From Metabacillus endolithicus (GTDB taxonomy: Bacteria > Bacillota > Bacilli > Bacillales > Bacillaceae): 64,000 bases of DNA. A model generated the notes under the pieces. It saw only the letters and a list, made by a program, of their open reading frames with translations. It did no database searches and was not told the DNA's origin. The position numbers and the translations under genes were made by a program. The stretch spans positions 4,074,001 through 4,138,000 of the forward strand of contig NZ_CP095550.1 in NCBI RefSeq assembly GCF_023078335.1, given 5' to 3'. Positions 1 through 64,000 of this stretch are shown in pieces; positions within the stretch are counted from its first letter, which is position 1, and the number at the start of each line of letters is the position of its first letter.

Positions 1-218
1 AGTAAGATTACTTCCACATCGTTTTCTTTTAATGTATTAACTAAGTCTTTATGTTGCTGTTGAGCAAGTTTTGTGTCGATATTTTCCTCTAAAAACCTTT
101 TTTGGATTTCATTAATTGGTTCTTTAATTGTCATGAATTCTGGTGAACATAAAACCACTTTTTTTAGAGTGTCATATTCCGATTTACAAGAGCATTTTAT
201 GTAATCAAGATTTTCCAT
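1..218 (-). CDS. Amidinotransferase/dimethylargininase-fold protein, YkgA-like (partial)
   Basis: Only the first 72 codons are present; the gene runs off the left edge. The start ATG is at 216-218, with a GAGGAGG ribosome site just upstream on the minus strand. The N-terminus reads MENLDYIKCSCKSEYDTLKK followed by VVLCSPEFM and then a basic, helical stretch. This 'SEYDxLKKVVLC.P' opening is typical of the Bacillus YkgA family (arginine deiminase/dimethylargininase-like, GME fold). The catalytic Cys and His lie beyond the window, so activity cannot be judged. It is divergent from the sugar transporter operon and probably unrelated to it. Confidence 0.6.
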   Translation of the reverse strand, partial: MENLDYIKCSCKSEYDTLKKVVLCSPEFMTIKEPINEIQKRFLEENIDTKLAQQQHKDLVNTLKENDVEVIL

Positions 219-320
219 GTTATCCTCCTCATTTCATTCTTAATGTGTAATATTCCCTAACTCTGAAAATTATTAAACGTCTGCAATTTAATCAAGCTTA
301 GAAAAAATAATAATTTTTTG

Positions 321-349
321 TTGTACAAATAAAAAATCTATGATATATT
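321..349 (+). promoter_or_regulatory. Sigma-A promoter of the alpha-glucoside operon
   Basis: A TTGTAC -35 element (321-326) and a TATATT -10 element (344-349) are separated by 17 bp. A TG dinucleotide one base before the -10 gives an extended -10. The predicted start, near 356, lies just upstream of the first LacI-type operator and about 200 nt before the binding-protein gene. Confidence 0.6.
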
Positions 350-366
350 TCTTTATGCAAGGTTAG

Positions 367-382
367 TGCAAACGATTTCGCA
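367..382 (+). promoter_or_regulatory. LacI/CcpA-family operator 1
   Basis: TGCAAACGATTTCGCA is an imperfect dyad around a central CG, the usual form of LacI/GalR-family operators and cre-like sites. It lies immediately downstream of the predicted transcription start, a position suited to repression. The local LacI-family regulator (3843-4865) is the likely ligand, but CcpA cannot be excluded. Confidence 0.5.
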
Positions 383-496
383 AGCTGTTGCACACTATCT
401 CATAGATGAATTCTCTTTATAACCTTTTTATTCGTTATGAAAAAATAGATTAAAAGGTTAAAAGTAAGAAACTCTATGATTTTTTATAAGAGTTTG

Positions 497-512
497 TGCA
501 AACGTTTCCTCA
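497..512 (+). promoter_or_regulatory. LacI/CcpA-family operator 2
   Basis: TGCAAACGTTTCCTCA shares the GTGCAAACG(A/T)TT core with operator 1, 130 bp upstream. It sits 52 bp before the binding-protein start codon. Two spaced copies suggest a roadblock or DNA looping by the LacI-family regulator encoded at the end of the transporter genes. Confidence 0.45.
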
Positions 513-563
513 CTCACCTGAAACAGCGCAAGAGCGCAAATAAATAAAACGGGGGTAAAAACA

Positions 564-1876
564 ATGGGAAGTAAAAAAGTATTTTTAAGCTTTTTCTCGA
601 TTCTATTTCTTGTAAGCGTTGTATTAGCTGGTTGTTCCGGCAGTGACTCTTCTTCTGAAAAAGAAGGATCAGGTTCTGAAGGAGATCAAGTAACTCTAGA
701 TATTTTCCAATTTAAAGTAGAATTCAAGGATCAGTTTGAAGCAGTAGCAGAGCAATACCAAGAAGCTAATCCAGGGGTAAAGATTAATATCCAAACTGTA
801 GGTGGCGGAGAAGATTATGGTGCAGCGTTAAGATCTAAATTTGCATCTGGTGACGAGCCTGCAATTTTCAATATTGGTGGTCCGACTGACGTAATTGACT
901 GGGAAGATAGCTTAGCTGATTTAACTGATTCTGCTGCGGCTGGTGCGGCACTTGAAGGTACACTTGACGGTGTAACGAAAGATGATCAAGTACTAGGCTT
1001 ACCATTTAACCAAGAAGGTTATGGCCTAATTTATAACACTGAAATTTTTGAAAAAGCGGGAATTAACCCTGCAGATATTAAAGATATGGCTTCTTTAGAA
1101 GCAGCTGTTAAAACTTTAGATGAAAAGAAATCAGACCTAGGTTTAGAAGCAGTATTTGCATTACCTGCAAAAGAAACTTGGGTAACAGGTTTACACTTAT
1201 CAAACGCATTTATTTCTCCTGAATTTGATGGAAACGTAACAAGTGCATTTGAATCTAAAACAGTTGATTTTAAATATGGCGATGCAATGAAAAACTTTAT
1301 TGATCTTCAAAATAAACACTCAGTTCAACCTGTTGTAAGTCTTGATTATTCTCAACAAGTTGAAGAATTATTCTCTACTGGAAAAGTTGCGATGATTCAA
1401 CAAGGTAACTGGGTATATGGTTCAATTTCTGGAATTGACGAAGAGCTAGCAAACAACAAGGTTGGGATCTTACCTATCCCTGTTCCAGGATACAAAGAAG
1501 ATGCGATTCCAGTAGGAGTTCCAATGTACTGGGCATTGTTAACAAGAACAAAGATGAAAAAGTAATCGAAGAAGCTACAAAATTCCTAGATTGGTTATAT
1601 ACATCTGACGAAGGTAAAGAAGTTGTACTTAATGATTTCAAATTCGTTCCAGCTTATGAAGGCTACGATGCTTCAAAAATTACAGATCCACTTTCAAAAC
1701 AAGTCTATGAGTATGCAGAAGCAGGAAAAACAATTGGATGGGTATTTATGGGTTATCCAGCAAACTGGGGTCAAAATGAGCTTGGTGCTAATATCCAAAA
1801 ATATTTAGCTGAAGAAGCTACTTGGGAAGAGATTGTTGAAGATTCAAAAGCTGCTTGGGCAGAGTCTAAAGAATAA
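564..1876 (+). CDS. Sugar ABC transporter solute-binding lipoprotein, MsmE-like (one frameshift)
   Basis: Extracytoplasmic solute-binding protein (family 1), the receptor of an alpha-glucoside/oligosaccharide ABC importer. The N-terminus is a lipoprotein signal with lipobox LAGC, followed by a Ser/Glu-rich linker and a mature domain with ANPGVKINIQT and the GLPFNQEGYGLIYN segment typical of family-1 binding proteins. The start has a GGGGG ribosome site (AACGGGGGTAAAAACA). The reading frame breaks near 1541, where TTAACAAG should be TTAAACAAG. Adding one A gives an uninterrupted protein of about 437 aa ending at the TAA at 1874-1876. It is followed by a hairpin and then the two permease genes. 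Substrate specificity is inferred only from the neighbouring GH13 glucosidase. Confidence 0.85.
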
Positions 1877-1893
1877 GGTGGAGATGGATAAAG

Positions 1894-1923
1894 CAAAGTA
1901 GCAGATTGTTGCTACTTTGTTTT
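1894..1923 (+). terminator. Hairpin with U-tract between binding protein and permeases
   Basis: A perfect 10-bp stem (CAAAGTAGCA / TGCTACTTTG) is followed by TTTTATT. Such hairpins after binding-protein genes usually act as partial terminators or 3' stabilisers, keeping the receptor more abundant than the permeases. Confidence 0.7.
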
Positions 1924-1950
1924 ATTAATCCATGTAAGGAGTGGCTTTGT

Positions 1951-2007
1951 TATAAGCTGCTCCATAAACAAAGGTGCCTATAACCTTCGTTTATGGAGCG
2001 ACTTATA
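1951..2007. repeat. Long imperfect inverted repeat (25-nt arms)
   Basis: The arms at 1951-1975 and 1983-2007 pair over 25 nt with three mismatched positions around a 7-nt loop. There is no U-tract after it, so it is not a standard terminator. It lies between the terminator-like hairpin and the permease ribosome site; it could stabilise the downstream mRNA or be a processing site. Confidence 0.6.
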
Positions 2008-2061
2008 GATTGAGCGCTTGACTACTACATTAAAAAGCAAAAAAGTGTTGGAGGGATTCAC

Positions 2062-2925
2062 ATGATGCGTACTCGGGATCTATCATATTGGTTATTCTTA
2101 GCACCTGTCCTGTTTGCATTGGCAATGGTTATAATCATACCTTTACTAATTGGTGTTTATTATTCATTTACAGATTGGAACGGTATTAAGATTGGTTCAT
2201 TTGTTGGACTTGAGAATTATATTGATGCTTTTAAGGATGAAGAATTTCTAGCATCACTTTGGTTCACAACGAAGTTTTCCGTTGTATCTGTTTTATTAAC
2301 AAATGCTATTGGATTAGGTTTAGCGTTAATTGTAACAACAAAAATTAAATCAAGTAAGTTCTTAAGAACTATTTTCTTTATGCCTAACTTAATTGGTGGA
2401 TTAATTTTAGGTTTTATCTGGCAGTTTATTTTCATTAAGGTATTTGCCGGAATTGGAGATGTATTAGGTATAGAATCATTAAAAGGCTGGTTATCAACGA
2501 CAGAAACTGGATTCTGGGGATTAGTTATTTTAATGAGCTGGCAAATGTCAGGGTATATCATGATTATCTATATTGCTTACTTAGAGGGTCTGCCAAGTGA
2601 GCTCCTTGAAGCTTCTGAGATTGATGGAGCAGGACCTTTCCAACGATTCAGATATATTATTTTCCCACTTGTTGCACCAGCATTTACAGTAAGTATGTTC
2701 TTAACTCTATCAAACTCGTTTAAGCTATACGATCAGAACTTATCCTTAACTAGTGGTGGACCGTATAATTCAACACAAATGGTTGCGATGGAAATCTTTA
2801 AAACAGCTTTTGGTGAAAGAGATATGGCTTACGCTCAAGCAAAAGCAGTTGTCTTCTTTATTATTGTTGCTGTCATCTCATTAACTCAGGTGTATATGAA
2901 CAAGAAGAAGGAGGTTGAAGTATAA
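2062..2925 (+). CDS. Sugar ABC transporter permease, MsmF/MalF-type
   Basis: Integral membrane subunit (287 aa) of the carbohydrate importer, binding-protein-dependent transport family. About six transmembrane helices are visible, starting with WLFLAPVLFALAMVIIIPLL. The EAA loop that docks on the ATPase reads EASEIDGAGPFQRFRYIIFP. The ribosome site is GGAGGG. The stop codon overlaps the next start by one base (TAATG), so the two permeases are translationally coupled. No ATPase gene is present in the locus; such importers commonly share a MsmX-type ATPase encoded elsewhere (family knowledge). Confidence 0.9.
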   Translation: MMRTRDLSYWLFLAPVLFALAMVIIIPLLIGVYYSFTDWNGIKIGSFVGLENYIDAFKDEEFLASLWFTTKFSVVSVLLTNAIGLGLALIVTTKIKSSKFLRTIFFMPNLIGGLILGFIWQFIFIKVFAGIGDVLGIESLKGWLSTTETGFWGLVILMSWQMSGYIMIIYIAYLEGLPSELLEASEIDGAGPFQRFRYIIFPLVAPAFTVSMFLTLSNSFKLYDQNLSLTSGGPYNSTQMVAMEIFKTAFGERDMAYAQAKAVVFFIIVAVISLTQVYMNKKKEVEV

Positions 2926-3740
2926 TGAGAAGCAAATATCAATTTCCTGTTGAAATCTTGGGTGTTGTTTTAGGGATTATCTGGTTAGCACCTTTTTACT
3001 TAATGATCGTTAACTCGTTAAAAACAAAGAGAGAAATCTTTACTGATGTATTGAAGTTACCGGAAGAGCTTACACTTGATAACTATTTCCAAGCCTTTGA
3101 AGAGCTTGACTTTATTCAAACATTTTTCAACTCATTACTTATTACTGTGATTAGTGTTGCGATTATCATTATTTTCTCATCAATGGCAGCCTATGCACTT
3201 TCAAGAAACAAGAGCAAAACAAGTACAATTCTTTTTATGCTATTTGTAGCGGCGATGTTAATTCCTTTCCAGTCGGTAATGATTCCGCTTGTTACTGTGT
3301 TTGGACAAATCGAAATGTTAAACAGAGTTGGATTAATCTTCATGTATTTAGGTTTTGGTAGCAGTTTATCGATTTTCTTATTCCACGGTTCATTAAATGG
3401 AATTTCTAAATCATTGGATGAAGCTGCAACAATTGATGGATGCAATAAGTTCCAGGTTTTCTGGTACATCATTTTCCCAATATTGAAGCCTATTACTGTA
3501 ACAGTCGCAATTCTAAATATCATTTACATTTGGAATGATTACCTATTGCCTTCATTAGTTATAAATCAAGAAGGACTTCAAACAATACCATTAAAAATGT
3601 TCTTCTTCTTTGGTGAATATACAAAGCAATGGCACTTAGCTCTTGCAGGCTTAACAATTGCGATTATTCCTGTTATTATCGTGTATTTCTTCGCACAACG
3701 TGAAATTATTAAAGGAATCTCCGAAGGTGCAGTAAAATAA
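2925..3740 (+). CDS. Sugar ABC transporter permease, MsmG/MalG-type
   Basis: Second membrane subunit (271 aa) of the same importer. The N-terminal helix is followed by the periplasmic segment LKTKREIFTD, typical of MalG-type subunits. The EAA motif reads DEAATIDGCNKFQVFWYIIFP, and the protein ends ISEGAVK, the family's usual C-terminus (KGISEGAVK). It starts at the ATG overlapping the previous stop. It would pair with the upstream permease to form the channel. Confidence 0.9.
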   Translation: MRSKYQFPVEILGVVLGIIWLAPFYLMIVNSLKTKREIFTDVLKLPEELTLDNYFQAFEELDFIQTFFNSLLITVISVAIIIIFSSMAAYALSRNKSKTSTILFMLFVAAMLIPFQSVMIPLVTVFGQIEMLNRVGLIFMYLGFGSSLSIFLFHGSLNGISKSLDEAATIDGCNKFQVFWYIIFPILKPITVTVAILNIIYIWNDYLLPSLVINQEGLQTIPLKMFFFFGEYTKQWHLALAGLTIAIIPVIIVYFFAQREIIKGISEGAVK

Positions 3741-3752
3741 TTGAAGTGAAAG

Positions 3753-3770
3753 AAGAAAAGCGTTTCCATT
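3753..3770 (+). promoter_or_regulatory. Possible cre-like site upstream of the LacI regulator
   Basis: AAGAAAAGCGTTTCCATT matches most of the CcpA cre consensus but lacks the leading TG. It lies between the permease stop codon and the regulator gene. The match is weak and given only as a candidate for catabolite or self control. Confidence 0.25.
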
Positions 3771-3842
3771 ATCCTTCTCGACGTATTATGATAGAAATAA
3801 GAATTGGTGTTTCTAACACCTGCAATTAGTAAGGAGGCAGCA

Positions 3843-4865
3843 ATGATCGTAACAATTAAAGATGTTGCAAAACGAGCGAATGTAGCTCCTTCAACTGTGT
3901 CGAGGGTTATTGCAAACAGTCCTCGTATTAGTGAGCAAACAAAAAAACGAGTTCGAGAAGTAATGGAGGAACTGGGATATCATCCAAATTTTCAGGCGCG
4001 CAGCTTAGTTGCAAAAAGTACTCAAACAATCGGTGTGGTTATGCCAAATTCAGCGTATTATGCCTTTCAAAATCCCTTTTTCCCGGAAGTATTAAGAGGG
4101 ATAAGTACAAGCGCACATGAAAATAAATATGGAATTTATTTGTCTACAGGATCTGATGAAAACGAAATCTTTAATGAAGTTGTATCGATGGTCCAAGGTA
4201 GACGTGTTGATGGCATTGTCCTTTTATATTCAAGAATTAATGATAAAACAATGAAATTTTTACATGACTCAAATTTTCCTTTTGTTGTTGTGGGGAGACC
4301 TTTTGAAAATGAGGAAAGAATTTCATTTGTTGATAACGATAATATTTATATAACAAAACAAGTAACAAAATATTTAATTGAACTTGGGCACCGTCATATT
4401 GCATTTGTTGGAGGTAGTCTTCATTTTGTCGTAACCATTGACCGTTTAAATGGATATAAGTTGGCACTAGAGGAAGCTGATATTCCGTTTAATGAAGAAT
4501 ATATGGTCCATGAAGAATATATTAAGGAAAACGGGAGAGAAGCGATCAGACTTCTTATGTCCTTAGACTCTCCACCAACGGCACTTGTGACGCAGGATGA
4601 TTTAATTGCATATGAAATGATTAGTCATTTAGAGGATATGAATGTAAGTGTTCCAAATGATATCTCTATTATAAGCTTTAACAATTTAATGCTATCTGAA
4701 CATTCAAAACCGCCTTTAACTTCAGTTGATATTTGCATTTATCAACTAGGCTTAGAAGCAACAAATTGCTTAATTGAAAAAATGAACAAACCAGATTCTT
4801 TGCCGAAAAGAATTACAATTCCTACTAAATTCATTGAACGTAAATCATGTAAAAAAAAGAAATAG
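3843..4865 (+). CDS. LacI-family transcriptional regulator of the alpha-glucoside locus (MalR-like)
   Basis: Regulator of 340 aa. The N-terminal helix-turn-helix reads IKDVAKRANVAPSTVSRVIA, followed by the hinge helix (HPNFQARSLVAKSTQTIGVVMP) and a periplasmic-binding-protein-like effector domain with the FVGGSLHFVVTIDRLNGY segment. The start at ATG 3843 is chosen because AAGGAGGCAG lies 4-13 nt upstream; the in-frame ATG at 3804 has no ribosome site. Its place between the transporter and the glucosidase makes it the probable local repressor acting on the two GTGCAAACG operators. Confidence 0.85.
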   Translation: MIVTIKDVAKRANVAPSTVSRVIANSPRISEQTKKRVREVMEELGYHPNFQARSLVAKSTQTIGVVMPNSAYYAFQNPFFPEVLRGISTSAHENKYGIYLSTGSDENEIFNEVVSMVQGRRVDGIVLLYSRINDKTMKFLHDSNFPFVVVGRPFENEERISFVDNDNIYITKQVTKYLIELGHRHIAFVGGSLHFVVTIDRLNGYKLALEEADIPFNEEYMVHEEYIKENGREAIRLLMSLDSPPTALVTQDDLIAYEMISHLEDMNVSVPNDISIISFNNLMLSEHSKPPLTSVDICIYQLGLEATNCLIEKMNKPDSLPKRITIPTKFIERKSCKKKK

Positions 4866-4875
4866 GATTATTGTA

Positions 4876-4943
4876 AAAAGGATAATTGATCGCAATGTAT
4901 TGAAATGTGTACATACATTTGATCATTTGTCCTTTTCTTTTAT
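4876..4943 (+). terminator. Terminator after the LacI regulator
   Basis: Long imperfect stem (AAAAGGATAATTGATC pairing with GATCATTTGTCCTTTT) around a 29-nt loop, followed by a T-rich run. Glucosidase expression would then need its own promoter or readthrough. Confidence 0.6.
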
Positions 4944-5067
4944 AACATGAACGGTTCTGCATTCACATAATAATAAATGTGTATGCCTCATGATAATGGA
5001 GAAACTAGGAAAATGAACTGTAAAGAAAACTATGCCCAAAATTAATGCGCATAAGAGAGGAAGTAAC

Positions 5068-6741
5068 ATGAACAAGATATGGTGGAAAGAAGCGGTTGCC
5101 TACCAGGTGTATCCTAGGAGCTTTATGGATTCAAATGGTGATGGAATTGGTGACCTTCAAGGAATGATTTCAAAATTAGATTATATTAAAGATTTAGGAA
5201 TAGATGTTATATGGATTTGTCCAATGTATAAATCGCCTAATGATGATAATGGCTATGATATTAGTGATTATCAAGACATCATGGAAGACTTCGGAACGAT
5301 GGAAGACTTTGATCAGTTGTTAAAAGAAGTTCATAACCGAGGGATGAAATTAATAATCGATTTAGTTATTAACCACACAAGTGATGAGCATCCTTGGTTT
5401 ATTGAATCACGCACATCTAAAGATAGTGAAAAACGTGATTGGTATATTTGGAGAGATGGTTTAGGCGGAAAAGAGCCGAATAACTGGGAAAGTATTTTTA
5501 GTGGTTCAGCATGGGAATATGATGAAAAAACAGAGCAATATTACATGCATATTTTTTCAACAAAACAACCTGACTTAAATTGGAGAAATCCTGAAGTTCG
5601 CCATGCCCTATACGATATGGTCAACTGGTGGCTTGATAAAGGAATAGATGGTTTCCGTGTTGATGCAATTAGTCATATTAATAAAGAAGAAGGATTAGTG
5701 GATATGCCAAATCCAGAGGGACTAAAATATGTACCTTCCTTTGATAAGCATATGAATGTTAAAGGTATCCATACCTACCTGCAAGAATTAAAAGAAGAAA
5801 CGTTTTCGAAATATGACATCATGACTGTTGGTGAAGCAAACGGAGTCAAAGTTGAAGATCACGAAGATTTAGATCAATGGGTTGGAACGGAAAATGGTAA
5901 ATTTAATATGGTGTTTCAATTCGAGCATTTATCATTATGGAATGCTACAAAAGAAAATAGTTTAGATATTTTAGGACTAAAAAATGTTCTAACAAAGTGG
6001 CAAAAAACTCTCGAAAATAACGGATGGAATGCCCTTTTTATAGAAAATCATGACCAGCCACGCCGTGTTTCAACTTGGGGGAATGATAAGGAATACTGGT
6101 ATGAGAGCGCTACGGCACTTGGTGCTATGTACTTCCTCATGCAGGGAACTCCATTTATTTATCAAGGACAAGAAATAGGGATGACAAATGTGAAGTTCAA
6201 TTCGATTGAGGAATATAATGATGTTGCCGATCGAAATATGTACAGAATTAAGCGTGAAGAAGGCGTACCACATGAAGAGATTATGGAAGTAATTTGGTCA
6301 TCCAGTCGTGATAACTCAAGAACTCCGATGCAATGGTCTGCCGAGCAAAATGCAGGATTTACAACAGGAACACCATGGCTTGGTGTAAATGAAAACTACC
6401 GTCATATTAATGTTGAAGTACAACAACAAGACGAAGGATCTATTCTACATTTTTATAAGAAAATGATCAAGATTAAAAAGGAAAATGATGTGTTTACGTA
6501 TGGAACATATGATTTGATCTTAGAAGATCATCCACAAATTTATGCGTACACACGAACATTAAAGGATGGAAAAGTTGTTATTCTCACAAACCTTACGGGA
6601 GATTCAGCTACTTGGGAAGAAGATCTAGAATTTAATGTTGATTCAAATCAGCTGTTACTTTCCAATTATGAAGTAAAGGAACATCAAGCAATATCAAAAT
6701 TTGAACTGAAACCTTATGAAACAAGAGTTTATTGGGTTTAA
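5068..6741 (+). CDS. malL: Oligo-1,6-glucosidase / alpha-glucosidase, GH13
   Basis: Cytoplasmic GH13 enzyme (557 aa) cleaving terminal alpha-glucosidic bonds of imported isomaltose- or maltose-type sugars. The N-terminus WWKEAVAYQVYPRSF starts the catalytic barrel. The nucleophile is D199 in DGFRVDAI, the acid/base is E256 in GEANG, and the third acid is D329 in ENHDQPR. The length equals that of Bacillus MalL. ATG 5068, with GAGAGGAAG upstream, is preferred over the ATG at 5032, which would add 12 residues before the conserved start. Subfamily specificity (1,6 versus 1,4 versus sucrose) cannot be fixed by eye. Confidence 0.85.
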   Translation: MNKIWWKEAVAYQVYPRSFMDSNGDGIGDLQGMISKLDYIKDLGIDVIWICPMYKSPNDDNGYDISDYQDIMEDFGTMEDFDQLLKEVHNRGMKLIIDLVINHTSDEHPWFIESRTSKDSEKRDWYIWRDGLGGKEPNNWESIFSGSAWEYDEKTEQYYMHIFSTKQPDLNWRNPEVRHALYDMVNWWLDKGIDGFRVDAISHINKEEGLVDMPNPEGLKYVPSFDKHMNVKGIHTYLQELKEETFSKYDIMTVGEANGVKVEDHEDLDQWVGTENGKFNMVFQFEHLSLWNATKENSLDILGLKNVLTKWQKTLENNGWNALFIENHDQPRRVSTWGNDKEYWYESATALGAMYFLMQGTPFIYQGQEIGMTNVKFNSIEEYNDVADRNMYRIKREEGVPHEEIMEVIWSSSRDNSRTPMQWSAEQNAGFTTGTPWLGVNENYRHINVEVQQQDEGSILHFYKKMIKIKKENDVFTYGTYDLILEDHPQIYAYTRTLKDGKVVILTNLTGDSATWEEDLEFNVDSNQLLLSNYEVKEHQAISKFELKPYETRVYWV

Positions 6742-6751
6742 TGTATAATGA

Positions 6752-6790
6752 AGGCATATTACTTTTAGTGATATGTCTTTTTTATTGTTT
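6752..6790 (+). terminator. Terminator after malL
   Basis: 11-bp stem (AGGCATATTAC / GTGATATGTCT, with G-U pairs) followed by TTTTTATTGTTTT. Confidence 0.75.
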
Positions 6791-6815
6791 TAGAATAATC
6801 ATTTAGAAATGATGG

Positions 6816-6865
6816 TTGTAAAACTAATGGAGTTAGTTTATTATAAAACTAATAGTATTAGTTTT
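6816..6865 (+). promoter_or_regulatory. Promoter with two TetR-type operators controlling the MBL-TetR unit
   Basis: TTGTAA (6816-6821) and TATTAT (6839-6844) are 17 bp apart. Two 21-bp dyads of form AAAACTAAT-N3-ATTAGTTTT lie at 6820-6840 (imperfect, right arm GTTAGTTTA) and 6845-6865 (perfect). Their centres are 25 bp apart. The first fills the spacer and the second covers the start region, so bound repressor would block RNA polymerase. The TetR protein encoded two genes on is the expected binder (autoregulation). Confidence 0.75.
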
Positions 6866-6896
6866 AATCCTAATTTAGTAAAGGAGAGGGATCGTA

Positions 6897-7609
6897 ATGA
6901 AGGTAACAAAGGTAGGGAATGTTTATCAATTAACGTTTTTACCAGGCTTCTTTCCGGTAAACTGCTATATGATAGAAGAAAGTTCAAGCCTTACACTAAT
7001 TGATGCAGGCTTCCTAATAGTTATAGAGGGATTGTTAAGATAATTGATTCCATCGGTAAGCCACTTAAAAACATCATGTTAACACATGCACACGGAGATC
7101 ATGTAGGTTCCTTAGTTGAATTAAAAAATCAATTTCCAGATATACCTATTTCTGTTTCAGAACGTGACAGCCGATTATTAAGAGGCGACACATCTTTAGA
7201 TAATGATGAGCCACAAACGCCAATAAAAGGTGGTATTCCAAAGAATATTAACTTAGTACCTGAACAGCTTTTAAAGGAAGGAGATCAAATTGGCTCATTA
7301 GTTGTTATTACAACACCTGGGCACACACCTGGATCTATTTCCTTTTTTGATACGCGTGATCAAGCAGTTATTGCTGGAGATGCCCTTCAAACTAGAGGAG
7401 GGATTGCGGTAAGTGGTCAGATTCGTCCGTTCTTTCCGTTTCCTGCATTGGCAACATGGCATAAAGAAACATCTCTTGAAAGTGTGAAAAAGATTAAAGC
7501 ATTACAACCTCGTTTGCTTGCTGTAGGTCACGGTGAAATGATTGAAAATCCAGCAGAATCTATTCAGCTTGCTATTGATCAGGCAGAAAAGAAATTAGCA
7601 ACTAATTAA
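6897..7609 (+). CDS. Metallo-beta-lactamase-fold hydrolase (one frameshift)
   Basis: MBL-fold hydrolase of about 237 aa. The start ATG 6897 has AAGGAGAGG upstream. The first 38 codons read MKVTKVGNVYQLTFLPGFFP and on to LIDAG; the frame then breaks near 7014, where GGCTTCCTAAT should be GGCTTCCCTAAT. After the correction the metal motif THAHGDH follows, then TTPGHTPGS and the later GHGEM histidine, so the metal ligands are intact. The natural substrate is unknown. It is co-transcribed with the TetR gene 24 nt downstream, so it may act on a compound sensed by that regulator. Confidence 0.75.
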
Positions 7610-7633
7610 GAAATAATGGAAAGGTAGAGACGT

Positions 7634-8206
7634 ATGCCTAGAATGGGACTTGACTTACAAACAATTTTACAAGCTGCAGCAGAAATAGCAGATGAACAAG
7701 GAATAGAGGCCGTTACGTTAGCAACTTTGGCTAAAAAACTTAATGTTCGTTCTCCTTCTTTATATAATCATATCGAAGGGTTAACAGGACTTCGAAAAAA
7801 ATTAGCTATTCATGGTATGGAGTTACTCTATAACAGGCTAGCCGAAGCTGCAATTGGTCGGTCACAGGATGATGCGGTTCATTGTGTTGCCGATGCATAT
7901 ATTGCATTCGCACGTAAACACCCAGGACTTTATGAATTAACATTAAGTGCATCAGATCCAGATGACCAAAACATTCAACTGGCAGGGAAAAGAATTGTTG
8001 ACTTAACTGTTCAAGTATTAAATGGGTATGGACTTGAAAATGATGAAGTCATTCATGCTGTACGTGGTATCCGAAGTATATTACATGGCTTCTCTTCACT
8101 TGAACAAAAGGGAGGATTCGGATTACCACTTGATCTTGATGATAGTCTACATTTATTAATTGATAGTTTTTTAGCTGGTATTCATAAAATGAAAAACGGG
8201 GGATAA
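7634..8206 (+). CDS. TetR/AcrR-family regulator (WHG-type C-terminus)
   Basis: Repressor of 190 aa. The N-terminal helix-turn-helix spans roughly residues 8-55 (ILQAAAEIADEQGIEAVTLA, then KKLNVRSPSLYNHI). The C-terminal half has RGIRSILHGFSSLEQKGGFG, characteristic of TetR proteins with the WHG-type ligand domain. It follows the MBL gene with its own ribosome site (GGAAAGG) and is expected to bind the two AAAACTAAT dyads at 6820-6865. The effector is unknown. Confidence 0.85.
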   Translation: MPRMGLDLQTILQAAAEIADEQGIEAVTLATLAKKLNVRSPSLYNHIEGLTGLRKKLAIHGMELLYNRLAEAAIGRSQDDAVHCVADAYIAFARKHPGLYELTLSASDPDDQNIQLAGKRIVDLTVQVLNGYGLENDEVIHAVRGIRSILHGFSSLEQKGGFGLPLDLDDSLHLLIDSFLAGIHKMKNGG

Positions 8207-8229
8207 GTTGTTAGAAACGAAAAAAAGTA

Positions 8230-8303
8230 AATCGGAGATAAATTTGAATAATCGAAGGTAAAAGTCTAAAAATCGGAGATAAATTTGAATAATCGAAGAT
8301 AAA
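8230..8303. repeat. Four phased copies of AATCGRAGRTAAA
   Basis: Copies begin at 8230, 8250, 8271 and 8291, a spacing of 20-21 bp. They also form two 28-bp direct repeats offset by 41 bp. They lie just after the TetR stop codon in a gene-free stretch. Function unknown. Confidence 0.8.
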
Positions 8304-8379
8304 CATGTTGTTCATCATTTTTTAATAGTCATAAATATAAAAAATCCAAACTGTAACTTCCTCGTGAACCTCAAATCAT

Positions 8380-8411
8380 ACCTTGTGCAAGGTGACAAAG
8401 GTCTGTGATAA
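8380..8411 (+). promoter_or_regulatory. Possible promoter and dyad upstream of the MATE gene
   Basis: TTGTGC (8383-8388) and TGATAA (8406-8411) are spaced 17 bp. The dyad ACCTTG-TG-CAAGGT (8380-8393) overlaps the -35. A 9-bp inverted repeat (AAAGTGAAT 8427-8435 / ATTCACTTT 8452-8460) then lies immediately before the ribosome site and could affect translation. No regulator is recognised. Confidence 0.4.
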
Positions 8412-8480
8412 CATAAAAGCAATCAAAAAGTGAATAGTAGTATTAGCTAAGATTCACTTTCGAGGGGAAGTTAGTAAATA

Positions 8481-9820
8481 ATGAAGCAACAGCATGATTT
8501 TACGAACGGAAATATTGTTAAGCAAATATGGACTTTTTCACTTCCAATTATGCTGACAAACTTATTGCAGGTATCTTATCAATTTATCGACAGCTTATGG
8601 GTGGGAAATTTACTTGGTGCCACTGCATTAGGTGCGATTGCTGTATCGGGAACAGTCATTTTTACGATATTATCGTTTATTATTGGCATAAATAATGCTA
8701 CATTGACCATTCTTTCTCAACAAAAAGGTAAGCAAAATGAAGCAGGGTTAAAAAACTATATTAACGCCTTTGTCGTTGTCTTGACAGCTATGTCGGCTTT
8801 GTTGGGTGTAGTCGGCTTCATTCTATCTGAAGAGATTTTAAAATGGCTTTCAACACCACCGGCAATGATTCCGGAAGCAACTGCTTATCTCCAAATTAAT
8901 TTTATTGGAATACTTTTTCTATTTGGTTATAACTTTATTAGCACCGTCTTAAGAGCATTAGGAGATAGTAAAACACCGATTCGATATGTCATGATTGCTG
9001 TGATATTAAATGCAGTGTTAGATCCACTTTTCTTGTATGTGTTTGATATGGGAATTGAGGGAGCTGCTTATGCGACGATTTTATCTCAGGGGATTTCATT
9101 TATATACGGTGTTTTTGACACAATAAAAAGAGGATTAATTCCATTTATTTTTCCTAAGTTGCCTACAGCTGATGAAGTGGCGACCATTATGAAGCTAGGG
9201 CTACCTTCAGGATTGCAAATGACTGTTATATCAGCGGGTGTGATGGCAATCATGAGTGTTGTTAACTCGTTTGGAAGTGATGTTGTAGCAGGCTTTGGTG
9301 CTGCACAACGGTTAGACAGTGTGATTATGCTGCCGGCGATGGCACTTGGAACAGCTGTAAACAGCATGGCAGGTCAAAATATCGGGGCCAATAAATGGAG
9401 CCGTGTTCATGATATAGCAAAATATGGTGTTTTATTTAATTTGTTTATTATGGTTATGATCAGTACAACTGTATTTTTTTGTGCTGAAATGGCTGTTAGA
9501 CTTTTTATTAAAGAACAAGATGCTTTACTATTCGGAAAAGAATATTTGCGTATTATTGCCTTTTTCTACCCATTTTTAGGTATTAATTTTATCTTAAATG
9601 GCATTGTGAGGCTGCAGGTGCCATGTTCCAAGTACTAATATTGAATATTATTTCTTTCTGGATACTAAGGTATCCCCTTTCATATTTTTGTTCCTTATGG
9701 CTGGGTGACAAAGGAATTGCCGTTGGAATGGGGGTTAGCTTTGTGATAAGCAGTGTGATTGCGTTTGGATATTATAAGTTTGGGATATGGAATAAAATAG
9801 AACTGAACCTTCAAGAGTAG
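8481..9820 (+). CDS. MATE-family multidrug/Na+ efflux protein (one frameshift)
   Basis: Inner-membrane cation antiporter of about 446 aa with the usual two bundles of six helices. The opening FTNGNIVKQIWTFSLPIMLT and the LQVSYQFIDSLWVGNLLG segment are diagnostic of Bacillus MATE proteins. The frame breaks near 9610 (GTGAGGCTGC should be GTGAGGGCTGC). After this the last two helices follow and the gene ends at the TAG at 9818-9820. The ribosome site is GAGGGGAAG. It lies alone between the TetR unit and the T-box of proBA. Substrate unknown. Confidence 0.85.
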
Positions 9821-9843
9821 CTCAAAAATAATTCATCTTAATC

Positions 9844-9872
9844 TTGACACCGCGAAAAATACTCGGCATAAT
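9844..9872 (+). promoter_or_regulatory. Promoter of the proBA T-box leader
   Basis: A perfect TTGACA (9844-9849), a 17-bp spacer and CATAAT (9867-9872). Transcription would start near 9879, just before the T-box leader. Confidence 0.75.
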
Positions 9873-9904
9873 AAATTAAAATAAAATGGAACGTTATAAA
9901 AAGA

Positions 9905-10130
9905 GGACCAGTATGCGGGGACTTATCAATTCAGAGAGTGAAGTTTAGTAGCTGAAAGACTTCATATTGAAAAGCCGCAGAACCTACCTTTTGAGTCCTG
10001 TGCAAACATAGGCGCATCCCTAGCGTTATAGGGTTAAGTGGGATGTTGAAAAAATATCCAACCAAGGTGGTACCACGGAAGCAAAGCTCCTTTCGTCCTT
10101 ATTATATAGGGATGATTGGGGCTTTTTTGT
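9905..10130 (+). promoter_or_regulatory. T-box riboswitch leader, tRNA-Pro specific
   Basis: The leader carries the AGTA bulge motif (9947-9950), a specifier loop with GAACCTA whose CCT (9983-9985) is a proline codon followed by A, and the conserved T-box AAGGTGGTACCACG (10064-10077). It ends in a terminator (about 10084-10128, GGGGCTTTTTT). Uncharged tRNA-Pro pairs with the specifier and T-box and stabilises the antiterminator, so proBA is read when proline is scarce. The proline assignment fits the downstream genes. Confidence 0.92.
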
Positions 10131-10247
10131 ACAATCAGAAAGTATATAATTTTTCTGACGAAGATAGAAGAAAAATGCTTTCGCCATTAGGATTTGGCGA
10201 TAAGACAAATTATTCTAATTGAACGAAGAAAAGTGGAGGAGAAGAAC

Positions 10248-11345
10248 ATGGATAAAAAGCGAATTGTTGTCAAAATCGGAAGCAGCTCTTTGACAAACTC
10301 AAAGGGGCAAATTGATCATGAAAAGTTTACTGATCATGTTCAAGCTGTCGCAGCATTACGTGAGGAAGGGCATGAGGTATTATTAGTTTCATCAGGTGCT
10401 GTTGCAGCAGGCTTTGCTCGTTTAGGTTATCCAACTCGTCCGTCCACGTTAAAGGGAAAACAAGCTGCTGCAGCTGTAGGCCAAAGCTTGCTTGTTCAAT
10501 CTTATATTGAACAATTTAGTCAATTTAACATTGTTCCAGCCCAAATTCTCCTTACACGTAAAGATTTTTCAAAACAAGAGCGTTATAAAAATGCCTATGC
10601 CACCTTAACTGAGTTGTTAGAACGGGGTATATTACCGATTATTAATGAAAATGATACGGTTTCAGTTGAGGAGCTTACCTTTGGTGACAATGATATGCTT
10701 TCCGCCCTTGTTAGCGGTTTAGTCCATGCAGATCAGCTCATTATCTTAACTGATATTAACGGACTGTATGATTCAAATCCTACTAAAAACCCTGATGCCA
10801 AAAGAATTGATTTTCTATCAGAAGTAACCGATGAGATGCTTAGTGCGGCAGGTGGCTCAGGTTCTAAGGTGGGCACAGGTGGAATGAAATCAAAACTAAT
10901 GGCAGCCAAAACAGCGATATCACTCGGTGTTCAAGTATTTATTGGGTTAGGTAAAGGGAAAGACAAGCTTGTAAACATTATCAATGGACAAGGAAATGGT
11001 ACTTACATTGGTAAGGATGGATTGCAATCGATCAATAACAGTCGTCAATGGATCGCCTTTCATTCTGAAATATCCGGAACTATTTATGTTGATAAAGGTG
11101 CTGAAGATGCCTTGCTTTATAAAGGGAAAAGTCTTCTCCCAGCAGGTATTTACGATATAAAAGGGTCATTTCAAAAAAATGAAGTTGTAGAAGTAGTCGG
11201 CCCAAATGGCTTACTTGGTAAAGGAGAGGTTCTTTTTTCATCAGGTGAGTTAAAAGCAGCAATGGGAAAAAGAAGTGAAGAACTAAGTAAAGATGTTCTG
11301 TCTTCAATAGTGGTCATTCACAGAAACAAATGGGTAAAAGCATAG
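10248..11345 (+). CDS. proB: Glutamate 5-kinase
   Basis: First step of proline synthesis: phosphorylates L-glutamate to gamma-glutamyl phosphate. It has 365 aa with the amino-acid-kinase domain ([10 protein letters not shown] at the N-terminus, [31 protein letters not shown], and [18 protein letters not shown]) and a C-terminal PUA domain (about residues 275-355). ATG 10248 is chosen because GGAGGAGAAG lies just upstream; the longer in-frame start at 10194 falls in the leader. It is controlled by the T-box and followed 14 nt later by proA. Confidence 0.95.
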
Positions 11346-11359
11346 GGAGGTTGTAAAAA

Positions 11360-12607
11360 ATGGGTGAGGTTTTAGTGAAGGGGAAAGCGGCAAAGGAAGC
11401 TAGCTTTGCATTGGTTGATATTTCAACAGAGGAAAAAAACGAAGCATTAGCTAAAATTGCCGATCAATTGATTGTAGATCAAAGTTTTATTATAGAAGAA
11501 AATAAGAAAGATCTTGAGGCCGGAAAGCAAAATGGATTGAATGATAGTGTGTTAGATAGAATTATGTTAAATGAAAAAAGAATTGGTGATATGGCTGAGG
11601 CAATTCGTTTATTAATTGATCTGAAAGATCCAGTCGGTGAAGCGATTGAAACAATTGAAAAAGAAAATGGTCTGCTTATAAAGAAAAATCGAGTCCCAAT
11701 TGGTGTTATTGGAATGATATATGAAGCAAGACCAAATGTAACAGTCGATGCTGCTACGTTGACTTTGAAAACAGGGAATGCTGTAATTTTACGTGGCAGC
11801 TCTTCAGCTAGCTTTTCAAATCAAGCCTTGATGAAATCAATTCATAAAGCGCTTGAAAAAAGTAATGTTCCAATTAATGCGATACAACTTATTGAAGACA
11901 CAAGTAGAGAAACAGCAAAAGAGCTATTTCATCTTAAAGAATATTTAGACGTTCTTATTCCACGTGGAGGAAAAAATCTAATTGATACCGTCGTGAGAGA
12001 AGCAACAGTACCTGTATTAGAAACAGGTGCAGGAAACTGTCATGTGTTTATTGATGAAACAGCTGATTATAAAATGGCTGAAAGCATTGTAGTTAATGGT
12101 AAAACTCAGCGTCCGTCAGTATGTAATGCAATTGAAACTATATTAATAGAAGAAAAATGGTTTGCACAACATGGTAAAGATCTTTTAGAAAAGTTAGCTA
12201 ATCTCCAGGTTGAAATTTATGGAGATGAGACTGTTCGAAGTGCCTTTAACTCCGCAAAACTAGCTACAGAAGAAGACTGGTACACAGAATACCTTGCATT
12301 ATCAGTAAGTGTGAAGGTCATTAAAAATGTGGACGAGGCGATTTCTCATATTAATAAATATGGAACAAATCATTCTGAAGCAATTGTGACAAAGAATGAG
12401 GAAAATGCAACAAAGTTTCTTAATAGAGTGGATGCTGCAGCTGTTTACCATAACGCTTCAACACGTTTTACAGATGGATCTGAATTTGGTTATGGTGCTG
12501 AAATTGGAATCAGTACTCAAAAGTTACACGCCAGAGGCCCTATGGGGTTACAAGCATTAACATCTAGCAAGTTTTTTGTTTATGGCACAGGTCAGATTCG
12601 GAATTAA
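11360..12607 (+). CDS. proA: Glutamate-5-semialdehyde dehydrogenase (gamma-glutamyl phosphate reductase)
   Basis: Second step of proline synthesis: NADPH-dependent reduction of gamma-glutamyl phosphate. The 415 aa have an aldehyde-dehydrogenase fold: [20 protein letters not shown] for cofactor binding, LRGSSSA, the catalytic Cys in [10 protein letters not shown], and [13 protein letters not shown] near the C-terminus. The ribosome site is GGGAGG. It forms the proBA operon, closed by a terminator. Confidence 0.95.
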
Positions 12608-12618
12608 TAGAGAAAAGA

Positions 12619-12645
12619 AGAGGTGCCTAAAAATGGCACCTTTTA
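12619..12645. terminator. Terminator between proA and the convergent dehydrogenase
   Basis: AGGTGCC (12621-12627) pairs with GGCACCT (12635-12641) and is followed by TTTT. The flanking A's make it usable in both directions. Confidence 0.75.
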
Positions 12646-12647
12646 TG

Positions 12648-13514
12648 TTAATTCTGATACTTAAAGAATCCTTCTCCCGTCTCAACACCAAGTTTTCCTT
12701 TATCAATATATTCTTTTTTTAAGTGTTTGGCGAGCTTAGCATACTGCTCACTGCCTGTAGCCTCAGCTTTTCCTTGTGCAATATTATATGCAGTTTTGAT
12801 TCCAACAACATCTAAAATAGCGAATGGTCCTTTTGGTGAACCAGTTGCAACCATCCATGTTTTATCAATTGTTTCAGGATCTGCCACTTCATTTACTAAT
12901 AGCATCTGGGCAGCCTCCAATAATGGGACTAGTAACGAATTCAGTATATAACCAGGTTGTTCTTTATGTAGAGGTAAAGCAACCATTTCAATCGCTTCTG
13001 CAAATTCAATCACTTGTTGAAATACATTCATATCTGTACCTGGATGTTTCATAATTTCTGCCGTGTTGTTAATCCAAATCTCATTAGCAAAATGTAAAGC
13101 CAAGAATTTTTCTGGTCGTCCTGTTGCTTCTGCAAACATACTTGGCAAAAGTGTGGATGAATTTGTTGCAAAAATTGTTTTTTCTGGAGCCACTTTTCCT
13201 AATTCTTTGTAAAAGTCATTTTTAATTTGTACTACTTCAGGTATGGCTTCAATAACTAAATCCGCATTTGACACAGCTGTTGATAGATTAGAGCTAAACG
13301 AAATATGGTCAAAAGCAGCATTTACTTCTTCCTCAGATGCTCCTAAATCTTCTTGATAACGTTTTGTTAATTTTAGTATTCTTTCTTTGGCTTGTTGAGT
13401 CGCTTCATCATTAATGTCATAAACCAATACCTGAAAACCCTTATATGCTGTTTGATAGGCAATTTGACTTCCTAAAACCCCAGCACCAGCAACTGTAATA
13501 TGTTTGAAGTCCAT
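12648..13514 (-). CDS. 3-hydroxyacyl-CoA (3-hydroxybutyryl-CoA-type) dehydrogenase
   Basis: Single-domain enzyme of 288 aa oxidising L-3-hydroxyacyl-CoA with NAD. The Rossmann motif is ITVAGAGVLGSQIAYQTA, followed by the acidic residue of VYDIND. The catalytic region has IFATNSSTLLPS and LALHFANEIWINN, whose His is the family's catalytic histidine, and the C-terminal domain ends GVETGEGFFKYQN. A GGAGGAG ribosome site precedes the ATG. It stands alone, without a thiolase or crotonase next to it, so its in vivo substrate (short-chain acyl-CoA or another hydroxy acid such as gulonate) is open. Confidence 0.85.
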   Translation of the reverse strand: MDFKHITVAGAGVLGSQIAYQTAYKGFQVLVYDINDEATQQAKERILKLTKRYQEDLGASEEEVNAAFDHISFSSNLSTAVSNADLVIEAIPEVVQIKNDFYKELGKVAPEKTIFATNSSTLLPSMFAEATGRPEKFLALHFANEIWINNTAEIMKHPGTDMNVFQQVIEFAEAIEMVALPLHKEQPGYILNSLLVPLLEAAQMLLVNEVADPETIDKTWMVATGSPKGPFAILDVVGIKTAYNIAQGKAEATGSEQYAKLAKHLKKEYIDKGKLGVETGEGFFKYQN

Positions 13515-13585
13515 CGTACTCCTCCTTTTTTCTAATACAATCGTCTATATATAGTATAAACAAAAATTGAAATAGGATGATATAT

Positions 13586-13615
13586 TTGAGCCGTTTACAA
13601 GCTTCAGTGTATACT
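13586..13615 (+). promoter_or_regulatory. Possible promoter of the Cof-type phosphatase
   Basis: TTGAGC (13586-13591) and TATACT (13610-13615) with an 18-bp spacer, 35 bp before the start codon. Confidence 0.45.
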
Positions 13616-13649
13616 AAGCAAATAACTCAATTGCATTAGGGGGAACAGT

Positions 13650-14501
13650 ATGGACTTCAAGCCAAAAGCAATTTTCTTAGATATGGATGGTACCATTTTA
13701 AACCATCAAAACTTTGTGAGTGTTAACACAAAGGAAATCATTGATACTATAAGACAAAAGGGAATTTATGTATTCATTGCAACAGGGAGAGCTGTTGATG
13801 AAATCGAAAGAGTAGTACCCGAAGGATTTGAAGTAGACGGAGTTGTTACATCTAATGGAATGTCAGGGTATTTAGGTGAAGAATCTCTTTTTGAACATTC
13901 ACTTGAGCGTAAGTTAGTTAAGAAAATTATAGAAAAAGCAAGAGAACATAAAATATATTATGAGCTTTTTCCGTATGGATCTTCGCGTGTAACATTAAAA
14001 CAAGATCAGGAGTATGTAGAAGCCGAGATTAGTGGTGATAAACCTGAAAGTGTCGGAATAAATGAGTGGCTTTCAAGGCAACAAGCGATCAAAGAAGAAA
14101 TTGAATGGGCAGAAAAGATAGAAGGAGAAAAATTCTCTAAATTTTATTTTTTTGCTAAATCAAAAGAGCAAATTAATAAGTGGAAAGATGAGCTTGATGA
14201 AATAAAAAAAGAGATAGACTTTACTACCTCCATTTCATCTCACCATAATGTTGAGGTAATGGTGGCGAATGTAAACAAAGCCACAGGCATTCAACAAATG
14301 TTAGAGAAATTTGGTGTGTCTGTTGATGAAACTCTTGCAATCGGTGATAGTGACAATGACATACCAATGTTAAAGTTAGTAAAATATCCAGTGGCAATGA
14401 AAAATGCATCAGATCACATTAAAGAGCTAGCTGTTGATGTAACTGAGTACACTTGTGATGAAGATGGGGTATATCACTATCTAAAATCTAAATTTGAATG
14501 A
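13650..14501 (+). CDS. Cof-type HAD-IIB phosphatase, YkrA-like
   Basis: Cytoplasmic sugar- or nucleotide-phosphate phosphatase (283 aa) of the haloacid dehalogenase superfamily, subclass IIB. Motif I is FLDMDGTIL with the nucleophile Asp, motif II is the Thr in IATGR, and motif IV is AIGDSDNDIPML. The central cap domain spans about residues 85-190. The ribosome site is GGGGGAAC. It is divergent from the hydroxyacyl-CoA dehydrogenase and has its own terminator. Substrate not predictable. Confidence 0.88.
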   Translation: MDFKPKAIFLDMDGTILNHQNFVSVNTKEIIDTIRQKGIYVFIATGRAVDEIERVVPEGFEVDGVVTSNGMSGYLGEESLFEHSLERKLVKKIIEKAREHKIYYELFPYGSSRVTLKQDQEYVEAEISGDKPESVGINEWLSRQQAIKEEIEWAEKIEGEKFSKFYFFAKSKEQINKWKDELDEIKKEIDFTTSISSHHNVEVMVANVNKATGIQQMLEKFGVSVDETLAIGDSDNDIPMLKLVKYPVAMKNASDHIKELAVDVTEYTCDEDGVYHYLKSKFE

Positions 14502-14505
14502 AAAG

Positions 14506-14545
14506 AAATAGGCGCATTTCCAGATTGAAATGCGTCTATTTTAAG
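14506..14545 (+). terminator. Terminator after the Cof-type phosphatase
   Basis: 15-bp stem (AAATAGGCGCATTTC / GAAATGCGTCTATTT) with a 6-nt loop, then TTAAG. Confidence 0.75.
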
Positions 14546-14568
14546 AAAATAAAAGGAGATTGATATTT

Positions 14569-14763
14569 ATGTCAGGAACTATAAGAGAACATATAAAACC
14601 GGGAATAAAGGTGAATGTCGTACAAAAGCAAGATCAGCGTACAGGAAAATTAACTGAAGGAGTTGTTGCGAAAATTCTAACAAACTCCCCATCTCATCCG
14701 CATGGTATTAAAGTAATGCTTGAAGGTGGCATTGTGGGAAGAGTAAAAGAAATTATTAATTAA
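14569..14763 (+). CDS. YwbE-family small protein
   Basis: A 64-aa protein matching the YwbE family across its length: GTIREHIKPGIKVNVVQKQD, RTGKLTEGVVAKILTNSP, SHPHGIKVMLEGGIVGRVKE. The repeated Gly/Val pattern suggests a small all-beta (KOW/SH3-like) fold. The function of YwbE is unknown. ATG 14569 is preferred because AAAGGAGATT lies 9 nt upstream. Confidence 0.9.
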   Translation: MSGTIREHIKPGIKVNVVQKQDQRTGKLTEGVVAKILTNSPSHPHGIKVMLEGGIVGRVKEIIN

Positions 14764-14886
14764 ACATCATATGGAAATTTTTTATTAGTCTTGGCTCTGT
14801 TAAATATTGTAAAATACAAATTGAGTATTTTCCAAATAATTTACATTTAGTTCAGGCATGATAAAAATAAAAAGTAAGGTGAAGTT

Positions 14887-15900
14887 ATGAAGTACCACCA
14901 TAATCCAATGCTTACATCAACAGAGATATCTTTTTTATGGACCACATATATACAAGATTCTCTTGCTGTCTGTTTGTTAAAGCATTTTAAATTAACGAGA
15001 CAAGATCAGGATTTGGATCCATGTATTGAATACGGCCTAGAGGCTTCAAACGAACATCTTATGAAACTAAGAATAATATTTGAAAAGGAGAGATTTCCTG
15101 TTCCAATTGGTTTTAAGGAGGAGGATGATCTTTATAGTAATGCGCCAAGATTGTTTCCAGATATGTATATGTTTAGATTGCTTGAACATATGGCACGTGC
15201 AGGATTAACAAATTATGCAATGGCTAGATCTACTACATATCGAAAGGATATTAGAAAATTAGCGAATGATTGTTTGACCCATTCAGCCAATCTCTATGAT
15301 TTAGTTATAGATGCTTCTGAAAACAAAGGAATATTAGTAAGAAGCCCGTCAATGGCATATCCTGAAAAAAACGAATTTGTTCAAAAAGCAAAACTCTTTA
15401 CGGATGGTTTTCTTGATGAAGATCGACCACTATTAAGTGTGGAAATATCCCACTTAGGAACAAATATTGAAGCTAGCTATACTGTAGCAACTACTCTACT
15501 AGGCTATGCACAAGTTGCAAAAGATCATAAACTAAGCCAGCTTTTTGCTAGAGGATATGAAATTGCAAAGAAGCATGCTGAAATTTTTTCATCAATTCTT
15601 CGGAAAGAAACAGTTCACTCGCCAGCAGATTGGGACAGTTCAATAACTAGTACAACAATCCCGGGTTTATCTGATAAATTAATGACAAATCATATAGCAT
15701 CAATGATAAGTATCGGTTTGAGTAACTATGGTACAGCTGTAGGGGCGAGTCTACGGAAAGATCTTGTTATACATTATGGAAGGCTTTCTCTAGAACTGGG
15801 TAAATATACAGAGGATTTAGCTGAGAAAATGATTAAACACGGATGGATGGAAAAACCACCGCAAATTATTAATAGGGAAGAATTAATAAATAAAGATTGA
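14887..15900 (+). CDS. DUF3231 protein (two ferritin-like four-helix repeats)
   Basis: A 337-aa protein of the DUF3231 family. It consists of two homologous halves (about 1-165 and 170-335), each predicted as a four-helix bundle resembling ferritin-like or CotF-type proteins. The first half opens LTSTEISFLWTTYIQDSLA and the second LLSVEISHLGTNIEASY, showing the internal duplication. Proteins of this family are frequent in spore formers and are often linked to spores, but no function is proven. The gene starts at ATG 14887 with AAGGTGAAG upstream and is monocistronic. Confidence 0.8.
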   Translation: MKYHHNPMLTSTEISFLWTTYIQDSLAVCLLKHFKLTRQDQDLDPCIEYGLEASNEHLMKLRIIFEKERFPVPIGFKEEDDLYSNAPRLFPDMYMFRLLEHMARAGLTNYAMARSTTYRKDIRKLANDCLTHSANLYDLVIDASENKGILVRSPSMAYPEKNEFVQKAKLFTDGFLDEDRPLLSVEISHLGTNIEASYTVATTLLGYAQVAKDHKLSQLFARGYEIAKKHAEIFSSILRKETVHSPADWDSSITSTTIPGLSDKLMTNHIASMISIGLSNYGTAVGASLRKDLVIHYGRLSLELGKYTEDLAEKMIKHGWMEKPPQIINREELINKD

Positions 15901-15904
15901 ACTT

Positions 15905-15945
15905 AAAAAAAGTCCTCCATGTAATCACTTGGAAGACTTTTTTAA
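15905..15945. terminator. Terminator between DUF3231 gene and the convergent membrane protein
   Basis: AAAAAAGTCCTCCATGT pairs with ACTTGGAAGACTTTTTT around AATC, with mismatches. The A and T tracts on both sides make it bidirectional. Confidence 0.8.
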
Positions 15946-15985
15946 TATCGTAATCTGGTGTGAAGAAAGATAGTGAAAATTTTAA

Positions 15986-16468
15986 CTATTCAGAAGGAGA
16001 ATTCAATTGGTTTCGATTGAATAACTTTTCATAAAGTACTTGAAATCCATACATCAGTATAGATTTTACTAAAAATAAAAGAGAAAGTTGGATTCTTGAA
16101 AGTCTTACAAGAGATACATATCCAATTTTTTTAAACAAGGATATTGCTAAGTAAGTAAAAATTGAGTCAATGATGATATTTATAAAGATATATAAGTTGA
16201 ATTTTCCAAAAGTGTATTTAAAAACCCATAACGAGCCTATAAAGAAAGGTCCAATTATTAATGGTAGCTCAGCTAAAACATTAGGCTTTACCGAAAACGG
16301 AAACCACCACCATTTTTTCTTTTGTGCTAACGATCCTTCTGTTAACAGGTATAAGCACATAAATAGAGAACCTGGGAGAAATCGTTTAACTGTTTTTTTA
16401 TTTAATAAAGGTAAAGAAAGCCAAGGTAATATGGTCATTAAGGTGATGTACAGTCTAGTGTGCCGCAT
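15986..16468 (-). CDS. Small integral membrane protein, function unknown
   Basis: A 160-aa hydrophobic protein with about four transmembrane segments (roughly 8-25, 65-85, 90-110 and 125-145) and a Lys/Trp-rich loop (QKKKWWWFPF). I do not recognise a characterised family. The start has a weak upstream AAGGA. It converges on the DUF3231 gene and is divergent from the DUF2935 gene. Confidence 0.65.
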   Translation of the reverse strand: MRHTRLYITLMTILPWLSLPLLNKKTVKRFLPGSLFMCLYLLTEGSLAQKKKWWWFPFSVKPNVLAELPLIIGPFFIGSLWVFKYTFGKFNLYIFINIIIDSIFTYLAISLFKKIGYVSLVRLSRIQLSLLFLVKSILMYGFQVLYEKLFNRNQLNSPSE

Positions 16469-16602
16469 TTATAAACATCCTTTTCCTTATTCGTATATCA
16501 TTATTTTTCCAAATTTAAATGAGATTATGTAAATATTTGAAGATCAAATCATTTCTTTCACTATTTTATCGTAGATATATACATAATAGGGGAGGGAGTA
16601 GT

Positions 16603-17430
16603 ATGAATGATAATTTGATACCCGTGTGGGATGAACATTTGTTTTGGTTAGAGGTTCTGCAAGATCATGCCTATTTTGTTAGAGATCATCTGTCCGTGAG
16701 TGAAGCTGAATATGTTCGTACATCTCAGCAGTATATTTATCTTTTTGGGGAACTTATTACCTTATTAAATTCAATTCCACGAAAAGGTCTTTATTATGAT
16801 GAAGTAATGATTTCTTTTGCCAAAAGAGCGTGGCCGGTGGTAAAAGGTTATTTTGAGTTTGAGGGGAACCTGCAATCACTTAGAATTGATAATAAAGTAA
16901 ATTTAAATTTATCTCCAACTTATTTAAATGGTACACTTGCTGAAAATCAGGAATATTTACGTATTTTGACTTTCCTAGTACAAGGAAAAGAACCTGTACC
17001 TCTTCCATTAGCAGATTTAATGGATTTGTGGTTGGAAGATCAACTAGGACATGTACTTCTATTTGAAGATTTATTAGATCCGATAGAATTAATTGCAACT
17101 AAGCAGGCGGAAGCTTATATAAATAGGTATCAAGCATTTATTATTCAAAATCGGCATTTGAAAGGCTATTTACGATTTAAGGAACCGAATTTTGCACGGC
17201 AAAGAGAATTTGCCAATGATGTAGGGCAAACGACGATTGAGATGAGTAAGTTTATTTATAGTATGGTGATTAAATATAAGGAAAACAAACTTTTGAATAA
17301 AACAACACTTCGTTTTCTAGAACATCATTTTCCTGAAACCTGTTATTTTATTAAAAAGTTAAGTTATTATTCACCAGGATTAAGTGACGAGGCTAGTAAA
17401 TGCTCTCTTAAGAGACCATCTTATTCATAA
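16603..17430 (+). CDS. DUF2935 family protein (ferritin-like helical)
   Basis: A 275-aa all-helical protein. The segments WDEHLFWLEVLQDHAYFVRDHL and WLEDQLGHVLLFEDLLDPIE carry the repeated acidic/His pattern (E, H, D) of the DUF2935 family, which resembles metal-binding ferritin-like bundles. ATG 16603 follows GGGGAGGGAG and is preferred over the upstream in-frame start at 16519, whose extra 28 residues are atypical. Function unknown. It lies near another ferritin-like family member (DUF3231). Confidence 0.8.
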   Translation: MNDNLIPVWDEHLFWLEVLQDHAYFVRDHLSVSEAEYVRTSQQYIYLFGELITLLNSIPRKGLYYDEVMISFAKRAWPVVKGYFEFEGNLQSLRIDNKVNLNLSPTYLNGTLAENQEYLRILTFLVQGKEPVPLPLADLMDLWLEDQLGHVLLFEDLLDPIELIATKQAEAYINRYQAFIIQNRHLKGYLRFKEPNFARQREFANDVGQTTIEMSKFIYSMVIKYKENKLLNKTTLRFLEHHFPETCYFIKKLSYYSPGLSDEASKCSLKRPSYS

Positions 17431-17501
17431 AAGGGCTTAGTGGAAACTAAAGTTGCAGTTATAGTAAAGGATGATTTTTTAAACCAATAGCCAATTCAAA
17501 A

Positions 17502-17527
17502 GAGCTAGTACAAATTCGTACTAGCTC
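17502..17527. terminator. Bidirectional terminator between DUF2935 gene and guaC
   Basis: Perfect 10-bp stem (GAGCTAGTAC / GTACTAGCTC) with a 6-nt loop. T-rich sequence follows on the minus strand (CTTTTGAATT), and a weaker run on the plus strand. Confidence 0.75.
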
Positions 17528-17535
17528 CCTTTCAT

Positions 17536-18519
17536 TTAATAAACTTTATCACCATTAAAAATTGAGTTCTTCACAACAACATAATCCACGTGACGAATAG
17601 CGTCTAAACTAGTGCCGCCAGCATATGAGATAGAAGATTGCAGGTCTTGCTCCATTTCAGTTAATGTATCCTGTAGTGCACCTTTGTGTTCTACATACAT
17701 TTTTTTACCTTCAACATTTTTCTTTTCACCTTTTTGAAATTCAGATGCTGAACCAAAATACTCTTTGAAAAGCTTTCCGTCTTTTTCGATTGTTTGACCT
17801 GGTGATTCTTCATGACCAGCAAATAGAGAACCAATCATCACCATTGTAGCACCGAATCTAACAGATTTTGCGATATCACCATGTGTACGAATACCACCGT
17901 CAGCAATAATTGGTTTACTTGCTGCTTTTGCACACCAGCGAAGTGCTGCTAATTGCCAGCCACCAGTTCCGAATCCCGTTTTGATTTTTGTAATACAAAC
18001 TTTTCCAGGCCCAATCCCAACTTTAGTTGCGTCAGCACCTGCATTTTCTAGTTCTCTTACTGCTTCAGGAGTACCAACATTGCCAGCAATGACAAAGCTT
18101 TGTGGTAAATATTCTTTAATATGTTTGATCATCTTGATTACCGCGTTAGAATGACCGTGGGCGATATCAATTGTAATAAATTCTGGTACAAGCTTTTCCT
18201 CAGCTAATTGTTGAACGAAATTATACTCTTCATCTTTCACTCCAACACTAATTGATGCAATTAATGCACGCGATTGCATATCTTTAATAAAATCTTGACG
18301 TTTCTCTGGCTCGAAACGATGCATTACATAAAAATATCCATTTTCAGCTAAATAAGTGGCAATTTTCTCATCGATAATTGTTTGCATATTTGCTGGAACA
18401 ACAGGTAATTTAAATTTATGTCCGCCTAATGATACAGTCGTATCACACTCAGAACGGCTATTAACCACACATTTTGCAGGAATTAGTTGTATATCTTCAT
18501 AGTCAAATACGTTTTCCAT
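17536..18519 (-). CDS. guaC: GMP reductase
   Basis: Converts GMP to IMP and ammonia with NADPH (purine salvage). The 327 aa form an IMPDH/GMPR TIM barrel: start [40 protein letters not shown], the catalytic loop Cys in [18 protein letters not shown], and [17 protein letters not shown] near the end. The length is that of the short Bacillus GuaC type without CBS domains. It is monocistronic with a terminator and a PurBox-like site upstream. Confidence 0.95.
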
Positions 18520-18564
18520 TGTATAACACCCCTAAATACGAATATTAAAAGTTTTTACTAATAT

Positions 18565-18575
18565 AATTGTTCGTC
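18565..18575 (-). promoter_or_regulatory. PurBox-like site upstream of guaC
   Basis: On the minus strand it reads GACGAACAATT, close to the PurR PurBox core CCGAACAWT. Only one clear half of the usual box pair is visible. It fits known PurR/purine control of guaC in Bacillus but is unproven here. Confidence 0.35.
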
Positions 18576-18682
18576 CCTTAGGTAATTTACATCATTTTTG
18601 AAGGGATGTCAAAGTTTTTTAAAGCATTTTCATTAAATTCAAGTAATTTTATATTAAATTGGCTTTCATAAGTAGTGAAAAT

Positions 18683-18727
18683 AATAAAACCTCACAAACT
18701 TCAATACTTTGTTTGTGAGGTTTTATT
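18683..18727 (-). terminator. Strong terminator of the 148-aa gene
   Basis: A perfect 17-bp stem (18683-18699 with 18711-18727) ending in AATAAAA/TTTTATT. It is symmetrical and may also shield guaC's upstream region. Confidence 0.85.
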
Positions 18728-18760
18728 GCCTAAGTTTCAAAATGTAAGAACTTACATTTA

Positions 18761-19207
18761 CTATAAAGATGTCTTACTCATATACAGTACATACGTAGAT
18801 CGATCTTCATCTATCTCTGCAGAAATCTTTTCATACTCTTCATTTTGAATCCATAAATAATCATTTCCAAGAAGTGATAATGCTTCTTCATGTGAATATA
18901 AATCATATGTAAAGATGAGGGGTGACTCACTGAATTCTTTGAAGTCCCTGACTTCAAGTGTAACATGTGAATAGCGATCAGCTTGATCAAAAACATATTC
19001 ATCAGTGTCTTCTTCGACATAAATGACATAATATTCTTCTTCAAGGCTTGAGGAGGTTTTTTGATAAACCTTTTTTCCTTTAATAAAAAAATCACATAAA
19101 CGACGACAGTAGATTTCGTATGGATCAGCAAACTCATAATGATATAAAGCTGGATATCCATTGCGTTCATCATTTAGACGATATTCCAATTTATAACTTT
19201 TTTTCAT
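18761..19207 (-). CDS. Hypothetical protein, acidic, 148 aa
   Basis: Not recognised. ATG 19205-19207 is chosen because TTGGAGG lies 7-13 nt upstream, giving MKKSYKLEYRLNDERNGYPA. The protein is soluble and acidic, rich in Tyr, Glu and Asp (EEEYYVIYVEEDTDEY, DYLWIQNEEYEKISAEIDED), with alternating beta-like segments and no membrane helix or signal peptide. It has its own strong terminator and is divergent from the lipoprotein gene at 19336. Confidence 0.65.
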   Translation of the reverse strand: MKKSYKLEYRLNDERNGYPALYHYEFADPYEIYCRRLCDFFIKGKKVYQKTSSSLEEEYYVIYVEEDTDEYVFDQADRYSHVTLEVRDFKEFSESPLIFTYDLYSHEEALSLLGNDYLWIQNEEYEKISAEIDEDRSTYVLYMSKTSL

Positions 19208-19335
19208 ATTTACCTCCAAATTTGTGATTGTTTTTACTATACTATAAAAGGATAGTTCATGAATGGGGAATTTTCCAAAATCTTGTCAAAAATATATTGA
19301 TACAATTCTTTTGCTTTTTAAGGAGGGGTGTTTTC

Positions 19336-19681
19336 TTGAGTAAAACAAGTAAGCTATTAACTGGTATTATTTCTGCTTCGATGATTACGGCAGCAGGTTG
19401 TGGAAATAACCAATCATTACCGCCTGTCCCGAAAGATTCAGAATGTGGTGATTGGGAATGGGAAGCGGATGAAGGTGTCTGGGAATGTGATGACGACTAT
19501 TCTTCACATTATGGCCACTATTATTATGGTGGTAAATATTATTCTACGAAAAGTAGCCTTAAATCCAGCTCTGCATATAAAAGCTATCAGTCTAGCAGTT
19601 CATTTAAAGGAGGGGCTCTAGTTCGAGAACTTTGGAAAGGGATCTAGTGGAGGATTTGGGGGTAATGTCTCAAACATTTAA
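19336..19681 (+). CDS. Small lipoprotein with Gly/Ser-rich tail, YgiB/YjfM-like (two frameshifts)
   Basis: Probable membrane-anchored lipoprotein of about 115 aa. TTG 19336 after AGGAGGGG gives a signal peptide with lipobox AAGC, followed by a Trp/Glu/Asp region (GDWEWEADEGVWECDDDY) and a Tyr- and Ser-rich part. The frame breaks near 19615 and 19629. Adding G and A in short runs gives a tail reading FKGGGSSSRNFGKGSSGGFG and ending at 19681, overlapping the next gene by 17 nt. Its position before an ATP-grasp enzyme and a DUF350 protein parallels enterobacterial ygiB-ygiC and yjfM-yjfC. The reconstruction of the tail is an inference. Confidence 0.6.
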
Positions 19682-20928
19682 CCTAACAGAACATCAAATT
19701 AACCGAAAAAGATTGTATCAAAAACTCGATTCCTTCTGGCATGACCTTTATGAAAGTGAATATGCATTATATGATATACCCCTTATGACAAGTGAAGAGA
19801 TCGAGGAAATACGCCTAGCCACAAATCGTATTGGCCATATTTTTTTGAAAATGGGGAATTTACTTAGAAGCTCTCCTGATGAATCTTTGCTTCAGCTTGA
19901 TATTCCAAAGAGAATGCTGCCGTTCATTCGCCACCGTGCTCTACCAATTGATACAGTAATATCCAGGGTAGATTTAGTCAGAACAAGTGAAGGTTTAAAG
20001 GTACTTGAGTTAAATAGCGATACACCAACATTTGAAAAAGAAGTGTTTGATGTGAATAGCTTTATATGCCAAGAATTTGGAGTTGGTAACCCAAATGAGG
20101 GGTTGTCCGAAAAGCTTGGAAATGAAATGAGAAAAGCGTTAGCTGAAGCCTTACATCGCAGTAAACATGATGAACCTCCATATATTGTCTTTACCTCCCA
20201 TGAAGGACATGAGGAAGATAAGTTCACAACAATATTTCTAAAAGATCTTGCAAATGTAGGTGCTAATTATGTTCCATTAAATAAATTAAGGATTCAAGAG
20301 GGTGAAGGGCCTATATGATGACGAAGGAAACAGAATCGATGTATTGTATCGTCAAACCTACCCGTTGGAGCATTTAATTGAAGATGTGAGTGAAGAGTCA
20401 GGAGATCCGATTGGGGAGCAATTACTTCAACTTGTTTGTTCCAATAAGTTGATTATGTTAAATCCGATTTCCGCGTTTCTCCTTCAATCAAAAGCAGTTC
20501 AGGCAGCTATTTGGGGGATGAAGGAGCTTGATTCTCCTTATTTTACCGAAACAGAAAAACAATGGATTTCTCAATATTTTTTACCAACATACCTTGAAGA
20601 AGATATTTTTATTGAAAATGGGATGAAATATGTAAAAAAACCTAGTTTTGGTAGAGAAGGAGATACAGTTTCTGTCTTTCAAGGCACTGAAAAACTATTT
20701 GAGGACAAACATAAAACGTATGAGAAATCTCTGCCAGTTTATCAAAAATATGTGGATCTTCCCTCTCAACAGATCAAAACGGTGAATGGGATTCTTGAAG
20801 GAAAAGTATTAATTGGAAGTTTCCTTATTAATGGAAAAGCGAGTGGAATAGGACTAAGAGCAGGCAAGCAAATTACAGACAATAATGCCTACTTTTTACC
20901 TTTAGGAATAAAAAAAGGAAGGGAATGA
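19665..20928 (+). CDS. Glutathionylspermidine synthase-like ATP-grasp protein, YgiC/YjfC family (one frameshift)
   Basis: About 420 aa once a single extra base near 20310 (GGGCCTAT for GGGCTAT) is removed. The N-terminal half contains RVDLVRTSEGLKVLELNSDT, and the C-terminal half has the ATP-grasp segment KPSFGREGDTVSVF, both typical of the preATP/ATP-grasp region of the YgiC/YjfC group. The family is named after the amide-bond-forming domain of glutathionylspermidine synthase, but YgiC-type proteins have no proven substrate. ATG 19665 follows GGGGGTA. The upstream lipoprotein overlaps it, and the DUF350 gene follows after 4 nt. Confidence 0.8.
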
Positions 20929-20932
20929 GAAG

Positions 20933-21337
20933 ATGACATTTTTAGATTTATTTTTATCAACGGTTTCTTATATTGGATTAGCTATTGTTTTGTTGATCAT
21001 TGGGATTATTTTGTTTGAAGTAACAACAAAGAACAAAGAATTTGAACTAATTAAAAACGGGAATAAAGCAGCTGTTTATGCATTTGGTGGTAGAATTTTA
21101 GGGCTTGCAATTGTTCTTTATTCATCAATCTCTAATTCTGTTAATATCTTTGATATGGTGATTTGGGGAAGCGTTGCGATTGTTATGCAGATTATTATTT
21201 TCTATTTAGCAGAGCTTTTAACACCAAAGTTTAATATTACAAAAGCAATCGATGATGATAACCAAGCGGTTGGATTATTTTTATTATTTTTGTCGATATC
21301 AATCGGACTTATCATTGCTGCATCGTTAACATATTAA
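20933..21337 (+). CDS. DUF350 membrane protein, YjfL-like
   Basis: A 134-aa protein with four transmembrane helices (about 10-30, 48-68, 72-95 and 112-132). The family signature around KNGNKAAVYAFGG after the first helix and NITKAIDDDNQAVGL before the last identifies DUF350. In enterobacteria yjfL is grouped with yjfM and yjfC, the same partners seen here. The start has GGAATGAGAAG upstream and lies 4 nt after the ATP-grasp stop, so the three genes form one operon. Function unknown; DUF350 is proposed to be a membrane partner of peptide-ligase-like enzymes. Confidence 0.85.
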   Translation: MTFLDLFLSTVSYIGLAIVLLIIGIILFEVTTKNKEFELIKNGNKAAVYAFGGRILGLAIVLYSSISNSVNIFDMVIWGSVAIVMQIIIFYLAELLTPKFNITKAIDDDNQAVGLFLLFLSISIGLIIAASLTY

Positions 21338-21340
21338 TAG

Positions 21341-21378
21341 AAAAAAGCGGGGGAACTAAGGTTTTTACCGCTTTTTTT
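21341..21378 (+). terminator. Terminator after the DUF350 gene
   Basis: AAAAAAGCGG pairs with CCGCTTTTTTT around an 18-nt loop. Confidence 0.75.
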
Positions 21379-21710
21379 GTTGTTTTGCAAGTTGTTTTAC
21401 AAATGTCCTAAACTGACACTTTATTGTCAAAAAAATACCCTAATAAAACCAAGCTCCTAAGCGTATTGTTATGTGAAGGGATTGGTTTTTTTATATTAGT
21501 ACTAGGAAGTGAGTTAGGGTAAGTGTTTTACTATAAAAAATAGAGGGAAAGGTACAACAGTAGTTTCGCTCTTTTACAACATTTTCTGTTAAAATAAACC
21601 AATAAGCCTCTTACATAATGAGGTTATTACTCGTATACATTTTTCTAATCTTTTCGAATTTATACGAATTTTACTTCAGTTTAAATTTAAAAGGATTGCA
21701 GGAGGAAAAT
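21379..21710 (+). other. Gene-free leader of the dynamin-like gene
   Basis: No gene is seen. An inverted pair AAAACCAA (21445-21452) / TTGGTTTT (21482-21489), followed by more T's, may be a weak terminator. AATAAGCCTC and GAGGTTATT (about 21600-21628) form a small hairpin before the ribosome site GGAGGAAA. Confidence 0.4.
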
Positions 21711-24454
21711 ATGACAAGAGAAGATCAACTAATTGAAAAATCATTTTATGAAACATTTTTATCTGATGGTGATAACAGGCGGCCATCACGGATCCTTGGT
21801 CAGGCCTATTTTGAGGAACAAAATCGAGAAGAAAGCTTCGATTTGTCATATATTCGTTTTGCTCAAGGAGAAATCTATTTTCATGATTTGGATTATGAGG
21901 CTGCTATCTTTAAATGGGAAAATATTAAAAATGAGTTAGAGCCTTGGGCGAAAATGAATATAGCTGATGCCTACTCTCAGCTTGGATTGTTATCGGCAGC
22001 AGAGGATATGTATAATTCGATTGAGACAAATGAAGATACATTAAAAAGCGAGGTTGCTTTAAAGCTCTTTTTTCTTTATAAGGAAAGAGGAAAAATTGAC
22101 CATGCTTATGAAACTATTAAAAAAGCGGTTTTATTGGATCCGGATTATCCGAATGTAACAAGAGTCGCACGCGATTTTTACGAAGAAAATGAAGATGATG
22201 AGAATGCTGTTAAACTAGCTGTTGATGAACTTATTCGTACCGAAAAAGAAGAATGGTTTTCAGTTATTACCTCATATGTAAAAGCAGGAAACACCAAAAG
22301 CTTTTCACCAGATTTTTTTGCAGATGCTTTACTTACCATTCATGACGTTAATAAACAGTCCTTCATCTCTTTTACTCATGCATTATGGAATAGTTATAGA
22401 AATGAAGAGTCATATCTACAATGGATCAATACAATTAATGAGCTATTTATGATTGTTCAACATGAAGAGGAGTTTGAGTGGAATTCAATTGTTCAACTTT
22501 ATGAAAAAACATTTATTGAATTAACAGATGGACGCTATTTTCTGCAAGACCTTCAAGTAGTAATCCCTAATCTATTATCCTGCTGGTTAAAGCTCTCAAC
22601 AAGAGAAAATGGCTTAACCCCAGCTGCCACTGTTTTAGCCTGGAATGAAATTTTTCCTGGGCACATTATTCAGGATAGTATATATCGTGCAGAAGCAGTT
22701 ATTTTTGAAGTGGAGAACAACCAAAGTGGATTGCAACAGGCTCTACAATTATTTAAAACTGTGAAAAAATGGGCGGAAGGACACTCTCTTGCTGTTGATT
22801 ATAAAGCGGTATGGTGGTTGGAGGAATTACTTAATTCGAATATTAAGCAGCATTTCTTACTTGCAGGATTCGAAGGTAGTGGAAAAACAACATTTATACA
22901 CTCACTATTGGGTGAAAAACCGTATAAAGGTACAACAGCTTCTATGGTCGTTTACCATGATGATGACGAACTTTCTATTAGTCAGATTACAAGTACAGGA
23001 CATCGTTTTCTTGAAAATCAACGTGAAATGCTTGAGGAGATGGAGGAAGCTTCTTTATTTCAAGTAAAGCAACCATGTATCTTTTTACACGAAAATCAAT
23101 GTGCCATTATTGACACACCATCATTAAACGGCAGTTTTAGAAATGAATTTTTTGACACATTATTGTTAGCGGATGGAGTATTTTTTGTTTTGGACGGAGC
23201 TGATCCTCTTTCAGATGAAGAGTATAATGTATTATGTCAAATGAAAAAATTTGCTCCAGATATAAAAGTTCATTTTATTTTAAATAAGGTAGATTTAATT
23301 GCGAGTGATGCAAATACACAAGCAACGATTAATGATATAAAAAGAAAAGTGGTAAATATTTATCCAGAGGCAGATATTCTTCCATATTCTTCATTGCATC
23401 CATTTAGTCAGCAATCTAGCAAGCTAAACATGTTTGTAAACACACATTATCCTTTTGATATGAAAGAAAAGCCAAACAAAAGAACAGCTAATGTGTTAAC
23501 GTTAATTCGACATGTTCTAACTGATTTGCTTCATAAAAGAGAAGAAATGGAAAAGGGCTTTATCTATTCCATTCAATGGAATGAAGACATTTTAGGAAGA
23601 TTAAAAGGCTTGAGTCTAAAACTAACAGATCTTCAACATGAAAAAGTGGAGACAATTATTGCTGCATACAGAACCTTACTAAAAGAAAGCAAAACAGAGT
23701 TAATGGAAACCATTCCAAGGCTGTTAAAGAAAGCTCAGAATATATTAAGGAAGATAGTGATTTTAAACAAATTCATTTAAACTTAAATGAGAAGATGAAT
23801 GAAAAAATACAGTCGTATATTGATGAAACACTACTTCCTACCGTTTATCATCAGCTGGATACCTGGGTATCAGCTTCTCACGATGAATTTCTTGAAAGTC
23901 AGTCTTTCTTAGTTGAGATGAGTGAAACGTTCAATGACATTTATCAAGAGAAAAAGCTTTCTTTACAGTGTGATTTTGCACTTTTAGATGATTGGCGTCG
24001 AGATTTAGACAGAATGACAGGTCGAATTCAATTTGAAAAAGAAAACATTATGTTAAAGAAAAAACCTGCTCAGTTAATATTAAAAGGTGCTGGCAGGCTA
24101 TTGGGTACAATGAATCAAAGCAACAATATGCTCTATAATCAATACAAGAAATATGTTGAAAATGAAACATATGAAGAAGTAACAGCCTCTATTGCGAATA
24201 AATTATTTTTGCCATTTGAATTATTTGAAAAGGGCTTAAGTCAAGATGTTTCATCCTTTTTCCAAGGTGCCATTCAAGAGGTGAAGGATACGATAGCTGA
24301 AACAGAAACCATTATCCAAAATGGAAAAGAAAGCTTGGATAATATGAGATCAAATCCTGAGGTCTTTTATGATCCTTTAAAATTATTTGAGATAAACTTA
24401 CTTCAGCAGGAATTTAGCCTGCAAGCTAAGAAAGATTACAGTCGAACAGGTTGA
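21711..24454 (+). CDS. Large TPR-dynamin-like GTPase (one frameshift)
   Basis: About 914 aa. Residues 1-370 form helical, TPR-like repeats (for example LDYEAAIFKWENI and KIDHAYETIKKAVLLDPDYP). A dynamin-type GTPase domain follows: P-loop GFEGSGKTT at about 386, DTPS in AIIDTPSLNGSF at about 467, and LNKVD at about 525. The C-terminal 350 residues are long helices suited to a stalk. ATG 21711 with GGAGGAAA is preferred over the start at 21618, which adds an unlikely 31 residues. The frame breaks near 23730, where AAGAAAGC should be AAGAAAAGC, giving SSEYIKEDSDFKQIHLN and continuing to 24454. It probably acts on membranes; the partner is unknown. Confidence 0.75.
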
Positions 24455-24462
24455 AAGTAAAT

Positions 24463-24493
24463 GAGACTATTCCTTAGGGAAAGTCTCTTTTTT
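24463..24493 (+). terminator. Terminator after the dynamin-like gene
   Basis: GAGACTATTCC pairs with GGGAAAGTCTC (one mismatch) and is followed by TTTTTT. Confidence 0.8.
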
Positions 24494-24587
24494 ATGCAAG
24501 ATAATTGAGAAAAGAATATAATGAAGGTAACATGATTTCATAACAAACAAGGCACGTAAGTCATAACTACCTGAGGAGAGTACATAT

Positions 24588-25622
24588 ATGGTCAAACATA
24601 AAAAGATTAACTTAAAAATTCCCCTTCTAATCATGATTTTATTAATGATTGTGGCTTTTATTCCAACACCGTACTACCTTTACCAACCAGGTTCGATCGA
24701 AGCATTGCAGCCAAAAATTAAGATAGAGGATGGGTACACTAAGGAAGATGGAAGCTTTCATTTAACAACAATCTTGTCGGTCAAGGCAATGAATCCTTAC
24801 ATATTGGCTTATGGGTTAGTAGCCCCACATACTGATATTGTAGAGGAAGAGGATGTTAAGGGTGATTTAACAGATCAGGAGTATAATAGATTACTCGAAT
24901 TTATGATGAAGAATTCCAAGCAAAATGCGCTAGTTGCTGGTTTTAAACAAGCTGGAGAAGAGGTTAAGATTGATTATCATGGAATATTTGTTAGTGCAAT
25001 TTTGGCAGACTCTCCAGCAAAAAATGTCCTTCAAGTAGGAGATGTTATCACAAGTATTGATGGCAAAAAAATGTATGAGGCAACTGAATTTATTTCGTAT
25101 ATAGAACAAAATAAAAAGGAAGGTGATCAAGCGACACTAACAATCTCTCGCGGAGGAGAAGAAATAAAGAAAACAGTTAAAATGGTGAAATTGGACCCAT
25201 CAACTAATAAAGTGGGAATTGGTATTGCCCCAGAGGAAGATTTTACGGCAACTGTTTCTAGAGAGGTTGAAATTGAAAGTGATGATATTGGCGGTCCTTC
25301 TGCAGGTCTTATGTTTTCCTTGGAAATCCTCAATCAGCTAGTAGCTGAAGACTTAACAAAAGGTTATAAAATAGCTGGAACCGGGACAATTGATCATAAC
25401 GGAAATGTAGGTCAAATAGGGGGGATCACACATAAAATTACAGCAGCCTATGAAGACGGAGCTGACATCTTCTTTGCTCCGAAGGACATAACTTCCTATG
25501 ACCGAAATGAACAAGAGGTTATAGCAGAGGTGGAGAAGAATGGCTATGAGGTAGAAGTTGTGCCAGTAGCAACATTGTTTGAAGCTGTTGAGTATTTAGA
25601 GGGGTTAGAGGAGAAGAGTTAA
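24588..25622 (+). CDS. SepM/YlbL-family membrane serine protease (PDZ-Lon type)
   Basis: A 344-aa membrane-anchored protease. One N-terminal helix (about 10-28, IPLLIMILLMIVAFIPTPYY) is followed by an extracellular region, a PDZ domain (about 125-205, FVSAILADSPAKNVLQVGDV) and a Lon-like proteolytic domain. The Ser-Lys dyad is seen in DDIGGPSAGLMF and GGITHKITAA. The length matches YlbL/SepM. Members process peptide pheromones or regulatory substrates at the cell surface. This copy is monocistronic and not next to coaD/ylbM-type genes, so it may be a paralogue of ylbL. Confidence 0.88.
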   Translation: MVKHKKINLKIPLLIMILLMIVAFIPTPYYLYQPGSIEALQPKIKIEDGYTKEDGSFHLTTILSVKAMNPYILAYGLVAPHTDIVEEEDVKGDLTDQEYNRLLEFMMKNSKQNALVAGFKQAGEEVKIDYHGIFVSAILADSPAKNVLQVGDVITSIDGKKMYEATEFISYIEQNKKEGDQATLTISRGGEEIKKTVKMVKLDPSTNKVGIGIAPEEDFTATVSREVEIESDDIGGPSAGLMFSLEILNQLVAEDLTKGYKIAGTGTIDHNGNVGQIGGITHKITAAYEDGADIFFAPKDITSYDRNEQEVIAEVEKNGYEVEVVPVATLFEAVEYLEGLEEKS

Positions 25623-25636
25623 ATATGTTTTGTGGA

Positions 25637-25664
25637 AGAAGCCTGGTTAGGGCTTCTTTTTTAG
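25637..25664 (+). terminator. Terminator after the SepM-type protease
   Basis: AAGAAGCC pairs with GGCTTCTT around a 7-nt loop, followed by TTTT. Confidence 0.8.
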
Positions 25665-25677
25665 TTTTTAAACTAGT

Positions 25678-26262
25678 GGTTAAGTCGAAATGGGGAAGTG
25701 TCCGGTCGAAAAGAAAAGCGGTCAAGTCAAATCGAGAGTTGGTCACGTCACATATGAGGAGTCACGTCAAAAGTGCATTTGGTTAAGTCAAAAATACGAA
25801 GGGTCCGGTCGAAAAGACAAGTGGTCAAGTCAAATCTTGTGTTGGTCGTCACATATGAGGGGTCACGTCAAAAATGCAATTGGTCAAGTCGAAATTGAGA
25901 AGAGTCCCGTCGAAAAGACAAATGGTCAAGTCAAATCTTGTGTTAGTCACGTCATTAACGAGGAGTCACGTCAAAAGTGCATTCGGTCAAGTCAAAATTG
26001 AGAAGGGTCCCGTCGAAAAGACAAGCGGTCAAGTCAAATCTTGTGTTAGTCACGTCACTAACGAGGAGTCACGTCAAAAAAGCAATTGGTCAAGTCGAAA
26101 TTGAGAAGAGTCCCGTTGAAAAGACAAATGGTCAAGTCAAATCTTGTGTTAGTCACGTCACTAACGAGGAGTCACGTCAAAAATGCAATTGGTCAAGTTA
26201 AAATAACAAAAGGTCCCGTCAAAAAGACCTGTGATCAAGTCAAATTGCATATTGGTCACGTC
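25678..26262. repeat. Higher-order tandem repeat: 29 GTCNNGTC units in about 103-bp blocks
   Basis: A GTCNNGTC-type motif recurs about every 20.6 bp from 25679 to 26255, with 29 positions counted. The motifs cycle GTCCCGTC (or CCGG), GTCAAGTC, GTCACGTC, GTCACGTC, GTCAAGTC, with steps of 21, 21, 21, 19 and 21. GTCAAGTCAAAT recurs at 25721, 25824, 25925, 26028 and 26131, giving a period of 101-103 bp. Edge blocks are more diverged than central ones, as in arrays grown by unequal exchange. Open frames in this stretch are by-products: 103 is not a multiple of 3 and the unit lacks plus-strand stops. It lies between two terminators. Confidence 0.9.
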
Positions 26263-26353
26263 ACATTCCAAGCAACCTCGTCTCAGCCTCCAAAAAGATA
26301 CAAACAAGCCTTACCACCTTCAACTCTAATCAAAAAATTCAAACTCTGCATAA

Positions 26354-26389
26354 AAGTAAAAAAACGCCCTAACTAACAGTCAGAGCGTT
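26354..26389 (-). terminator. Terminator of the minus-strand dehydrogenase operon
   Basis: On the minus strand AACGCTCT pairs with AGGGCGTT (one mismatch) around an 11-nt loop, followed by TTTTTTACTTTT. Confidence 0.7.
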
Positions 26390-26413
26390 CCATTGCTTTA
26401 AACAATCACAACA

Positions 26414-27492
26414 CTAAAAATCCAGTAATTCAGGTCGTTCACAAGTGCTTTCCATTTTATAATGAGTGCCGTTGCTAGATGAATCGTGGAATCCATGCAT
26501 AGCTTCTAACACATGATAAGCTAAATCACCATTTGCCCGGAACTTACCTCCATGTAAAATGGCTTTTGCCATGTCAGCTACACCCAGGCCTCGGCTGTTT
26601 TCGATATAGTCAGATGTTACTGGTACATCAGTGAATTCTTTTTCACCACGTTTTCTAATACGCACTGGTCCTCCAAATGTATTTGGATCAGGAACAAGTA
26701 GGGTACCTTCACTCCCGTATATTTCAATTGGGGGAAGGGAGGTGCCGCCCATTGCATCGAAACTTGTCGTAAGAGTTGCAACAGCACCAGATGCAAAATC
26801 TAAAACACCGGAAATATGTGTGGGTGTTTTGACTGTCAGCTTTTCACCTGATTTTGGTTCACTTGTTATGATTCGTTCGGAATAGCTAATTCGGCTGAAC
26901 CTGAAATCCTTTCAATTGGTCCTAAAAGAGATACTAATGTTGTTAAATAGTACGGCCCCATGTCAAACATTGGGCCACCTCCAACATCGTAGTAAAACCC
27001 AGGATCTGGATGCCAGTGTTCGTGGCCGCGGCTTATCATAAAGGCAGAGGCTCCAATTGGTGTTCCGATTTCTCCTTTCTCAATAAGAGAAATACTTGTT
27101 TGAATACCGCCTCCTAAAAATGTATCAGGTGCACTTCCAACTAAGAGATTGTTTTTCTTTGCTGTTTCTAAAATTTGCTTTCCTTCTTCACGAGTTATGC
27201 TAAGGGGTTTTTCTGTATACACATGCTTGCCAGCCTCAAGTACTTGAATACATACAGAGGCATGAGCTTTCGGGATCGTTAAGTTTATCACTAATTGGAT
27301 CTCAGGGTGATCAAGTAACTCTTGAACAGAATAAGCATGAGGAATCCCGAATTTTGCTGCTTGTGATTTGGCGCGCTCTTGATCTAAATCAGCACAAGCA
27401 ATAAGGTCAAGATGTTCAAACTTTTTACAGTTTTCCATGTAAATGGAGCTGATATTGCCACAGCCAATTAATCCGATTTTTAGCTTTTTCAT
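26414..27492 (-). CDS. Gfo/Idh/MocA-family NAD(P)-dependent sugar dehydrogenase (one frameshift)
   Basis: About 359 aa after correction. The N-terminal Rossmann fold begins LKIGLIGCGNISSIYMENCK, with the family EKP motif in VYTEKPLSITREEGK. The catalytic region has PDPGFYYDVGGGPMFDMGPY, with the usual Asp-x-x-Gly-x-Y/H pattern. The frame breaks near 26893; restoring one C (GSARISYSERIITSEPK) joins it to the C-terminal part ending CERPELLDF. It is the last gene of a three-gene unit with a ThuA-like gene and a second Gfo/Idh/MocA gene. A GGAGGG ribosome site precedes it. Substrate probably a sugar or cyclitol. Confidence 0.85.
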
Positions 27493-27519
27493 TTAGAAAC
27501 CCTCCAGAAATTAATTAAA

Positions 27520-28260
27520 CTATTGACTGTCTCCCATTCCAGTGTATTTACGACTAATTCCATTGCTAGACAAAACCAACTCTTCAGTACGTTTTTTACC
27601 ATCGGCTGCCCATAAAAAACCTTTTCTCATGATTTGAGTAACCTCTGGCATGGAAATTATATTGGCTTTATGACCTAAAGAATTATAAAATACATTTCCC
27701 TGTCCCCAACGTTTCGTCCAAACCACCGGCATATCTACTGCTTTGTTTGTTGAGTGGGGACCATCAACAACTGGAAAACGTGTTGTAGCCAGTACTTCAA
27801 CAGCTGGATCCACATGAAGATAATACTGTTCACTTACTACTTTAAAATCAGAAAGACCTTCTAGTAGAGGACTTGTCGAGTGCTTGATGTTGACCATATA
27901 TTCAACACCATCATTACCAGGATGTGCTACCCAATTTCCACCGGTCATAAACTGCCAGTCAACATTATTACGAAAAGAATCACACATTCCACCATGACAT
28001 CCGGCTAAACCAACACCACTAATAACAGCATCTGAAATATTGAGAACATATTTCTTATCTATTTCACCCATTGTCCAATGTGGAACTATTAAGTCAAAAG
28101 ATTTTAATTTTTCTGGATCTGCGTATGATTCAAGGGAAGAAGATACTTCCACTGAGAAATTTTCTTCTTCGAGAATGGTTTTGAAAATTTGAGCAACTTG
28201 CTCAGGTTCATGTCCATCCCAGCCTCCCCAAACAATTAATGCATTTTTGTGATTACTCAT
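27520..28260 (-). CDS. ThuA-like domain protein
   Basis: A 246-aa protein with a class-I glutamine-amidotransferase-like fold. Visible features are ALIVWGGWDGHEPEQVAQIF at the N-terminus, IVPHWTMG, GVGLAGCHGGMCDSFRNN, SEQYYLHVDP and PVVWTKRWGQGNVFYNSLGH. These match the ThuA family, first seen in the trehalose-utilisation cluster of rhizobia, where ThuA works with the dehydrogenase ThuB on 3-keto sugars. Here it is placed between two Gfo/Idh/MocA genes, the same partnership. The ribosome site is GAGGAG. The exact reaction is not established. Confidence 0.85.
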   Translation of the reverse strand: MSNHKNALIVWGGWDGHEPEQVAQIFKTILEEENFSVEVSSSLESYADPEKLKSFDLIVPHWTMGEIDKKYVLNISDAVISGVGLAGCHGGMCDSFRNNVDWQFMTGGNWVAHPGNDGVEYMVNIKHSTSPLLEGLSDFKVVSEQYYLHVDPAVEVLATTRFPVVDGPHSTNKAVDMPVVWTKRWGQGNVFYNSLGHKANIISMPEVTQIMRKGFLWAADGKKRTEELVLSSNGISRKYTGMGDSQ

Positions 28261-28278
28261 ACTCTTTTCTCCTCTCTA

Positions 28279-29439
28279 TTAAACTTCAGAAACAGTTACC
28301 CATTGTCGTTTTTCAATGGATAAGTCGACAGCCTCTAGAACTTGCTGACATTTCACACCATCGTGGAAATTTGGAATAGGCTGACGATCTTCCTTGATTG
28401 CGTCCATTAGCTCTACAATTTCATGGATAAATGTGTGCTCATAACCAATTGTATGTCCAGGTGGCCACCAGTTTTCTGCATAAGCATGGGAAGGATCTGT
28501 TGCTAAAACACGTCGGAAGCCCTGTACATCATCTCTGTCTTCAGTGAAGTAGACTTGTAATTCATTCATTCGTTCAAAATCAAAGATAACACTGCCTTTG
28601 CTTCCGTTAATTTCAAATGAATTTGTACAGCGATGACCTGTGCCATAACGAGTTGCTTCAAAGCTGCCTAATGCCCCATTTGTAAAACGTGTCATAAACA
28701 AGGTTGCATCATCAACCGTGACCTTTCCTTTTTCAGTCTGAGTTTCACCTTTTGAGGAAAGACCAGATGTATTTGTTGGGAGAGGTCTTTCTTTAATAAA
28801 TGTTTCACTCATCCCGATTACCTCTGTCATGTCACCAATTAGGTAGTGAGCTAAATCAATTAAATGTGCTCCTAAATCTCCATGTGAACCTGAGCCAGCT
28901 ATATCTTTTTGAAGTCTCCAGGCAAGAGGGAAGGTAGGATCAACCAACCAATCTTGTAAAAAACAAGCACGATAATGATAGATATCACCTAATTTGCCTT
29001 CATCTATTAATTTTTTTGCAAGCATAACAGCAGGAGCAAAACGATAGTTAAAGCCGACCATATGCTTAACACCTTCTGCTTCAACAACCTCAAGCATTTC
29101 ACGAGAATCTTTTAATGTAAGCGCTAACGGTTTTTCGCAGAAAACATGTTTTCCTGCTTTAGCTGCAGCAATGGTTATTTCTTTATGTACATCACTAGGT
29201 GCATTAATATCTATTAAATCAAGATCGCTTCGTTCAATTAGTGTTTTCCAGTTCGTTGTATATTCCTCCCAGCCGAATTGTTTTGCTGCTTGAGCGATAC
29301 CTTCAGGATTGCGTCCACAGATTACCTTCATTTCTGGCTGGATTCTATTTGGAAAGAAAAGAGGAAGATCACGATAAGCATGACTATGTGCCTTCCCCAT
29401 AAACTTGTAACCAATCATCCCAACTTTTACTGTCTTCAT
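28279..29439 (-). CDS. Gfo/Idh/MocA-family dehydrogenase
   Basis: First gene of the minus-strand unit, 386 aa. It begins KVGMIGYKFMGKAHSHAYRD, the form typical of the group of MocA proteins found next to ThuA and sugar isomerases. The EKP motif is in VFCEKPLALTLKDS, and the catalytic region is AGSGSHGDLGAHLIDLAHYL. ATG 29437-29439 is chosen because AAAGGGG lies upstream; the TTG six codons earlier overlaps that ribosome site. An operator-like inverted repeat lies between this gene and the LacI gene upstream. Confidence 0.88.
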   Translation of the reverse strand: MKTVKVGMIGYKFMGKAHSHAYRDLPLFFPNRIQPEMKVICGRNPEGIAQAAKQFGWEEYTTNWKTLIERSDLDLIDINAPSDVHKEITIAAAKAGKHVFCEKPLALTLKDSREMLEVVEAEGVKHMVGFNYRFAPAVMLAKKLIDEGKLGDIYHYRACFLQDWLVDPTFPLAWRLQKDIAGSGSHGDLGAHLIDLAHYLIGDMTEVIGMSETFIKERPLPTNTSGLSSKGETQTEKGKVTVDDATLFMTRFTNGALGSFEATRYGTGHRCTNSFEINGSKGSVIFDFERMNELQVYFTEDRDDVQGFRRVLATDPSHAYAENWWPPGHTIGYEHTFIHEIVELMDAIKEDRQPIPNFHDGVKCQQVLEAVDLSIEKRQWVTVSEV

Positions 29440-29494
29440 AACATTTCCCCTTTTCAAAGTTTGGTAGAAAACAAGTTATTACGTTGATCACAAT

Positions 29495-29550
29495 TAGTGT
29501 CATTTCCGAGGTGAATGGAGGAGAATATGTTTATATGACACTAGTGTTAT
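29495..29550. promoter_or_regulatory. Operator-like inverted repeats upstream of the dehydrogenase operon
   Basis: TAGTGTCAT (29495-29503) and ATGACACTA (29535-29543) form a 9-bp inverted pair 31 bp apart. The right copy is itself part of the dyad ATGACACTAGTGTTAT (29535-29550), which overlaps the stop codon of the LacI gene. Three half-sites of one motif suggest binding by the neighbouring LacI regulator. Confidence 0.5.
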
Positions 29551-30569
29551 AGTGAGGATTCTCTTTCAATTAAAGTGACAGGCAGTTTCAAACTTGTTTT
29601 TTCATTGTCACCATGCAAAATACAGTTTAGTACCTTTTCTGCAGCCAGTTGCCCCATTTCATATAAAGGTACATTTACAGTACTTAATGGGGGAGAGGTC
29701 ATTCTCGAAATTTCTGAGTTATCGTAGCCGATAATAAAATAATCCTTTGAAGCTAGTAAACCTCGTTCATTCAAGCCTTGCATAAGTCCAATAGCCATAC
29801 GATCATTTGCTGCAAAGATTGCCTTTGATGTTTGCAGGATAGGGTAAATTTGCTCAGCAAGCTTATAGCCACTTTTTCGACTATAATTTCCTTCAAAAAT
29901 AAGGTCCTTATTAAATGGTATGTCTTTATCTCGTAATGCTTTCCTATAGCCTTCAAGTCGATCAAGACTATTTGAAAACTCTTTTGAACCATTTAAAAAG
30001 ATAACTCTTTCAAATCCTTTGTTGAGTAAAGAAGTTGTTGCTTGATAACTTCCATCTACATGATCTCCATCAATAAAGTGAAAGGGTTGTTCTGAAAAAG
30101 TTTGATTAATTAAACAATATGGCAAATGATGTTCATGTAGATTATTAAGAGCTGTAATATCATTTGGAGTATTTTTAGCTCCTAGAATAATGCAGCCGTC
30201 TACTCGTTGAGATTGAAAAAGCTGAATATAATCTTTTGGTTGTTCAGGAGTTTGAAATAATAAGAGTAAGCCATAACCAGATTCTCCTAGTTTTGCCCCA
30301 ATTCCACTAACTAACTCTGAAAAATAGTGGGTAGACATTAAGTTAACCTTAGGTAAATAAGGAACAATTACTCCTATATTGTTGCTTTTTCCTTTTGCAA
30401 AATTTTGTGCAATAACATTAGGGTGGTAGTGAAGCTCTTTTGCAGCTTTCAGCACTTTTTTCTTCGTTTCTTCTTTCAATGGAGCTATGTTGTTAAAGAC
30501 CCGTGAAACAGTGGCTTCAGAAACACCTGCTAATCTTGCAACATCTTTTCTATTAGCTAATTTATTCAC
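29547..30569 (-). CDS. LacI-family transcriptional regulator
   Basis: About 340 aa. The helix-turn-helix reads NRKDVARLAGVSEATVSRVF, then the hinge (HPNVIAQNFAKGKSNNIGVIVP) and a sugar-binding effector domain (GCIILGAKN, FEGNYSRKSG, AIFAANDRMAIGLM). The start is uncertain: GTG 30567-30569 (giving MNKLANRKDVA) is used; a GTG seven codons further upstream has no ribosome site. It is encoded just upstream of, and in the same direction as, the dehydrogenase/ThuA unit and is likely to regulate it through the ATGACACTA sites. Confidence 0.82.
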   Translation of the reverse strand: MNKLANRKDVARLAGVSEATVSRVFNNIAPLKEETKKKVLKAAKELHYHPNVIAQNFAKGKSNNIGVIVPYLPKVNLMSTHYFSELVSGIGAKLGESGYGLLLLFQTPEQPKDYIQLFQSQRVDGCIILGAKNTPNDITALNNLHEHHLPYCLINQTFSEQPFHFIDGDHVDGSYQATTSLLNKGFERVIFLNGSKEFSNSLDRLEGYRKALRDKDIPFNKDLIFEGNYSRKSGYKLAEQIYPILQTSKAIFAANDRMAIGLMQGLNERGLLASKDYFIIGYDNSEISRMTSPPLSTVNVPLYEMGQLAAEKVLNCILHGDNEKTSLKLPVTLIERESSL

Positions 30570-30710
30570 CCCCGTATAAATTATGTACACGCGTTCATTT
30601 TCTCTGTTTCTAGATGAAATGTCAATGAAATCCAGGAAATTAAAAATAAAAATAAAAAAAATAAAAATTTTAGGTTTAACATGTTTTTAGTAGGGTATAT
30701 AGCAAAAGAC

Positions 30711-30778
30711 AGTATCCCCCCTGATACTTTCTATATGAAAAACTTGAGGAGCCTTCATACATTGTATGGAGGTTTTTT
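30711..30778 (+). terminator. Orphan hairpin plus terminator upstream of the second LacI gene
   Basis: AGTATC (30711-30716) pairs with GATACT (30723-30728). Next, CCTTCATAC (30752-30760) pairs with GTATGGAGG (30764-30772), followed by TTTTTT. No coding gene precedes it on this strand, so it may end a small RNA or a leader transcript. The rest of 30570-30913 holds the regulator's promoter and operator. Confidence 0.55.
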
Positions 30779-30818
30779 CTATATTTATGGGTTTAATTAC
30801 CTAATTTGGGAAATGGTG

Positions 30819-30867
30819 TTGAAATATAAAGCGGTAGGTTTTATACTTGGAAATGTAACCGGTTACA
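30819..30867 (+). promoter_or_regulatory. Promoter and operator of the second LacI regulator
   Basis: TTGAAA (30819-30824), 17 bp, TATACT (30842-30847). The perfect 14-bp palindrome TGTAACCGGTTACA (30854-30867) lies at the expected transcription start. Related sites occur at 31948 and 32011, indicating autoregulation together with control of the downstream operon. Confidence 0.75.
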
Positions 30868-30913
30868 AAAATACCGATCGAACATGAAAAGTCATCTCCA
30901 GGGAGAATGGTAC

Positions 30914-31945
30914 ATGGTAAAAATGCGTGATGTAGCAAAGTTAGCAAATGTGTCAGTCGCAACTGTTTCTAGGGTCCTACATAATCCAGAAACTGTAAAA
31001 GAAGCAACAAGAAAGAAAGTACTGAGTGTAATTGATGAGTTAAATTATAAACCAAATATGCTAGCTCGTCAGTTTCGTAGAAATGAAACAAATATTATTC
31101 TAGTGGTTGTACCAAGTATTATGAATACTGTTTTTTCAGGTATTATTGAGGGAATAGAATACGAAGCCTCAAGACATGGATATCGGGTTTTACTAGGGAA
31201 TACAAATAGAAAAGTTGAAAACGAATATGACTTAGTTGAACTACTAAAGAAAAGGCAAGCAGACGGTATGATTTTATTATCAGAAAGGATGGATTCAAAC
31301 GATATAAAGTCTTTGAGTGAAGAATACCCTCTTGTTCTAGCTACAGCATATATTGAGGGGTTAAAGGTACCATCGGTATCAATCGACAATGTTAGTAGTA
31401 GTCGAGAAGCTGTTGAACATCTCATTAGACTAGGTCATAAAGAAATTGCTCATATAACAGGGCCCTTGCAATTTGGAATTTCTAAAGGTCGATATAAAGG
31501 TTATAAACAAGCGCTGATGCAAAATAATTTAGAAGTTCGGAATATGCTAGTTCAAGAGGGAGATTTCACCTTTGAATCTGGCTATAATCAAATGTTGAAG
31601 TTCATGGCAATTGAGAAAACACCTACAGCTATTTTTGCTGCAAATGATGAAATGGCTATGGGGGCAGTAAAAGCAGTAAAAGAATTTGGACTTAATGTTC
31701 CTCGGGATATCGCTATTGTAGGATTCGATAATATAGCATTTTCATCAAAATTTGATCCAGCCATAACGACAGTTGCACAACCCCTTTTTGAAATGGGACA
31801 AAAGTCTATGAAATTACTATTACAGCAAATTCAAGGAAAGCCGATCCTTAAGTCGCAATATATATTAGATTGTGAATTAATTGTGAGAGATTCCTGTGGT
31901 GGAAAAGGTAAAGAAAAGGTACTAAATGAAAATATCAGCACATAA
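30914..31945 (+). CDS. LacI-family transcriptional regulator (binds TGTAACCGGTTACA-type sites, inferred)
   Basis: 343 aa. The helix-turn-helix reads MRDVAKLANVSVATVSRVLH, the hinge YKPNMLARQFRRNETNIILV, and the effector domain contains ADGMILLSERMD, GFDNIAFSSKFDPAITTV and ELIVRDSCGG. ATG 30914 follows GGGAGAA; the ATG at 30884 has no ribosome site. Three TGTAACCG(G/A)TTACA sites, one before it and two between it and the sugar-isomerase gene, mark it as the local repressor of the 32053-37031 operon. Confidence 0.88.
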   Translation: MVKMRDVAKLANVSVATVSRVLHNPETVKEATRKKVLSVIDELNYKPNMLARQFRRNETNIILVVVPSIMNTVFSGIIEGIEYEASRHGYRVLLGNTNRKVENEYDLVELLKKRQADGMILLSERMDSNDIKSLSEEYPLVLATAYIEGLKVPSVSIDNVSSSREAVEHLIRLGHKEIAHITGPLQFGISKGRYKGYKQALMQNNLEVRNMLVQEGDFTFESGYNQMLKFMAIEKTPTAIFAANDEMAMGAVKAVKEFGLNVPRDIAIVGFDNIAFSSKFDPAITTVAQPLFEMGQKSMKLLLQQIQGKPILKSQYILDCELIVRDSCGGKGKEKVLNENIST

Positions 31946-31947
31946 AA

Positions 31948-31961
31948 TGTAACCGATTACA
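31948..31961 (+). promoter_or_regulatory. LacI operator (TGTAACCGATTACA)
   Basis: A 14-bp dyad with one asymmetric position, starting 3 nt after the regulator's stop codon and 63 bp upstream of the next operator. Confidence 0.65.
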
Positions 31962-32010
31962 ATTTAAGGGAGGTGAAAAGCTTAAGTTGTATGAAAATTG
32001 AATGGATATT

Positions 32011-32024
32011 TGTAACCGGTTACA
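32011..32024 (+). promoter_or_regulatory. LacI operator (TGTAACCGGTTACA) before the isomerase gene
   Basis: A perfect 14-bp palindrome, identical to the one at 30854. A weak promoter, TTAAGT (31982-31987) with 17 bp to GATATT (32005-32010), would place the start inside it. The 63-bp centre spacing to the other site, about six helical turns, would allow looping. Confidence 0.65.
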
Positions 32025-32052
32025 TTCGAGGCTGAAAAAGGAGGACTTTTCT

Positions 32053-32817
32053 ATGTCAAATACTCAATTTAGCTTACAATTATTCACACTGCGTGAAGAA
32101 ACTGAAAAAGATTTTATTGGAACATTAGAGAAGGTTGCAAAGCTTGGATATCAAGGGGTAGAGTTTGCTGGATATGGAGGATTAACGTCAGAGCAATTGA
32201 GACAGGAACTGGATCGCTTAGGGTTAAAAGCAAGTTCTAGTCACGTTCAATTATCTGTTCTAGAAAATGAATTAGCTAGGGTTATTGAATTTCAACAAAC
32301 AATAGGTAGTCGACACGTTGCATGCCCTGTCCTTCCAGCTGAAAGAAGAACAAAAGAAGCTTACTATGAACTTATTCCGATTTTAAATGAAATTGGTCGA
32401 AAATGTCACGAGGAAGGAATTACACTTTCTTATCATAATCATGATTTTGAATTAGTTGAACTAGATAATGGTAAAAAGCCTTTAGAAATACTTCTAGATG
32501 AAACAAACCCTGAATGGGTAAAGGCTGAGTTTGATGTCTACTGGTTAACAAAAGCTGGTGAAGACCCAGTTCATTGGTTAAAACGTTATGAAGGAAGAAC
32601 ACCACTTGTTCATCTTAAGGACATGACAACAGATGGGGAGAAGTTTTTTGCGGAATTAGGAACTGGTGGGGTTAATGTAGAAGGGGTACTTAATCAGGGG
32701 ATGAGTTCAGGTGTGGAGTGGTTTGTTGTTGAGCAGGACAGATCAAGAAGAACACCTTTTGAGAGCATCGAAATCAGTATGGATTTTTTGAAAGAAAAAC
32801 AATTAATAACAGTTTAA
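32053..32817 (+). CDS. Sugar phosphate isomerase/epimerase-type TIM-barrel protein (YcjR/IolE-like)
   Basis: A 254-aa protein of the xylose-isomerase-like TIM-barrel (AP endonuclease 2) family. Metal-ligand motifs typical of the family are seen: ITLSYHNHDFELVEL, VKAEFDVYWLTKAG, PLVHLKDM and the late WFVVEQDR. ATG 32053 follows AAAGGAGGAC. Relatives epimerise or dehydrate keto sugars and inososes. With a Gfo/Idh/MocA dehydrogenase and an ABC importer in the same operon, a 3-keto-glycoside or inositol-like route is plausible. Confidence 0.85.
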   Translation: MSNTQFSLQLFTLREETEKDFIGTLEKVAKLGYQGVEFAGYGGLTSEQLRQELDRLGLKASSSHVQLSVLENELARVIEFQQTIGSRHVACPVLPAERRTKEAYYELIPILNEIGRKCHEEGITLSYHNHDFELVELDNGKKPLEILLDETNPEWVKAEFDVYWLTKAGEDPVHWLKRYEGRTPLVHLKDMTTDGEKFFAELGTGGVNVEGVLNQGMSSGVEWFVVEQDRSRRTPFESIEISMDFLKEKQLITV

Positions 32818-32848
32818 AGTTGAAAACGAAAACAAAGGGGATGGAAGA

Positions 32849-34152
32849 ATGAAGAAATTACTTTCTGTTTTAACGATCATGACTGTTTTGTTTCTAACTG
32901 CATGTGGACTAAATGGTGGTGGCTCTACAGAACAGGCTACATCTGATTCTGGTGAGAGTAAGTCTAGCGGAGGGAAAAAGACACTTGAATTCTGGCATAT
33001 TGATACAGGGGAAAAAGAGGCAGTTTATGAAGAAGCAGTTGAACGATTCAAGGAAAAGCATCCTGACGTAGATGTAAAGATCCTTCAAATTCCAAATGAT
33101 GCATACAAGCAAAAGTTATCTGTTGCTATGTCGGGGAATGACGCACCAGATGTGTTCCATAGCTGGGGTGGAGGATGGCTGAAGAACTTTGTGGACCAGG
33201 GGAAGGTATATGATATTACTGAAACAACGGATAAATCTCACTTTAATGAACTTGCTTTGAACAATGCTACATTTGACGGCAAAGTATACGGTCAGCCATT
33301 AAGTCTTTCAATTGATGTTGTTTTCTATAACAAAGAGTTATTTGATAAGTACGGTTTACAAGCACCAAAAACATATGATGAATGGTTAAATGTGATCGAT
33401 ACACTAAAAGAAAACGAAATTATTCCTATTGCATTAACAAACCAAACAAAATGGCCTGGAGCTTATTATTTAATGAACTTTGCAAGTAGAATTGCTGGAC
33501 CTGAACTGTTTGAAAGTGCTTTTAATAGAGAGGGTAGAGGCTTTGATGATCCGGCTTATGTTGAGGCAGGAAAGTATATTCAAGAATTGGTAGAAAGAGA
33601 CGCGTTTAATCCAGGATTTAACGGTGTACCGTATGATGAAGGTCAAGGGCGTCAGTTAATGTATACTGGTCAAGCAGCGATGATGGATATGACAATTTCA
33701 TTCTTAAATAACGTAAGACAAGAGGCTCCTGAATTCGAGGAAAAGTTAGACTTTTTCTTATTCCCAACTATTCCTGGAGGTAAAGGGAACGAAACACATG
33801 TTGGGGCAGCAACCGGACCTGTTTGGTCAGTTGCACAAAACAGTGAAAACCCTGATTTAGCTGCTGAGTTAGTTAATGAATTAACAAGCAAAGAAACAGC
33901 GCAAAATTACACAGATCGCACTGGCTCGTTAACAGGTGTGAAAGATGTAGTTCCAGCTGATGAATTTACAAAACGTTTTTATGAAGTGGTAGAACAAGCA
34001 ACTCATTTACAAATGCCGTATGATCAAACTCTTCCACCTGAATTGGCAGAATTACACAAAGACACGATTCAAGCGGTATTTGAAATTTAGATATGACACC
34101 TGAAGATGCTGCAAAGAAAATGGAAGAAAAAGCAAAAGAGCTTTTAGAGTAA
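32849..34152 (+). CDS. Sugar ABC transporter solute-binding lipoprotein (one frameshift)
   Basis: Family-1 binding protein of about 434 aa. The signal MKKLLSVLTIMTVLFLTACG carries lipobox LTAC and is followed by a Gly/Ser linker and a mature domain with LEFWHIDTGEKEAVYEEAVE. The frame breaks near 34082 (GTATTTGAAAT should be GTATTTGGAAAT). With one G added it continues LDMTPEDAAKKMEEKAKELL to the TAA at 34150-34152, the usual C-terminus of family-1 proteins. It is followed by a hairpin and the two permease genes. The ligand is unknown, probably a glycoside. Confidence 0.87.
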
Positions 34153-34157
34153 TGCGG

Positions 34158-34179
34158 TAAGAGGGGATTTCCCCTCTTA
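34158..34179 (+). terminator. Hairpin after the binding-protein gene
   Basis: TAAGAGGGGA pairs with TCCCCTCTTA around a 2-nt centre. Only a weak T-run follows (TTGTAAAA), so it is more likely a 3' stabiliser or partial terminator than a full stop. Confidence 0.55.
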
Positions 34180-34201
34180 TTGTAAAAAAGGAGTGGCTGA
34201 A

Positions 34202-35146
34202 ATGGATACACATATAAAAGTGGCTGAAAATAGGACGGTAGTCAAAAAAGTATCACGTACACAAAAGAAAATAAAAAGCGCCTTAACTATTAGTGCATTT
34301 GTCGCCCCTGCCATTATTATTTATGCAGTCTATGTTTTGTTCCCTATTATGTCTACCCTCATGTACAGTTTTTATAAATGGGACGGAATGGGAGTAGGAG
34401 TATTTGTAGGATTACAAAATTATGTTGACCTTTTTAAAGACGCAATTTTTTGGAGAAGCCTCACAAATAATACATGGGTAGTGTTAACCTCGGTATTTGC
34501 TCAAATTCCTCTTGGGTTAATTATGGCACTTATGTTATTTGCACCAATAAAAGGAATTAAATTCTTTAGCAGTGTTTATTTCTTTCCATTTCTTATGTCA
34601 ACTGTAGCGATAGGTTTATTATGGGTTTTAATGTTTGATCCAATAAATGGGATTATTAATAATATCATTAATTTATTCGGATTTGAAAATGTACCATGGC
34701 TAAGTGAAACAAATACAGCATTATTTGCTGTATTATTGGTTATCGTTTGGCAATTCTCTCCGTTTTATATGATTCTTTTTAAAGCAGCCATTGTTGGAAT
34801 ACCAGATGAATTATATGAAGCTGCTGAAATTGATGGAGCAAGTTCTTTCCAAAAGTTTTTTCAGATTACATTACCTCTTCTAATGCCAACAATTGTCAGC
34901 TCTTCAATTCTAGCAATTGTAGGTTCGTTAAAAGCATTTGATATCTTCTATATTATGACAGGTGGAGGCCCTAACCACGGTACGGAACTATTAGGAACGT
35001 ATATGTTTAAACAGGCTTTTATCAACTTCAATATGGGCTATGCTAGTGCTATTGCCTTTATTATGTTCTTTTTAGCCTTATTTGTTACGATTATTATTCA
35101 GGTAATGGATCATTTACGTAAAAAGAAAGGAGCCTACGGAATATGA
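34202..35146 (+). CDS. Sugar ABC transporter permease, MalF-type
   Basis: 314 aa with a short cytoplasmic N-tail and about six transmembrane helices (first at about 27-50, ISAFVAPAIIIYAVYVLFPI). The EAA loop reads YEAAEIDGASSFQKFFQITLP. ATG 34202 is chosen because AAAGGAG lies 7-12 nt upstream; the GTG at 34193 lies inside that ribosome site. The stop overlaps the next start by four bases (ATGA). Confidence 0.9.
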   Translation: MDTHIKVAENRTVVKKVSRTQKKIKSALTISAFVAPAIIIYAVYVLFPIMSTLMYSFYKWDGMGVGVFVGLQNYVDLFKDAIFWRSLTNNTWVVLTSVFAQIPLGLIMALMLFAPIKGIKFFSSVYFFPFLMSTVAIGLLWVLMFDPINGIINNIINLFGFENVPWLSETNTALFAVLLVIVWQFSPFYMILFKAAIVGIPDELYEAAEIDGASSFQKFFQITLPLLMPTIVSSSILAIVGSLKAFDIFYIMTGGGPNHGTELLGTYMFKQAFINFNMGYASAIAFIMFFLALFVTIIIQVMDHLRKKKGAYGI

Positions 35147-35964
35147 CAATGGGATTAAAAAAAGTACCTCTCTATATCATTGCCATTATGTTGTTAGTCT
35201 TTACTGGTTTTCCTTTCATCTATATGATTTCAACTTCACTTAAGTCACGAAGTCAATTCTTTGAGGAGCCATTTGCGCTATTTTCATCATTTAATTTTGA
35301 AAACTTTCAATCCGTTTTTGAAATGGGATTAACACGATATTTTTTAAATAGCATTTTGGTATCTGTAGTAGCTGTTTTTGTGGTAATGCTAGTAGCAGCG
35401 TTAGCGAGTTATCCATTAAGTAGGATGAAATTCAAGTTGAACAAAGTATTGTTCCTACTATTTATATCAGGTATGATGCTGCCTATTCATGCTACTCTTA
35501 TTCCGATTTTTAAGCTCACACAAAGCATGGGGGTTTTTGATACGGTATGGGCTTTATTAGGACCATATATCGCCTTTAGTCTCCCAATCTCAATTTTTAT
35601 TTTGACTCAGTTTATGCAAGAAATTCCTAAGTCATTAGAGGAAGCTGCGAAGATGGATGGCTGTAACCATTTTGGAATCTTCTGGAGAGTAATCTTGCCG
35701 ATGTTAACACCTGCATTAATGACAGTGTTAATCTATAACTTTATCCACTTATGGAATGAGTTTATTTTTGCCCTCGTTCTAATTTCAAGCCCAGAAAACA
35801 TGACATTACCATTAGGTTTACAAGACTTTAGAGGAGAATTCTCAGTAAATATACCTGGTCTTATGGCCGCCTTAACACTAGCAAGCTTACCAATTCTTGT
35901 TGTTTACCTTTTCTCACAAGAGAAAGTTGTAAAAGGATTAGCAGGTGGGGCAGTGAAAGGATAA
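35143..35964 (+). CDS. Sugar ABC transporter permease, MalG-type
   Basis: 273 aa with six transmembrane segments. The EAA loop reads LEEAAKMDGCNHFGIFWRVI, and the C-terminus KVVKGLAGGAVKG is typical of MalG-type subunits. Translation is coupled to the upstream permease (ATGA overlap), and a GGAG site lies in the end of that gene. No ATPase gene is present here, again implying a shared MsmX-type ATPase. Confidence 0.9.
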   Translation: MTMGLKKVPLYIIAIMLLVFTGFPFIYMISTSLKSRSQFFEEPFALFSSFNFENFQSVFEMGLTRYFLNSILVSVVAVFVVMLVAALASYPLSRMKFKLNKVLFLLFISGMMLPIHATLIPIFKLTQSMGVFDTVWALLGPYIAFSLPISIFILTQFMQEIPKSLEEAAKMDGCNHFGIFWRVILPMLTPALMTVLIYNFIHLWNEFIFALVLISSPENMTLPLGLQDFRGEFSVNIPGLMAALTLASLPILVVYLFSQEKVVKGLAGGAVKG

Positions 35965-35990
35965 AACAAATTATTGGGGGATGAAAAACC

Positions 35991-37031
35991 ATGTCAAAGA
36001 TCAAAGTAGCTGTTATTGGTTGTGGAAGTATTGCAAGAAGACGTCATTTAGTTGAGTATGCAAATAATGATCATGTCGAAATCATAGCAGTGTGTGACAT
36101 TGTGAAATCGCGAGCAGTAGAGATGGCTGAAAAATATGAAGCACAGGCTTTTACACAATATGAGAAAGTCGTTCAACTTGCGGAGGTAGATGTGATAAGT
36201 GTTTGTTTACCAAATGATCTTCACGCTCCTGTTTCAATTGCTGCTTTAAATGCTGGAAAACATGTTCTTTGTGAAAAACCTATGGCAACGTCTAGAAAAG
36301 AAGCAGAAGAAATGATAGAAGCTGCAGAGAAGAATAACAAAACATTAATGATTGCACATAATCAACGCTTTGTATCTTCTCATCAAAAAGCAAAACAAAT
36401 AATAGAAAGTGGTCAACTAGGAAAAATTTATAGTTTTCGTACAACTTTTGGACATCCGGGACCGGAGAGATGGAGTATTGATGGAAGAAATAGTTGGTTT
36501 TTTGATAAAGAACAGGCATTCATTGGTGCACTAGGAGATTTGGGTGTTCATAAATCAGATTTAATCCGCTATTTATTAGGAGATGTTGCGGAGGTAAGTG
36601 CATTTGTTGAAACATCTGCAAAAGAAGATACACAGGTAGATGATAATGCGGTTGCTATTTTGAAAATGGAATCTGGTGTAATTGGAACATTAACAGCTAG
36701 TTGGTCATATGTAGCTGGTGGAGACAATTCTACAGTCATTTACGCTGAAAATGCTGTTTTAAGATTAGAGGATGATCCAGACCATTCACTAATTGTTCAA
36801 TATAATAATGGTGAAGTTGTGAAGTATCAACTAGATAAAATTCAAACGAATGAAGAAGGTGGTCAAACGAATACACATGTTATTGATCACTTTATAGACT
36901 CTATCCTGAATAAAAAAGCCCCAATTATAACTGGGGAAGAAGGGAAAAAGTCACTTGAGGTAATTTTAGCAGCACTTGAAGCTAATGAAACAAAAAAAGT
37001 AGTGTTGGTGAATAAAATACCCGTACTATAA
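35991..37031 (+). CDS. Gfo/Idh/MocA-family dehydrogenase
   Basis: 346 aa and last gene of the TGTAACCGG-regulated operon. The Rossmann start is KVAVIGCGSIARRRHLVEYA, the family EKP motif is in VLCEKPMATSRKEAEEM, and the catalytic region is IGALGDLGVHKSDLIRYLLG, with the conserved Asp-x-x-x-His. It is the third member of this superfamily within 11 kb. With the TIM-barrel protein it resembles the YcjS/YcjR pair of E. coli, which oxidises and epimerises glycosides; this parallel is an inference. Confidence 0.88.
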   Translation: MSKIKVAVIGCGSIARRRHLVEYANNDHVEIIAVCDIVKSRAVEMAEKYEAQAFTQYEKVVQLAEVDVISVCLPNDLHAPVSIAALNAGKHVLCEKPMATSRKEAEEMIEAAEKNNKTLMIAHNQRFVSSHQKAKQIIESGQLGKIYSFRTTFGHPGPERWSIDGRNSWFFDKEQAFIGALGDLGVHKSDLIRYLLGDVAEVSAFVETSAKEDTQVDDNAVAILKMESGVIGTLTASWSYVAGGDNSTVIYAENAVLRLEDDPDHSLIVQYNNGEVVKYQLDKIQTNEEGGQTNTHVIDHFIDSILNKKAPIITGEEGKKSLEVILAALEANETKKVVLVNKIPVL

Positions 37032-37042
37032 TCAGCCATTGT

Positions 37043-37079
37043 TAAGTGAGTCTATTCTATATGACTCACTTATTTTTTG
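37043..37079 (+). terminator. Terminator of the sugar operon
   Basis: TAAGTGAGTC pairs with GACTCACTTA around a 10-nt loop, followed by TTTTTT. Confidence 0.85.
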
Positions 37080-37233
37080 TTTAAACCCCTCGTAAAAAGA
37101 CTACCTAAAATTCAACGTTCATTCTTAAGAATTTCTTCATATTTTCCCTACCTTTATATTAAGAACTTTTGCTTATACTGAGTACATCCTTAGCAGATAA
37201 CACATGGTATACTTTGGAAAGGAGGATAGAAAG

Positions 37234-37926
37234 ATGAATAATTATACCGTTTTAGTAGTAGATGATGATAAAGAAATACGTGAAGCAATTGAAATATACT
37301 TGAGAAATGAAGGCATGACGGTGTTATTGGCAAAGGATGGCGTTGAGGCAATTGAGTGTTTACAGGAAAAAGAAGTTCATTTAATTGTTTTAGACATTAT
37401 GATGCCGAGAATGGATGGAATTTCTGCAACGTTTAAAATCCGTGAAAAGAAAAATATCCCAATTATTATTTTAAGTGCAAAAAGTGAGGACACTGACAAA
37501 ATCTTAGGATTACAGGTAGGGGCTGACGACTATGTAACAAAGCCGTTTAACCCTCTTGAGCTTATCGCAAGAGTAAAATCGCAGCTTAGAAGATATGTAA
37601 AACTAGGTCATTTTGAAGGAAGAAATCAATTAATTGATCTTAATGGTTTAATGATCGATCAAGAAGCAAAAGAAGTGACTGTAAATGGAGAAGCTGTAAA
37701 ACTAACTCCAATTGAATATAAAATTGTCGAACTATTAATGGTAAATGCTGGTCGAGTGTTTTCTATTTCTGAAATTTATGAAAAGGTATGGCAGGAGCCT
37801 TGCTATAATGCGGAAAATACCGTGGCTGTGCATATTCGTAAAATTAGAGAAAAAATTGAAATCGACCCTAAAAATCCTAGATATTTAAAGGTGGTATGGG
37901 GCATTGGATACAAAATGGAAAAATAG
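37234..37926 (+). CDS. OmpR/PhoB-family response regulator
   Basis: 230 aa. The receiver domain (about 1-120) has the acidic pocket VVDDDKE, the phospho-acceptor D54 in IVLDIMMPRMDG and K in YVTKPFNP. The C-terminal winged helix (about 135-228) contains LTPIEYKIVELLMVNAGRVF and ends VVWGIGYKMEK. ATG 37234 follows GGAAAGGAGG. It overlaps the histidine-kinase gene by 23 nt and forms a cognate pair with it. A TATACT -10 (about 37175) with a poor -35 suggests an activated promoter. Confidence 0.92.
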   Translation: MNNYTVLVVDDDKEIREAIEIYLRNEGMTVLLAKDGVEAIECLQEKEVHLIVLDIMMPRMDGISATFKIREKKNIPIIILSAKSEDTDKILGLQVGADDYVTKPFNPLELIARVKSQLRRYVKLGHFEGRNQLIDLNGLMIDQEAKEVTVNGEAVKLTPIEYKIVELLMVNAGRVFSISEIYEKVWQEPCYNAENTVAVHIRKIREKIEIDPKNPRYLKVVWGIGYKMEK

Positions 37927-40108
37927 AATCATTCTAATCTCATGGCTTGTTTTATTTACTTATGGAGTAAGTGGTATTTTAACAGCGCTATTAAATGATC
38001 AAGACTATATGAAAACAAGCTATTTTAAAACCTCGCAATATAGAGATACAGTGGGCACTTATACCAGCTATCTACATGCGTTTGAAATGGATGATCAATC
38101 AAAAGAAGATATGAAAGAGGATATTACCGTATCAAAGGAAGAGATAGATGAGTATCGTTTCATGTATGGTGAATTGTCCGAACAGATTAGTAGCATAGAG
38201 GAACAATATGTATCAAGGATTCAAGAAGCACAGGCTAATAATAATCAAGATCAAGCAAATTTGTATATTAAAGAAAGAGATGCAAAAATAGCGGACATTA
38301 CGAAAAATTTTGAAAGTGATGAGTACGTTGAAGAAAAAATTAGAAAAGAAAAAGAACAAAGAGTAGATGAGTACTATAAAGAGCTGGCAACATACCGTCA
38401 GGATTTTGGTGTTTATGATGAGGCTTTTTCATATTACTTGGTAAATACCTCCACTGGAGAAATTTATACAAATCTACCTACTAAAGATCAAGAAGAAGTA
38501 GATAAGTATATTTCATCAGATAACATGCTTCATATTGATCAGTATCCTTCAAAAAGTAATGGCTATTTAGATATAGCTGAGCTTTCCTTTATATATGGAT
38601 ACGAAGATCTTATCTCTCATGATCAAGCAAATTCTTTATATGAAGGGAAAATCGGTCTGCGTGAAGGAGTTTCAAGTTCTAATGCCATAATGGTTTCGTA
38701 TCAGCAGTATGATCTGCAAAGGAAGTTATTTTGGATCTATACAATTGGTTCAATTGTGGCACTTTTTGCTAGTTTATTTATAGGTAGAAAAATACAAATT
38801 TTAAATAAAATAAGCTCTCATAAATCACGAGATATATATAATAAACTTCCACTTGATCTAGCAGTTACTCTCACTGGAATCACATTATTAATCTCTTTAG
38901 TAATAATTACCGACTTTCCTAATTTATACATTTATTACACGTTTAGAGATGTATTAAATCAACTCTTTTTCATGAGTGTATTTCTTGGGTTAACAATTGT
39001 TCAGTTGATTTTCCTATATCCTATTGTAAAAGATTTATCTAAAAACAGAGAAATCCTAAGGAAAACAATAACTGCACGACTCTTAAAAACCATAAGAGAA
39101 GCTTTTTATAACCGTCGCGTTGGGACTCAAGTATTACTCATTTTAGGGTTTGTTTATCTGATTGGTCTTGGAGCAGGTCCAATCTTTATTGAACCTGAAT
39201 TTATAATTGCATATGTTCCTGCCTTTTTCATTATTGGTCTTCCTGTTTTTATCTTGATCTTAAGAAAAGTTGGATATTTTAATAAAATTACCCGCAATGC
39301 ACGTGCTCTTGCTTCTGGTCAATTTGAACCGGATTTAAAAGTAGCTGGGAAATCCGTGCTTGCAAAATTAGCGGAAGATATTAATACAATGAAGCATGGA
39401 GTAAAAACATCACAAAAAGCGCAAGCAAAAAGTGAGAGGCTAAAAACAGAACTCATTACAAATGTTAGTCATGATTTAAGAACACCTTTAACTTCCATTA
39501 TTACGTATTCAGAGTTGTTGAAAAATCCTGAGTTAACTGAAGATGAACGCAGCACATATATTGAAATCATTGATCGGAAATCTAAAAGATTAAAAGTGTT
39601 AATTGACGATTTATTTGAAGCATCGAAAATGGCAAGTGGCAATATTGAACTATCTAAAACGAAGGTGGATATTGTTCAACTTCTTCAACAATCACTGGCA
39701 GAGTATAATGAAAATATTCAAGCTTCTACAATCCAATTTCGAGTTACAAATCCAGATTTACCTGTTTACGCTTTTATCGACGGACAAAAGTTATGGAGGG
39801 TGTTTGATAATTTAATTGGTAACATTCTGAAATATTCATTAGAGCATACTCGTGCATATATAGGTATAAAAGAAGACAATAGTCAAATCATCATTAGCTT
39901 TAAAAATATCTCGAAATATGAGCTTAGTGATGATGTGGATGAATTATTTGAACGTTTTAAGCGAGGAGATACTTCACGTCATACAGATGGGTCAGGACTA
40001 GGACTTGCTATTGCTAAATCAATTATAGATTTACATGAAGGACATTTAGATATTGATGTTGATGGTGATTTGTTTAAAGTTACCATTGTTTTAGAAAATA
40101 TAGGATAG
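37904..40108 (+). CDS. Membrane sensor histidine kinase with large extracytoplasmic coiled coil
   Basis: 734 aa from a TTG start (GGTGGTATGGGG upstream) that overlaps the regulator gene. One helix at about 8-28 is followed by an outside region of about 245 residues. This contains a long charged coiled coil (for example EEIDEYRFMYGELSEQISSI). About five further helices lie between 276 and 450. The kinase core has the H-box NVSHDLRTPLTSI (His about 522), the N-box DNLIGNILKYS and GSGLGLAIAKSII. The phospho-acceptor and ATP-binding motifs are intact. The signal is unknown. Confidence 0.88.
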   Translation: MDTKWKNRIILISWLVLFTYGVSGILTALLNDQDYMKTSYFKTSQYRDTVGTYTSYLHAFEMDDQSKEDMKEDITVSKEEIDEYRFMYGELSEQISSIEEQYVSRIQEAQANNNQDQANLYIKERDAKIADITKNFESDEYVEEKIRKEKEQRVDEYYKELATYRQDFGVYDEAFSYYLVNTSTGEIYTNLPTKDQEEVDKYISSDNMLHIDQYPSKSNGYLDIAELSFIYGYEDLISHDQANSLYEGKIGLREGVSSSNAIMVSYQQYDLQRKLFWIYTIGSIVALFASLFIGRKIQILNKISSHKSRDIYNKLPLDLAVTLTGITLLISLVIITDFPNLYIYYTFRDVLNQLFFMSVFLGLTIVQLIFLYPIVKDLSKNREILRKTITARLLKTIREAFYNRRVGTQVLLILGFVYLIGLGAGPIFIEPEFIIAYVPAFFIIGLPVFILILRKVGYFNKITRNARALASGQFEPDLKVAGKSVLAKLAEDINTMKHGVKTSQKAQAKSERLKTELITNVSHDLRTPLTSIITYSELLKNPELTEDERSTYIEIIDRKSKRLKVLIDDLFEASKMASGNIELSKTKVDIVQLLQQSLAEYNENIQASTIQFRVTNPDLPVYAFIDGQKLWRVFDNLIGNILKYSLEHTRAYIGIKEDNSQIIISFKNISKYELSDDVDELFERFKRGDTSRHTDGSGLGLAIAKSIIDLHEGHLDIDVDGDLFKVTIVLENIG

Positions 40109-40113
40109 TGACA

Positions 40114-40146
40114 AGTCAGCTCCAAAGGGGGTGACTATTCTTTTTC
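40114..40146 (+). terminator. Terminator after the two-component genes
   Basis: AGTCAGCTCC pairs with GGGGGTGACT (two mismatches) and is followed by ATTCTTTTT. Confidence 0.6.
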
Positions 40147-40243
40147 CTTACAATATTTTAACTGGTCACTTACATTTTCTTTACATTCACATATTAAAAT
40201 TTAAGTATTCACTTATTTCTAAATGTTGTATTGGAGGTGCTAT

Positions 40244-41020
40244 ATGAAGGAGAATATCATCTTTATCCATGGCTTAACAGGTACAAAGCGCGCATTTAAG
40301 AAACAAATAGAGTACTTCAATCAGGAATATCATACTTATACATATGATTTGCTTGGTCATGGAGAACATATAGGAAAACATGTTCACTTTACTCTGGATA
40401 ATTTAGTAAAGCAATTAGAAGCATTTTATGATGCAAATGGCATAAAGGAAGCCCATATTTGTTCCTTGAGCTATAGTTGTTATCCAAGTGCTATATTTGC
40501 AAACAAATGGAAAGAGCGAGTGAAAAGCTTGTGCTTTATAGGTGGACATTATAATGCACCTTCCAAGCTATTAGATGTTCTTAAATTTTATTGGGATACT
40601 CGTGATGAAGATTACGAGACATGGCTGAAAAAATATTCTAATGATATTTACCCTAAAGAAAGCATATTAGATCCATATTCAGCTATTTCTAAAAGAATCT
40701 ACTATAAGTTCGGGTTAAAACTGGATGATCAAATTTTAAAGAATGCTATCTGGCATCGACTGAATTATGATTTGAGAAGCCATTTAGAGGGATTATCGAC
40801 TCCGGTATTATGGGTAATGGGTGAGTACGATAGTTTGTATAAATCTACGTTAACTGACTTAAAAAGTATTATTCCTCATGTAATTTATAAGGAAATAAAG
40901 CATGCTGGTCATGCTGCCAACTTGTTCAGGCCAAATTGTTTTAGAGATGTATACGAGAACTTTTTAGTTCATTATACAATGGAAAAAACGAGCCAACGAA
41001 AAATGCTTAACATCATATGA
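40244..41020 (+). CDS. Alpha/beta hydrolase with atypical nucleophile elbow
   Basis: 258 aa. The oxyanion-hole segment is IIFIHGLTGTKRAFKKQIEY and the nucleophile region AHICSLSYSCYPSAI. The elbow is therefore S-L-S-Y-S, with both canonical Gly of G-x-S-x-G replaced by Ser. The acid is probably D in VMGEYDSLY and the base H in HAGHAANLF. ATG 40244 follows TTGGAGG. Likely an esterase-type enzyme; substrate unknown. The last codons fall inside a terminator stem shared with the convergent chemotaxis gene. Confidence 0.78.
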   Translation: MKENIIFIHGLTGTKRAFKKQIEYFNQEYHTYTYDLLGHGEHIGKHVHFTLDNLVKQLEAFYDANGIKEAHICSLSYSCYPSAIFANKWKERVKSLCFIGGHYNAPSKLLDVLKFYWDTRDEDYETWLKKYSNDIYPKESILDPYSAISKRIYYKFGLKLDDQILKNAIWHRLNYDLRSHLEGLSTPVLWVMGEYDSLYKSTLTDLKSIIPHVIYKEIKHAGHAANLFRPNCFRDVYENFLVHYTMEKTSQRKMLNII

Positions 41021-41036
41021 ACATGTTAAGCATTTT
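41000..41036. terminator. Bidirectional terminator overlapping the hydrolase stop codon
   Basis: A 14-bp perfect stem (41000-41013 with 41023-41036), A/T-tracts on both sides. The left arm encodes the last residues of the hydrolase. Confidence 0.85.
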
Positions 41037-41044
41037 AATTTTAT

Positions 41045-42766
41045 TTAAAGTTTAAATTTAGTAACTACATTGTTTAACTCATTAGACATAGAGCTAATAC
41101 TTTCAATTGTTGCAGAAACATCGGTCATAAGCTCTTGTTGTCTAGTCGTTAGCTGTACCGTTTCCTGTGTGCTAACTGCCGTTCCTTCAGCAATGTTTGA
41201 GGCTTCTAATGCTGATGCACTGACTTCTTCAGTTGAGGCAGTCATTTGTTCAGCAGTAGTTGTGACTTCAATCACCTGTTGAGACATTCCATTAACAGAA
41301 AAAAGAATCTCGGAAAAAACATTGCTTGCTAAGTCTACAGACTGTAATCCGTTTTTTACATCATGGATAACTGTGTCCATGGCAATAACTGTTTCGGTTG
41401 TATCTTTATCAATTTTATCTAAAATCTGTTGAATTCCACTTGTAGAGTGCTCTGTTTGTTCGGCTAATTTCCGTACCTCATTTGCAACAACAGCAAATCC
41501 TTTTCCTGCTTCACCTGCTCTTGCAGCTTCGATGGCTGCATTTAAAGCAAGCAAATTCGTTTGTGCAGAAATTTCTTTTATAAGAGTAATTATGGAAGTT
41601 ATTTCATCAGAGTGATTTTTTAAGGTTCCAATTAAGCCAGCAGAATGATGAACCGATTTCTCGATTGTATTCATTTGCGTAGTTAAGCTATTAATTGAAT
41701 TTTTTCCATTTTCTACATCATTTACTGTTTTATAAGAAAGATCTGAAGTTTTTGATGCAGCTTCAGCAATTTGTGTTACACCAACAGCTAATTCTTCAAT
41801 AACCTTTGCACTCTCATTTAAACTATGAAATTGAGACGTAGATTTATCAGACACTGCTTCCATCGTTAAGGCAATTTGGTCACTAGCTTGTTTTGTTTCA
41901 TTCGTTATTAATTGAAGAGTTGTACTTGATTCTGCTAGCTGAACAGAATTTTGATGGATTCTCTCAATTACACTGCGAATGTCTTCAGACATTTGCTGAA
42001 GGGCACTAGATAGTATACCGATTTCATCTTTTCGTTTACTAACAAAACGGTTTGAAAAATCTCCATTTCCCATTTGCTTAACTTGTAATGTTAATTTTTT
42101 TATAGGCTTTGTTATTGAAGAAGTAAAGAAATACAGAATAGCTAAACTAATAAATAAGATAATAGCTGAGATAATTAATGTGTTTCTTTTTTCGGTTGCG
42201 AGGGAATTATAAAATTTAGAAACATCAATATCTACACCTAACACACTGATTATTTCTCCATTACTGTTTTTTATTGGAATATAGGCTGTAGCAAGTGCGC
42301 CGTATTCTTCTGAAACACCCATTTCTATTTCGGTCGTACCTGATTCGAACACGTTCATTGTACTGGGAAACTCACTTATGTCCTCTTCAACTTCTAAAAA
42401 TTGGGATTCATCTTCATGACCAACAGGCATGCCATCAGCAATGTACACATAGTCATACCCTTTATCGTTTTTTACACGATTAATCGTATATAAGTATTCA
42501 ACTCCATTTGCTTCGCGGATTTTGTTTAATTGCTCTCTAAGCTCATAATAATAATCTGTTTCTTTGTCACTACTTACTAATTGCTCATATTTATTTAGAT
42601 CAATTATTTCAACAGCTTGGTTTGCAATACCAGATGCTTGACTTGTAATGACTTCAGTCACAATTTCGGAAGTAGAACTATAGGTGATAAATCCAACTAA
42701 AACCGATGATAAAATTAAGATTAGTGAAAAAATAAGTAATATTTTGATTTTTATACTTTTCAACAT
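41045..42766 (-). CDS. Methyl-accepting chemotaxis protein (Cache-type sensor)
   Basis: 573 aa. A transmembrane helix at about 8-30 is followed by an extracellular sensor region (about 35-190, with [20 protein letters not shown] and [11 protein letters not shown], as in Cache domains). A second helix spans about 192-212, then a HAMP domain (about 213-265) and the cytoplasmic signalling coiled coil. The hairpin tip reads [20 protein letters not shown], then [18 protein letters not shown], which binds CheA/CheW. The start has GTGAGGTT upstream. The ligand is unknown. Confidence 0.92.
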
Positions 42767-42981
42767 GTATGAACCTCACAAAATAGTATATTATTTGATA
42801 GTAATCAGGCAAAAAGACCTAACAAAAGGATCATACCTTTTATTGGTAAAAAAATATATTCTTATCAATCGACAAAAAATGACATATACTAATGGAAGGC
42901 GCTTACTTTCTAAAAATGATATGTAAAAAAGATTAAAATCATATGATTAATCTCATATAGATATCAATTTCGAACATTTTT

Positions 42982-42995
42982 AATGAAATTTCATT
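42982..42995. promoter_or_regulatory. Perfect palindrome upstream of ppc
   Basis: AATGAAATTTCATT is a perfect 14-bp dyad 68 bp before the ppc start codon. It overlaps the region where a promoter is expected (TATGAT about 43006-43011). The regulator is unknown. The rest of 42767-43063 shows no gene. Confidence 0.4.
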
Positions 42996-43063
42996 GAAAA
43001 GATGATATGATAGAATTATCTTAAAATTTAATAGAATAATAAATTCTAAGGGAAGGTGACATA

Positions 43064-45826
43064 ATGACAACAAGAATCGAAACAAATGACAGCAGTCTTC
43101 CGTTGCGTCGTGATGTGAAATCACTAGGACATATCCTAGGAGAAATTATTGTTCATCATGGGGGAACGGAGCTACTTGATAAAGTTGAAAAGTTAAGAAT
43201 GATGGCGAAATCGCTTCGAAATGACTTTGACGAGCAAACATACAAGGAACTAAAAGAAGAAATTTTAAACTTGGATACACCAATGCGAAAGCAAGTTATA
43301 CGTGCCTTTTCAATTTATTTCCATCTAATTAATGCCGCAGAATCTAATCACCGAATTCGTCGTCGTCGTGAATATCAGCTCCAAGATGATCATGTTGTTC
43401 AACCAGCATCAATTGAAAGTGCTATTTTATCATTAAAAGATAATGAAATTGATGAGAATACCATTCAAAATGTATTGAACACGTTATCATTAGAGTTAAT
43501 CATAACAGCGCATCCAACAGAAGCAACAAAGCGCTCGGTTATCGAGATTCAAAAGCGAATCGGTATTATATTGAAAAGCTTAGATAATAATATGCTGACT
43601 AATAAAGAACGTAAACAGCTAGAAGATAGCTTATTAAATGAAGTAACGATTCTATGGCAAACAGACGAACTTCGTCATCGTAAACCAACAGTAATGGATG
43701 AAGTACGCAACGGCCTATATTATTTTGAACAAACATTTTTTGATGTACTTCCAGAGATTCATCAAGACTTAGAAGAAGGTCTGTCTGAACAATTTCCAGG
43801 ACATAACTGGGATGTACCAAACTTCTTACGCTTTGGATCATGGATCGGTGGAGACCGTGATGGTAACCCAAATGTTACACCTGAAGTAACGTGGGAAACA
43901 TTAGAAAGTCATCGTGAATTAGTTCTGAAAAAATACAAAGAATCATTAGTAGAAGTAATGAAACGCTTTAGTCACTCAAGTACACGTGTTCAAGTTAGTG
44001 AAGAACTTCTTTCAAATGTAGAGAAAGAAGAACAAACATACTTATCAAATGATAAAAAATGGCCTGTTGAAACAGAGGTATATCGTCGAAAAATCGCTAT
44101 TATATTAGGCCGCCTTGAAGAAGTAGGAAAATCAGATATCGGATACAAAGCATCTGAAGAACTTCTAGAGGATTTATATCTTATTCAACGCAGTGTAGAT
44201 ACACATCAGCCTGCAAAACGTGAGTTAAAGATGTTGAAAAAGTTTATTCGCCAAGTACAACTGTTTGGCTTCCATTTAGCTACACTTGATATTCGTAACC
44301 ACAGTGGAGAGCACGAAGCAGCAGTTACAGAAATATTGCGTAAAGTAAAAGTAACAGAGGATTATTCGGCTCTTAGTGAGGAAGAAAAAATTAACACATT
44401 AGAGAGTGTATTAAAAGATCCTCGTCCTGTTTTATTATTGAATGAAGATTACTCAAAAGAAACGCAAGAAATGATCAAAGTTTTCACAATGATTAAGAAG
44501 GCACATGATACATTTGGGAAAAAATCAATTCTTGTTTATCTTATTAGTATGACTCAATCTGCAAGTGATTTGCTTGAAGTGTTGGTACTTGCAAAAGAAG
44601 CAGGTATTTATCGTCTTCATGCTGATGGTTCAGTGGAAAGTCATTTAAATGTTGCTCCACTTCTTGAAACAGTAGATGACTTAATTGCAGGTCCGAAGAT
44701 TATGGAAACATTATTCAACATGGATGTTTACCGTAATCATTTGAAAATTCATGGAGATTCCCAAGAAATCATGCTTGGTTATTCTGATGGAAGCAAAGAT
44801 GGTGGAACGGTAACAGCAAACTGGAAGCTTTACAAAGCTCAGCTGGAAATTCATGATATGGCCAAGACTTATAATATTGGTTTGAAATTCTTCCATGGAC
44901 GTGGTGGATCACTAGGTCGTGGAGGCGGTCCGTTAAACCGAAGCATTCTGTCTCAGCCTGCTGAAACACTAGGAGATGGAGTAAAGATAACTGAACAAGG
45001 TGAAGTGCTTTCTTCTCGCTATCTTATTGAGGATATTGCTTACCGAAGCTTAGAACAAGCAACATCTACATTGCTTGAAGCGTCTGTTAATCTTTCGAAG
45101 AATTCAGAGCAACAACATTTACGTGAAAAAGTATGGGAAGATGCAATGGAAGAGATCTCAAATGTTTCTCTTAAAAAGTATCAATCACTTGTTTTCCAAG
45201 ACCCAGATTTCCTAACGTACTTTACTGAAGCAACACCATTAAATGAATTAGCCGAATTGAATATCGGTTCACGTCCGATGAAACGTAAAAACCGTAATCG
45301 TTTTGAAGACTTACGAGCAATTCCTTGGGTTTTTGCATGGACACAAAGTCGTCAATTACTACCGGCATGGTATGCAGCAGGTACAGGTTTAGATAGCTTT
45401 GCTTCTGAAAGTGAAGATAACTTAAAACTTCTGCAACGTATGTATAAGGAATGGACGTTCTTCCGTTCTACAATTGACAATCTGCAAATGGCTCTAATGA
45501 AGGCAGATATCACAACGGCTAAAGAATATACATCTTTAGTTAATGATAAAGAAATTGCTGATCGTATTTTCGGTAATATCGTTGAAGAATATGAAAAAAC
45601 AAAAACGATTCTTCTTCAAATTACAGGTGATGATGAGTTGTTAGATCATACACCAAATATTAAAGAATCTGTACACCGCAGAAATCCATATGTAGATCCA
45701 TTGAACTTCCTACAAGTAGAACTTATTAAGGAACTTCGTAAACAAGAAGAACCAAATGAAGAACTCTTAACGGAAGTGTTATTAACGATAAGCGGAATTG
45801 CAGCTGGATTACGTAATACTGGTTGA
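43064..45826 (+). CDS. ppc: Phosphoenolpyruvate carboxylase
   Basis: Anaplerotic enzyme (920 aa) making oxaloacetate from PEP and bicarbonate. Signature motifs are intact: ITAHPTEATKRSVIEIQKRI with the catalytic His, GSWIGGDRDGNPNVTPEVTW, the glycine loop FHGRGGSLGRGGGP, and the C-terminal NIGSRPMKRK. The protein ends with the canonical NTG. The ribosome site is GGGAAGGTG. Not all Bacillus carry ppc (B. subtilis uses pyruvate carboxylase), so it is a useful taxonomic trait. It is monocistronic with a terminator. Confidence 0.96.
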   Translation: MTTRIETNDSSLPLRRDVKSLGHILGEIIVHHGGTELLDKVEKLRMMAKSLRNDFDEQTYKELKEEILNLDTPMRKQVIRAFSIYFHLINAAESNHRIRRRREYQLQDDHVVQPASIESAILSLKDNEIDENTIQNVLNTLSLELIITAHPTEATKRSVIEIQKRIGIILKSLDNNMLTNKERKQLEDSLLNEVTILWQTDELRHRKPTVMDEVRNGLYYFEQTFFDVLPEIHQDLEEGLSEQFPGHNWDVPNFLRFGSWIGGDRDGNPNVTPEVTWETLESHRELVLKKYKESLVEVMKRFSHSSTRVQVSEELLSNVEKEEQTYLSNDKKWPVETEVYRRKIAIILGRLEEVGKSDIGYKASEELLEDLYLIQRSVDTHQPAKRELKMLKKFIRQVQLFGFHLATLDIRNHSGEHEAAVTEILRKVKVTEDYSALSEEEKINTLESVLKDPRPVLLLNEDYSKETQEMIKVFTMIKKAHDTFGKKSILVYLISMTQSASDLLEVLVLAKEAGIYRLHADGSVESHLNVAPLLETVDDLIAGPKIMETLFNMDVYRNHLKIHGDSQEIMLGYSDGSKDGGTVTANWKLYKAQLEIHDMAKTYNIGLKFFHGRGGSLGRGGGPLNRSILSQPAETLGDGVKITEQGEVLSSRYLIEDIAYRSLEQATSTLLEASVNLSKNSEQQHLREKVWEDAMEEISNVSLKKYQSLVFQDPDFLTYFTEATPLNELAELNIGSRPMKRKNRNRFEDLRAIPWVFAWTQSRQLLPAWYAAGTGLDSFASESEDNLKLLQRMYKEWTFFRSTIDNLQMALMKADITTAKEYTSLVNDKEIADRIFGNIVEEYEKTKTILLQITGDDELLDHTPNIKESVHRRNPYVDPLNFLQVELIKELRKQEEPNEELLTEVLLTISGIAAGLRNTG

Positions 45827-45840
45827 TTCTAATGATAAAA

Positions 45841-45876
45841 AAGGCTGTCGATTATAGATCGGCAGTCTTTTTTTGT
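45841..45876 (+). terminator. Terminator after ppc
   Basis: AAGGCTGTCGAT pairs with ATCGGCAGTCTT (wobble) around a 5-nt loop, followed by TTTTTT. Confidence 0.85.
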
Positions 45877-46096
45877 TATGGATCGTTAATAAATAACTAT
45901 CGTTTATTGTATTAATTGTATTAACTATAAATCCTGCTCAAGTAAAAAAACATAAAGTTGTAAAGAAATCTTACAATAAATATTTGTTCAGAAAATTCCA
46001 AAAAATAATAGTTTTTAATATAAATAAAATGGATCATAATGTATATACTAGTATTTGTAAAAAACTAAATCTTTTGAACTATAATTGGAGGTATAA

Positions 46097-46249
46097 ATGA
46101 TGAACCAAAAGCCTTTACATTACGATGGTAGTCTTCCTCTTGACTATGAAGCAACAAATGACTCAACTTCTACAGATGCTTATGAAATGACTGATGAACT
46201 AAGAAAAAATCTTGGGGCAAATCCTTATATTTTTAACGTAACTGAATAA
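46097..46249 (+). CDS. Small acidic protein of 50 aa, unknown
   Basis: Starts at ATGATG after TTGGAGG and encodes MMNQKPLHYDGSLPLDYEAT, continuing to YIFNVTE. No signal peptide, membrane helix or Cys is present. It is hydrophilic, with many Asp, Glu and Thr in the middle. A strong ribosome site, a terminator 9 nt after the stop and 220 bp of AT-rich upstream DNA without another gene support a real, separately transcribed gene. No family is recognised. The second ATG (46100) could also be the start. Confidence 0.65.
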   Translation: MMNQKPLHYDGSLPLDYEATNDSTSTDAYEMTDELRKNLGANPYIFNVTE

Positions 46250-46257
46250 AAATTTTG

Positions 46258-46298
46258 AAGGGTTTGTTTATTACAAAAACAAACCTTTTTTTATTGTT
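46258..46298 (+). terminator. Terminator after the 50-aa gene
   Basis: AAGGGTTTGTTT pairs with AAACAAACCTTT around ATTACAA, followed by TTTT. Confidence 0.85.
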
Positions 46299-46408
46299 TT
46301 AAGCCAGACATATAATGAGCTGTCCGTAAAAAAAATAGAAAGTATTTTGGTTATTTTACCTGTTTTCGTTCAAACTAAAATGACTACATAAAGAAAGGTA
46401 GAATCCAA

Positions 46409-47044
46409 ATGACAAAAGTATTGTACATTACAGCACACCCGCATGATGACACCGTATCGTATAGTATGGCAGCAGGTAAGGCATTTATTGACTCTTATAA
46501 AGAAGAGAATCCAAATGACGAGATTGTTCACATTGATTTATACAAAGAGCATATTCCTCATATTGATGTGGATGTATTTAGCGGTTGGGGGAAACTTCAA
46601 ACAGGTAAAGGCTTCGAAGAATTATCTGAAGATGAAAAAGCAAAAGTCAGTCGTCTTAACGAGTTATGTGAGCAGTTTATAAATGGAGACAAGTATGTAT
46701 TTGTTACACCATTTTGGAATTTCTCATTCCCTCCAGTTATGAAAGCGTATATTGACTCTGTTGCTGTTTCTGGTAAAACATTCAAATATACTGAACAGGG
46801 ACCAGTTGGATTACTAACTGATAAAAAGGCTCTTCATATCCAAGCAAGAGGTGGAATTTACTCGGAAGGCCCTGCTGCTGAAGTTGAGATGGGGCATCGT
46901 TACCTAACGGTTATTATGAATTTCTTTGGTGTACCATCGTTTGAAGGGTTATTTATTGAAGGGCATGCAGCAATGCCTGATAAAGCGGAAGAAATTAAGC
47001 AAAATGGAATTGCCCGTGCGAAGGATCTAGCGAAAACATTTTAA
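46409..47044 (+). CDS. FMN-dependent NADH-azoreductase
   Basis: 211-aa flavodoxin-fold quinone/azo reductase. The N-terminus [20 protein letters not shown] binds the FMN phosphate. [20 protein letters not shown] is the diagnostic azoreductase segment and [15 protein letters not shown] another FMN loop. The length fits Bacillus AzoJ/YocJ-type enzymes, which reduce quinones and azo dyes and help against thiol stress. The ribosome site is GAAAGG. It is monocistronic with a terminator. Confidence 0.92.
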
Positions 47045-47054
47045 AGCTTTTACG

Positions 47055-47092
47055 AGAGGACAGTCTCAGTTCAGAAGAGGTCTGTCCTTTTT
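47055..47092 (+). terminator. Terminator after the azoreductase gene
   Basis: AGGACAG (47057-47063) pairs with CTGTCCT (47082-47088), extended by inner CTC/GAG, followed by TTTT. Confidence 0.75.
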
Positions 47093-47140
47093 AGTATGAT
47101 CAGGATGGATTAAAATTTTAGATGTGTATTTTAGATATTA

Positions 47141-47157
47141 TGTTAGATTATATAACA
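47141..47157 (+). promoter_or_regulatory. TnrA/GlnR box upstream of the guanidine ABC operon
   Basis: TGTTAGATTATATAACA matches every defined position of the TnrA/GlnR consensus TGTNANAWWWTMTNACA. Its centre (47149) is 50 bp upstream of the start predicted from the TATACT -10, the usual activation position for TnrA. Confidence 0.8.
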
Positions 47158-47163
47158 TGGTCG

Positions 47164-47192
47164 TTGCATACACCTTTTATCCCATTTATACT
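47164..47192 (+). promoter_or_regulatory. Promoter of the guanidine ABC operon
   Basis: TTGCAT (47164-47169), 17-bp spacer, TATACT (47187-47192). Transcription would start near 47199, about 30 nt before the riboswitch. Confidence 0.7.
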
Positions 47193-47227
47193 TTGATATA
47201 TCAAAGCAATTATTTTTCAACTCCATA

Positions 47228-47380
47228 AAGGTTCTCTATGAATTTGAGAACGAAAAAGCTGCCTAGGGTTCCGTTGGATATACCAAGCTGGTCCGAGAGG
47301 GAGCGTATAGAAATTACCTGGTTTCTATATACACGGAAGGACAAAAGCCTGGGAGACGACCTCTCCTAGGCTTTTTATTT
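47228..47380 (+). promoter_or_regulatory. Guanidine-I (ykkC class) riboswitch with terminator
   Basis: The aptamer shows the conserved blocks CTAGGGTTCCG (from 47263), CTGGTCCGAGAG and ACACGGAAGGACAAAAGCC, then GGGAGA. The last block also forms the left arm of a terminator (GCCTGGGAGA 47347-47356 / TCTCCTAGGC 47362-47371, then TTTTT). Guanidine binding would hold the aptamer and prevent termination, turning on the ABC transporter genes. A TTCTC/GAGAA hairpin precedes the aptamer. Confidence 0.93.
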
Positions 47381-47487
47381 TTCCTCTTTTTATAATTTGA
47401 AAATTCCTAATATTTAATAAATTGATATGAAGGGAGATTTGAAGTATTTATAGCTCTACCAAAATTTAGAAAATAGGAGTGAGAAGC

Positions 47488-48492
47488 ATGAAAAAACATT
47501 TTAACATACTTTTGTCAGTATTTTTTGTCTTTTTATTAGCAGCTTGCGGAAATTCAAGTGAAGAGGCAAGTGGAAATAGCTCTAAAAGTGAACCAATAAA
47601 AATTGGGTTCAGTGCATTACCTAGCTGGTACTTATGGCATCTAGTCGAAGAAAAAGGATTCTTTGAAAAACATGGAGTTGAGGTTGAATTAGTTTATTTT
47701 CCGGTTTATGCTGATTCCCTATCTGCCTTAAACACTGGAGAAATTGATGGAAACAGCCAAGCGCTTATTGACACAATTGCCCCACTTGAAAACGGTATTG
47801 AACTTAAATCAGTTTTTATAACAGATAACTCAAACGGTGGAGATGGCCTAGTAGCAACAAAGGATATTCAATCTGTTGAAGATTTAAAAGGGAAGAAAGT
47901 TGGAACAGAGATTGGTACGATTGAGCATTTCTTTATGTTAACAGCACTTGAACAGGCTGGCTTAAAGGAATCTGATGTAAATTTTACTAACCTTACTGTT
48001 CAAGATGCAGGGACAACATTTATTGCTGGAAATTTAGATGCAGCTGGATTATGGGAGCCATTCCTTAGTACTGCTGAATCAGAAGGAAATGGACATAAAT
48101 TAATTACCTCAGCAGAATTCCCAGGTCTTATTGCAGATCTCTTTGTAGTTCGCAAGGAAATCGCAGAAAACCGTCAAGAAGATCTTGAAAAAATAACTGC
48201 TGCTTGGTTTGAAGCAGTGAATTATTATTCAGAAAATGAAGAAGAATCACTTGAAATTATTGCTGAAGCTGCCGGTATAACGGTTGATGAACTTGCTATT
48301 GGAATGGAAGGGTTTGAATTATTCACACCTGAGCAAAACGTAGCTTCTTTTGAAAGATCAGATAGCTATAAATCTATTGAATATACGGCCGAGGAAAATG
48401 CAAAATTCCTTCAAAAATTAGAGTTTATAAAAGAGATTCCAGATATGACATCATTACTTGACCCAAGTTTTATTGAAAATAGTCATGAGTAA
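47488..48492 (+). CDS. ABC transporter substrate-binding lipoprotein, NMT1/SsuA type (guanidine locus)
   Basis: 334 aa. Signal with lipobox LAAC, then the family start IKIGFSALPSWYLWHLVEEK and the GTEIGTIEHFFMLTALEQAG and LDAAGLWEPFL segments of the nitrate/sulfonate/taurine-type binding proteins (cf. 'urea carboxylase region' ABC binding proteins). ATG 47488 follows TAGGAGTG. A guanidine-I riboswitch and TnrA box precede it. The substrate is therefore probably guanidine or a guanidine-releasing compound, but this is inferred from context. Confidence 0.87.
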   Translation: MKKHFNILLSVFFVFLLAACGNSSEEASGNSSKSEPIKIGFSALPSWYLWHLVEEKGFFEKHGVEVELVYFPVYADSLSALNTGEIDGNSQALIDTIAPLENGIELKSVFITDNSNGGDGLVATKDIQSVEDLKGKKVGTEIGTIEHFFMLTALEQAGLKESDVNFTNLTVQDAGTTFIAGNLDAAGLWEPFLSTAESEGNGHKLITSAEFPGLIADLFVVRKEIAENRQEDLEKITAAWFEAVNYYSENEEESLEIIAEAAGITVDELAIGMEGFELFTPEQNVASFERSDSYKSIEYTAEENAKFLQKLEFIKEIPDMTSLLDPSFIENSHE

Positions 48493-48513
48493 AACTGGAA
48501 AGGGGTGACAAAC

Positions 48514-49332
48514 ATGGAGACTGTTAAAAAGAAAGGTTACTTGAGAACATTATTTCGAATTCATGAGGAAATTCCTAAATCTTGGTATCTTGTTGGAATA
48601 GGATCGGCATTCATAGGACTTTTTCTATTTTGGTATCTCTTAAGCATAATGGGGGTTGTAAAGGAAGTGTTTCTACCTTCTCCATTTGTTGTTATAGAAT
48701 CGCTATTTACCTCGCTTGCTGATTCTGATTTTTGGAATCAAATAGGCATCAGTGTTTACCGTGTTTTTATGGGCTTTTTATTAGCTTGTATCATAGGCAT
48801 TCCATTAGGGATTTTTGCTGGGACGTTTAAAATTGCGGAATCGATTATTGTACCTATGTCTGAATTTATCCGGTATATGCCGGCAGCTGCATTTATTCCG
48901 CTTATTATGGTATGGGCTTGGGATCGGTGAAACTGCAAAAATTCTTGTTATTTTTATAGGGTGTTTCTTTCAATTGTTGCTAATGGTAGCCGAAGACACT
49001 AGCAGAGTGAATAAAGATTTGTTATCCGCATCTTACACATTAGGAGCAAAACGAGGCCAAGTCATTTCGAAAGTGATCATACCAGCGATTTTACCAAAGT
49101 TAATGGTAACAATGCGTCTTATTATGGGATGGGCTTGGACGTACTTAGTTGTAGCAGAGCTTGTAGCAGCAAACAGCGGCCTTGGATATACGATTATGAA
49201 GGCACAACGTTTTTTAGATACAGATTAATTTTTGTTGGAATTATTGTTATTGGATTATTAGGTTTAGTTATCGATCGTTGCTTTGCACTTTTAACGAAAA
49301 AATTATTTCCTTGGGCAGAAGGAGGTCAATAG
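48514..49332 (+). CDS. ABC transporter permease, SsuC/TauC type (two frameshifts)
   Basis: About 272 aa after correction. It has about six transmembrane helices, with the typical LPSPFVVIESLFTSLADSDF and SVYRVFMGFLLACIIGIPLG. Removing one G near 48915 restores MVWLGIGETAKILVIFIG, and adding one T near 49225 restores LDTDLIFVGIIVIGLLG. The EAA loop reads LLSASYTLGAKRGQVISKVI. The opposite signs of the two shifts restore the expected length. ATG 48514 follows AAAGGGG. It lies between the binding-protein and ATPase genes in one operon. Confidence 0.83.
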
Positions 49333-49333
49333 A

Positions 49334-50127
49334 ATGTTAAATGCAGTAAAACAAGTAGAGCCACTTCTAAAATCGGAATTAGAGATTAGTATAAAAGGAC
49401 TATCAAAGGTGTATCAAACAAAAGCAGGAAGCTTTCAAGCACTAGAAGATGTGTCGATGTATGTGAAAAATGAGGAGTTTGTTTCCATACTAGGTCCTTC
49501 TGGTTGTGGTAAATCTACAATTCTACGGATATTAGCAGGATTAGAAGATTCTACAAGTGGAAGTGTAAAGGTTTCAGATCAAGAAGTAGTAGGACCTAGT
49601 GTAAACAGGGGGATGGTGTTTCAATCTTACACACTATTTCCATGGTTAAATGTTCGTGACAATATTGAATTTGGTCTAAAACTAAAAGGAATGGGTTCAA
49701 AAGAACGAAAGGAAATTTCTGATCGGTATTTGGAATTAGTGGGTCTTGAGAGGTTTGCTGAATCATATGGAAAAGAACTTTCGGGAGGTATGAAGCAAAG
49801 GGTGGCAATTGCTAGATCATTAGCTAATAATCCAGAGGTTTTGTTAATGGATGAGCCGTTTGGTGCACTTGACGCCCAAACAAAGCAATCGATGCAGCAG
49901 TTATTGCTTGATATTTGGAAAAAGGAAAAACCACTATTGTTTTTATTACACATGATATTGATGAGGCTATTTTTTTATCACAACGAATTTATGTGATGCA
50001 AGCAAGACCTGGCAAAATTATTAAGGAAATTGATGCAGACCTTCACCTGTTTCAAGATGGTGACTTGGTGGAAGTTGATCAATTTATGAAACTGAAGAAG
50101 CATATTGTCTCGTTATTAAAGCATTAA
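49334..50127 (+). CDS. ABC transporter ATP-binding protein, SsuB/TauB type (one frameshift)
   Basis: About 264 aa after one A is restored near 49929 (GAAAAACC should be GAAAAAACC). Walker A is GPSGCGKST, the Q-loop [13 protein letters not shown], the signature [15 protein letters not shown], Walker [16 protein letters not shown] and the switch His is in [13 protein letters not shown]. The part after the shift ends [14 protein letters not shown] site lies at the end of the permease gene one base upstream. It completes the importer. Confidence 0.87.
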
Positions 50128-50152
50128 ATGGTCATATTTTACATGTTGTGGT

Positions 50153-50190
50153 AAAAGGCAGTGGTGCTTACAAGTTGCTACTGCCTTTTA
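50153..50190 (+). terminator. Terminator after the guanidine ABC operon
   Basis: AAAAGGCAGT (50153-50162) pairs with ACTGCCTTTT (50180-50189). Confidence 0.8.
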
Positions 50191-50250
50191 GTTTGCAAAT
50201 GATTATCCTGACCGAAACAGAAACATTAATAAAGTATAGAAACAATAGTA

Positions 50251-50296
50251 TGTCACAAAATCTAACACAACATTTGAAATGTTAGATTTTGTAACA
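50251..50296 (+). promoter_or_regulatory. Two TnrA/GlnR boxes upstream of the APC permease
   Basis: TGTCACAAAATCTAACA (50251-50267) and TGTTAGATTTTGTAACA (50280-50296) each fit TGTNANAWWWTMTNACA with at most one deviation. They are inverted copies with centres 29 bp apart. The downstream box centre lies about 48 bp before the start predicted from TTTAAT (50325-50330). The same sequence also forms a 13-bp inverted repeat. Confidence 0.72.
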
Positions 50297-50403
50297 TTAT
50301 AATAAAACACAAGTGAAGATGATATTTAATGTTTTAAAGTGAAGTGGTAAAATTACGGCTTATTTGTTCGGAATATTCTGATTAAAGGAGAGAGGGTTGA
50401 AGC

Positions 50404-51754
50404 ATGACACAAACAACAGAATTCAAAAAATCTCTAAATCTATTTGGTGTTGTTTTTCTTGGACTAGCCTGGATGACGCCAATGATCTTTTTTACAGTGT
50501 ACGGTGTTGCGTTTGAAGCAGCGGGTGGAATGCTTGCTGCTGCTTATGTTGTAGCATTTATAGCGATTTTTTTTACAGCATATAGCTATAGCAGAATGGT
50601 AAAGGCTTATCCGATTTCTGGCTCAGCCTACACCTATACGAAGAGAGCAATCAATCCAAAGATGGGGTTTCTTGTTGGCTGGGGCTCTTTTTCTTGATTA
50701 TATTGTTTCACCAATTATTGCTTGTTTAACATTTGGTCTATTCTTAAATGCTCAGTTTCCGAGTATACCAGTTTATGTATGGATTATCTTGTTAAATGTC
50801 ATTTTGGCATTTGTGAATATTATTGGGATTAAATCAGTAGCAAGAGTAAGTGGGTTTTCTGTTATCTTTCAGATCCTCTTTATTATCTTCTTTTGTGCCT
50901 TTGTAACAAAGGATATATTTGTTGGCGGAGACGGATCAGGTTTATTTTCTTTTCAACCGTTCTTTTCCAGTGACTTCTCCGTTTCCACGATTTTCTCAGG
51001 AGCAGCACTTATCTGCTTTTGTTTTTTAGGATTTGATGCGGTAACTACAATGGCAGAGGAAACAGTTAATCCTCGTAAAACAATACCTAAAGCAATTTTT
51101 CTAATCGTTATTATTGCTGCAGTGTTATACATTTCTATCTCTTATTTAACACAACTAGCCTATCCTAACTTTACGTTTGAAAATGGTGATACAGCTTCTT
51201 TTGAACTTATTCAAATGGTTGGTGGAAACCTATTAAGTGCTCTTTTTACAACCGTATTAATTGTAGCAACCTTTACTCAAGGAGTTTCATCCGTTACAAG
51301 TGTAACTAGGTTTTTATTTGCATTAGGGAGAGAGTCAATTTTGCCGAACAAAGTGTTTGGTTATTTACATCCTAAATATAAAACGCCCGTGATTAACATT
51401 ATCTTTGTGACAATCATTTCGTTTTTTTCCATAGCTATTGACTTGGATACAGCTGTAACATTTGTTAGCTTTGGTGCCCTTACGGCATTTACGTTCGTCA
51501 ATCTATCCGTTATTTCACATTATTATGTAAAGAGTAAGATGCGGTCTGCTAGACAAACATTTCTTTATCTCATTTTTCCTTTCGTTGGTGCTTGTTTTAT
51601 TGGGTGGTTATTAACTTTATTAGAAACACAAACACTCTTAATTGGTATTGCTTGGATTGTAATTGGATTTATCTACATCGGAATCCGAACAAGCATGTTT
51701 AAAAAGCCGATTTCTACTTTAAAGGAAGGAAAGGTAGCAATCGAAAATAGGTAA
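50404..51754 (+). CDS. APC-superfamily permease of the guanidine locus (one frameshift)
   Basis: About 449 aa with some twelve transmembrane helices. The N-terminus LNLFGVVFLGLAWMTPMIFF and the ISGSAYTYTKRAINPKMGFL segment identify the amino acid/polyamine/organocation superfamily, close to putrescine-type importers and the permeases found in urea-carboxylase regions. The frame breaks near 50682, where GGCTGGGGCT should be GGCTGGGCT, giving GWALFLDYIVSP. It is monocistronic, preceded by two TnrA boxes and not by a riboswitch. It probably imports guanidine, urea or an amine. Confidence 0.83.
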
Positions 51755-51766
51755 CTTTTAAAAAGT

Positions 51767-51783
51767 GTGTTAGAAAATCTGAC
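51767..51783 (+). promoter_or_regulatory. TnrA/GlnR box upstream of the guanidine carboxylase operon
   Basis: TGTTAGAAAATCTGACA fits TGTNANAWWWTMTNACA at every defined position. Its centre (51775) lies 51 bp before the start predicted from a perfect TATAAT (51814-51819). No good -35 is present, as is usual for TnrA-activated promoters. Confidence 0.82.
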
Positions 51784-51845
51784 ATAGTGTTTGGAGGAGT
51801 GTAATGGGGTGGTCTATAATAAATTTACAGAACAAATTAAATAAA

Positions 51846-52016
51846 GCTTCTCAGATGAGAAGAACAAAGCTGTCTAGGGTTCCGTTCTTGTTGCGAATAT
51901 CCCCTCATTCAATACAAGAAGTCTGGTCCGAGAGAGAGCGTATAGCTGATACCGCATGTTAGCTATATACACGGAGGGATAAAAGCCTGGGAGACGACAA
52001 TCTCCCAGGCTTTTAT
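51846..52016 (+). promoter_or_regulatory. Second guanidine-I (ykkC class) riboswitch with terminator
   Basis: Conserved blocks are TCTAGGGTTCCG (about 51873), GTCTGGTCCGAGAG and ACACGGAGGGATAAAAGCC, followed by GGGAGA. The terminator arms are GCCTGGGAGA (51985-51994) and TCTCCCAGGC (52001-52010), then TTTT. It has a longer P2-side insertion than the copy at 47228. It controls the DUF1989, carboxylase and allophanate hydrolase genes. Confidence 0.94.
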
Positions 52017-52062
52017 CTTTTTTATTTTCTCTAAACGAAATTATTTAAAGGAGGAATTCTTT

Positions 52063-52806
52063 ATGATAAATAGCATTTGGAATAAAACAATCCCAGCAGG
52101 TGGGAAATGGTCAGGAACGATCGGAAAAGGGAAGCTTGTAAAGTTTACAGCTTTAGGTAAGGGGGCAAATCTTTCAACAATCATGTATCATGCAAATCAG
52201 TTAACAGAGCGTTATAACATGCCAGATACATTAAAAGCTCAACATACTTCCCATCTAACAAAAGGTCATGTGCTAATGAGTGATAACGGGCGGGTGTTAA
52301 CGAGCATAGTGGAAGATAGTCTAGGCTGGCATGACAGTATTTCAGGGTATACGTCACGTAAGGAAACAGATGAGAAATACGGGATCACAACGTATCAAGA
52401 GCTTAGGAATAATTGGTTAAGAAGCGGCGAAGAAAATTTTGCTGTAGAGCTTGTAAGAAATGGATTAGGTGTACGTGATTTAGTTCCGGTATTAAACCTA
52501 TTTTCAAAGGTATTTTGTGATAAAAATGGCGATATGCACTATGTCGAGGACCATTGCTACGAAGGTGCAACAGTTACATTAAGAACTGAGATGGATACAT
52601 TATTCATTTTCTCGAATACACCAAATCCATTAGATCTTCGTAACGAATATTCTTCAGTACCAATTCAAATAGAAGTATTCGATGCAGAACCTGTTAAAGA
52701 TGATGATGTGTGTGTGAACTTCCGTCCGGAAAACAAAAGAGCTTTTGAAAATACATGGGAATATCACACACTACTTAGTGATTCAAAATCAGTTGTTTTG
52801 AAATAA
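52063..52806 (+). CDS. DUF1989 protein, carboxyguanidine deiminase subunit (urea carboxylase-associated)
   Basis: 247 aa. Family features are TIPAGGKWSGTIGKGKLVKF, ERYNMPDTLKAQHTSHLTKG, GRVLTSIVEDSLGWHDSISG, and NFAVELVRNGLGVRDLVPVL. Such paired DUF1989 proteins, long called urea carboxylase-associated proteins, form the deiminase that converts carboxyguanidine to allophanate in characterised guanidine pathways. It is the first gene after the second riboswitch, with a strong AAAGGAGG site. Which of the two subunits it is was not resolved. Confidence 0.88.
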   Translation: MINSIWNKTIPAGGKWSGTIGKGKLVKFTALGKGANLSTIMYHANQLTERYNMPDTLKAQHTSHLTKGHVLMSDNGRVLTSIVEDSLGWHDSISGYTSRKETDEKYGITTYQELRNNWLRSGEENFAVELVRNGLGVRDLVPVLNLFSKVFCDKNGDMHYVEDHCYEGATVTLRTEMDTLFIFSNTPNPLDLRNEYSSVPIQIEVFDAEPVKDDDVCVNFRPENKRAFENTWEYHTLLSDSKSVVLK

Positions 52807-52845
52807 AAGAGATTACAAGGATGATTTTAAAAGGAGGAGAATACC

Positions 52846-53496
52846 ATGGCGGTTTTAAATTATACAGAAAGCTCACGAAAAGTAGAAGAAGCAATATATG
52901 ATAGAGTGATTCCTGCTGGAGAAGGCTGGATGCATGAACTAGAGCCTGGTCAGGTTTTAAGAATAGTAGATTTAGAGGGAAATCAAGCAGCCGATACCCT
53001 TTTCTATCATGCTGAAGACCCAGAAGATCATTACAGTGCAGTCGCGACGATGCTAGGTCAACAAAATATTTATCTATCAACAGGAACAGTTTTACGTTCT
53101 GAATCAAATAAAGGGCTTCTTAAAATTGTGGCTGATACTTGTGGACGTCATGATACATTGGGCGGAGCTTGTTCAGCACAAAGTAATACAGTGCGATATG
53201 CACATGATACATTGCCAATGCATAATTGCCGAGATACGTTTATGCTTCAGCTTTCTATGTATGATGAAAAATATACAAAGCGCGATCTAGCACCCAATAT
53301 CAATTTCTTTATGAATGTACCAGTAACACCTGATGGCGGCCTTACATTTGCAGACGGAGTATCAGCACCTGGTCGTTATGTAGAGATGCAATCAATTGTA
53401 AGGACTGTTGCGTTAATTAGTAATTGTCCTCAACTGAACAATCCATGTAATGCGTATAATCCGACGCCTGTACGTGTGTTAATTTGGGATAAATAA
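52846..53496 (+). CDS. DUF1989 protein, second carboxyguanidine deiminase subunit
   Basis: 216 aa, homologous to the preceding gene: [60 protein letters not shown] and [21 protein letters not shown] conserved Cys-containing segment ([12 protein letters not shown]) and His/Cys residues (RHDTLGG, MHNCRD) may form the metal or catalytic site. AAAGGAGGAG precedes the ATG. It probably forms a heteromer with the upstream product. Confidence 0.88.
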
Positions 53497-53551
53497 ACAG
53501 AATGTTTCGAATATAAACATCATCGTAGAACTTTAGTGAGGAGAGGTTTTT

Positions 53552-56500
53552 ATGTTTAAAAAAGTACTCATCGCCAATCGCGGCGCCATTGCAGTAAGAA
53601 TTGAACGAACATTAAAAAAACTGGGAATTAAATCGGTAGCGGTCTATACGAAAGCTGATCAAGACAGCCTGCATGTAGATAATGCTGATGAAGCAGTTCT
53701 CATTGGAGAGGGAGCGGCAAAAGACAGTTATTTAAATGCTGAACTTATTCTTAAAACAGCTATTGAAACAGGAGCAGAAGCGATTCATCCTGGATATGGC
53801 TTTTTAAGTGAAAACGCTGAATTTGCTAGAGCGTGTCAGAAAAAGGGGATTGCCTTTATTGGTCCTACCCCAGAGCAAATGGAGATGTTTGGTCTAAAGC
53901 ACTCGGCACGTGAAATTGCTGAAAAAGCTGGCGTACCAATGTTATCTGGAACGGATTTAATTGACTCTCTTGATACAGCATTAAATCATGCAAATAAAAT
54001 TGGCTACCCCGTTATTTTAAAAAGTACAGCAGGCGGTGGCGGAATTGGAATGCGTGTTTGTGACAATGAGGATGCGCTCAAAGCAGCCTATGATGGTGTT
54101 CGTCATTTAGCGGAAACGAATTTTAACAACGCTGGCTTATTTTTGGAGAAATACATTGAGAAAGCACGACATGTTGAGGTCCAAATTTTTGGTAATCGTC
54201 TCGGAGAAGTAGTGACATTAGGGGAGAGAGATTGCTCGATTCAACGTCGGAATCAAAAGGTTATTGAGGAAAGCCCAGCTCCTAAGCTTTCTGAAGATGT
54301 TCGCCAAAAGATGTTTGCTGCTGCAAAGAGTTTAGCTGAAGAAGTAGGCTATCGCAGTGCAGGAACAGTTGAATTTTTATATGACCCTGAAAGCTGTGGA
54401 TTTTACTTCCTAGAGGTAAATACTCGCTTACAGGTCGAGCACGGAGTAACAGAAGAAGTATTAGGTGTAGATTTAGTGGAGTGGATGGTAAAGGAAGCAG
54501 CAGATAAGTTGAAGAATTTACAGACCCTTGTTTCTGAACCAAAAGGACATAGTATCCAAGCACGAATTTATGCAGAAGATTGCTTTCATGATTTCCGACC
54601 AAGTGCAGGGCAGTTAGATCAAGTGATTTTATCAGATCTTGCTCGGAATGAAACATGGATTCGTGATGGAATAACTGTTACATCTCTTTATGATCCAATG
54701 CTTGCAAAAATTATCGTTCACGGTAAAGACAGACAAGAGGCAATAGGCAAATTGATTCAAGCTTTAAGTGAAACCCGAATGTATGGAATTACAACGAATC
54801 TACAGTATTTACAAGCATTATTACATGAAGAGGAATGTGTCGCAGGAAATGTGTACACTAGAATGCTAAACAGCTTTGAAGCAGTTGAAAATGCACTTGA
54901 AGTACTAGATGGAGGGATACAAACAACAATCCAAGATTGGCCTGGACGAAAAGGTCATTGGGATGTTGGTGTACCACCTTGTGGACCGATGGATCCTTTG
55001 TCCTTTCGAATGGGAAATAAGCTTTTAGGAAATAACGACGATGCACCTGGATTGGAATTTACATTACGAGGAGGGTCTTATCAATTCCGAAATGAGATGT
55101 GGTTCTGTTTAACCGGTGCTGATATGGAAGCGAAGCTAGAGGGTGAAAAAGTTTCTTTATATAAACCAATTTTTGCCCAAAAAGGTCAGATCTTATCTTT
55201 CGGAGAAGCAAAGGTTGGAATGAGAGCTTATATGTTAGTAGCAGGCGGATTCGATATGCCGAAAATATTAGGCAGCTCTTCTACATTTACACTCGGAAAC
55301 TTTGGTGGACATGGTGGTAGAGCACTTAGAACAGGGGATGTTCTATCTGTTCATAATGATGTTATCCCTCCTGCTACAAATGCACTTCCAATAGAATATC
55401 AACCAACAGTTAACAACACATGGACAATTGGTGTTATTCCAGGACCGCATTGCACTGAGGAGTTTTTGCAACCGAATTATTTAACACAACTTACCGAAAC
55501 AAAATGGGAAATTCATTTTAACAGTTCGCGCACTGGGGTCCGCTTAATTGGTCCAAAACCATTATGGACACGTGAAGACGGTGGAGAAGCAGGTCTGCAT
55601 CCATCAAACATTCATGACAATGCATACGCAATCGGGACACTTGACTTAACTGGTGATATGCCAATTTTACTTGGTCCGGATGGTCCGAGTCTTGGTGGAT
55701 TTGTTTGCCCTGTTACTACTGCTTCAGCAGAGTTTTGGAAAATTGGTCAGCTGCATCCTGGTGATTCTGTTCAATTTAAATTAATGACTCTAGAAGAGGC
55801 AGCTCGTTTGCGAAAGCTACAGGATGGAAATCTTCATGCAATCGGAGAAGGTAATTTTGCTCAGTTAAGTGAAATTCAGTTTGCTGAGCCTGAAGTTGAG
55901 ATGACATCTGCTTACCCTATTTTAGCATCCGAAAAGGATAGAGAAATTTCAATTACAATTCGCTGCAGTGGAGATGAAAATCTCCTTGTAGAATACGGAG
56001 ATATGGAGCTTGATTTACAATTACGATTCCAAGCACATGTCTTAATGGATGCGATTCAGAAGAGCGAGGATTTTCCTGTGTTGGATCTAACACCAGGAAT
56101 TCGTTCATTACAAATTCATATTGATGCTTCAAAAATAGCGGTGAAAGAAGCTGTTGAAAAAGTATTAGAAATTGATCGTAACTTACCACCACTAGAATCG
56201 ATTCAGGTACCATCAAGAATTGTCCGACTACCATTATCTTGGAATGATCCATCAGTAAAATTAGCTACAGAACGCTATCAGCAAAATGTTCGACAGGATG
56301 CACCTTGGTGTCCGGATAACCTTGAATTCATTCGACGAATAAATGGTTTAAAATGTATTGAAGATGTGAAAAATGTAGTTTTTGATGCTAATTATCTTGT
56401 TCTTGGATTAGGAGATGTTTATTTAGGAGCCCCTGTGGCAACGCCGATTGATCCACGACACCGATTAGTTACAACGAAGTACAACCCAGCTAGAACGTGG

Positions 56501-57184
56501 ACACCAGAAAACGCTGTTGGGATTGGCGGAGCATATATGTGCGTATATGGTATGGAAGGACCAGGTGGCTATCAATTTGTTGGTCGTACGATTCAAATGT
56601 GGAATAAGCTTCGATCAACAAAGAGCTTTGAACCAGGTAAACCATGGTTATTACGATTTTTTGATCAAATTCAATTTTATCCAGTTGAAGCAGATGAATT
56701 GCTACAACTCCGTGAAGATGTACTTCGTGGTCGTTTTGAAGTTGATATTACCGAAACAACATTCGATCTCGGGGAATACTTGAAGTTCCAAGATGACATA
56801 AAAGAAAGTACGGAGTTGTTTAAACAACGTCAACAAGCAGCCTTCCATGCAGAACGTAAAAGATGGAAGGAGCAAGGAATTGCAGAGCATGTTTTAGAAG
56901 AAAATTCAATGGGTTCAATTGAAGAGGATGAAATTCCAGAAGGCTCAATCCCTGTTAATTGTTCTATGCCAGGGAGTGTATGGAAAGTGCTTGTTTCTCC
57001 AGGTCAGCAGGTAAAAAAAGGTGATGTACTTATTATAGAAGAAAGTATGAAAATGGAATTTCCTCAAGCGGCTCCTTGTGATGGAGAAATTGCTGAAGTA
57101 TATGTAAAACCAGGAGATTCAGTTCATGCAGGTCAATTGATTGTCAGTATCTTTGAAGAAAAAAAGGTAGGTGTTGCTCAATGA
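53552..57184 (+). CDS. Biotin-dependent urea/guanidine carboxylase
   Basis: 1210 aa in one chain. Biotin carboxylase at about 1-445 (VLIANRGAIAVRI, the ATP loop STAGGGGIGMRV, FLEVNTRLQVEH). Carboxyltransferase follows in two parts: the KipA/AHS2-like part at about 455-770 (GGIQTTIQDWPGRKGHWDVG) and the KipI/AHS1-like part at about 800-1060 (PLSWNDPSVKLATERYQQNV). A biotin carrier domain lies at the C-terminus, with biotinyl K1167 in EESMKMEF. Sequence alone does not separate urea from guanidine as substrate. The riboswitch and the paired DUF1989 genes favour guanidine carboxylation to carboxyguanidine. Its stop overlaps the hydrolase start (ATGA). Confidence 0.92.
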   Translation: MFKKVLIANRGAIAVRIERTLKKLGIKSVAVYTKADQDSLHVDNADEAVLIGEGAAKDSYLNAELILKTAIETGAEAIHPGYGFLSENAEFARACQKKGIAFIGPTPEQMEMFGLKHSAREIAEKAGVPMLSGTDLIDSLDTALNHANKIGYPVILKSTAGGGGIGMRVCDNEDALKAAYDGVRHLAETNFNNAGLFLEKYIEKARHVEVQIFGNRLGEVVTLGERDCSIQRRNQKVIEESPAPKLSEDVRQKMFAAAKSLAEEVGYRSAGTVEFLYDPESCGFYFLEVNTRLQVEHGVTEEVLGVDLVEWMVKEAADKLKNLQTLVSEPKGHSIQARIYAEDCFHDFRPSAGQLDQVILSDLARNETWIRDGITVTSLYDPMLAKIIVHGKDRQEAIGKLIQALSETRMYGITTNLQYLQALLHEEECVAGNVYTRMLNSFEAVENALEVLDGGIQTTIQDWPGRKGHWDVGVPPCGPMDPLSFRMGNKLLGNNDDAPGLEFTLRGGSYQFRNEMWFCLTGADMEAKLEGEKVSLYKPIFAQKGQILSFGEAKVGMRAYMLVAGGFDMPKILGSSSTFTLGNFGGHGGRALRTGDVLSVHNDVIPPATNALPIEYQPTVNNTWTIGVIPGPHCTEEFLQPNYLTQLTETKWEIHFNSSRTGVRLIGPKPLWTREDGGEAGLHPSNIHDNAYAIGTLDLTGDMPILLGPDGPSLGGFVCPVTTASAEFWKIGQLHPGDSVQFKLMTLEEAARLRKLQDGNLHAIGEGNFAQLSEIQFAEPEVEMTSAYPILASEKDREISITIRCSGDENLLVEYGDMELDLQLRFQAHVLMDAIQKSEDFPVLDLTPGIRSLQIHIDASKIAVKEAVEKVLEIDRNLPPLESIQVPSRIVRLPLSWNDPSVKLATERYQQNVRQDAPWCPDNLEFIRRINGLKCIEDVKNVVFDANYLVLGLGDVYLGAPVATPIDPRHRLVTTKYNPARTWTPENAVGIGGAYMCVYGMEGPGGYQFVGRTIQMWNKLRSTKSFEPGKPWLLRFFDQIQFYPVEADELLQLREDVLRGRFEVDITETTFDLGEYLKFQDDIKESTELFKQRQQAAFHAERKRWKEQGIAEHVLEENSMGSIEEDEIPEGSIPVNCSMPGSVWKVLVSPGQQVKKGDVLIIEESMKMEFPQAAPCDGEIAEVYVKPGDSVHAGQLIVSIFEEKKVGVAQ

Positions 57185-58929
57185 GAAAGCTGGAAATTCC
57201 TTTGAAATTAACACTTAACTGGTTACGTGAAAAATATGCAACAAAAGAATTGAAGCCAGAAGAAGTTATAGAGGCAATTATTCAACGTTCCCAAGATGAT
57301 GAGGAAATGAATATTTGGATTACAGCACCTCAAATGGAACATATTCAACCTTATCTTAACCGTCTTTCAGCGCTTGATTTTGAGTCATCACCGTTATGGG
57401 GGATCCCGTTTGCTATAAAAGATAATATTGACCTAGCAAATGTTCCAACAACAGCTGGGTGTGCAGAATATAGTTATACACCTACTAAACATGCTTCAGT
57501 CGTTGAGAGATTAATAGCTGCAGGTGCCATTCCGGTTGGGAAAACAAATTTAGATCAATTCGCAACAGGTCTAGTAGGAACGCGAAGCCCTTATGGAGAA
57601 ACCCATAATTCGCTTCGTCCAGAGCTGATAAGCGGTGGTTCCAGCTCTGGATCTGCTGTATCAGTTGCAAGAGGGCAGGCTGTTTTCTCACTGGGGACAG
57701 ATACAGCAGGTTCTGGTCGTGTACCTGCTGCGCTTAATAATTTAGTAGGTTTAAAGCCGAGCTTAGGAGCATGGCCAACAAAGGGTGTTGTACCTGCATG
57801 TGCCAGCCTTGATTGTGTAACAGTTTTTTCACATAATTTAGAAGAAGCGTATAAAGTAGATGCGATTGCTAGAGGTTTCGATCAAGAAGATCCTTGGTCA
57901 CGTGATCTTGCCATTCCACAAGCTAAGCTTCCTAAGAAAATTTGTTTACCAAAAGATGATTTAATGTTTTATGGTCCTTTTGCTGAGGAGTATAAAATAG
58001 CTTGGGATGGAGCTGTTAACCAAATCAAACAATTAAATATCCAAATTGATTACATTGACTATCAATTCTTTGCAGAAGCAGCAGCGATTCTTTATAATGG
58101 ACCGTTTGTAGCGGAACGATGGGGATTGATCTAGGCGGCTTTATTAATAATCATCCAGGAGTAACTTTCCCGGTAACGGAAAAAGTCCTTCGTTCAGGTT
58201 CACAACCAAAACATGATGCTGCATCTGTTTTTCATTCAATGCACAAGCTACAGGAATATAAATTAAAAGCTAGCAAGCTACTACATGATGCTGTTCTTGT
58301 TACGCCAACTGCAGGTGGAACATGGAATCGTGATCAAGTCCGTGAAGACCCGATTAAAACAAATAGTGAAATGGGGGCTTTACACAAATCATTGTAACTT
58401 ATTAGATTTGTGTGCGGTTGCCGTCCAAGCCGGCGAAGCAGCACCAAACCTGCCTTTTGGAATTACATTCTTTGCTTTGTCTCATAATGAAGGATTGATT
58501 ACTGGAGCTGCCGAGGCATTTGTTAATAAAATGCCAGCAAAACAAGAAACCACTTTAGTTGCTGTATGTGGTTTGCATATGAGAGGCTTTCCTTTAGAAA
58601 AGCAAATGCTTGAATTTGGTGCATCCTTTATTCGCGAGGATGTGACTGCTGAAAAATATCAATTTGTGAAACTACCAACTGAGCCAGCGAAACCAGGATT
58701 GATTAAGAAGCAAACAGGTGGAAAAGCAATTGAGCTAGAAATTTGGGAAATGCCACTTTCCTCATTTGGGGCTTTTGCGGCATTAATTCCTGCGCCACTT
58801 GGAATAGGGAAGGTTGAGTTACAAGATGGTGTAGAAGTACCAGGATTTATTTGTGAAGGATACGCTGCTGAAGACGCAGAAGATATTTCAGATGCAGGAA
58901 GCTGGAGAAAAATTTTGTTAGAAATTTAA
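57181..58929 (+). CDS. Allophanate hydrolase, AtzF type (two frameshifts)
   Basis: About 582 aa after correction. It hydrolyses allophanate to CO2 and two ammonia. The amidase domain shows the Ser-cisSer-Lys triad: Lys in WGIPFAIKDNIDL, the Ser residues in ISGGSSSGSAVSVA, and TAGSGRVPAALNNLVGLKPS. The C-terminal allophanate hydrolase domain (about 465-582) contains QLLEFGASF-like MLEFGASFIREDVTAEKYQF and ends with an 'APLGIGKVELQDG' segment. One G is missing near 58122 (WGIDLGGFINNHPG) and one extra G lies near 58375 (NSEMGLYTNHCNLLDL); the shifts cancel. Translation is coupled to the carboxylase. Confidence 0.87.
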
Positions 58930-58936
58930 TGCTTAT

Positions 58937-58975
58937 AAAAACCCTTGCTTGAATAGTTCAAGCAAGGGTTTTTAT
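58937..58975 (+). terminator. Terminator of the guanidine carboxylase operon
   Basis: AAAAACCCTTGCTTGAA pairs with TTCAAGCAAGGGTTTTT around TAG. Confidence 0.9.
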
Positions 58976-59120
58976 TTTAGTTAATGTCTTCGTTGCACAT
59001 TTTAATTTCAGAAAAACATATAAAAATACAGTTACTTAATACAGTGTTCTTATCAGTGATATCTCCCTATTGTATCGGTTGAATAGAGTTTTGGTAAGTT
59101 GTTAAAAATGGAGGCTAAAA

Positions 59121-59738
59121 ATGAAAAAGGCTAAAGAGTTATTACATTTACCTATTATTAGTATTTCTGAAGGGAAACAGCTAGGAATAATTAAAGATTT
59201 AATTATTCATCCTGATGAAAAATCAGTTAATTATTTAATCTTAGGACAGGATGATTGGCAGGGGGGCCTTAATGCACTATCCTATGACATGGTCGTTGGA
59301 GTTGGAGATTCTGCGGTTATGATTGAACAGAAAAATTCTATTATAGGCTTAGATGATATTCCTTTTATAAATAAAATGGTCCCATTGATTGGTTCTCAGG
59401 TTATTACAAGAGGCGGGGAACACTCCGGTGTTATTTCAGATTATTATTTTAATGAGGAAAACGGGCATTTGGAAAGTTTACTTATTCATTCAGCTAACAA
59501 TAAATTTTTCTTACCAATTGAAAATGTACTATACCTTGGCAAAGAGCGAGTAATTACAAATGAATCTTCATCTGAAATGGTGCCCATTTTAGAAACAGAA
59601 GAGCAATTCGGAGGAAAGACAGGGAATAAAAGCAATAAAAAAGATGCCTTAAAGGGTATGTTGAATGAATTAATACTGAATGAATTACCAAAATTGAATA
59701 AATTAAATAATGAGAAGGATCCTGATTCTGACAATTAA
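59121..59738 (+). CDS. PRC-barrel domain protein, YrrD-like
   Basis: 205 aa with two PRC-barrel domains: about 1-80 (LLHLPIISISEGKQLGIIKD, SVNYLILGQDDWQGG) and about 85-150 (LIGSQVITRGGEHSGVISDY). A charged, flexible tail follows (KTGNKSNKKDALKG to the C-terminus). PRC barrels occur in RNA-processing and photosynthetic proteins; YrrD-like Bacillus members have no proven role. A TGGAGG site precedes the ATG. Monocistronic. Confidence 0.85.
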   Translation: MKKAKELLHLPIISISEGKQLGIIKDLIIHPDEKSVNYLILGQDDWQGGLNALSYDMVVGVGDSAVMIEQKNSIIGLDDIPFINKMVPLIGSQVITRGGEHSGVISDYYFNEENGHLESLLIHSANNKFFLPIENVLYLGKERVITNESSSEMVPILETEEQFGGKTGNKSNKKDALKGMLNELILNELPKLNKLNNEKDPDSDN

Positions 59739-59785
59739 CAATTAATATTGTACTTTCCCTTTTACTTGATCTAAATTGGCCAAAG

Positions 59786-59825
59786 AAGTAATCCTCCTCA
59801 GTACTGTTTCTGAGGAGGATTACTT
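59786..59825. repeat. Strong hairpin without U-tract
   Basis: A perfect 16-bp stem (59786-59801 with 59810-59825) around TACTGTTT. No T-run follows on either strand, so it is not a clean intrinsic terminator. It may protect the 3' end of the PRC-barrel mRNA. Confidence 0.7.
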
Positions 59826-59933
59826 AGTTCTCAAGTTCTCAAACATTAATAGGTTATAACCTGAAAAAGAAGGGATTTTGATAACAAACTTGAAGTATTT
59901 AAATAAAACTAATTCATACAAAGAGGTGCTCTA

Positions 59934-60893
59934 GTGAAGAAAAAAGTTGTGATATATAGAGAAGTTCCGGAAAAAGTTGTAAACACTTTAATGAAAAACT
60001 TTGAAGTTAGCTATTTCAAAAATTTACATACGAATAATTATGATGAATTTATAAAAGAACTTCAACATGCTGACGGATTGTTAGGAGCCAGCATGAAAAT
60101 GGATAAAGAACTGTTAGATCATGCGCCACAGCTAAAAGTAATTTCTAATATTTCGGTAGGCTATGATAATCTCGACTTAGAAGAGTTAAAGAACAGGGGA
60201 ATTATCGCAACTAATACACCCGGGGTTTTAAACGACACAACAGCTGATACAATCTTTGGTTTACTTCTCGCAACCGCTAGAAGAATGACAGAGCTCGATC
60301 ATTATGTGAAATCAGGTAATTGGAATGGAAGCAAAAATGAAGATTTATTTGGTGTGGATGTTCATCATAAAAAGTTGGGTATTATCGGAATGGGAAGTAT
60401 CGGACAAGCCATTGCGAAACGAGCTCATTTTGGCTTTGATATGGAAATTCTATATTATAATCGTTCTAGAAAAAAAGAAGCCGAAGAGGCATTTAGTGCT
60501 ACTTATTGCTCGTTAGATGAGTTGCTTACTCAATCTGACTTTGTTTGTCTTATGATTCCACATACCCCTGAGACAGAAAAGATGATCGGTGAACGAGATT
60601 TTCAATTAATGAAGAATTCAGCGATTTTCATTAATGGATCAAGAGGGAAAAATGTTGACGAGCGAGCGTTAATTAAAGCTTTACAACAAAAGTGGATATT
60701 ACGTGCTGGTTTAGACGTATTTGAACACGAACCAGTAGAAAAGGATAACCCGCTATTAACTATGCCTAATGTTGTGACATTGCCGCATATCGGCTCTGCT
60801 ACAAAAGAAACAAGAGAAAAAATGGCGATGTTAGCAGCAGAAAATCTTTCAAAAGCACTAGATGGAGAAACGCCTCCAAACATAATAAGATAG
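59934..60893 (+). CDS. D-2-hydroxyacid dehydrogenase (glyoxylate/hydroxypyruvate reductase type)
   Basis: 319 aa. The NAD domain has GIIGMGSIGQAIAKRAHFGF. The catalytic residues are R in FINGSRGKNVDERAL, E in GLDVFEHEPVE and H in VVTLPHIGSATKETR. The substrate-side segment ISVGYDNLDLEELKNRGI is typical of glyoxylate/hydroxypyruvate or 2-ketogluconate reductases. The start is GTG with AGAGGTGC upstream. Monocistronic, terminator follows. Confidence 0.9.
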   Translation: MKKKVVIYREVPEKVVNTLMKNFEVSYFKNLHTNNYDEFIKELQHADGLLGASMKMDKELLDHAPQLKVISNISVGYDNLDLEELKNRGIIATNTPGVLNDTTADTIFGLLLATARRMTELDHYVKSGNWNGSKNEDLFGVDVHHKKLGIIGMGSIGQAIAKRAHFGFDMEILYYNRSRKKEAEEAFSATYCSLDELLTQSDFVCLMIPHTPETEKMIGERDFQLMKNSAIFINGSRGKNVDERALIKALQQKWILRAGLDVFEHEPVEKDNPLLTMPNVVTLPHIGSATKETREKMAMLAAENLSKALDGETPPNIIR

Positions 60894-60896
60894 TTA

Positions 60897-60928
60897 AAAG
60901 GAACAGGTGTATAATCTGTTCCTTTTTT
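60897..60928 (+). terminator. Terminator after the hydroxyacid dehydrogenase gene
   Basis: AAAGGAACAG pairs with CTGTTCCTTT around a 9-nt loop, followed by TTT. Confidence 0.85.
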
Positions 60929-60994
60929 AAGTTTACTTTTTCAATTTTTTCCCTAGAATAGCAATAGGTATATCCGAAAGGGGAAACGGTTCTT

Positions 60995-61660
60995 ATGGGA
61001 CTATTGCAAACAAATCATATTTTCCTTTATATAATCTTGGCGTTAATTGTTTCGAACTTACCCGTTATAGGCCGTTATGTTTCCATGGTGAACACAATGA
61101 TACATGAAAATGGTCATGCACTTGCGGCGTTACTTCTTAATGGAAAGGTGTATTCAATAAAGTTATTTCACAATACTTCTGGTGAAGCAGTTACTGGACA
61201 AAGAGGATGGTTTTCAAGTGTTGTGATTGCCTATGCAGGCTACACGTTTTCATCTATTGCTGTATATGCTTGCTTTTTGCTGATTTCGAAAGGGCGGGTT
61301 ATTCTCGTTTTATATGGATTTGTTGTTATTGCTGTTTTAAATTTATTGTTATGGATTCGAAACGTTTATGGGGCTTTATGGCTTTTTACGTTTATCATGA
61401 TGTGTGGATGGATTATTTATAGTGATCATACTGAGGTGCAAACCTTCTTAGCCTATTTTTTGTCTTCAATTTTATTAACACAGTCCGTTTCCTCTGCTTT
61501 GCACATATTTATGATTAGTCTTATTCGGAGAAAGGCTGCTGGAGATGCAACAAGTTTAGCAAGCTATACTAAAATTCCTGCTGTATTATGGGGCTTTCTG
61601 TTCTTTTTACAGGCGATTTATGTTGCAATACTTTCAATTAAAGATCATTTTTATTCGTAA
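60995..61660 (+). CDS. M50-like membrane metallopeptidase-family protein
   Basis: 221 aa with about six transmembrane helices. Near the N-terminus VSMVNTMIHENGHALAALLL contains an HExxH zinc motif (HENGH) inside a hydrophobic segment, as in M50 site-2-protease-like proteins. A second metal ligand of the NxxPxxxLDG type is not obvious, so catalysis is uncertain. The start follows GAAAGGGGAAACGG. It converges on the glycosyltransferase genes across a bidirectional terminator. Confidence 0.75.
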   Translation: MGLLQTNHIFLYIILALIVSNLPVIGRYVSMVNTMIHENGHALAALLLNGKVYSIKLFHNTSGEAVTGQRGWFSSVVIAYAGYTFSSIAVYACFLLISKGRVILVLYGFVVIAVLNLLLWIRNVYGALWLFTFIMMCGWIIYSDHTEVQTFLAYFLSSILLTQSVSSALHIFMISLIRRKAAGDATSLASYTKIPAVLWGFLFFLQAIYVAILSIKDHFYS

Positions 61661-61686
61661 AACGAGATCTACAAAGATCTCGTTTT
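61659..61686. terminator. Bidirectional terminator
   Basis: AAAACGAGATCT (61659-61670) pairs perfectly with AGATCTCGTTTT (61675-61686) around ACAA. It overlaps the last bases of the M50-like gene and the end of the glycosyltransferase gene. Confidence 0.9.
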
Positions 61687-62547
61687 ATTAAAATATTTAG
61701 AACGAATATATTCCGTATAATCCTGGTTTTGGTGTTGTTGAAGAGTGTGATTCAACATAGTCTTATAAACTTCTCTTAGGGCCAGAGCTTTTTCTTTAGA
61801 ATTATTTTCACTAACTAACTTACTGTTTTGACTGCTTGGTTTTTCTTTTTTTATTGGCGGCCTTTTGAATCCTGGTAGAACAGACTTGAAATCATCAGTA
61901 TAGGCAATCGTCTCTCCCCATGTGAGGAAATCATCGTCCTCTATTTTCCACGTGTGATTTCCTGAATCGTGTCTAATGACGACAAAATCATCTTTAGTTG
62001 TTGTAAATATTTTATAGCCGTTCTTTTTGCAATCTTCAATAAAAAAGTAGTCCTCAGCTCTTGTTCTTTTTTGAAATTGTACGTTGTTGTAAACTTCTTT
62101 TCTAAAAATTAGAGTAGCTCCTGAAACAGTTTCATCATAAGTGTTCTCTTTGTTTTGAATAAGCATTAGAGCTTTTTTATTTGTAAAATAAACGTAGTAT
62201 GAACTTTTACCAACAATGGATACACCATCATTTTTAAATACTTTCATAGAATTAGAAAGATAGTTTGGTCCATAACAGTCATCGTCATCAAATTTAGCAA
62301 TGTAGTCATAGTTTGCTTTTAAGATCCCAAAATTAAGACAATCTCCTAATGTAGCTCCTTCATGTAATTGAAACACCCGAACATTTTGATATTTCTCAGC
62401 TTCTTTCTGCCACATACTAAGATTTAATTCATCTTTATTTAAGATGATAATAAGCTCTTTTTCATCCCATTGCTGTTGTTCGTAATTCATAAAAACATTT
62501 TCCATAAATTGATCTCTTATCGTACATGTGATAATGGATACTTTCAT
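61669..62547 (-). CDS. Family-2 glycosyltransferase
   Basis: 292 aa, GT-A fold. The N-terminus VSIITCTIRDQFMENVFMNY binds the nucleotide sugar. The metal-binding DxD-type motif is in YDYIAKFDDDDCYGPNYLSN, and RAEDYFFIEDCKKNGYKIFT is the acceptor-side ED motif. The C-terminal 70 residues are Lys-rich and may be a flexible tail. It follows the other glycosyltransferase gene after 27 nt, on the same strand. Probable role in cell-surface or spore polysaccharide synthesis; the sugar is unknown. Confidence 0.88.
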   Translation of the reverse strand: MKVSIITCTIRDQFMENVFMNYEQQQWDEKELIIILNKDELNLSMWQKEAEKYQNVRVFQLHEGATLGDCLNFGILKANYDYIAKFDDDDCYGPNYLSNSMKVFKNDGVSIVGKSSYYVYFTNKKALMLIQNKENTYDETVSGATLIFRKEVYNNVQFQKRTRAEDYFFIEDCKKNGYKIFTTTKDDFVVIRHDSGNHTWKIEDDDFLTWGETIAYTDDFKSVLPGFKRPPIKKEKPSSQNSKLVSENNSKEKALALREVYKTMLNHTLQQHQNQDYTEYIRSKYFNKTRSL

Positions 62548-62574
62548 TGGTATGACTCCTTTGTTTTTTAAAAG

Positions 62575-63816
62575 TTAAGAGGAGATGATTCTTTCAATAA
62601 ATTTTGTTATTTTGTTGTAACGATTTAATTTTTTCAGTCTCATTACTTCGTCGAACAACTCATTTCTCTGGTTTTCTGAGAACCCTGCTGCTCCTAAAAT
62701 GTTTTTATGTCTAATATCTATTTTTAAAAGTAAAGTGATTGTTACAAGGATTTTAATAAACATCCTGTTAAACAATGTAAATTCATAAAGATCATGTTCT
62801 AGAAAAACTTTGTACTCATTGAGCAATTCGTTCATATCATCTAAACTTGCGATCTGACTTATCTCAATTCCTAAAAATAGAACGTCAATATCAGGATGTT
62901 TTGTTAGAAAAAGATAATAATTCCCTATCGCCTCTTGCCATTTATCCGAGCTAATTGGATGTTCTTGATGATAGCTAATGACTTGATCACTTGCTATATA
63001 TTCTGCACCTGCATTATATAATCGATATCCAAGCTCCCAATCTTCATAGCCATATCCCACAAACTCCTCATCAAATCCACCGACCTTATCTAGCATAGAT
63101 TTTCTTAAAGAAACATTTCCCGTTAAAAAAGCCATCCAAGGAAATGAAAAACCATCTAAATTAGGACCATACTGCTCCAGGATGAAGCTAAACCAGGAAG
63201 ACTTCTCGAAGCATAATGTTTTATACCGTCCCCGGTCGAAGTCTTTATTTTTAAGTAAAGGAAAAGCTGTTTGCGATGAGCTTTTATAGGTCGAAAAGCG
63301 AGAAGAAAGTTTAGAGTTATCCTTAATTAACTTTGTTATTTCTTGCATTTGTTTGGGTTGGAAATCCGGAAATACACAAGAGTATAAGCCTTTATAAGAC
63401 ATAGCTCCCGTTACAATTAAGTTTTCTTTTTGCTGGTGATATTGATAGTGATTTTGAAGGAAGCTTGGTTCTACAAACATTTCAGCATCCAAAAAAATAA
63501 TAACTTTTCCTTGAGCATGCTGAATACCTAAATTTCTCACCTTTGCCCTGCCGATATTTTTTTTACAGCGAAAATAGTAAAAATGATAAGGAGGGTTGTA
63601 GGTCTCTATTCGCTCAGGTGTTTGATCTGTAGAAGCATCATCTATTAAGAAAACCTCTACTTTGGAAAGATCATAGTGTTGTTTTTCCAGAGAATAAAGA
63701 GTATATAGATTTAAAGGATACTTGTTGTAAGAAGGGATAATGATACTTATTTCCACTTCTTCGGAAGCTTGGGTGTTTCTTCTTAGAAAGTAATCATTCG
63801 TCGTGTAATTGAGCAT
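62575..63816 (-). CDS. Family-2 glycosyltransferase
   Basis: About 413 aa. The GT-A domain begins EISIIIPSYNKYPLNLYTLY, with VFLIDDASTDQTPERIETYN, FLDAEMFVEPSFL and LTGNVSLRKSMLDKVGGFDE, plus GYEDWELGYRLYNAG, typical of polypeptide/teichoic-type GT2 enzymes. The C-terminal region is helical. The start is uncertain: ATG 63814-63816 (MLNYTTNDYFL) follows AAAGG by 13-14 nt; ATG 63835-63837 and GTG 63838-63840 are alternatives without a clear ribosome site. It forms a pair with the downstream glycosyltransferase. Confidence 0.83.
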   Translation of the reverse strand: MLNYTTNDYFLRRNTQASEEVEISIIIPSYNKYPLNLYTLYSLEKQHYDLSKVEVFLIDDASTDQTPERIETYNPPYHFYYFRCKKNIGRAKVRNLGIQHAQGKVIIFLDAEMFVEPSFLQNHYQYHQQKENLIVTGAMSYKGLYSCVFPDFQPKQMQEITKLIKDNSKLSSRFSTYKSSSQTAFPLLKNKDFDRGRYKTLCFEKSSWFSFILEQYGPNLDGFSFPWMAFLTGNVSLRKSMLDKVGGFDEEFVGYGYEDWELGYRLYNAGAEYIASDQVISYHQEHPISSDKWQEAIGNYYLFLTKHPDIDVLFLGIEISQIASLDDMNELLNEYKVFLEHDLYEFTLFNRMFIKILVTITLLLKIDIRHKNILGAAGFSENQRNELFDEVMRLKKLNRYNKITKFIERIISS

Positions 63817-63965
63817 ATAGCTGAAACAACCTTTCATCACGATGTATTATGAAAAATTTTATAAAAGCAAATCAATATAAGATATAAAGAATGGTGAAGG
63901 ATGTATAAGCTAGTAACCTTACTTCTAGCTAAAATGGTTACATATCACTTAAGGAGAATTTAGTA

Positions 63966-64000
63966 TTGAGCTTGGCTATTAGGAACATGTTCCCAATTAA
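63966..64000 (+). CDS. Possible start of a gene cut by the window edge
   Basis: AAGGAGAA (63951-63958) lies 7-8 nt upstream of a TTG that opens MSLAIRNMFPI. Only 11 codons are visible, so neither the start nor the identity can be confirmed. Confidence 0.35.
   Translation, partial: MSLAIRNMFPI

Follow-up and report, generated by a model that had tools for sequence, protein, structure and literature searches.

A probable two-layer control, by TnrA/GlnR boxes and guanidine-I riboswitches, at a guanidine-use locus of Metabacillus endolithicus

For bacteria, guanidine might count chiefly as a poison or chiefly as a nutrient. The nitrogen regulators TnrA and GlnR have a common consensus, TGTNAN7TNACA (PMC6191146), and the outer A and T of the box have been linked to GlnR motifs (PMC3412718). 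In Bacillus subtilis, the TnrA regulon is characterized by a 17-bp inverted repeat, TGTNANAWWWTNTNACA, and by nitrogen-scavenging targets; the portions of these accounts dealing with the regulon do not mention guanidine-use targets, whereas in the locus described here a guanidine riboswitch follows the box (PMC4475385, PMC3412718). At B. subtilis ykkC, a guanidine-I riboswitch gene, TnrA occupancy of the promoter by ChIP-on-chip and a predicted box were published in 2015, with no effect of tnrA under the conditions used (PMC4475385). Any such effect may have escaped the reporter assay of that study, since transcription should stop in the leader when guanidine is absent. The ykkC gene is an exporter gene, whereas the genes considered here serve guanidine use.

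Guanidine-I (ykkC class) operons of Pseudomonas, enterobacteria, cyanobacteria and comammox bacteria form guanidine-use systems in which the aptamer precedes genes for an ABC or APC importer, carboxylase, deiminase and allophanate hydrolase, and their published descriptions, as far as these concern regulation, do not place a nitrogen regulator on top of the riboswitch (PMC12186494, PMC11410670). Two boxes are found for GlnR at one promoter, that of the nif genes of Paenibacillus polymyxa, the upstream one giving activation and the one further down repression, a scheme which parallels the permease unit described below and many Paenibacillaceae loci; in that system, however, site II is placed 24 bp downstream of the start and there is no riboswitch, whereas box B of the present locus lies between the -35 and -10 elements (PMC6191146). 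The ilv-leu operon of B. subtilis likewise combines TnrA at the promoter with a terminator switch in the leader, a T-box, but there TnrA represses and the RNA senses tRNA (PMC12452182, PMC6191146). Our literature search found no paper on the pairing of box and riboswitch at guanidine-use genes. The first-pass annotation, which was not aware of a description of this combination, is to be corrected in one respect, TnrA occupancy having been reported for one promoter with a guanidine riboswitch, that of ykkC (PMC4475385).

In the present study a stretch of 64,000 nt (the window) has been analysed. Its guanidine-use locus consists of three transcription units, and four TnrA/GlnR boxes fitting the strict pattern TGTNANAWWWTMTNACA are distributed over all of them. 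The features are as follows.

47141-47157, no strand assigned: TnrA/GlnR box of the ABC importer unit, centre at about -50, strict pattern on both strands
47164-47192, plus strand: predicted promoter TTGCAT-17-TATACT of the ABC importer unit (TATACT at 47187-47192), start at about 47199
47252-47357, plus strand: guanidine-I riboswitch 1 (RF00442, 84.2 bits)
47343-47375, plus strand: predicted intrinsic terminator of the ABC importer leader, 15 bases common to the aptamer (z -5.75 folded with flanks)
47479-48492, plus strand: ABC substrate-binding protein, likely of a guanidine importer (TIGR01728, 200.2 bits, cut-off 163.5)
48505-49333, plus strand: ABC permease, broken frames in the window, single open frame in the related loci L217 and L218
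49334-50127, plus strand: ABC ATPase, broken frames in the window, single open frame in L217
50152-50190, plus strand: terminator-like hairpin 3' of the ABC unit, from folding (z -4.03)
50251-50267, no strand assigned: box A of the permease unit, centre at about -51, strict pattern
50274-50303, plus strand: predicted promoter TTGAAA-18-TATAAT of the permease unit, start at about 50310
50280-50296, no strand assigned: box B of the permease unit, centre at about -22, inside the promoter spacer, strict pattern
50404-51754, plus strand: APC-type permease, possible guanidine importer, broken frames in the window
51768-51784, no strand assigned: TnrA/GlnR box of the carboxylase unit, centre at about -51, strict pattern on both strands
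51791-51820, plus strand: predicted promoter TTGGAG-18-TATAAT of the carboxylase unit (TATAAT at 51815-51820), start at about 51827
51863-51995, plus strand: guanidine-I riboswitch 2 (RF00442, 86.2 bits)
51974-52021, plus strand: predicted intrinsic terminator of the carboxylase leader, 22 bases common to the aptamer (z -8.30 folded with flanks)
52063-52806, plus strand: UAAP1, likely carboxyguanidine deiminase subunit (TIGR03425, 288.2 bits, cut-off 205.95)
52846-53496, plus strand: UAAP2, likely carboxyguanidine deiminase subunit (TIGR03424, 308.5 bits, cut-off 284.7)
53552-57184, plus strand: guanidine carboxylase, of the family named urea carboxylase (TIGR02712, 1761.2 bits, cut-off 1303.85)
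57181-58929, plus strand: allophanate hydrolase, broken frames in the window, score below cut-off

We consider it probable, at roughly 80%, that this locus is under a two-layer control in which TnrA starts transcription and the guanidine riboswitch lets it continue. Guanidine carboxylases are recognized by Asp at positions corresponding to 1330 and 1584 of the K. lactis enzyme (PMC11410670), and both signature residues are present in the carboxylase of the locus, D698 standing opposite N1330 and the Asp of the GLGD motif opposite 1584 (positions counted by hand). In both L217 and L218 the APC-type permease reads through as one frame of 449 aa, and the L218 counterpart of the allophanate hydrolase frame scores above the cut-offs of NF006043 and TIGR02713.

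The presence of boxes at each unit, proposed by the first-pass annotation, was borne out by the pattern search. Strict-pattern matches in the window are confined to the four sites listed, which also fit TGTNANAWWWTNTNACA; three of the positions had been given correctly and the fourth, given as 51767, is 51768. Counted by strand there are 6 matches against 0.04 expected, and at least 6 were obtained in 0 of 100 shuffles. The looser core TGTNAN7TNACA adds one window site, at 45959, and is by itself only mildly enriched (5 against 1.74 expected, at least 5 in 4 of 100 shuffles). Boxes 47141 and 51768 are identical in L217 and L218; box A is unchanged in L217 with one change in L218, and box B is unchanged in L218 with one change in L217. 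The boxes might be regarded as chance palindromes or as parts of RNA hairpins unrelated to nitrogen control, since a good single-strand fold (z -4.62) is obtained for the stretch holding boxes A and B. However, boxes 47141 and 51768 lie 5' of the predicted transcription starts, the whole genome holds 16 distinct strict-pattern sites against 1 match for the reversed control pattern, and conservation over 46 Bacillaceae box sites is 93-100% at the fixed positions whereas the neighbouring N positions vary. The core was found in only 24 of 4768 background windows of 300 bp from the same loci. With the shuffles, the reversed pattern, the background windows and the exporter riboswitches described below all contrary to it, this explanation is hardly credible and was rejected.

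The predicted starts lie 50, 51 and 51 bp from the box centres of the three units, and we take a box centre at -49 to -51 to be the position from which TnrA activates. The spacings of the TATACT and TATAAT promoters (50 and 51 bp) had been correctly annotated, and this geometry is conserved: the predicted start is 50-51 bp from the box at 41 of 44 Bacillaceae sites, against a mean of 2.2 and a maximum of 8 on random placement, and TATACT stands at this spacing in 35 of the 44 (sites whose box lies between -160 and -85, from our own selection of Bacillaceae). The permease promoter had to be replaced. The TTTAAT at 50325-50330, annotated as its -10 element with a spacing of 48 bp, is absent in two related genomes and was rejected, whereas TTGAAA-18-TATAAT is kept in both. 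The latter has 11 of 12 consensus matches and ranks at the top of the 19 promoter-like sites given by the promoter scan for 47050-52100, a number which shows no general excess over the 17.9 expected by chance. With this promoter the centre of box A falls at -51, and box B occupies the spacer between the -35 and -10 elements.

Both aptamers score above the Rfam gathering score of 63 for RF00442. The order of parts in the ABC importer and carboxylase units is box, predicted start, aptamer and overlapping terminator, and the expression platform excludes the full aptamer, the terminators overlapping its 3' end by 15 and 22 bases, respectively. The dual nitrogen and guanidine control that had been proposed for the entire locus is accordingly limited to these two units, which have box and riboswitch together; the permease unit has boxes and no riboswitch. 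Further, the hairpin at 50152-50190 is not among the terminators listed by the terminator scan.

From this arrangement the following mechanism is proposed as the most probable one. When nitrogen is short, TnrA would be freed from feedback-inhibited glutamine synthetase, bind the box centred 50-51 bp upstream and aid RNA polymerase at promoters with weak -35 elements. Transcripts of the ABC importer and carboxylase operons would then reach the guanidine-I riboswitch. If guanidine is absent, the 3' segment of the aptamer would pair into the terminator; if it is present, this segment would be kept in the aptamer and transcription would proceed. Full reading of these genes would occur only with nitrogen shortage and guanidine together. 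The permease unit would carry the nitrogen layer only, box A probably activating and box B, within the promoter, possibly damping, and if guanidine is its substrate, the permease could admit the first guanidine and thereby open both riboswitches. The two layers could also be additive, with basal transcription plus guanidine sufficing in nitrogen excess and TnrA only raising the level, so that the response is graded instead of AND-like. The good -10 elements (TATACT and TATAAT) would agree with this, and the basal level is not set by the sequence; the -35 hexamers TTGCAT and TTGGAG, however, are too weak to be listed by the promoter scan, and we regard additivity as possible though less likely.

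Two TnrA-type proteins are encoded in the genome (171.6 and 168.6 bits against the NCBIfam NF053740 cut-off of 140), and an ORF resembling GlnR, named by likeness, lies directly 5' of a glutamine-synthetase-like (glnA-like) frame. The latter makes it necessary to weigh repression by GlnR instead of activation by TnrA, in which case the boxes would only serve, in nitrogen excess, to silence promoters that are otherwise on. The consensus is common to both regulators (PMC6191146), the outer A and T tied to GlnR motifs (PMC3412718) are both present in two of the four boxes (47141 and 50280), and box B sits within the permease promoter. Moreover, many boxes of Paenibacillaceae are close to the aptamer, and TnrA above the cut-off was absent from all five Paenibacillaceae genomes searched. 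In that family the 50-51 bp spacing is found at only 15 of 60 riboswitches by our own count, so that the boxes there may either activate or repress. On the other hand, box 51768 is without the outer A, boxes centred at -50 and -51 leave the promoter free, and the weak -35 elements with fixed spacing fit activation. For the present locus repression by GlnR is therefore judged unlikely, and activation by TnrA is preferred.

The pairing of box and riboswitch is widespread in the sequences surveyed and specific to guanidine-use genes as compared with SMR exporters. In the named set, 116 riboswitches of Bacilli precede guanidine-use genes, and 108 of them have a core box no more than 300 bp upstream; where SMR or YitT-like genes follow, the count is 2 of 70, and outside Bacilli it is 0 of 7. 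Lack of conservation in orthologous loci, which the first-pass annotation had named as a ground for abandoning its proposal, was thus not observed. The named loci are the best 80 of 581 candidates, drawn via the carboxylase protein; 2 weak model matches of 111 were removed before counting, and L196, L221 and L222 (repeats of L036, L034 and L035) and unclassified rows were left out. Gene classes rest on tblastn against a few references, with the YitT-like class assigned by our own reading. Near-boxes with one mismatch, no core and a centre at about -45 instead of -50 occur at 11 of 45 same-family SMR sites, and were scored as absent in the core figures.

In the first exporter contrast genus was a confounding factor, most of the exporters being from Bacillus and the uptake genes from Metabacillus, for which reason an order-wide survey, a genus collapse and within-genome pairs were added. 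Among the riboswitches of 249 genomes of the order, those leading genes for guanidine uptake or breakdown have the core box upstream in 19 of 25 cases, and those leading SMR exporters in 0 of 104; for the latter, sites with at most one mismatch were likewise found at 0 of 104. Five genomes with both kinds of riboswitch have the core at 7 of 7 guanidine-use and 0 of 5 exporter sites. The survey comprised 138 rows, 9 of them without a classified gene (core at 4 of these 9), after exclusion of matches below the Rfam cut-off and of those in G000, G022, G034, G036, G049 and G064, already covered; it shares several genomes with the named set and is not independent of it. Fisher P values are 6e-39 and 1e-12 for the named set and 7e-18, or 2e-9 when collapsed by genus, for the survey, and they overstate independence because the sequences are related.

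Against the two-layer reading stand the 8 of 116 guanidine-use sites in Bacilli without the core. No recognisable box was found at either unit in Anaerobacillus, and the box is only weak or displaced in Marinococcus, Salibacterium and B. taeanensis unit 2. Absence of TnrA was considered as the explanation and rejected: the search of these lineages took in four genomes, leaving out L082, and Anaerobacillus, Salibacterium, Marinococcus and B. taeanensis all encode TnrA above the cut-off.

On balance we lean towards the wider reading that, throughout Bacilli, a nitrogen-regulator box marks those guanidine riboswitches by which guanidine is used as food, box and riboswitch together making a conserved two-input gate (nitrogen need and guanidine) at uptake and breakdown genes, and that exporters with the same sensor are left free of nitrogen control, the ykkC occupancy being perhaps an offshoot. 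If so, regulation in Bacilli would answer the question of poison or nutrient gene by gene, uptake and breakdown genes having nitrogen control plus guanidine sensing and SMR exporters being without nitrogen control, and the locus would provide a natural two-input gate in which a transcription factor works together with a riboswitch.

The guanidine-use locus holds 4 of the 16 strict-pattern sites of the whole genome. Three boxes before amtB-type genes, which are expected classic targets, give spacings of 38, 72 and 71 with the geometry script, not 49-51, which speaks against the proposed geometry. In its favour, four other boxes of this genome on the gene strand, before genes for an amidohydrolase, an amino-acid importer, an FAD enzyme and tnrA, have a predicted spacing of 49-50.

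The guanidine-use locus lies at 47.1-58.9 kb on the + strand, in a genome of 5.3 Mb in two contigs, and is made up of three units.

Unit 1: within 47.1-58.9 kb, + strand, ABC importer
Unit 2: within 47.1-58.9 kb, + strand, APC-type permease
Unit 3: within 47.1-58.9 kb, + strand, UAAP1-UAAP2-carboxylase-allophanate hydrolase operon

The closest named carboxylase loci, among the best 80 of 581 candidates, are those of M. halosaccharovorans and M. niabensis. Guanidine carboxylase is described as differing from urea carboxylase by Asp at K. lactis positions 1330 and 1584 (PMC11410670); in our alignment (positions counted by hand), D698 is the residue facing N1330, and the Asp of GLGD faces D1584. 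As both signature positions match and TIGR02712 is passed with 1761.2 bits (cut-off 1303.85), the enzyme is read from its sequence as a guanidine carboxylase. Frames are broken in the ABC permease (48505-49333), ATPase (49334-50127), APC permease (50404-51754) and allophanate hydrolase (57181-58929) genes, all open in L217 or L218, the counterparts in related genomes; the breaks reflect either sequencing errors or recent decay.

The strict TnrA/GlnR pattern was found at four sites in the window (six strand matches, 0.04 expected), namely 47141-47157 before unit 1, box A (50251-50267) and box B (50280-50296) at unit 2, and 51768-51784 before unit 3. The first-pass annotation had listed the same four, the last one base too early, at 51767. 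Genome-wide, 16 distinct sites were obtained and the reversed pattern matched once. Other sites precede two amtB-type genes, an amino-acid ABC importer and an amidohydrolase (neighbouring proteins read by hand). Of the two tnrA genes, one has a site ~110 bp ahead of its TnrA domain; for the other the distance is ~520 bp, too great to speak of autoregulation. Two proteins exceed the NCBIfam TnrA model cut-off of 140 (171.6 and 168.6 bits), the TnrA-type genes being at C1:4272311 and C1:546349, and the M. halosaccharovorans and M. niabensis genomes (L012, L013) likewise carry two each over the cut-off. A third protein, below it at 86.8 bits and encoded directly before a glutamine-synthetase-like frame, is taken as GlnR. 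An extra core box (TGTNAN7TNACA; one mismatch to the strict pattern) is present at 45959-45975, between ppc and a small ORF preceding an azoreductase gene.

With a covariance model built on 20 same-genus aptamers, the 80 named loci (best 80 of 581) yielded 111 matches, 109 of them strong. The strict pattern, up to one mismatch being allowed, occurs in the 300 bp upstream of 80/109, the reversed pattern upstream of 0/109.

Core upstream of riboswitches by gene: named set (best 80 of 581 loci); unnamed same-family set
UAAP1: 58/63; 8/10 (remaining two one mismatch away from the strict pattern)
Permease: 30/31; 8/8
Binding protein: 5/8; 3/3
ATPase: 0/1; no entry
ABC permease: 0/3; no entry
Unclassified: 1/1; 0/2
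SMR exporter: 0/2; 0/45
YitT-like (named by hand reading): no entry; 2/23 (both near -293)

For Bacilli with duplicates removed, the core precedes 108/116 guanidine-use riboswitches versus 2/70 of the SMR/YitT-like kind (named loci being the best 80 of 581), and 15/17 versus 2/68 in the same family alone; the related-genome scan proposed at first pass has thus found the boxes conserved. Named loci with the core, among the best 80 of 581, bear 19 genus names (hand count). Background in the same loci was 24/4768 windows of 300 bp and 28/2697 AT-rich windows, and outside Bacilli the core preceded 0/7 riboswitches. In 23 loci, many from Bacillus genomes (e.g. L201, L172, L166), a second guanidine-I riboswitch, mostly boxless, precedes the gene of a YitT-like membrane protein, and in one relative (G006) a third, with its core box at -60, precedes a further binding-protein gene (L195, around 1001).

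The order survey of 249 genomes, which overlaps the named set in part, gave a guanidine-I match in 139 and one over cut-off in 124; with six already covered genomes excluded, 138 riboswitches over cut-off were counted. The core was found before 0/104 SMR exporter riboswitches (101 genomes, 50 genera), 19/25 uptake/breakdown units (16 genomes; 10/13 genera) and 4/9 unclassified rows. In the five genomes holding both kinds, it precedes 7/7 uptake/breakdown units versus 0/5 SMR exporters. Of the six uptake/breakdown units lacking it, two belong to one genus and have one mismatch each, and the other four form two pairs, the sites of which match exactly those that B. taeanensis and Anaerobacillus have in the named set. 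No recognisable box was seen at the guanidine riboswitch units of Anaerobacillus; the sites of Marinococcus and of B. taeanensis unit 2 carry two mismatches, and Salibacterium has the core only at -208. All four nevertheless encode TnrA over cut-off. At one locus (L289, around 2016) a guanidine-I riboswitch with a box has no sense gene found behind it. Permease riboswitches from its genus (L275, L291) share this box, so the riboswitch is probably an orphan remnant. At two others (L357, L358; around 1600) the guanidine-I match is weak (63-64 bits), an amidohydrolase-like frame follows it, and a core box lies 28 nt upstream of the aptamer.

The spacing of box and promoter was also found to be conserved. 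From box centre to predicted start there are 50 bp in unit 1 (predicted promoter TTGCAT-17-TATACT) and 51 bp in unit 3 (TTGGAG-18-TATAAT), which bears out the spacings first given for these two promoters. Among 44 Bacillaceae sites whose box lies at -160 to -85, 41 have a start, as predicted from the best -35/-10 pair, at 50 or 51 bp from the centre of the box, versus a mean of 2.2 and a maximum of 8 over 2000 trials of random placement; 35 of the 44 have TATACT as the -10. Column counts over 46 sites gave the box, the TTG of the -35 (87-89%) and the -10 as conserved blocks. Four other boxes in the window genome lie 49-50 bp from a predicted start on the strand of the gene, a spacing absent at the three boxes before amtB-type genes. 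In Paenibacillaceae the 50-51 bp spacing occurs at 15/60 riboswitches (hand count), other boxes being close to the aptamer or containing the -35. As none of the five Paenibacillaceae genomes searched has TnrA over cut-off (best 133.2 bits vs 140) and GlnR performs both roles in P. polymyxa (PMC9948412), the partner there should be GlnR.

The aptamer begins 53 nt (unit 1) and 36 nt (unit 3) after the predicted start. Its last 15 bases are taken by the terminator at 47343-47375 in unit 1, and its last 22 by that at 51974-52021 in unit 3, so terminator and full aptamer are mutually exclusive; folded with flanks, both terminators are far more stable than shuffled sequence (z -5.75 and -8.30). In a ykkC-lacZ reporter, guanidine switches this riboswitch class on (PMC12186494).

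In case of the permease, an Rfam search of the window found no riboswitch before it. TTTAAT, put forward earlier as its promoter, is not retained in L217 and L218, unlike TTGAAA-18-TATAAT (50274-50303), the best promoter of the region in the promoter scan, whose hexamers and spacing are unchanged in L218 and which reads TTGAAC-18-TATAAT in L217. This promoter and the one-base shift apart, the first-pass observation was right. With TTGAAA-18-TATAAT, box A is centred at -51 and box B occupies the spacer. L217 has an intact box A and one change in box B, L218 the converse. On the model of the P. polymyxa nif promoter with its two GlnR sites (PMC6191146), box A may be activating and box B damping. 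A hairpin at 50152-50190 (z -4.03 on folding), absent from the terminator scan list, may end the ABC unit. Because two named Metabacillus loci (among the best 80 of 581 candidates) have the first riboswitch directly before the permease, the ABC genes seem to have been inserted between them in the window's group. In one relative (L217) the guanidine ABC genes are followed, before the permease, by a gene for a 562-aa methyl-accepting chemotaxis protein (4035-5723), a possible guanidine chemoreceptor; another relative (L224) has a shorter chemoreceptor-like frame, a remnant, behind riboswitch 1 (3491-3775).

Nitrogen control by TnrA/GlnR joined to a guanidine riboswitch is the best available interpretation of these sequences. 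The arrangement appears as a conserved one assembled from known parts, and the rule which it suggests, a nitrogen box at uptake/breakdown genes and none at export, would be new and is cheap to test. In the accessible openly licensed PMC literature, no report of nitrogen box and guanidine riboswitch at guanidine-use genes was found; urea carboxylase with TnrA gave no match in openly licensed PMC papers, and those retrieved with GlnR are actinobacterial by title. The combination, of which no description was known at first pass, may count as undescribed for guanidine-use genes but not for ykkC, where B. subtilis is reported to show TnrA occupancy in ChIP-on-chip as well as a predicted box (PMC4475385). 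The ykkC reporter showed no tnrA effect, hence the assignment of ykkC to a secondary regulon, and the authors note that direct interaction of TnrA with such sites may be lacking (PMC4475385, which never uses the word guanidine). A promoter effect may have escaped this reporter, because the ykkC leader should terminate without guanidine. The main text of the B. subtilis GlnR ChIP-on-chip paper leaves ykkC unmentioned (PMC5569456). Among same-family SMR sites, a box with one mismatch precedes the aptamer by 54-56 nt at 11/45; it adjoins TTGAAA with its centre at ~-45 (hand count), off-register from the 50-51 bp of Bacillaceae guanidine-use sites.
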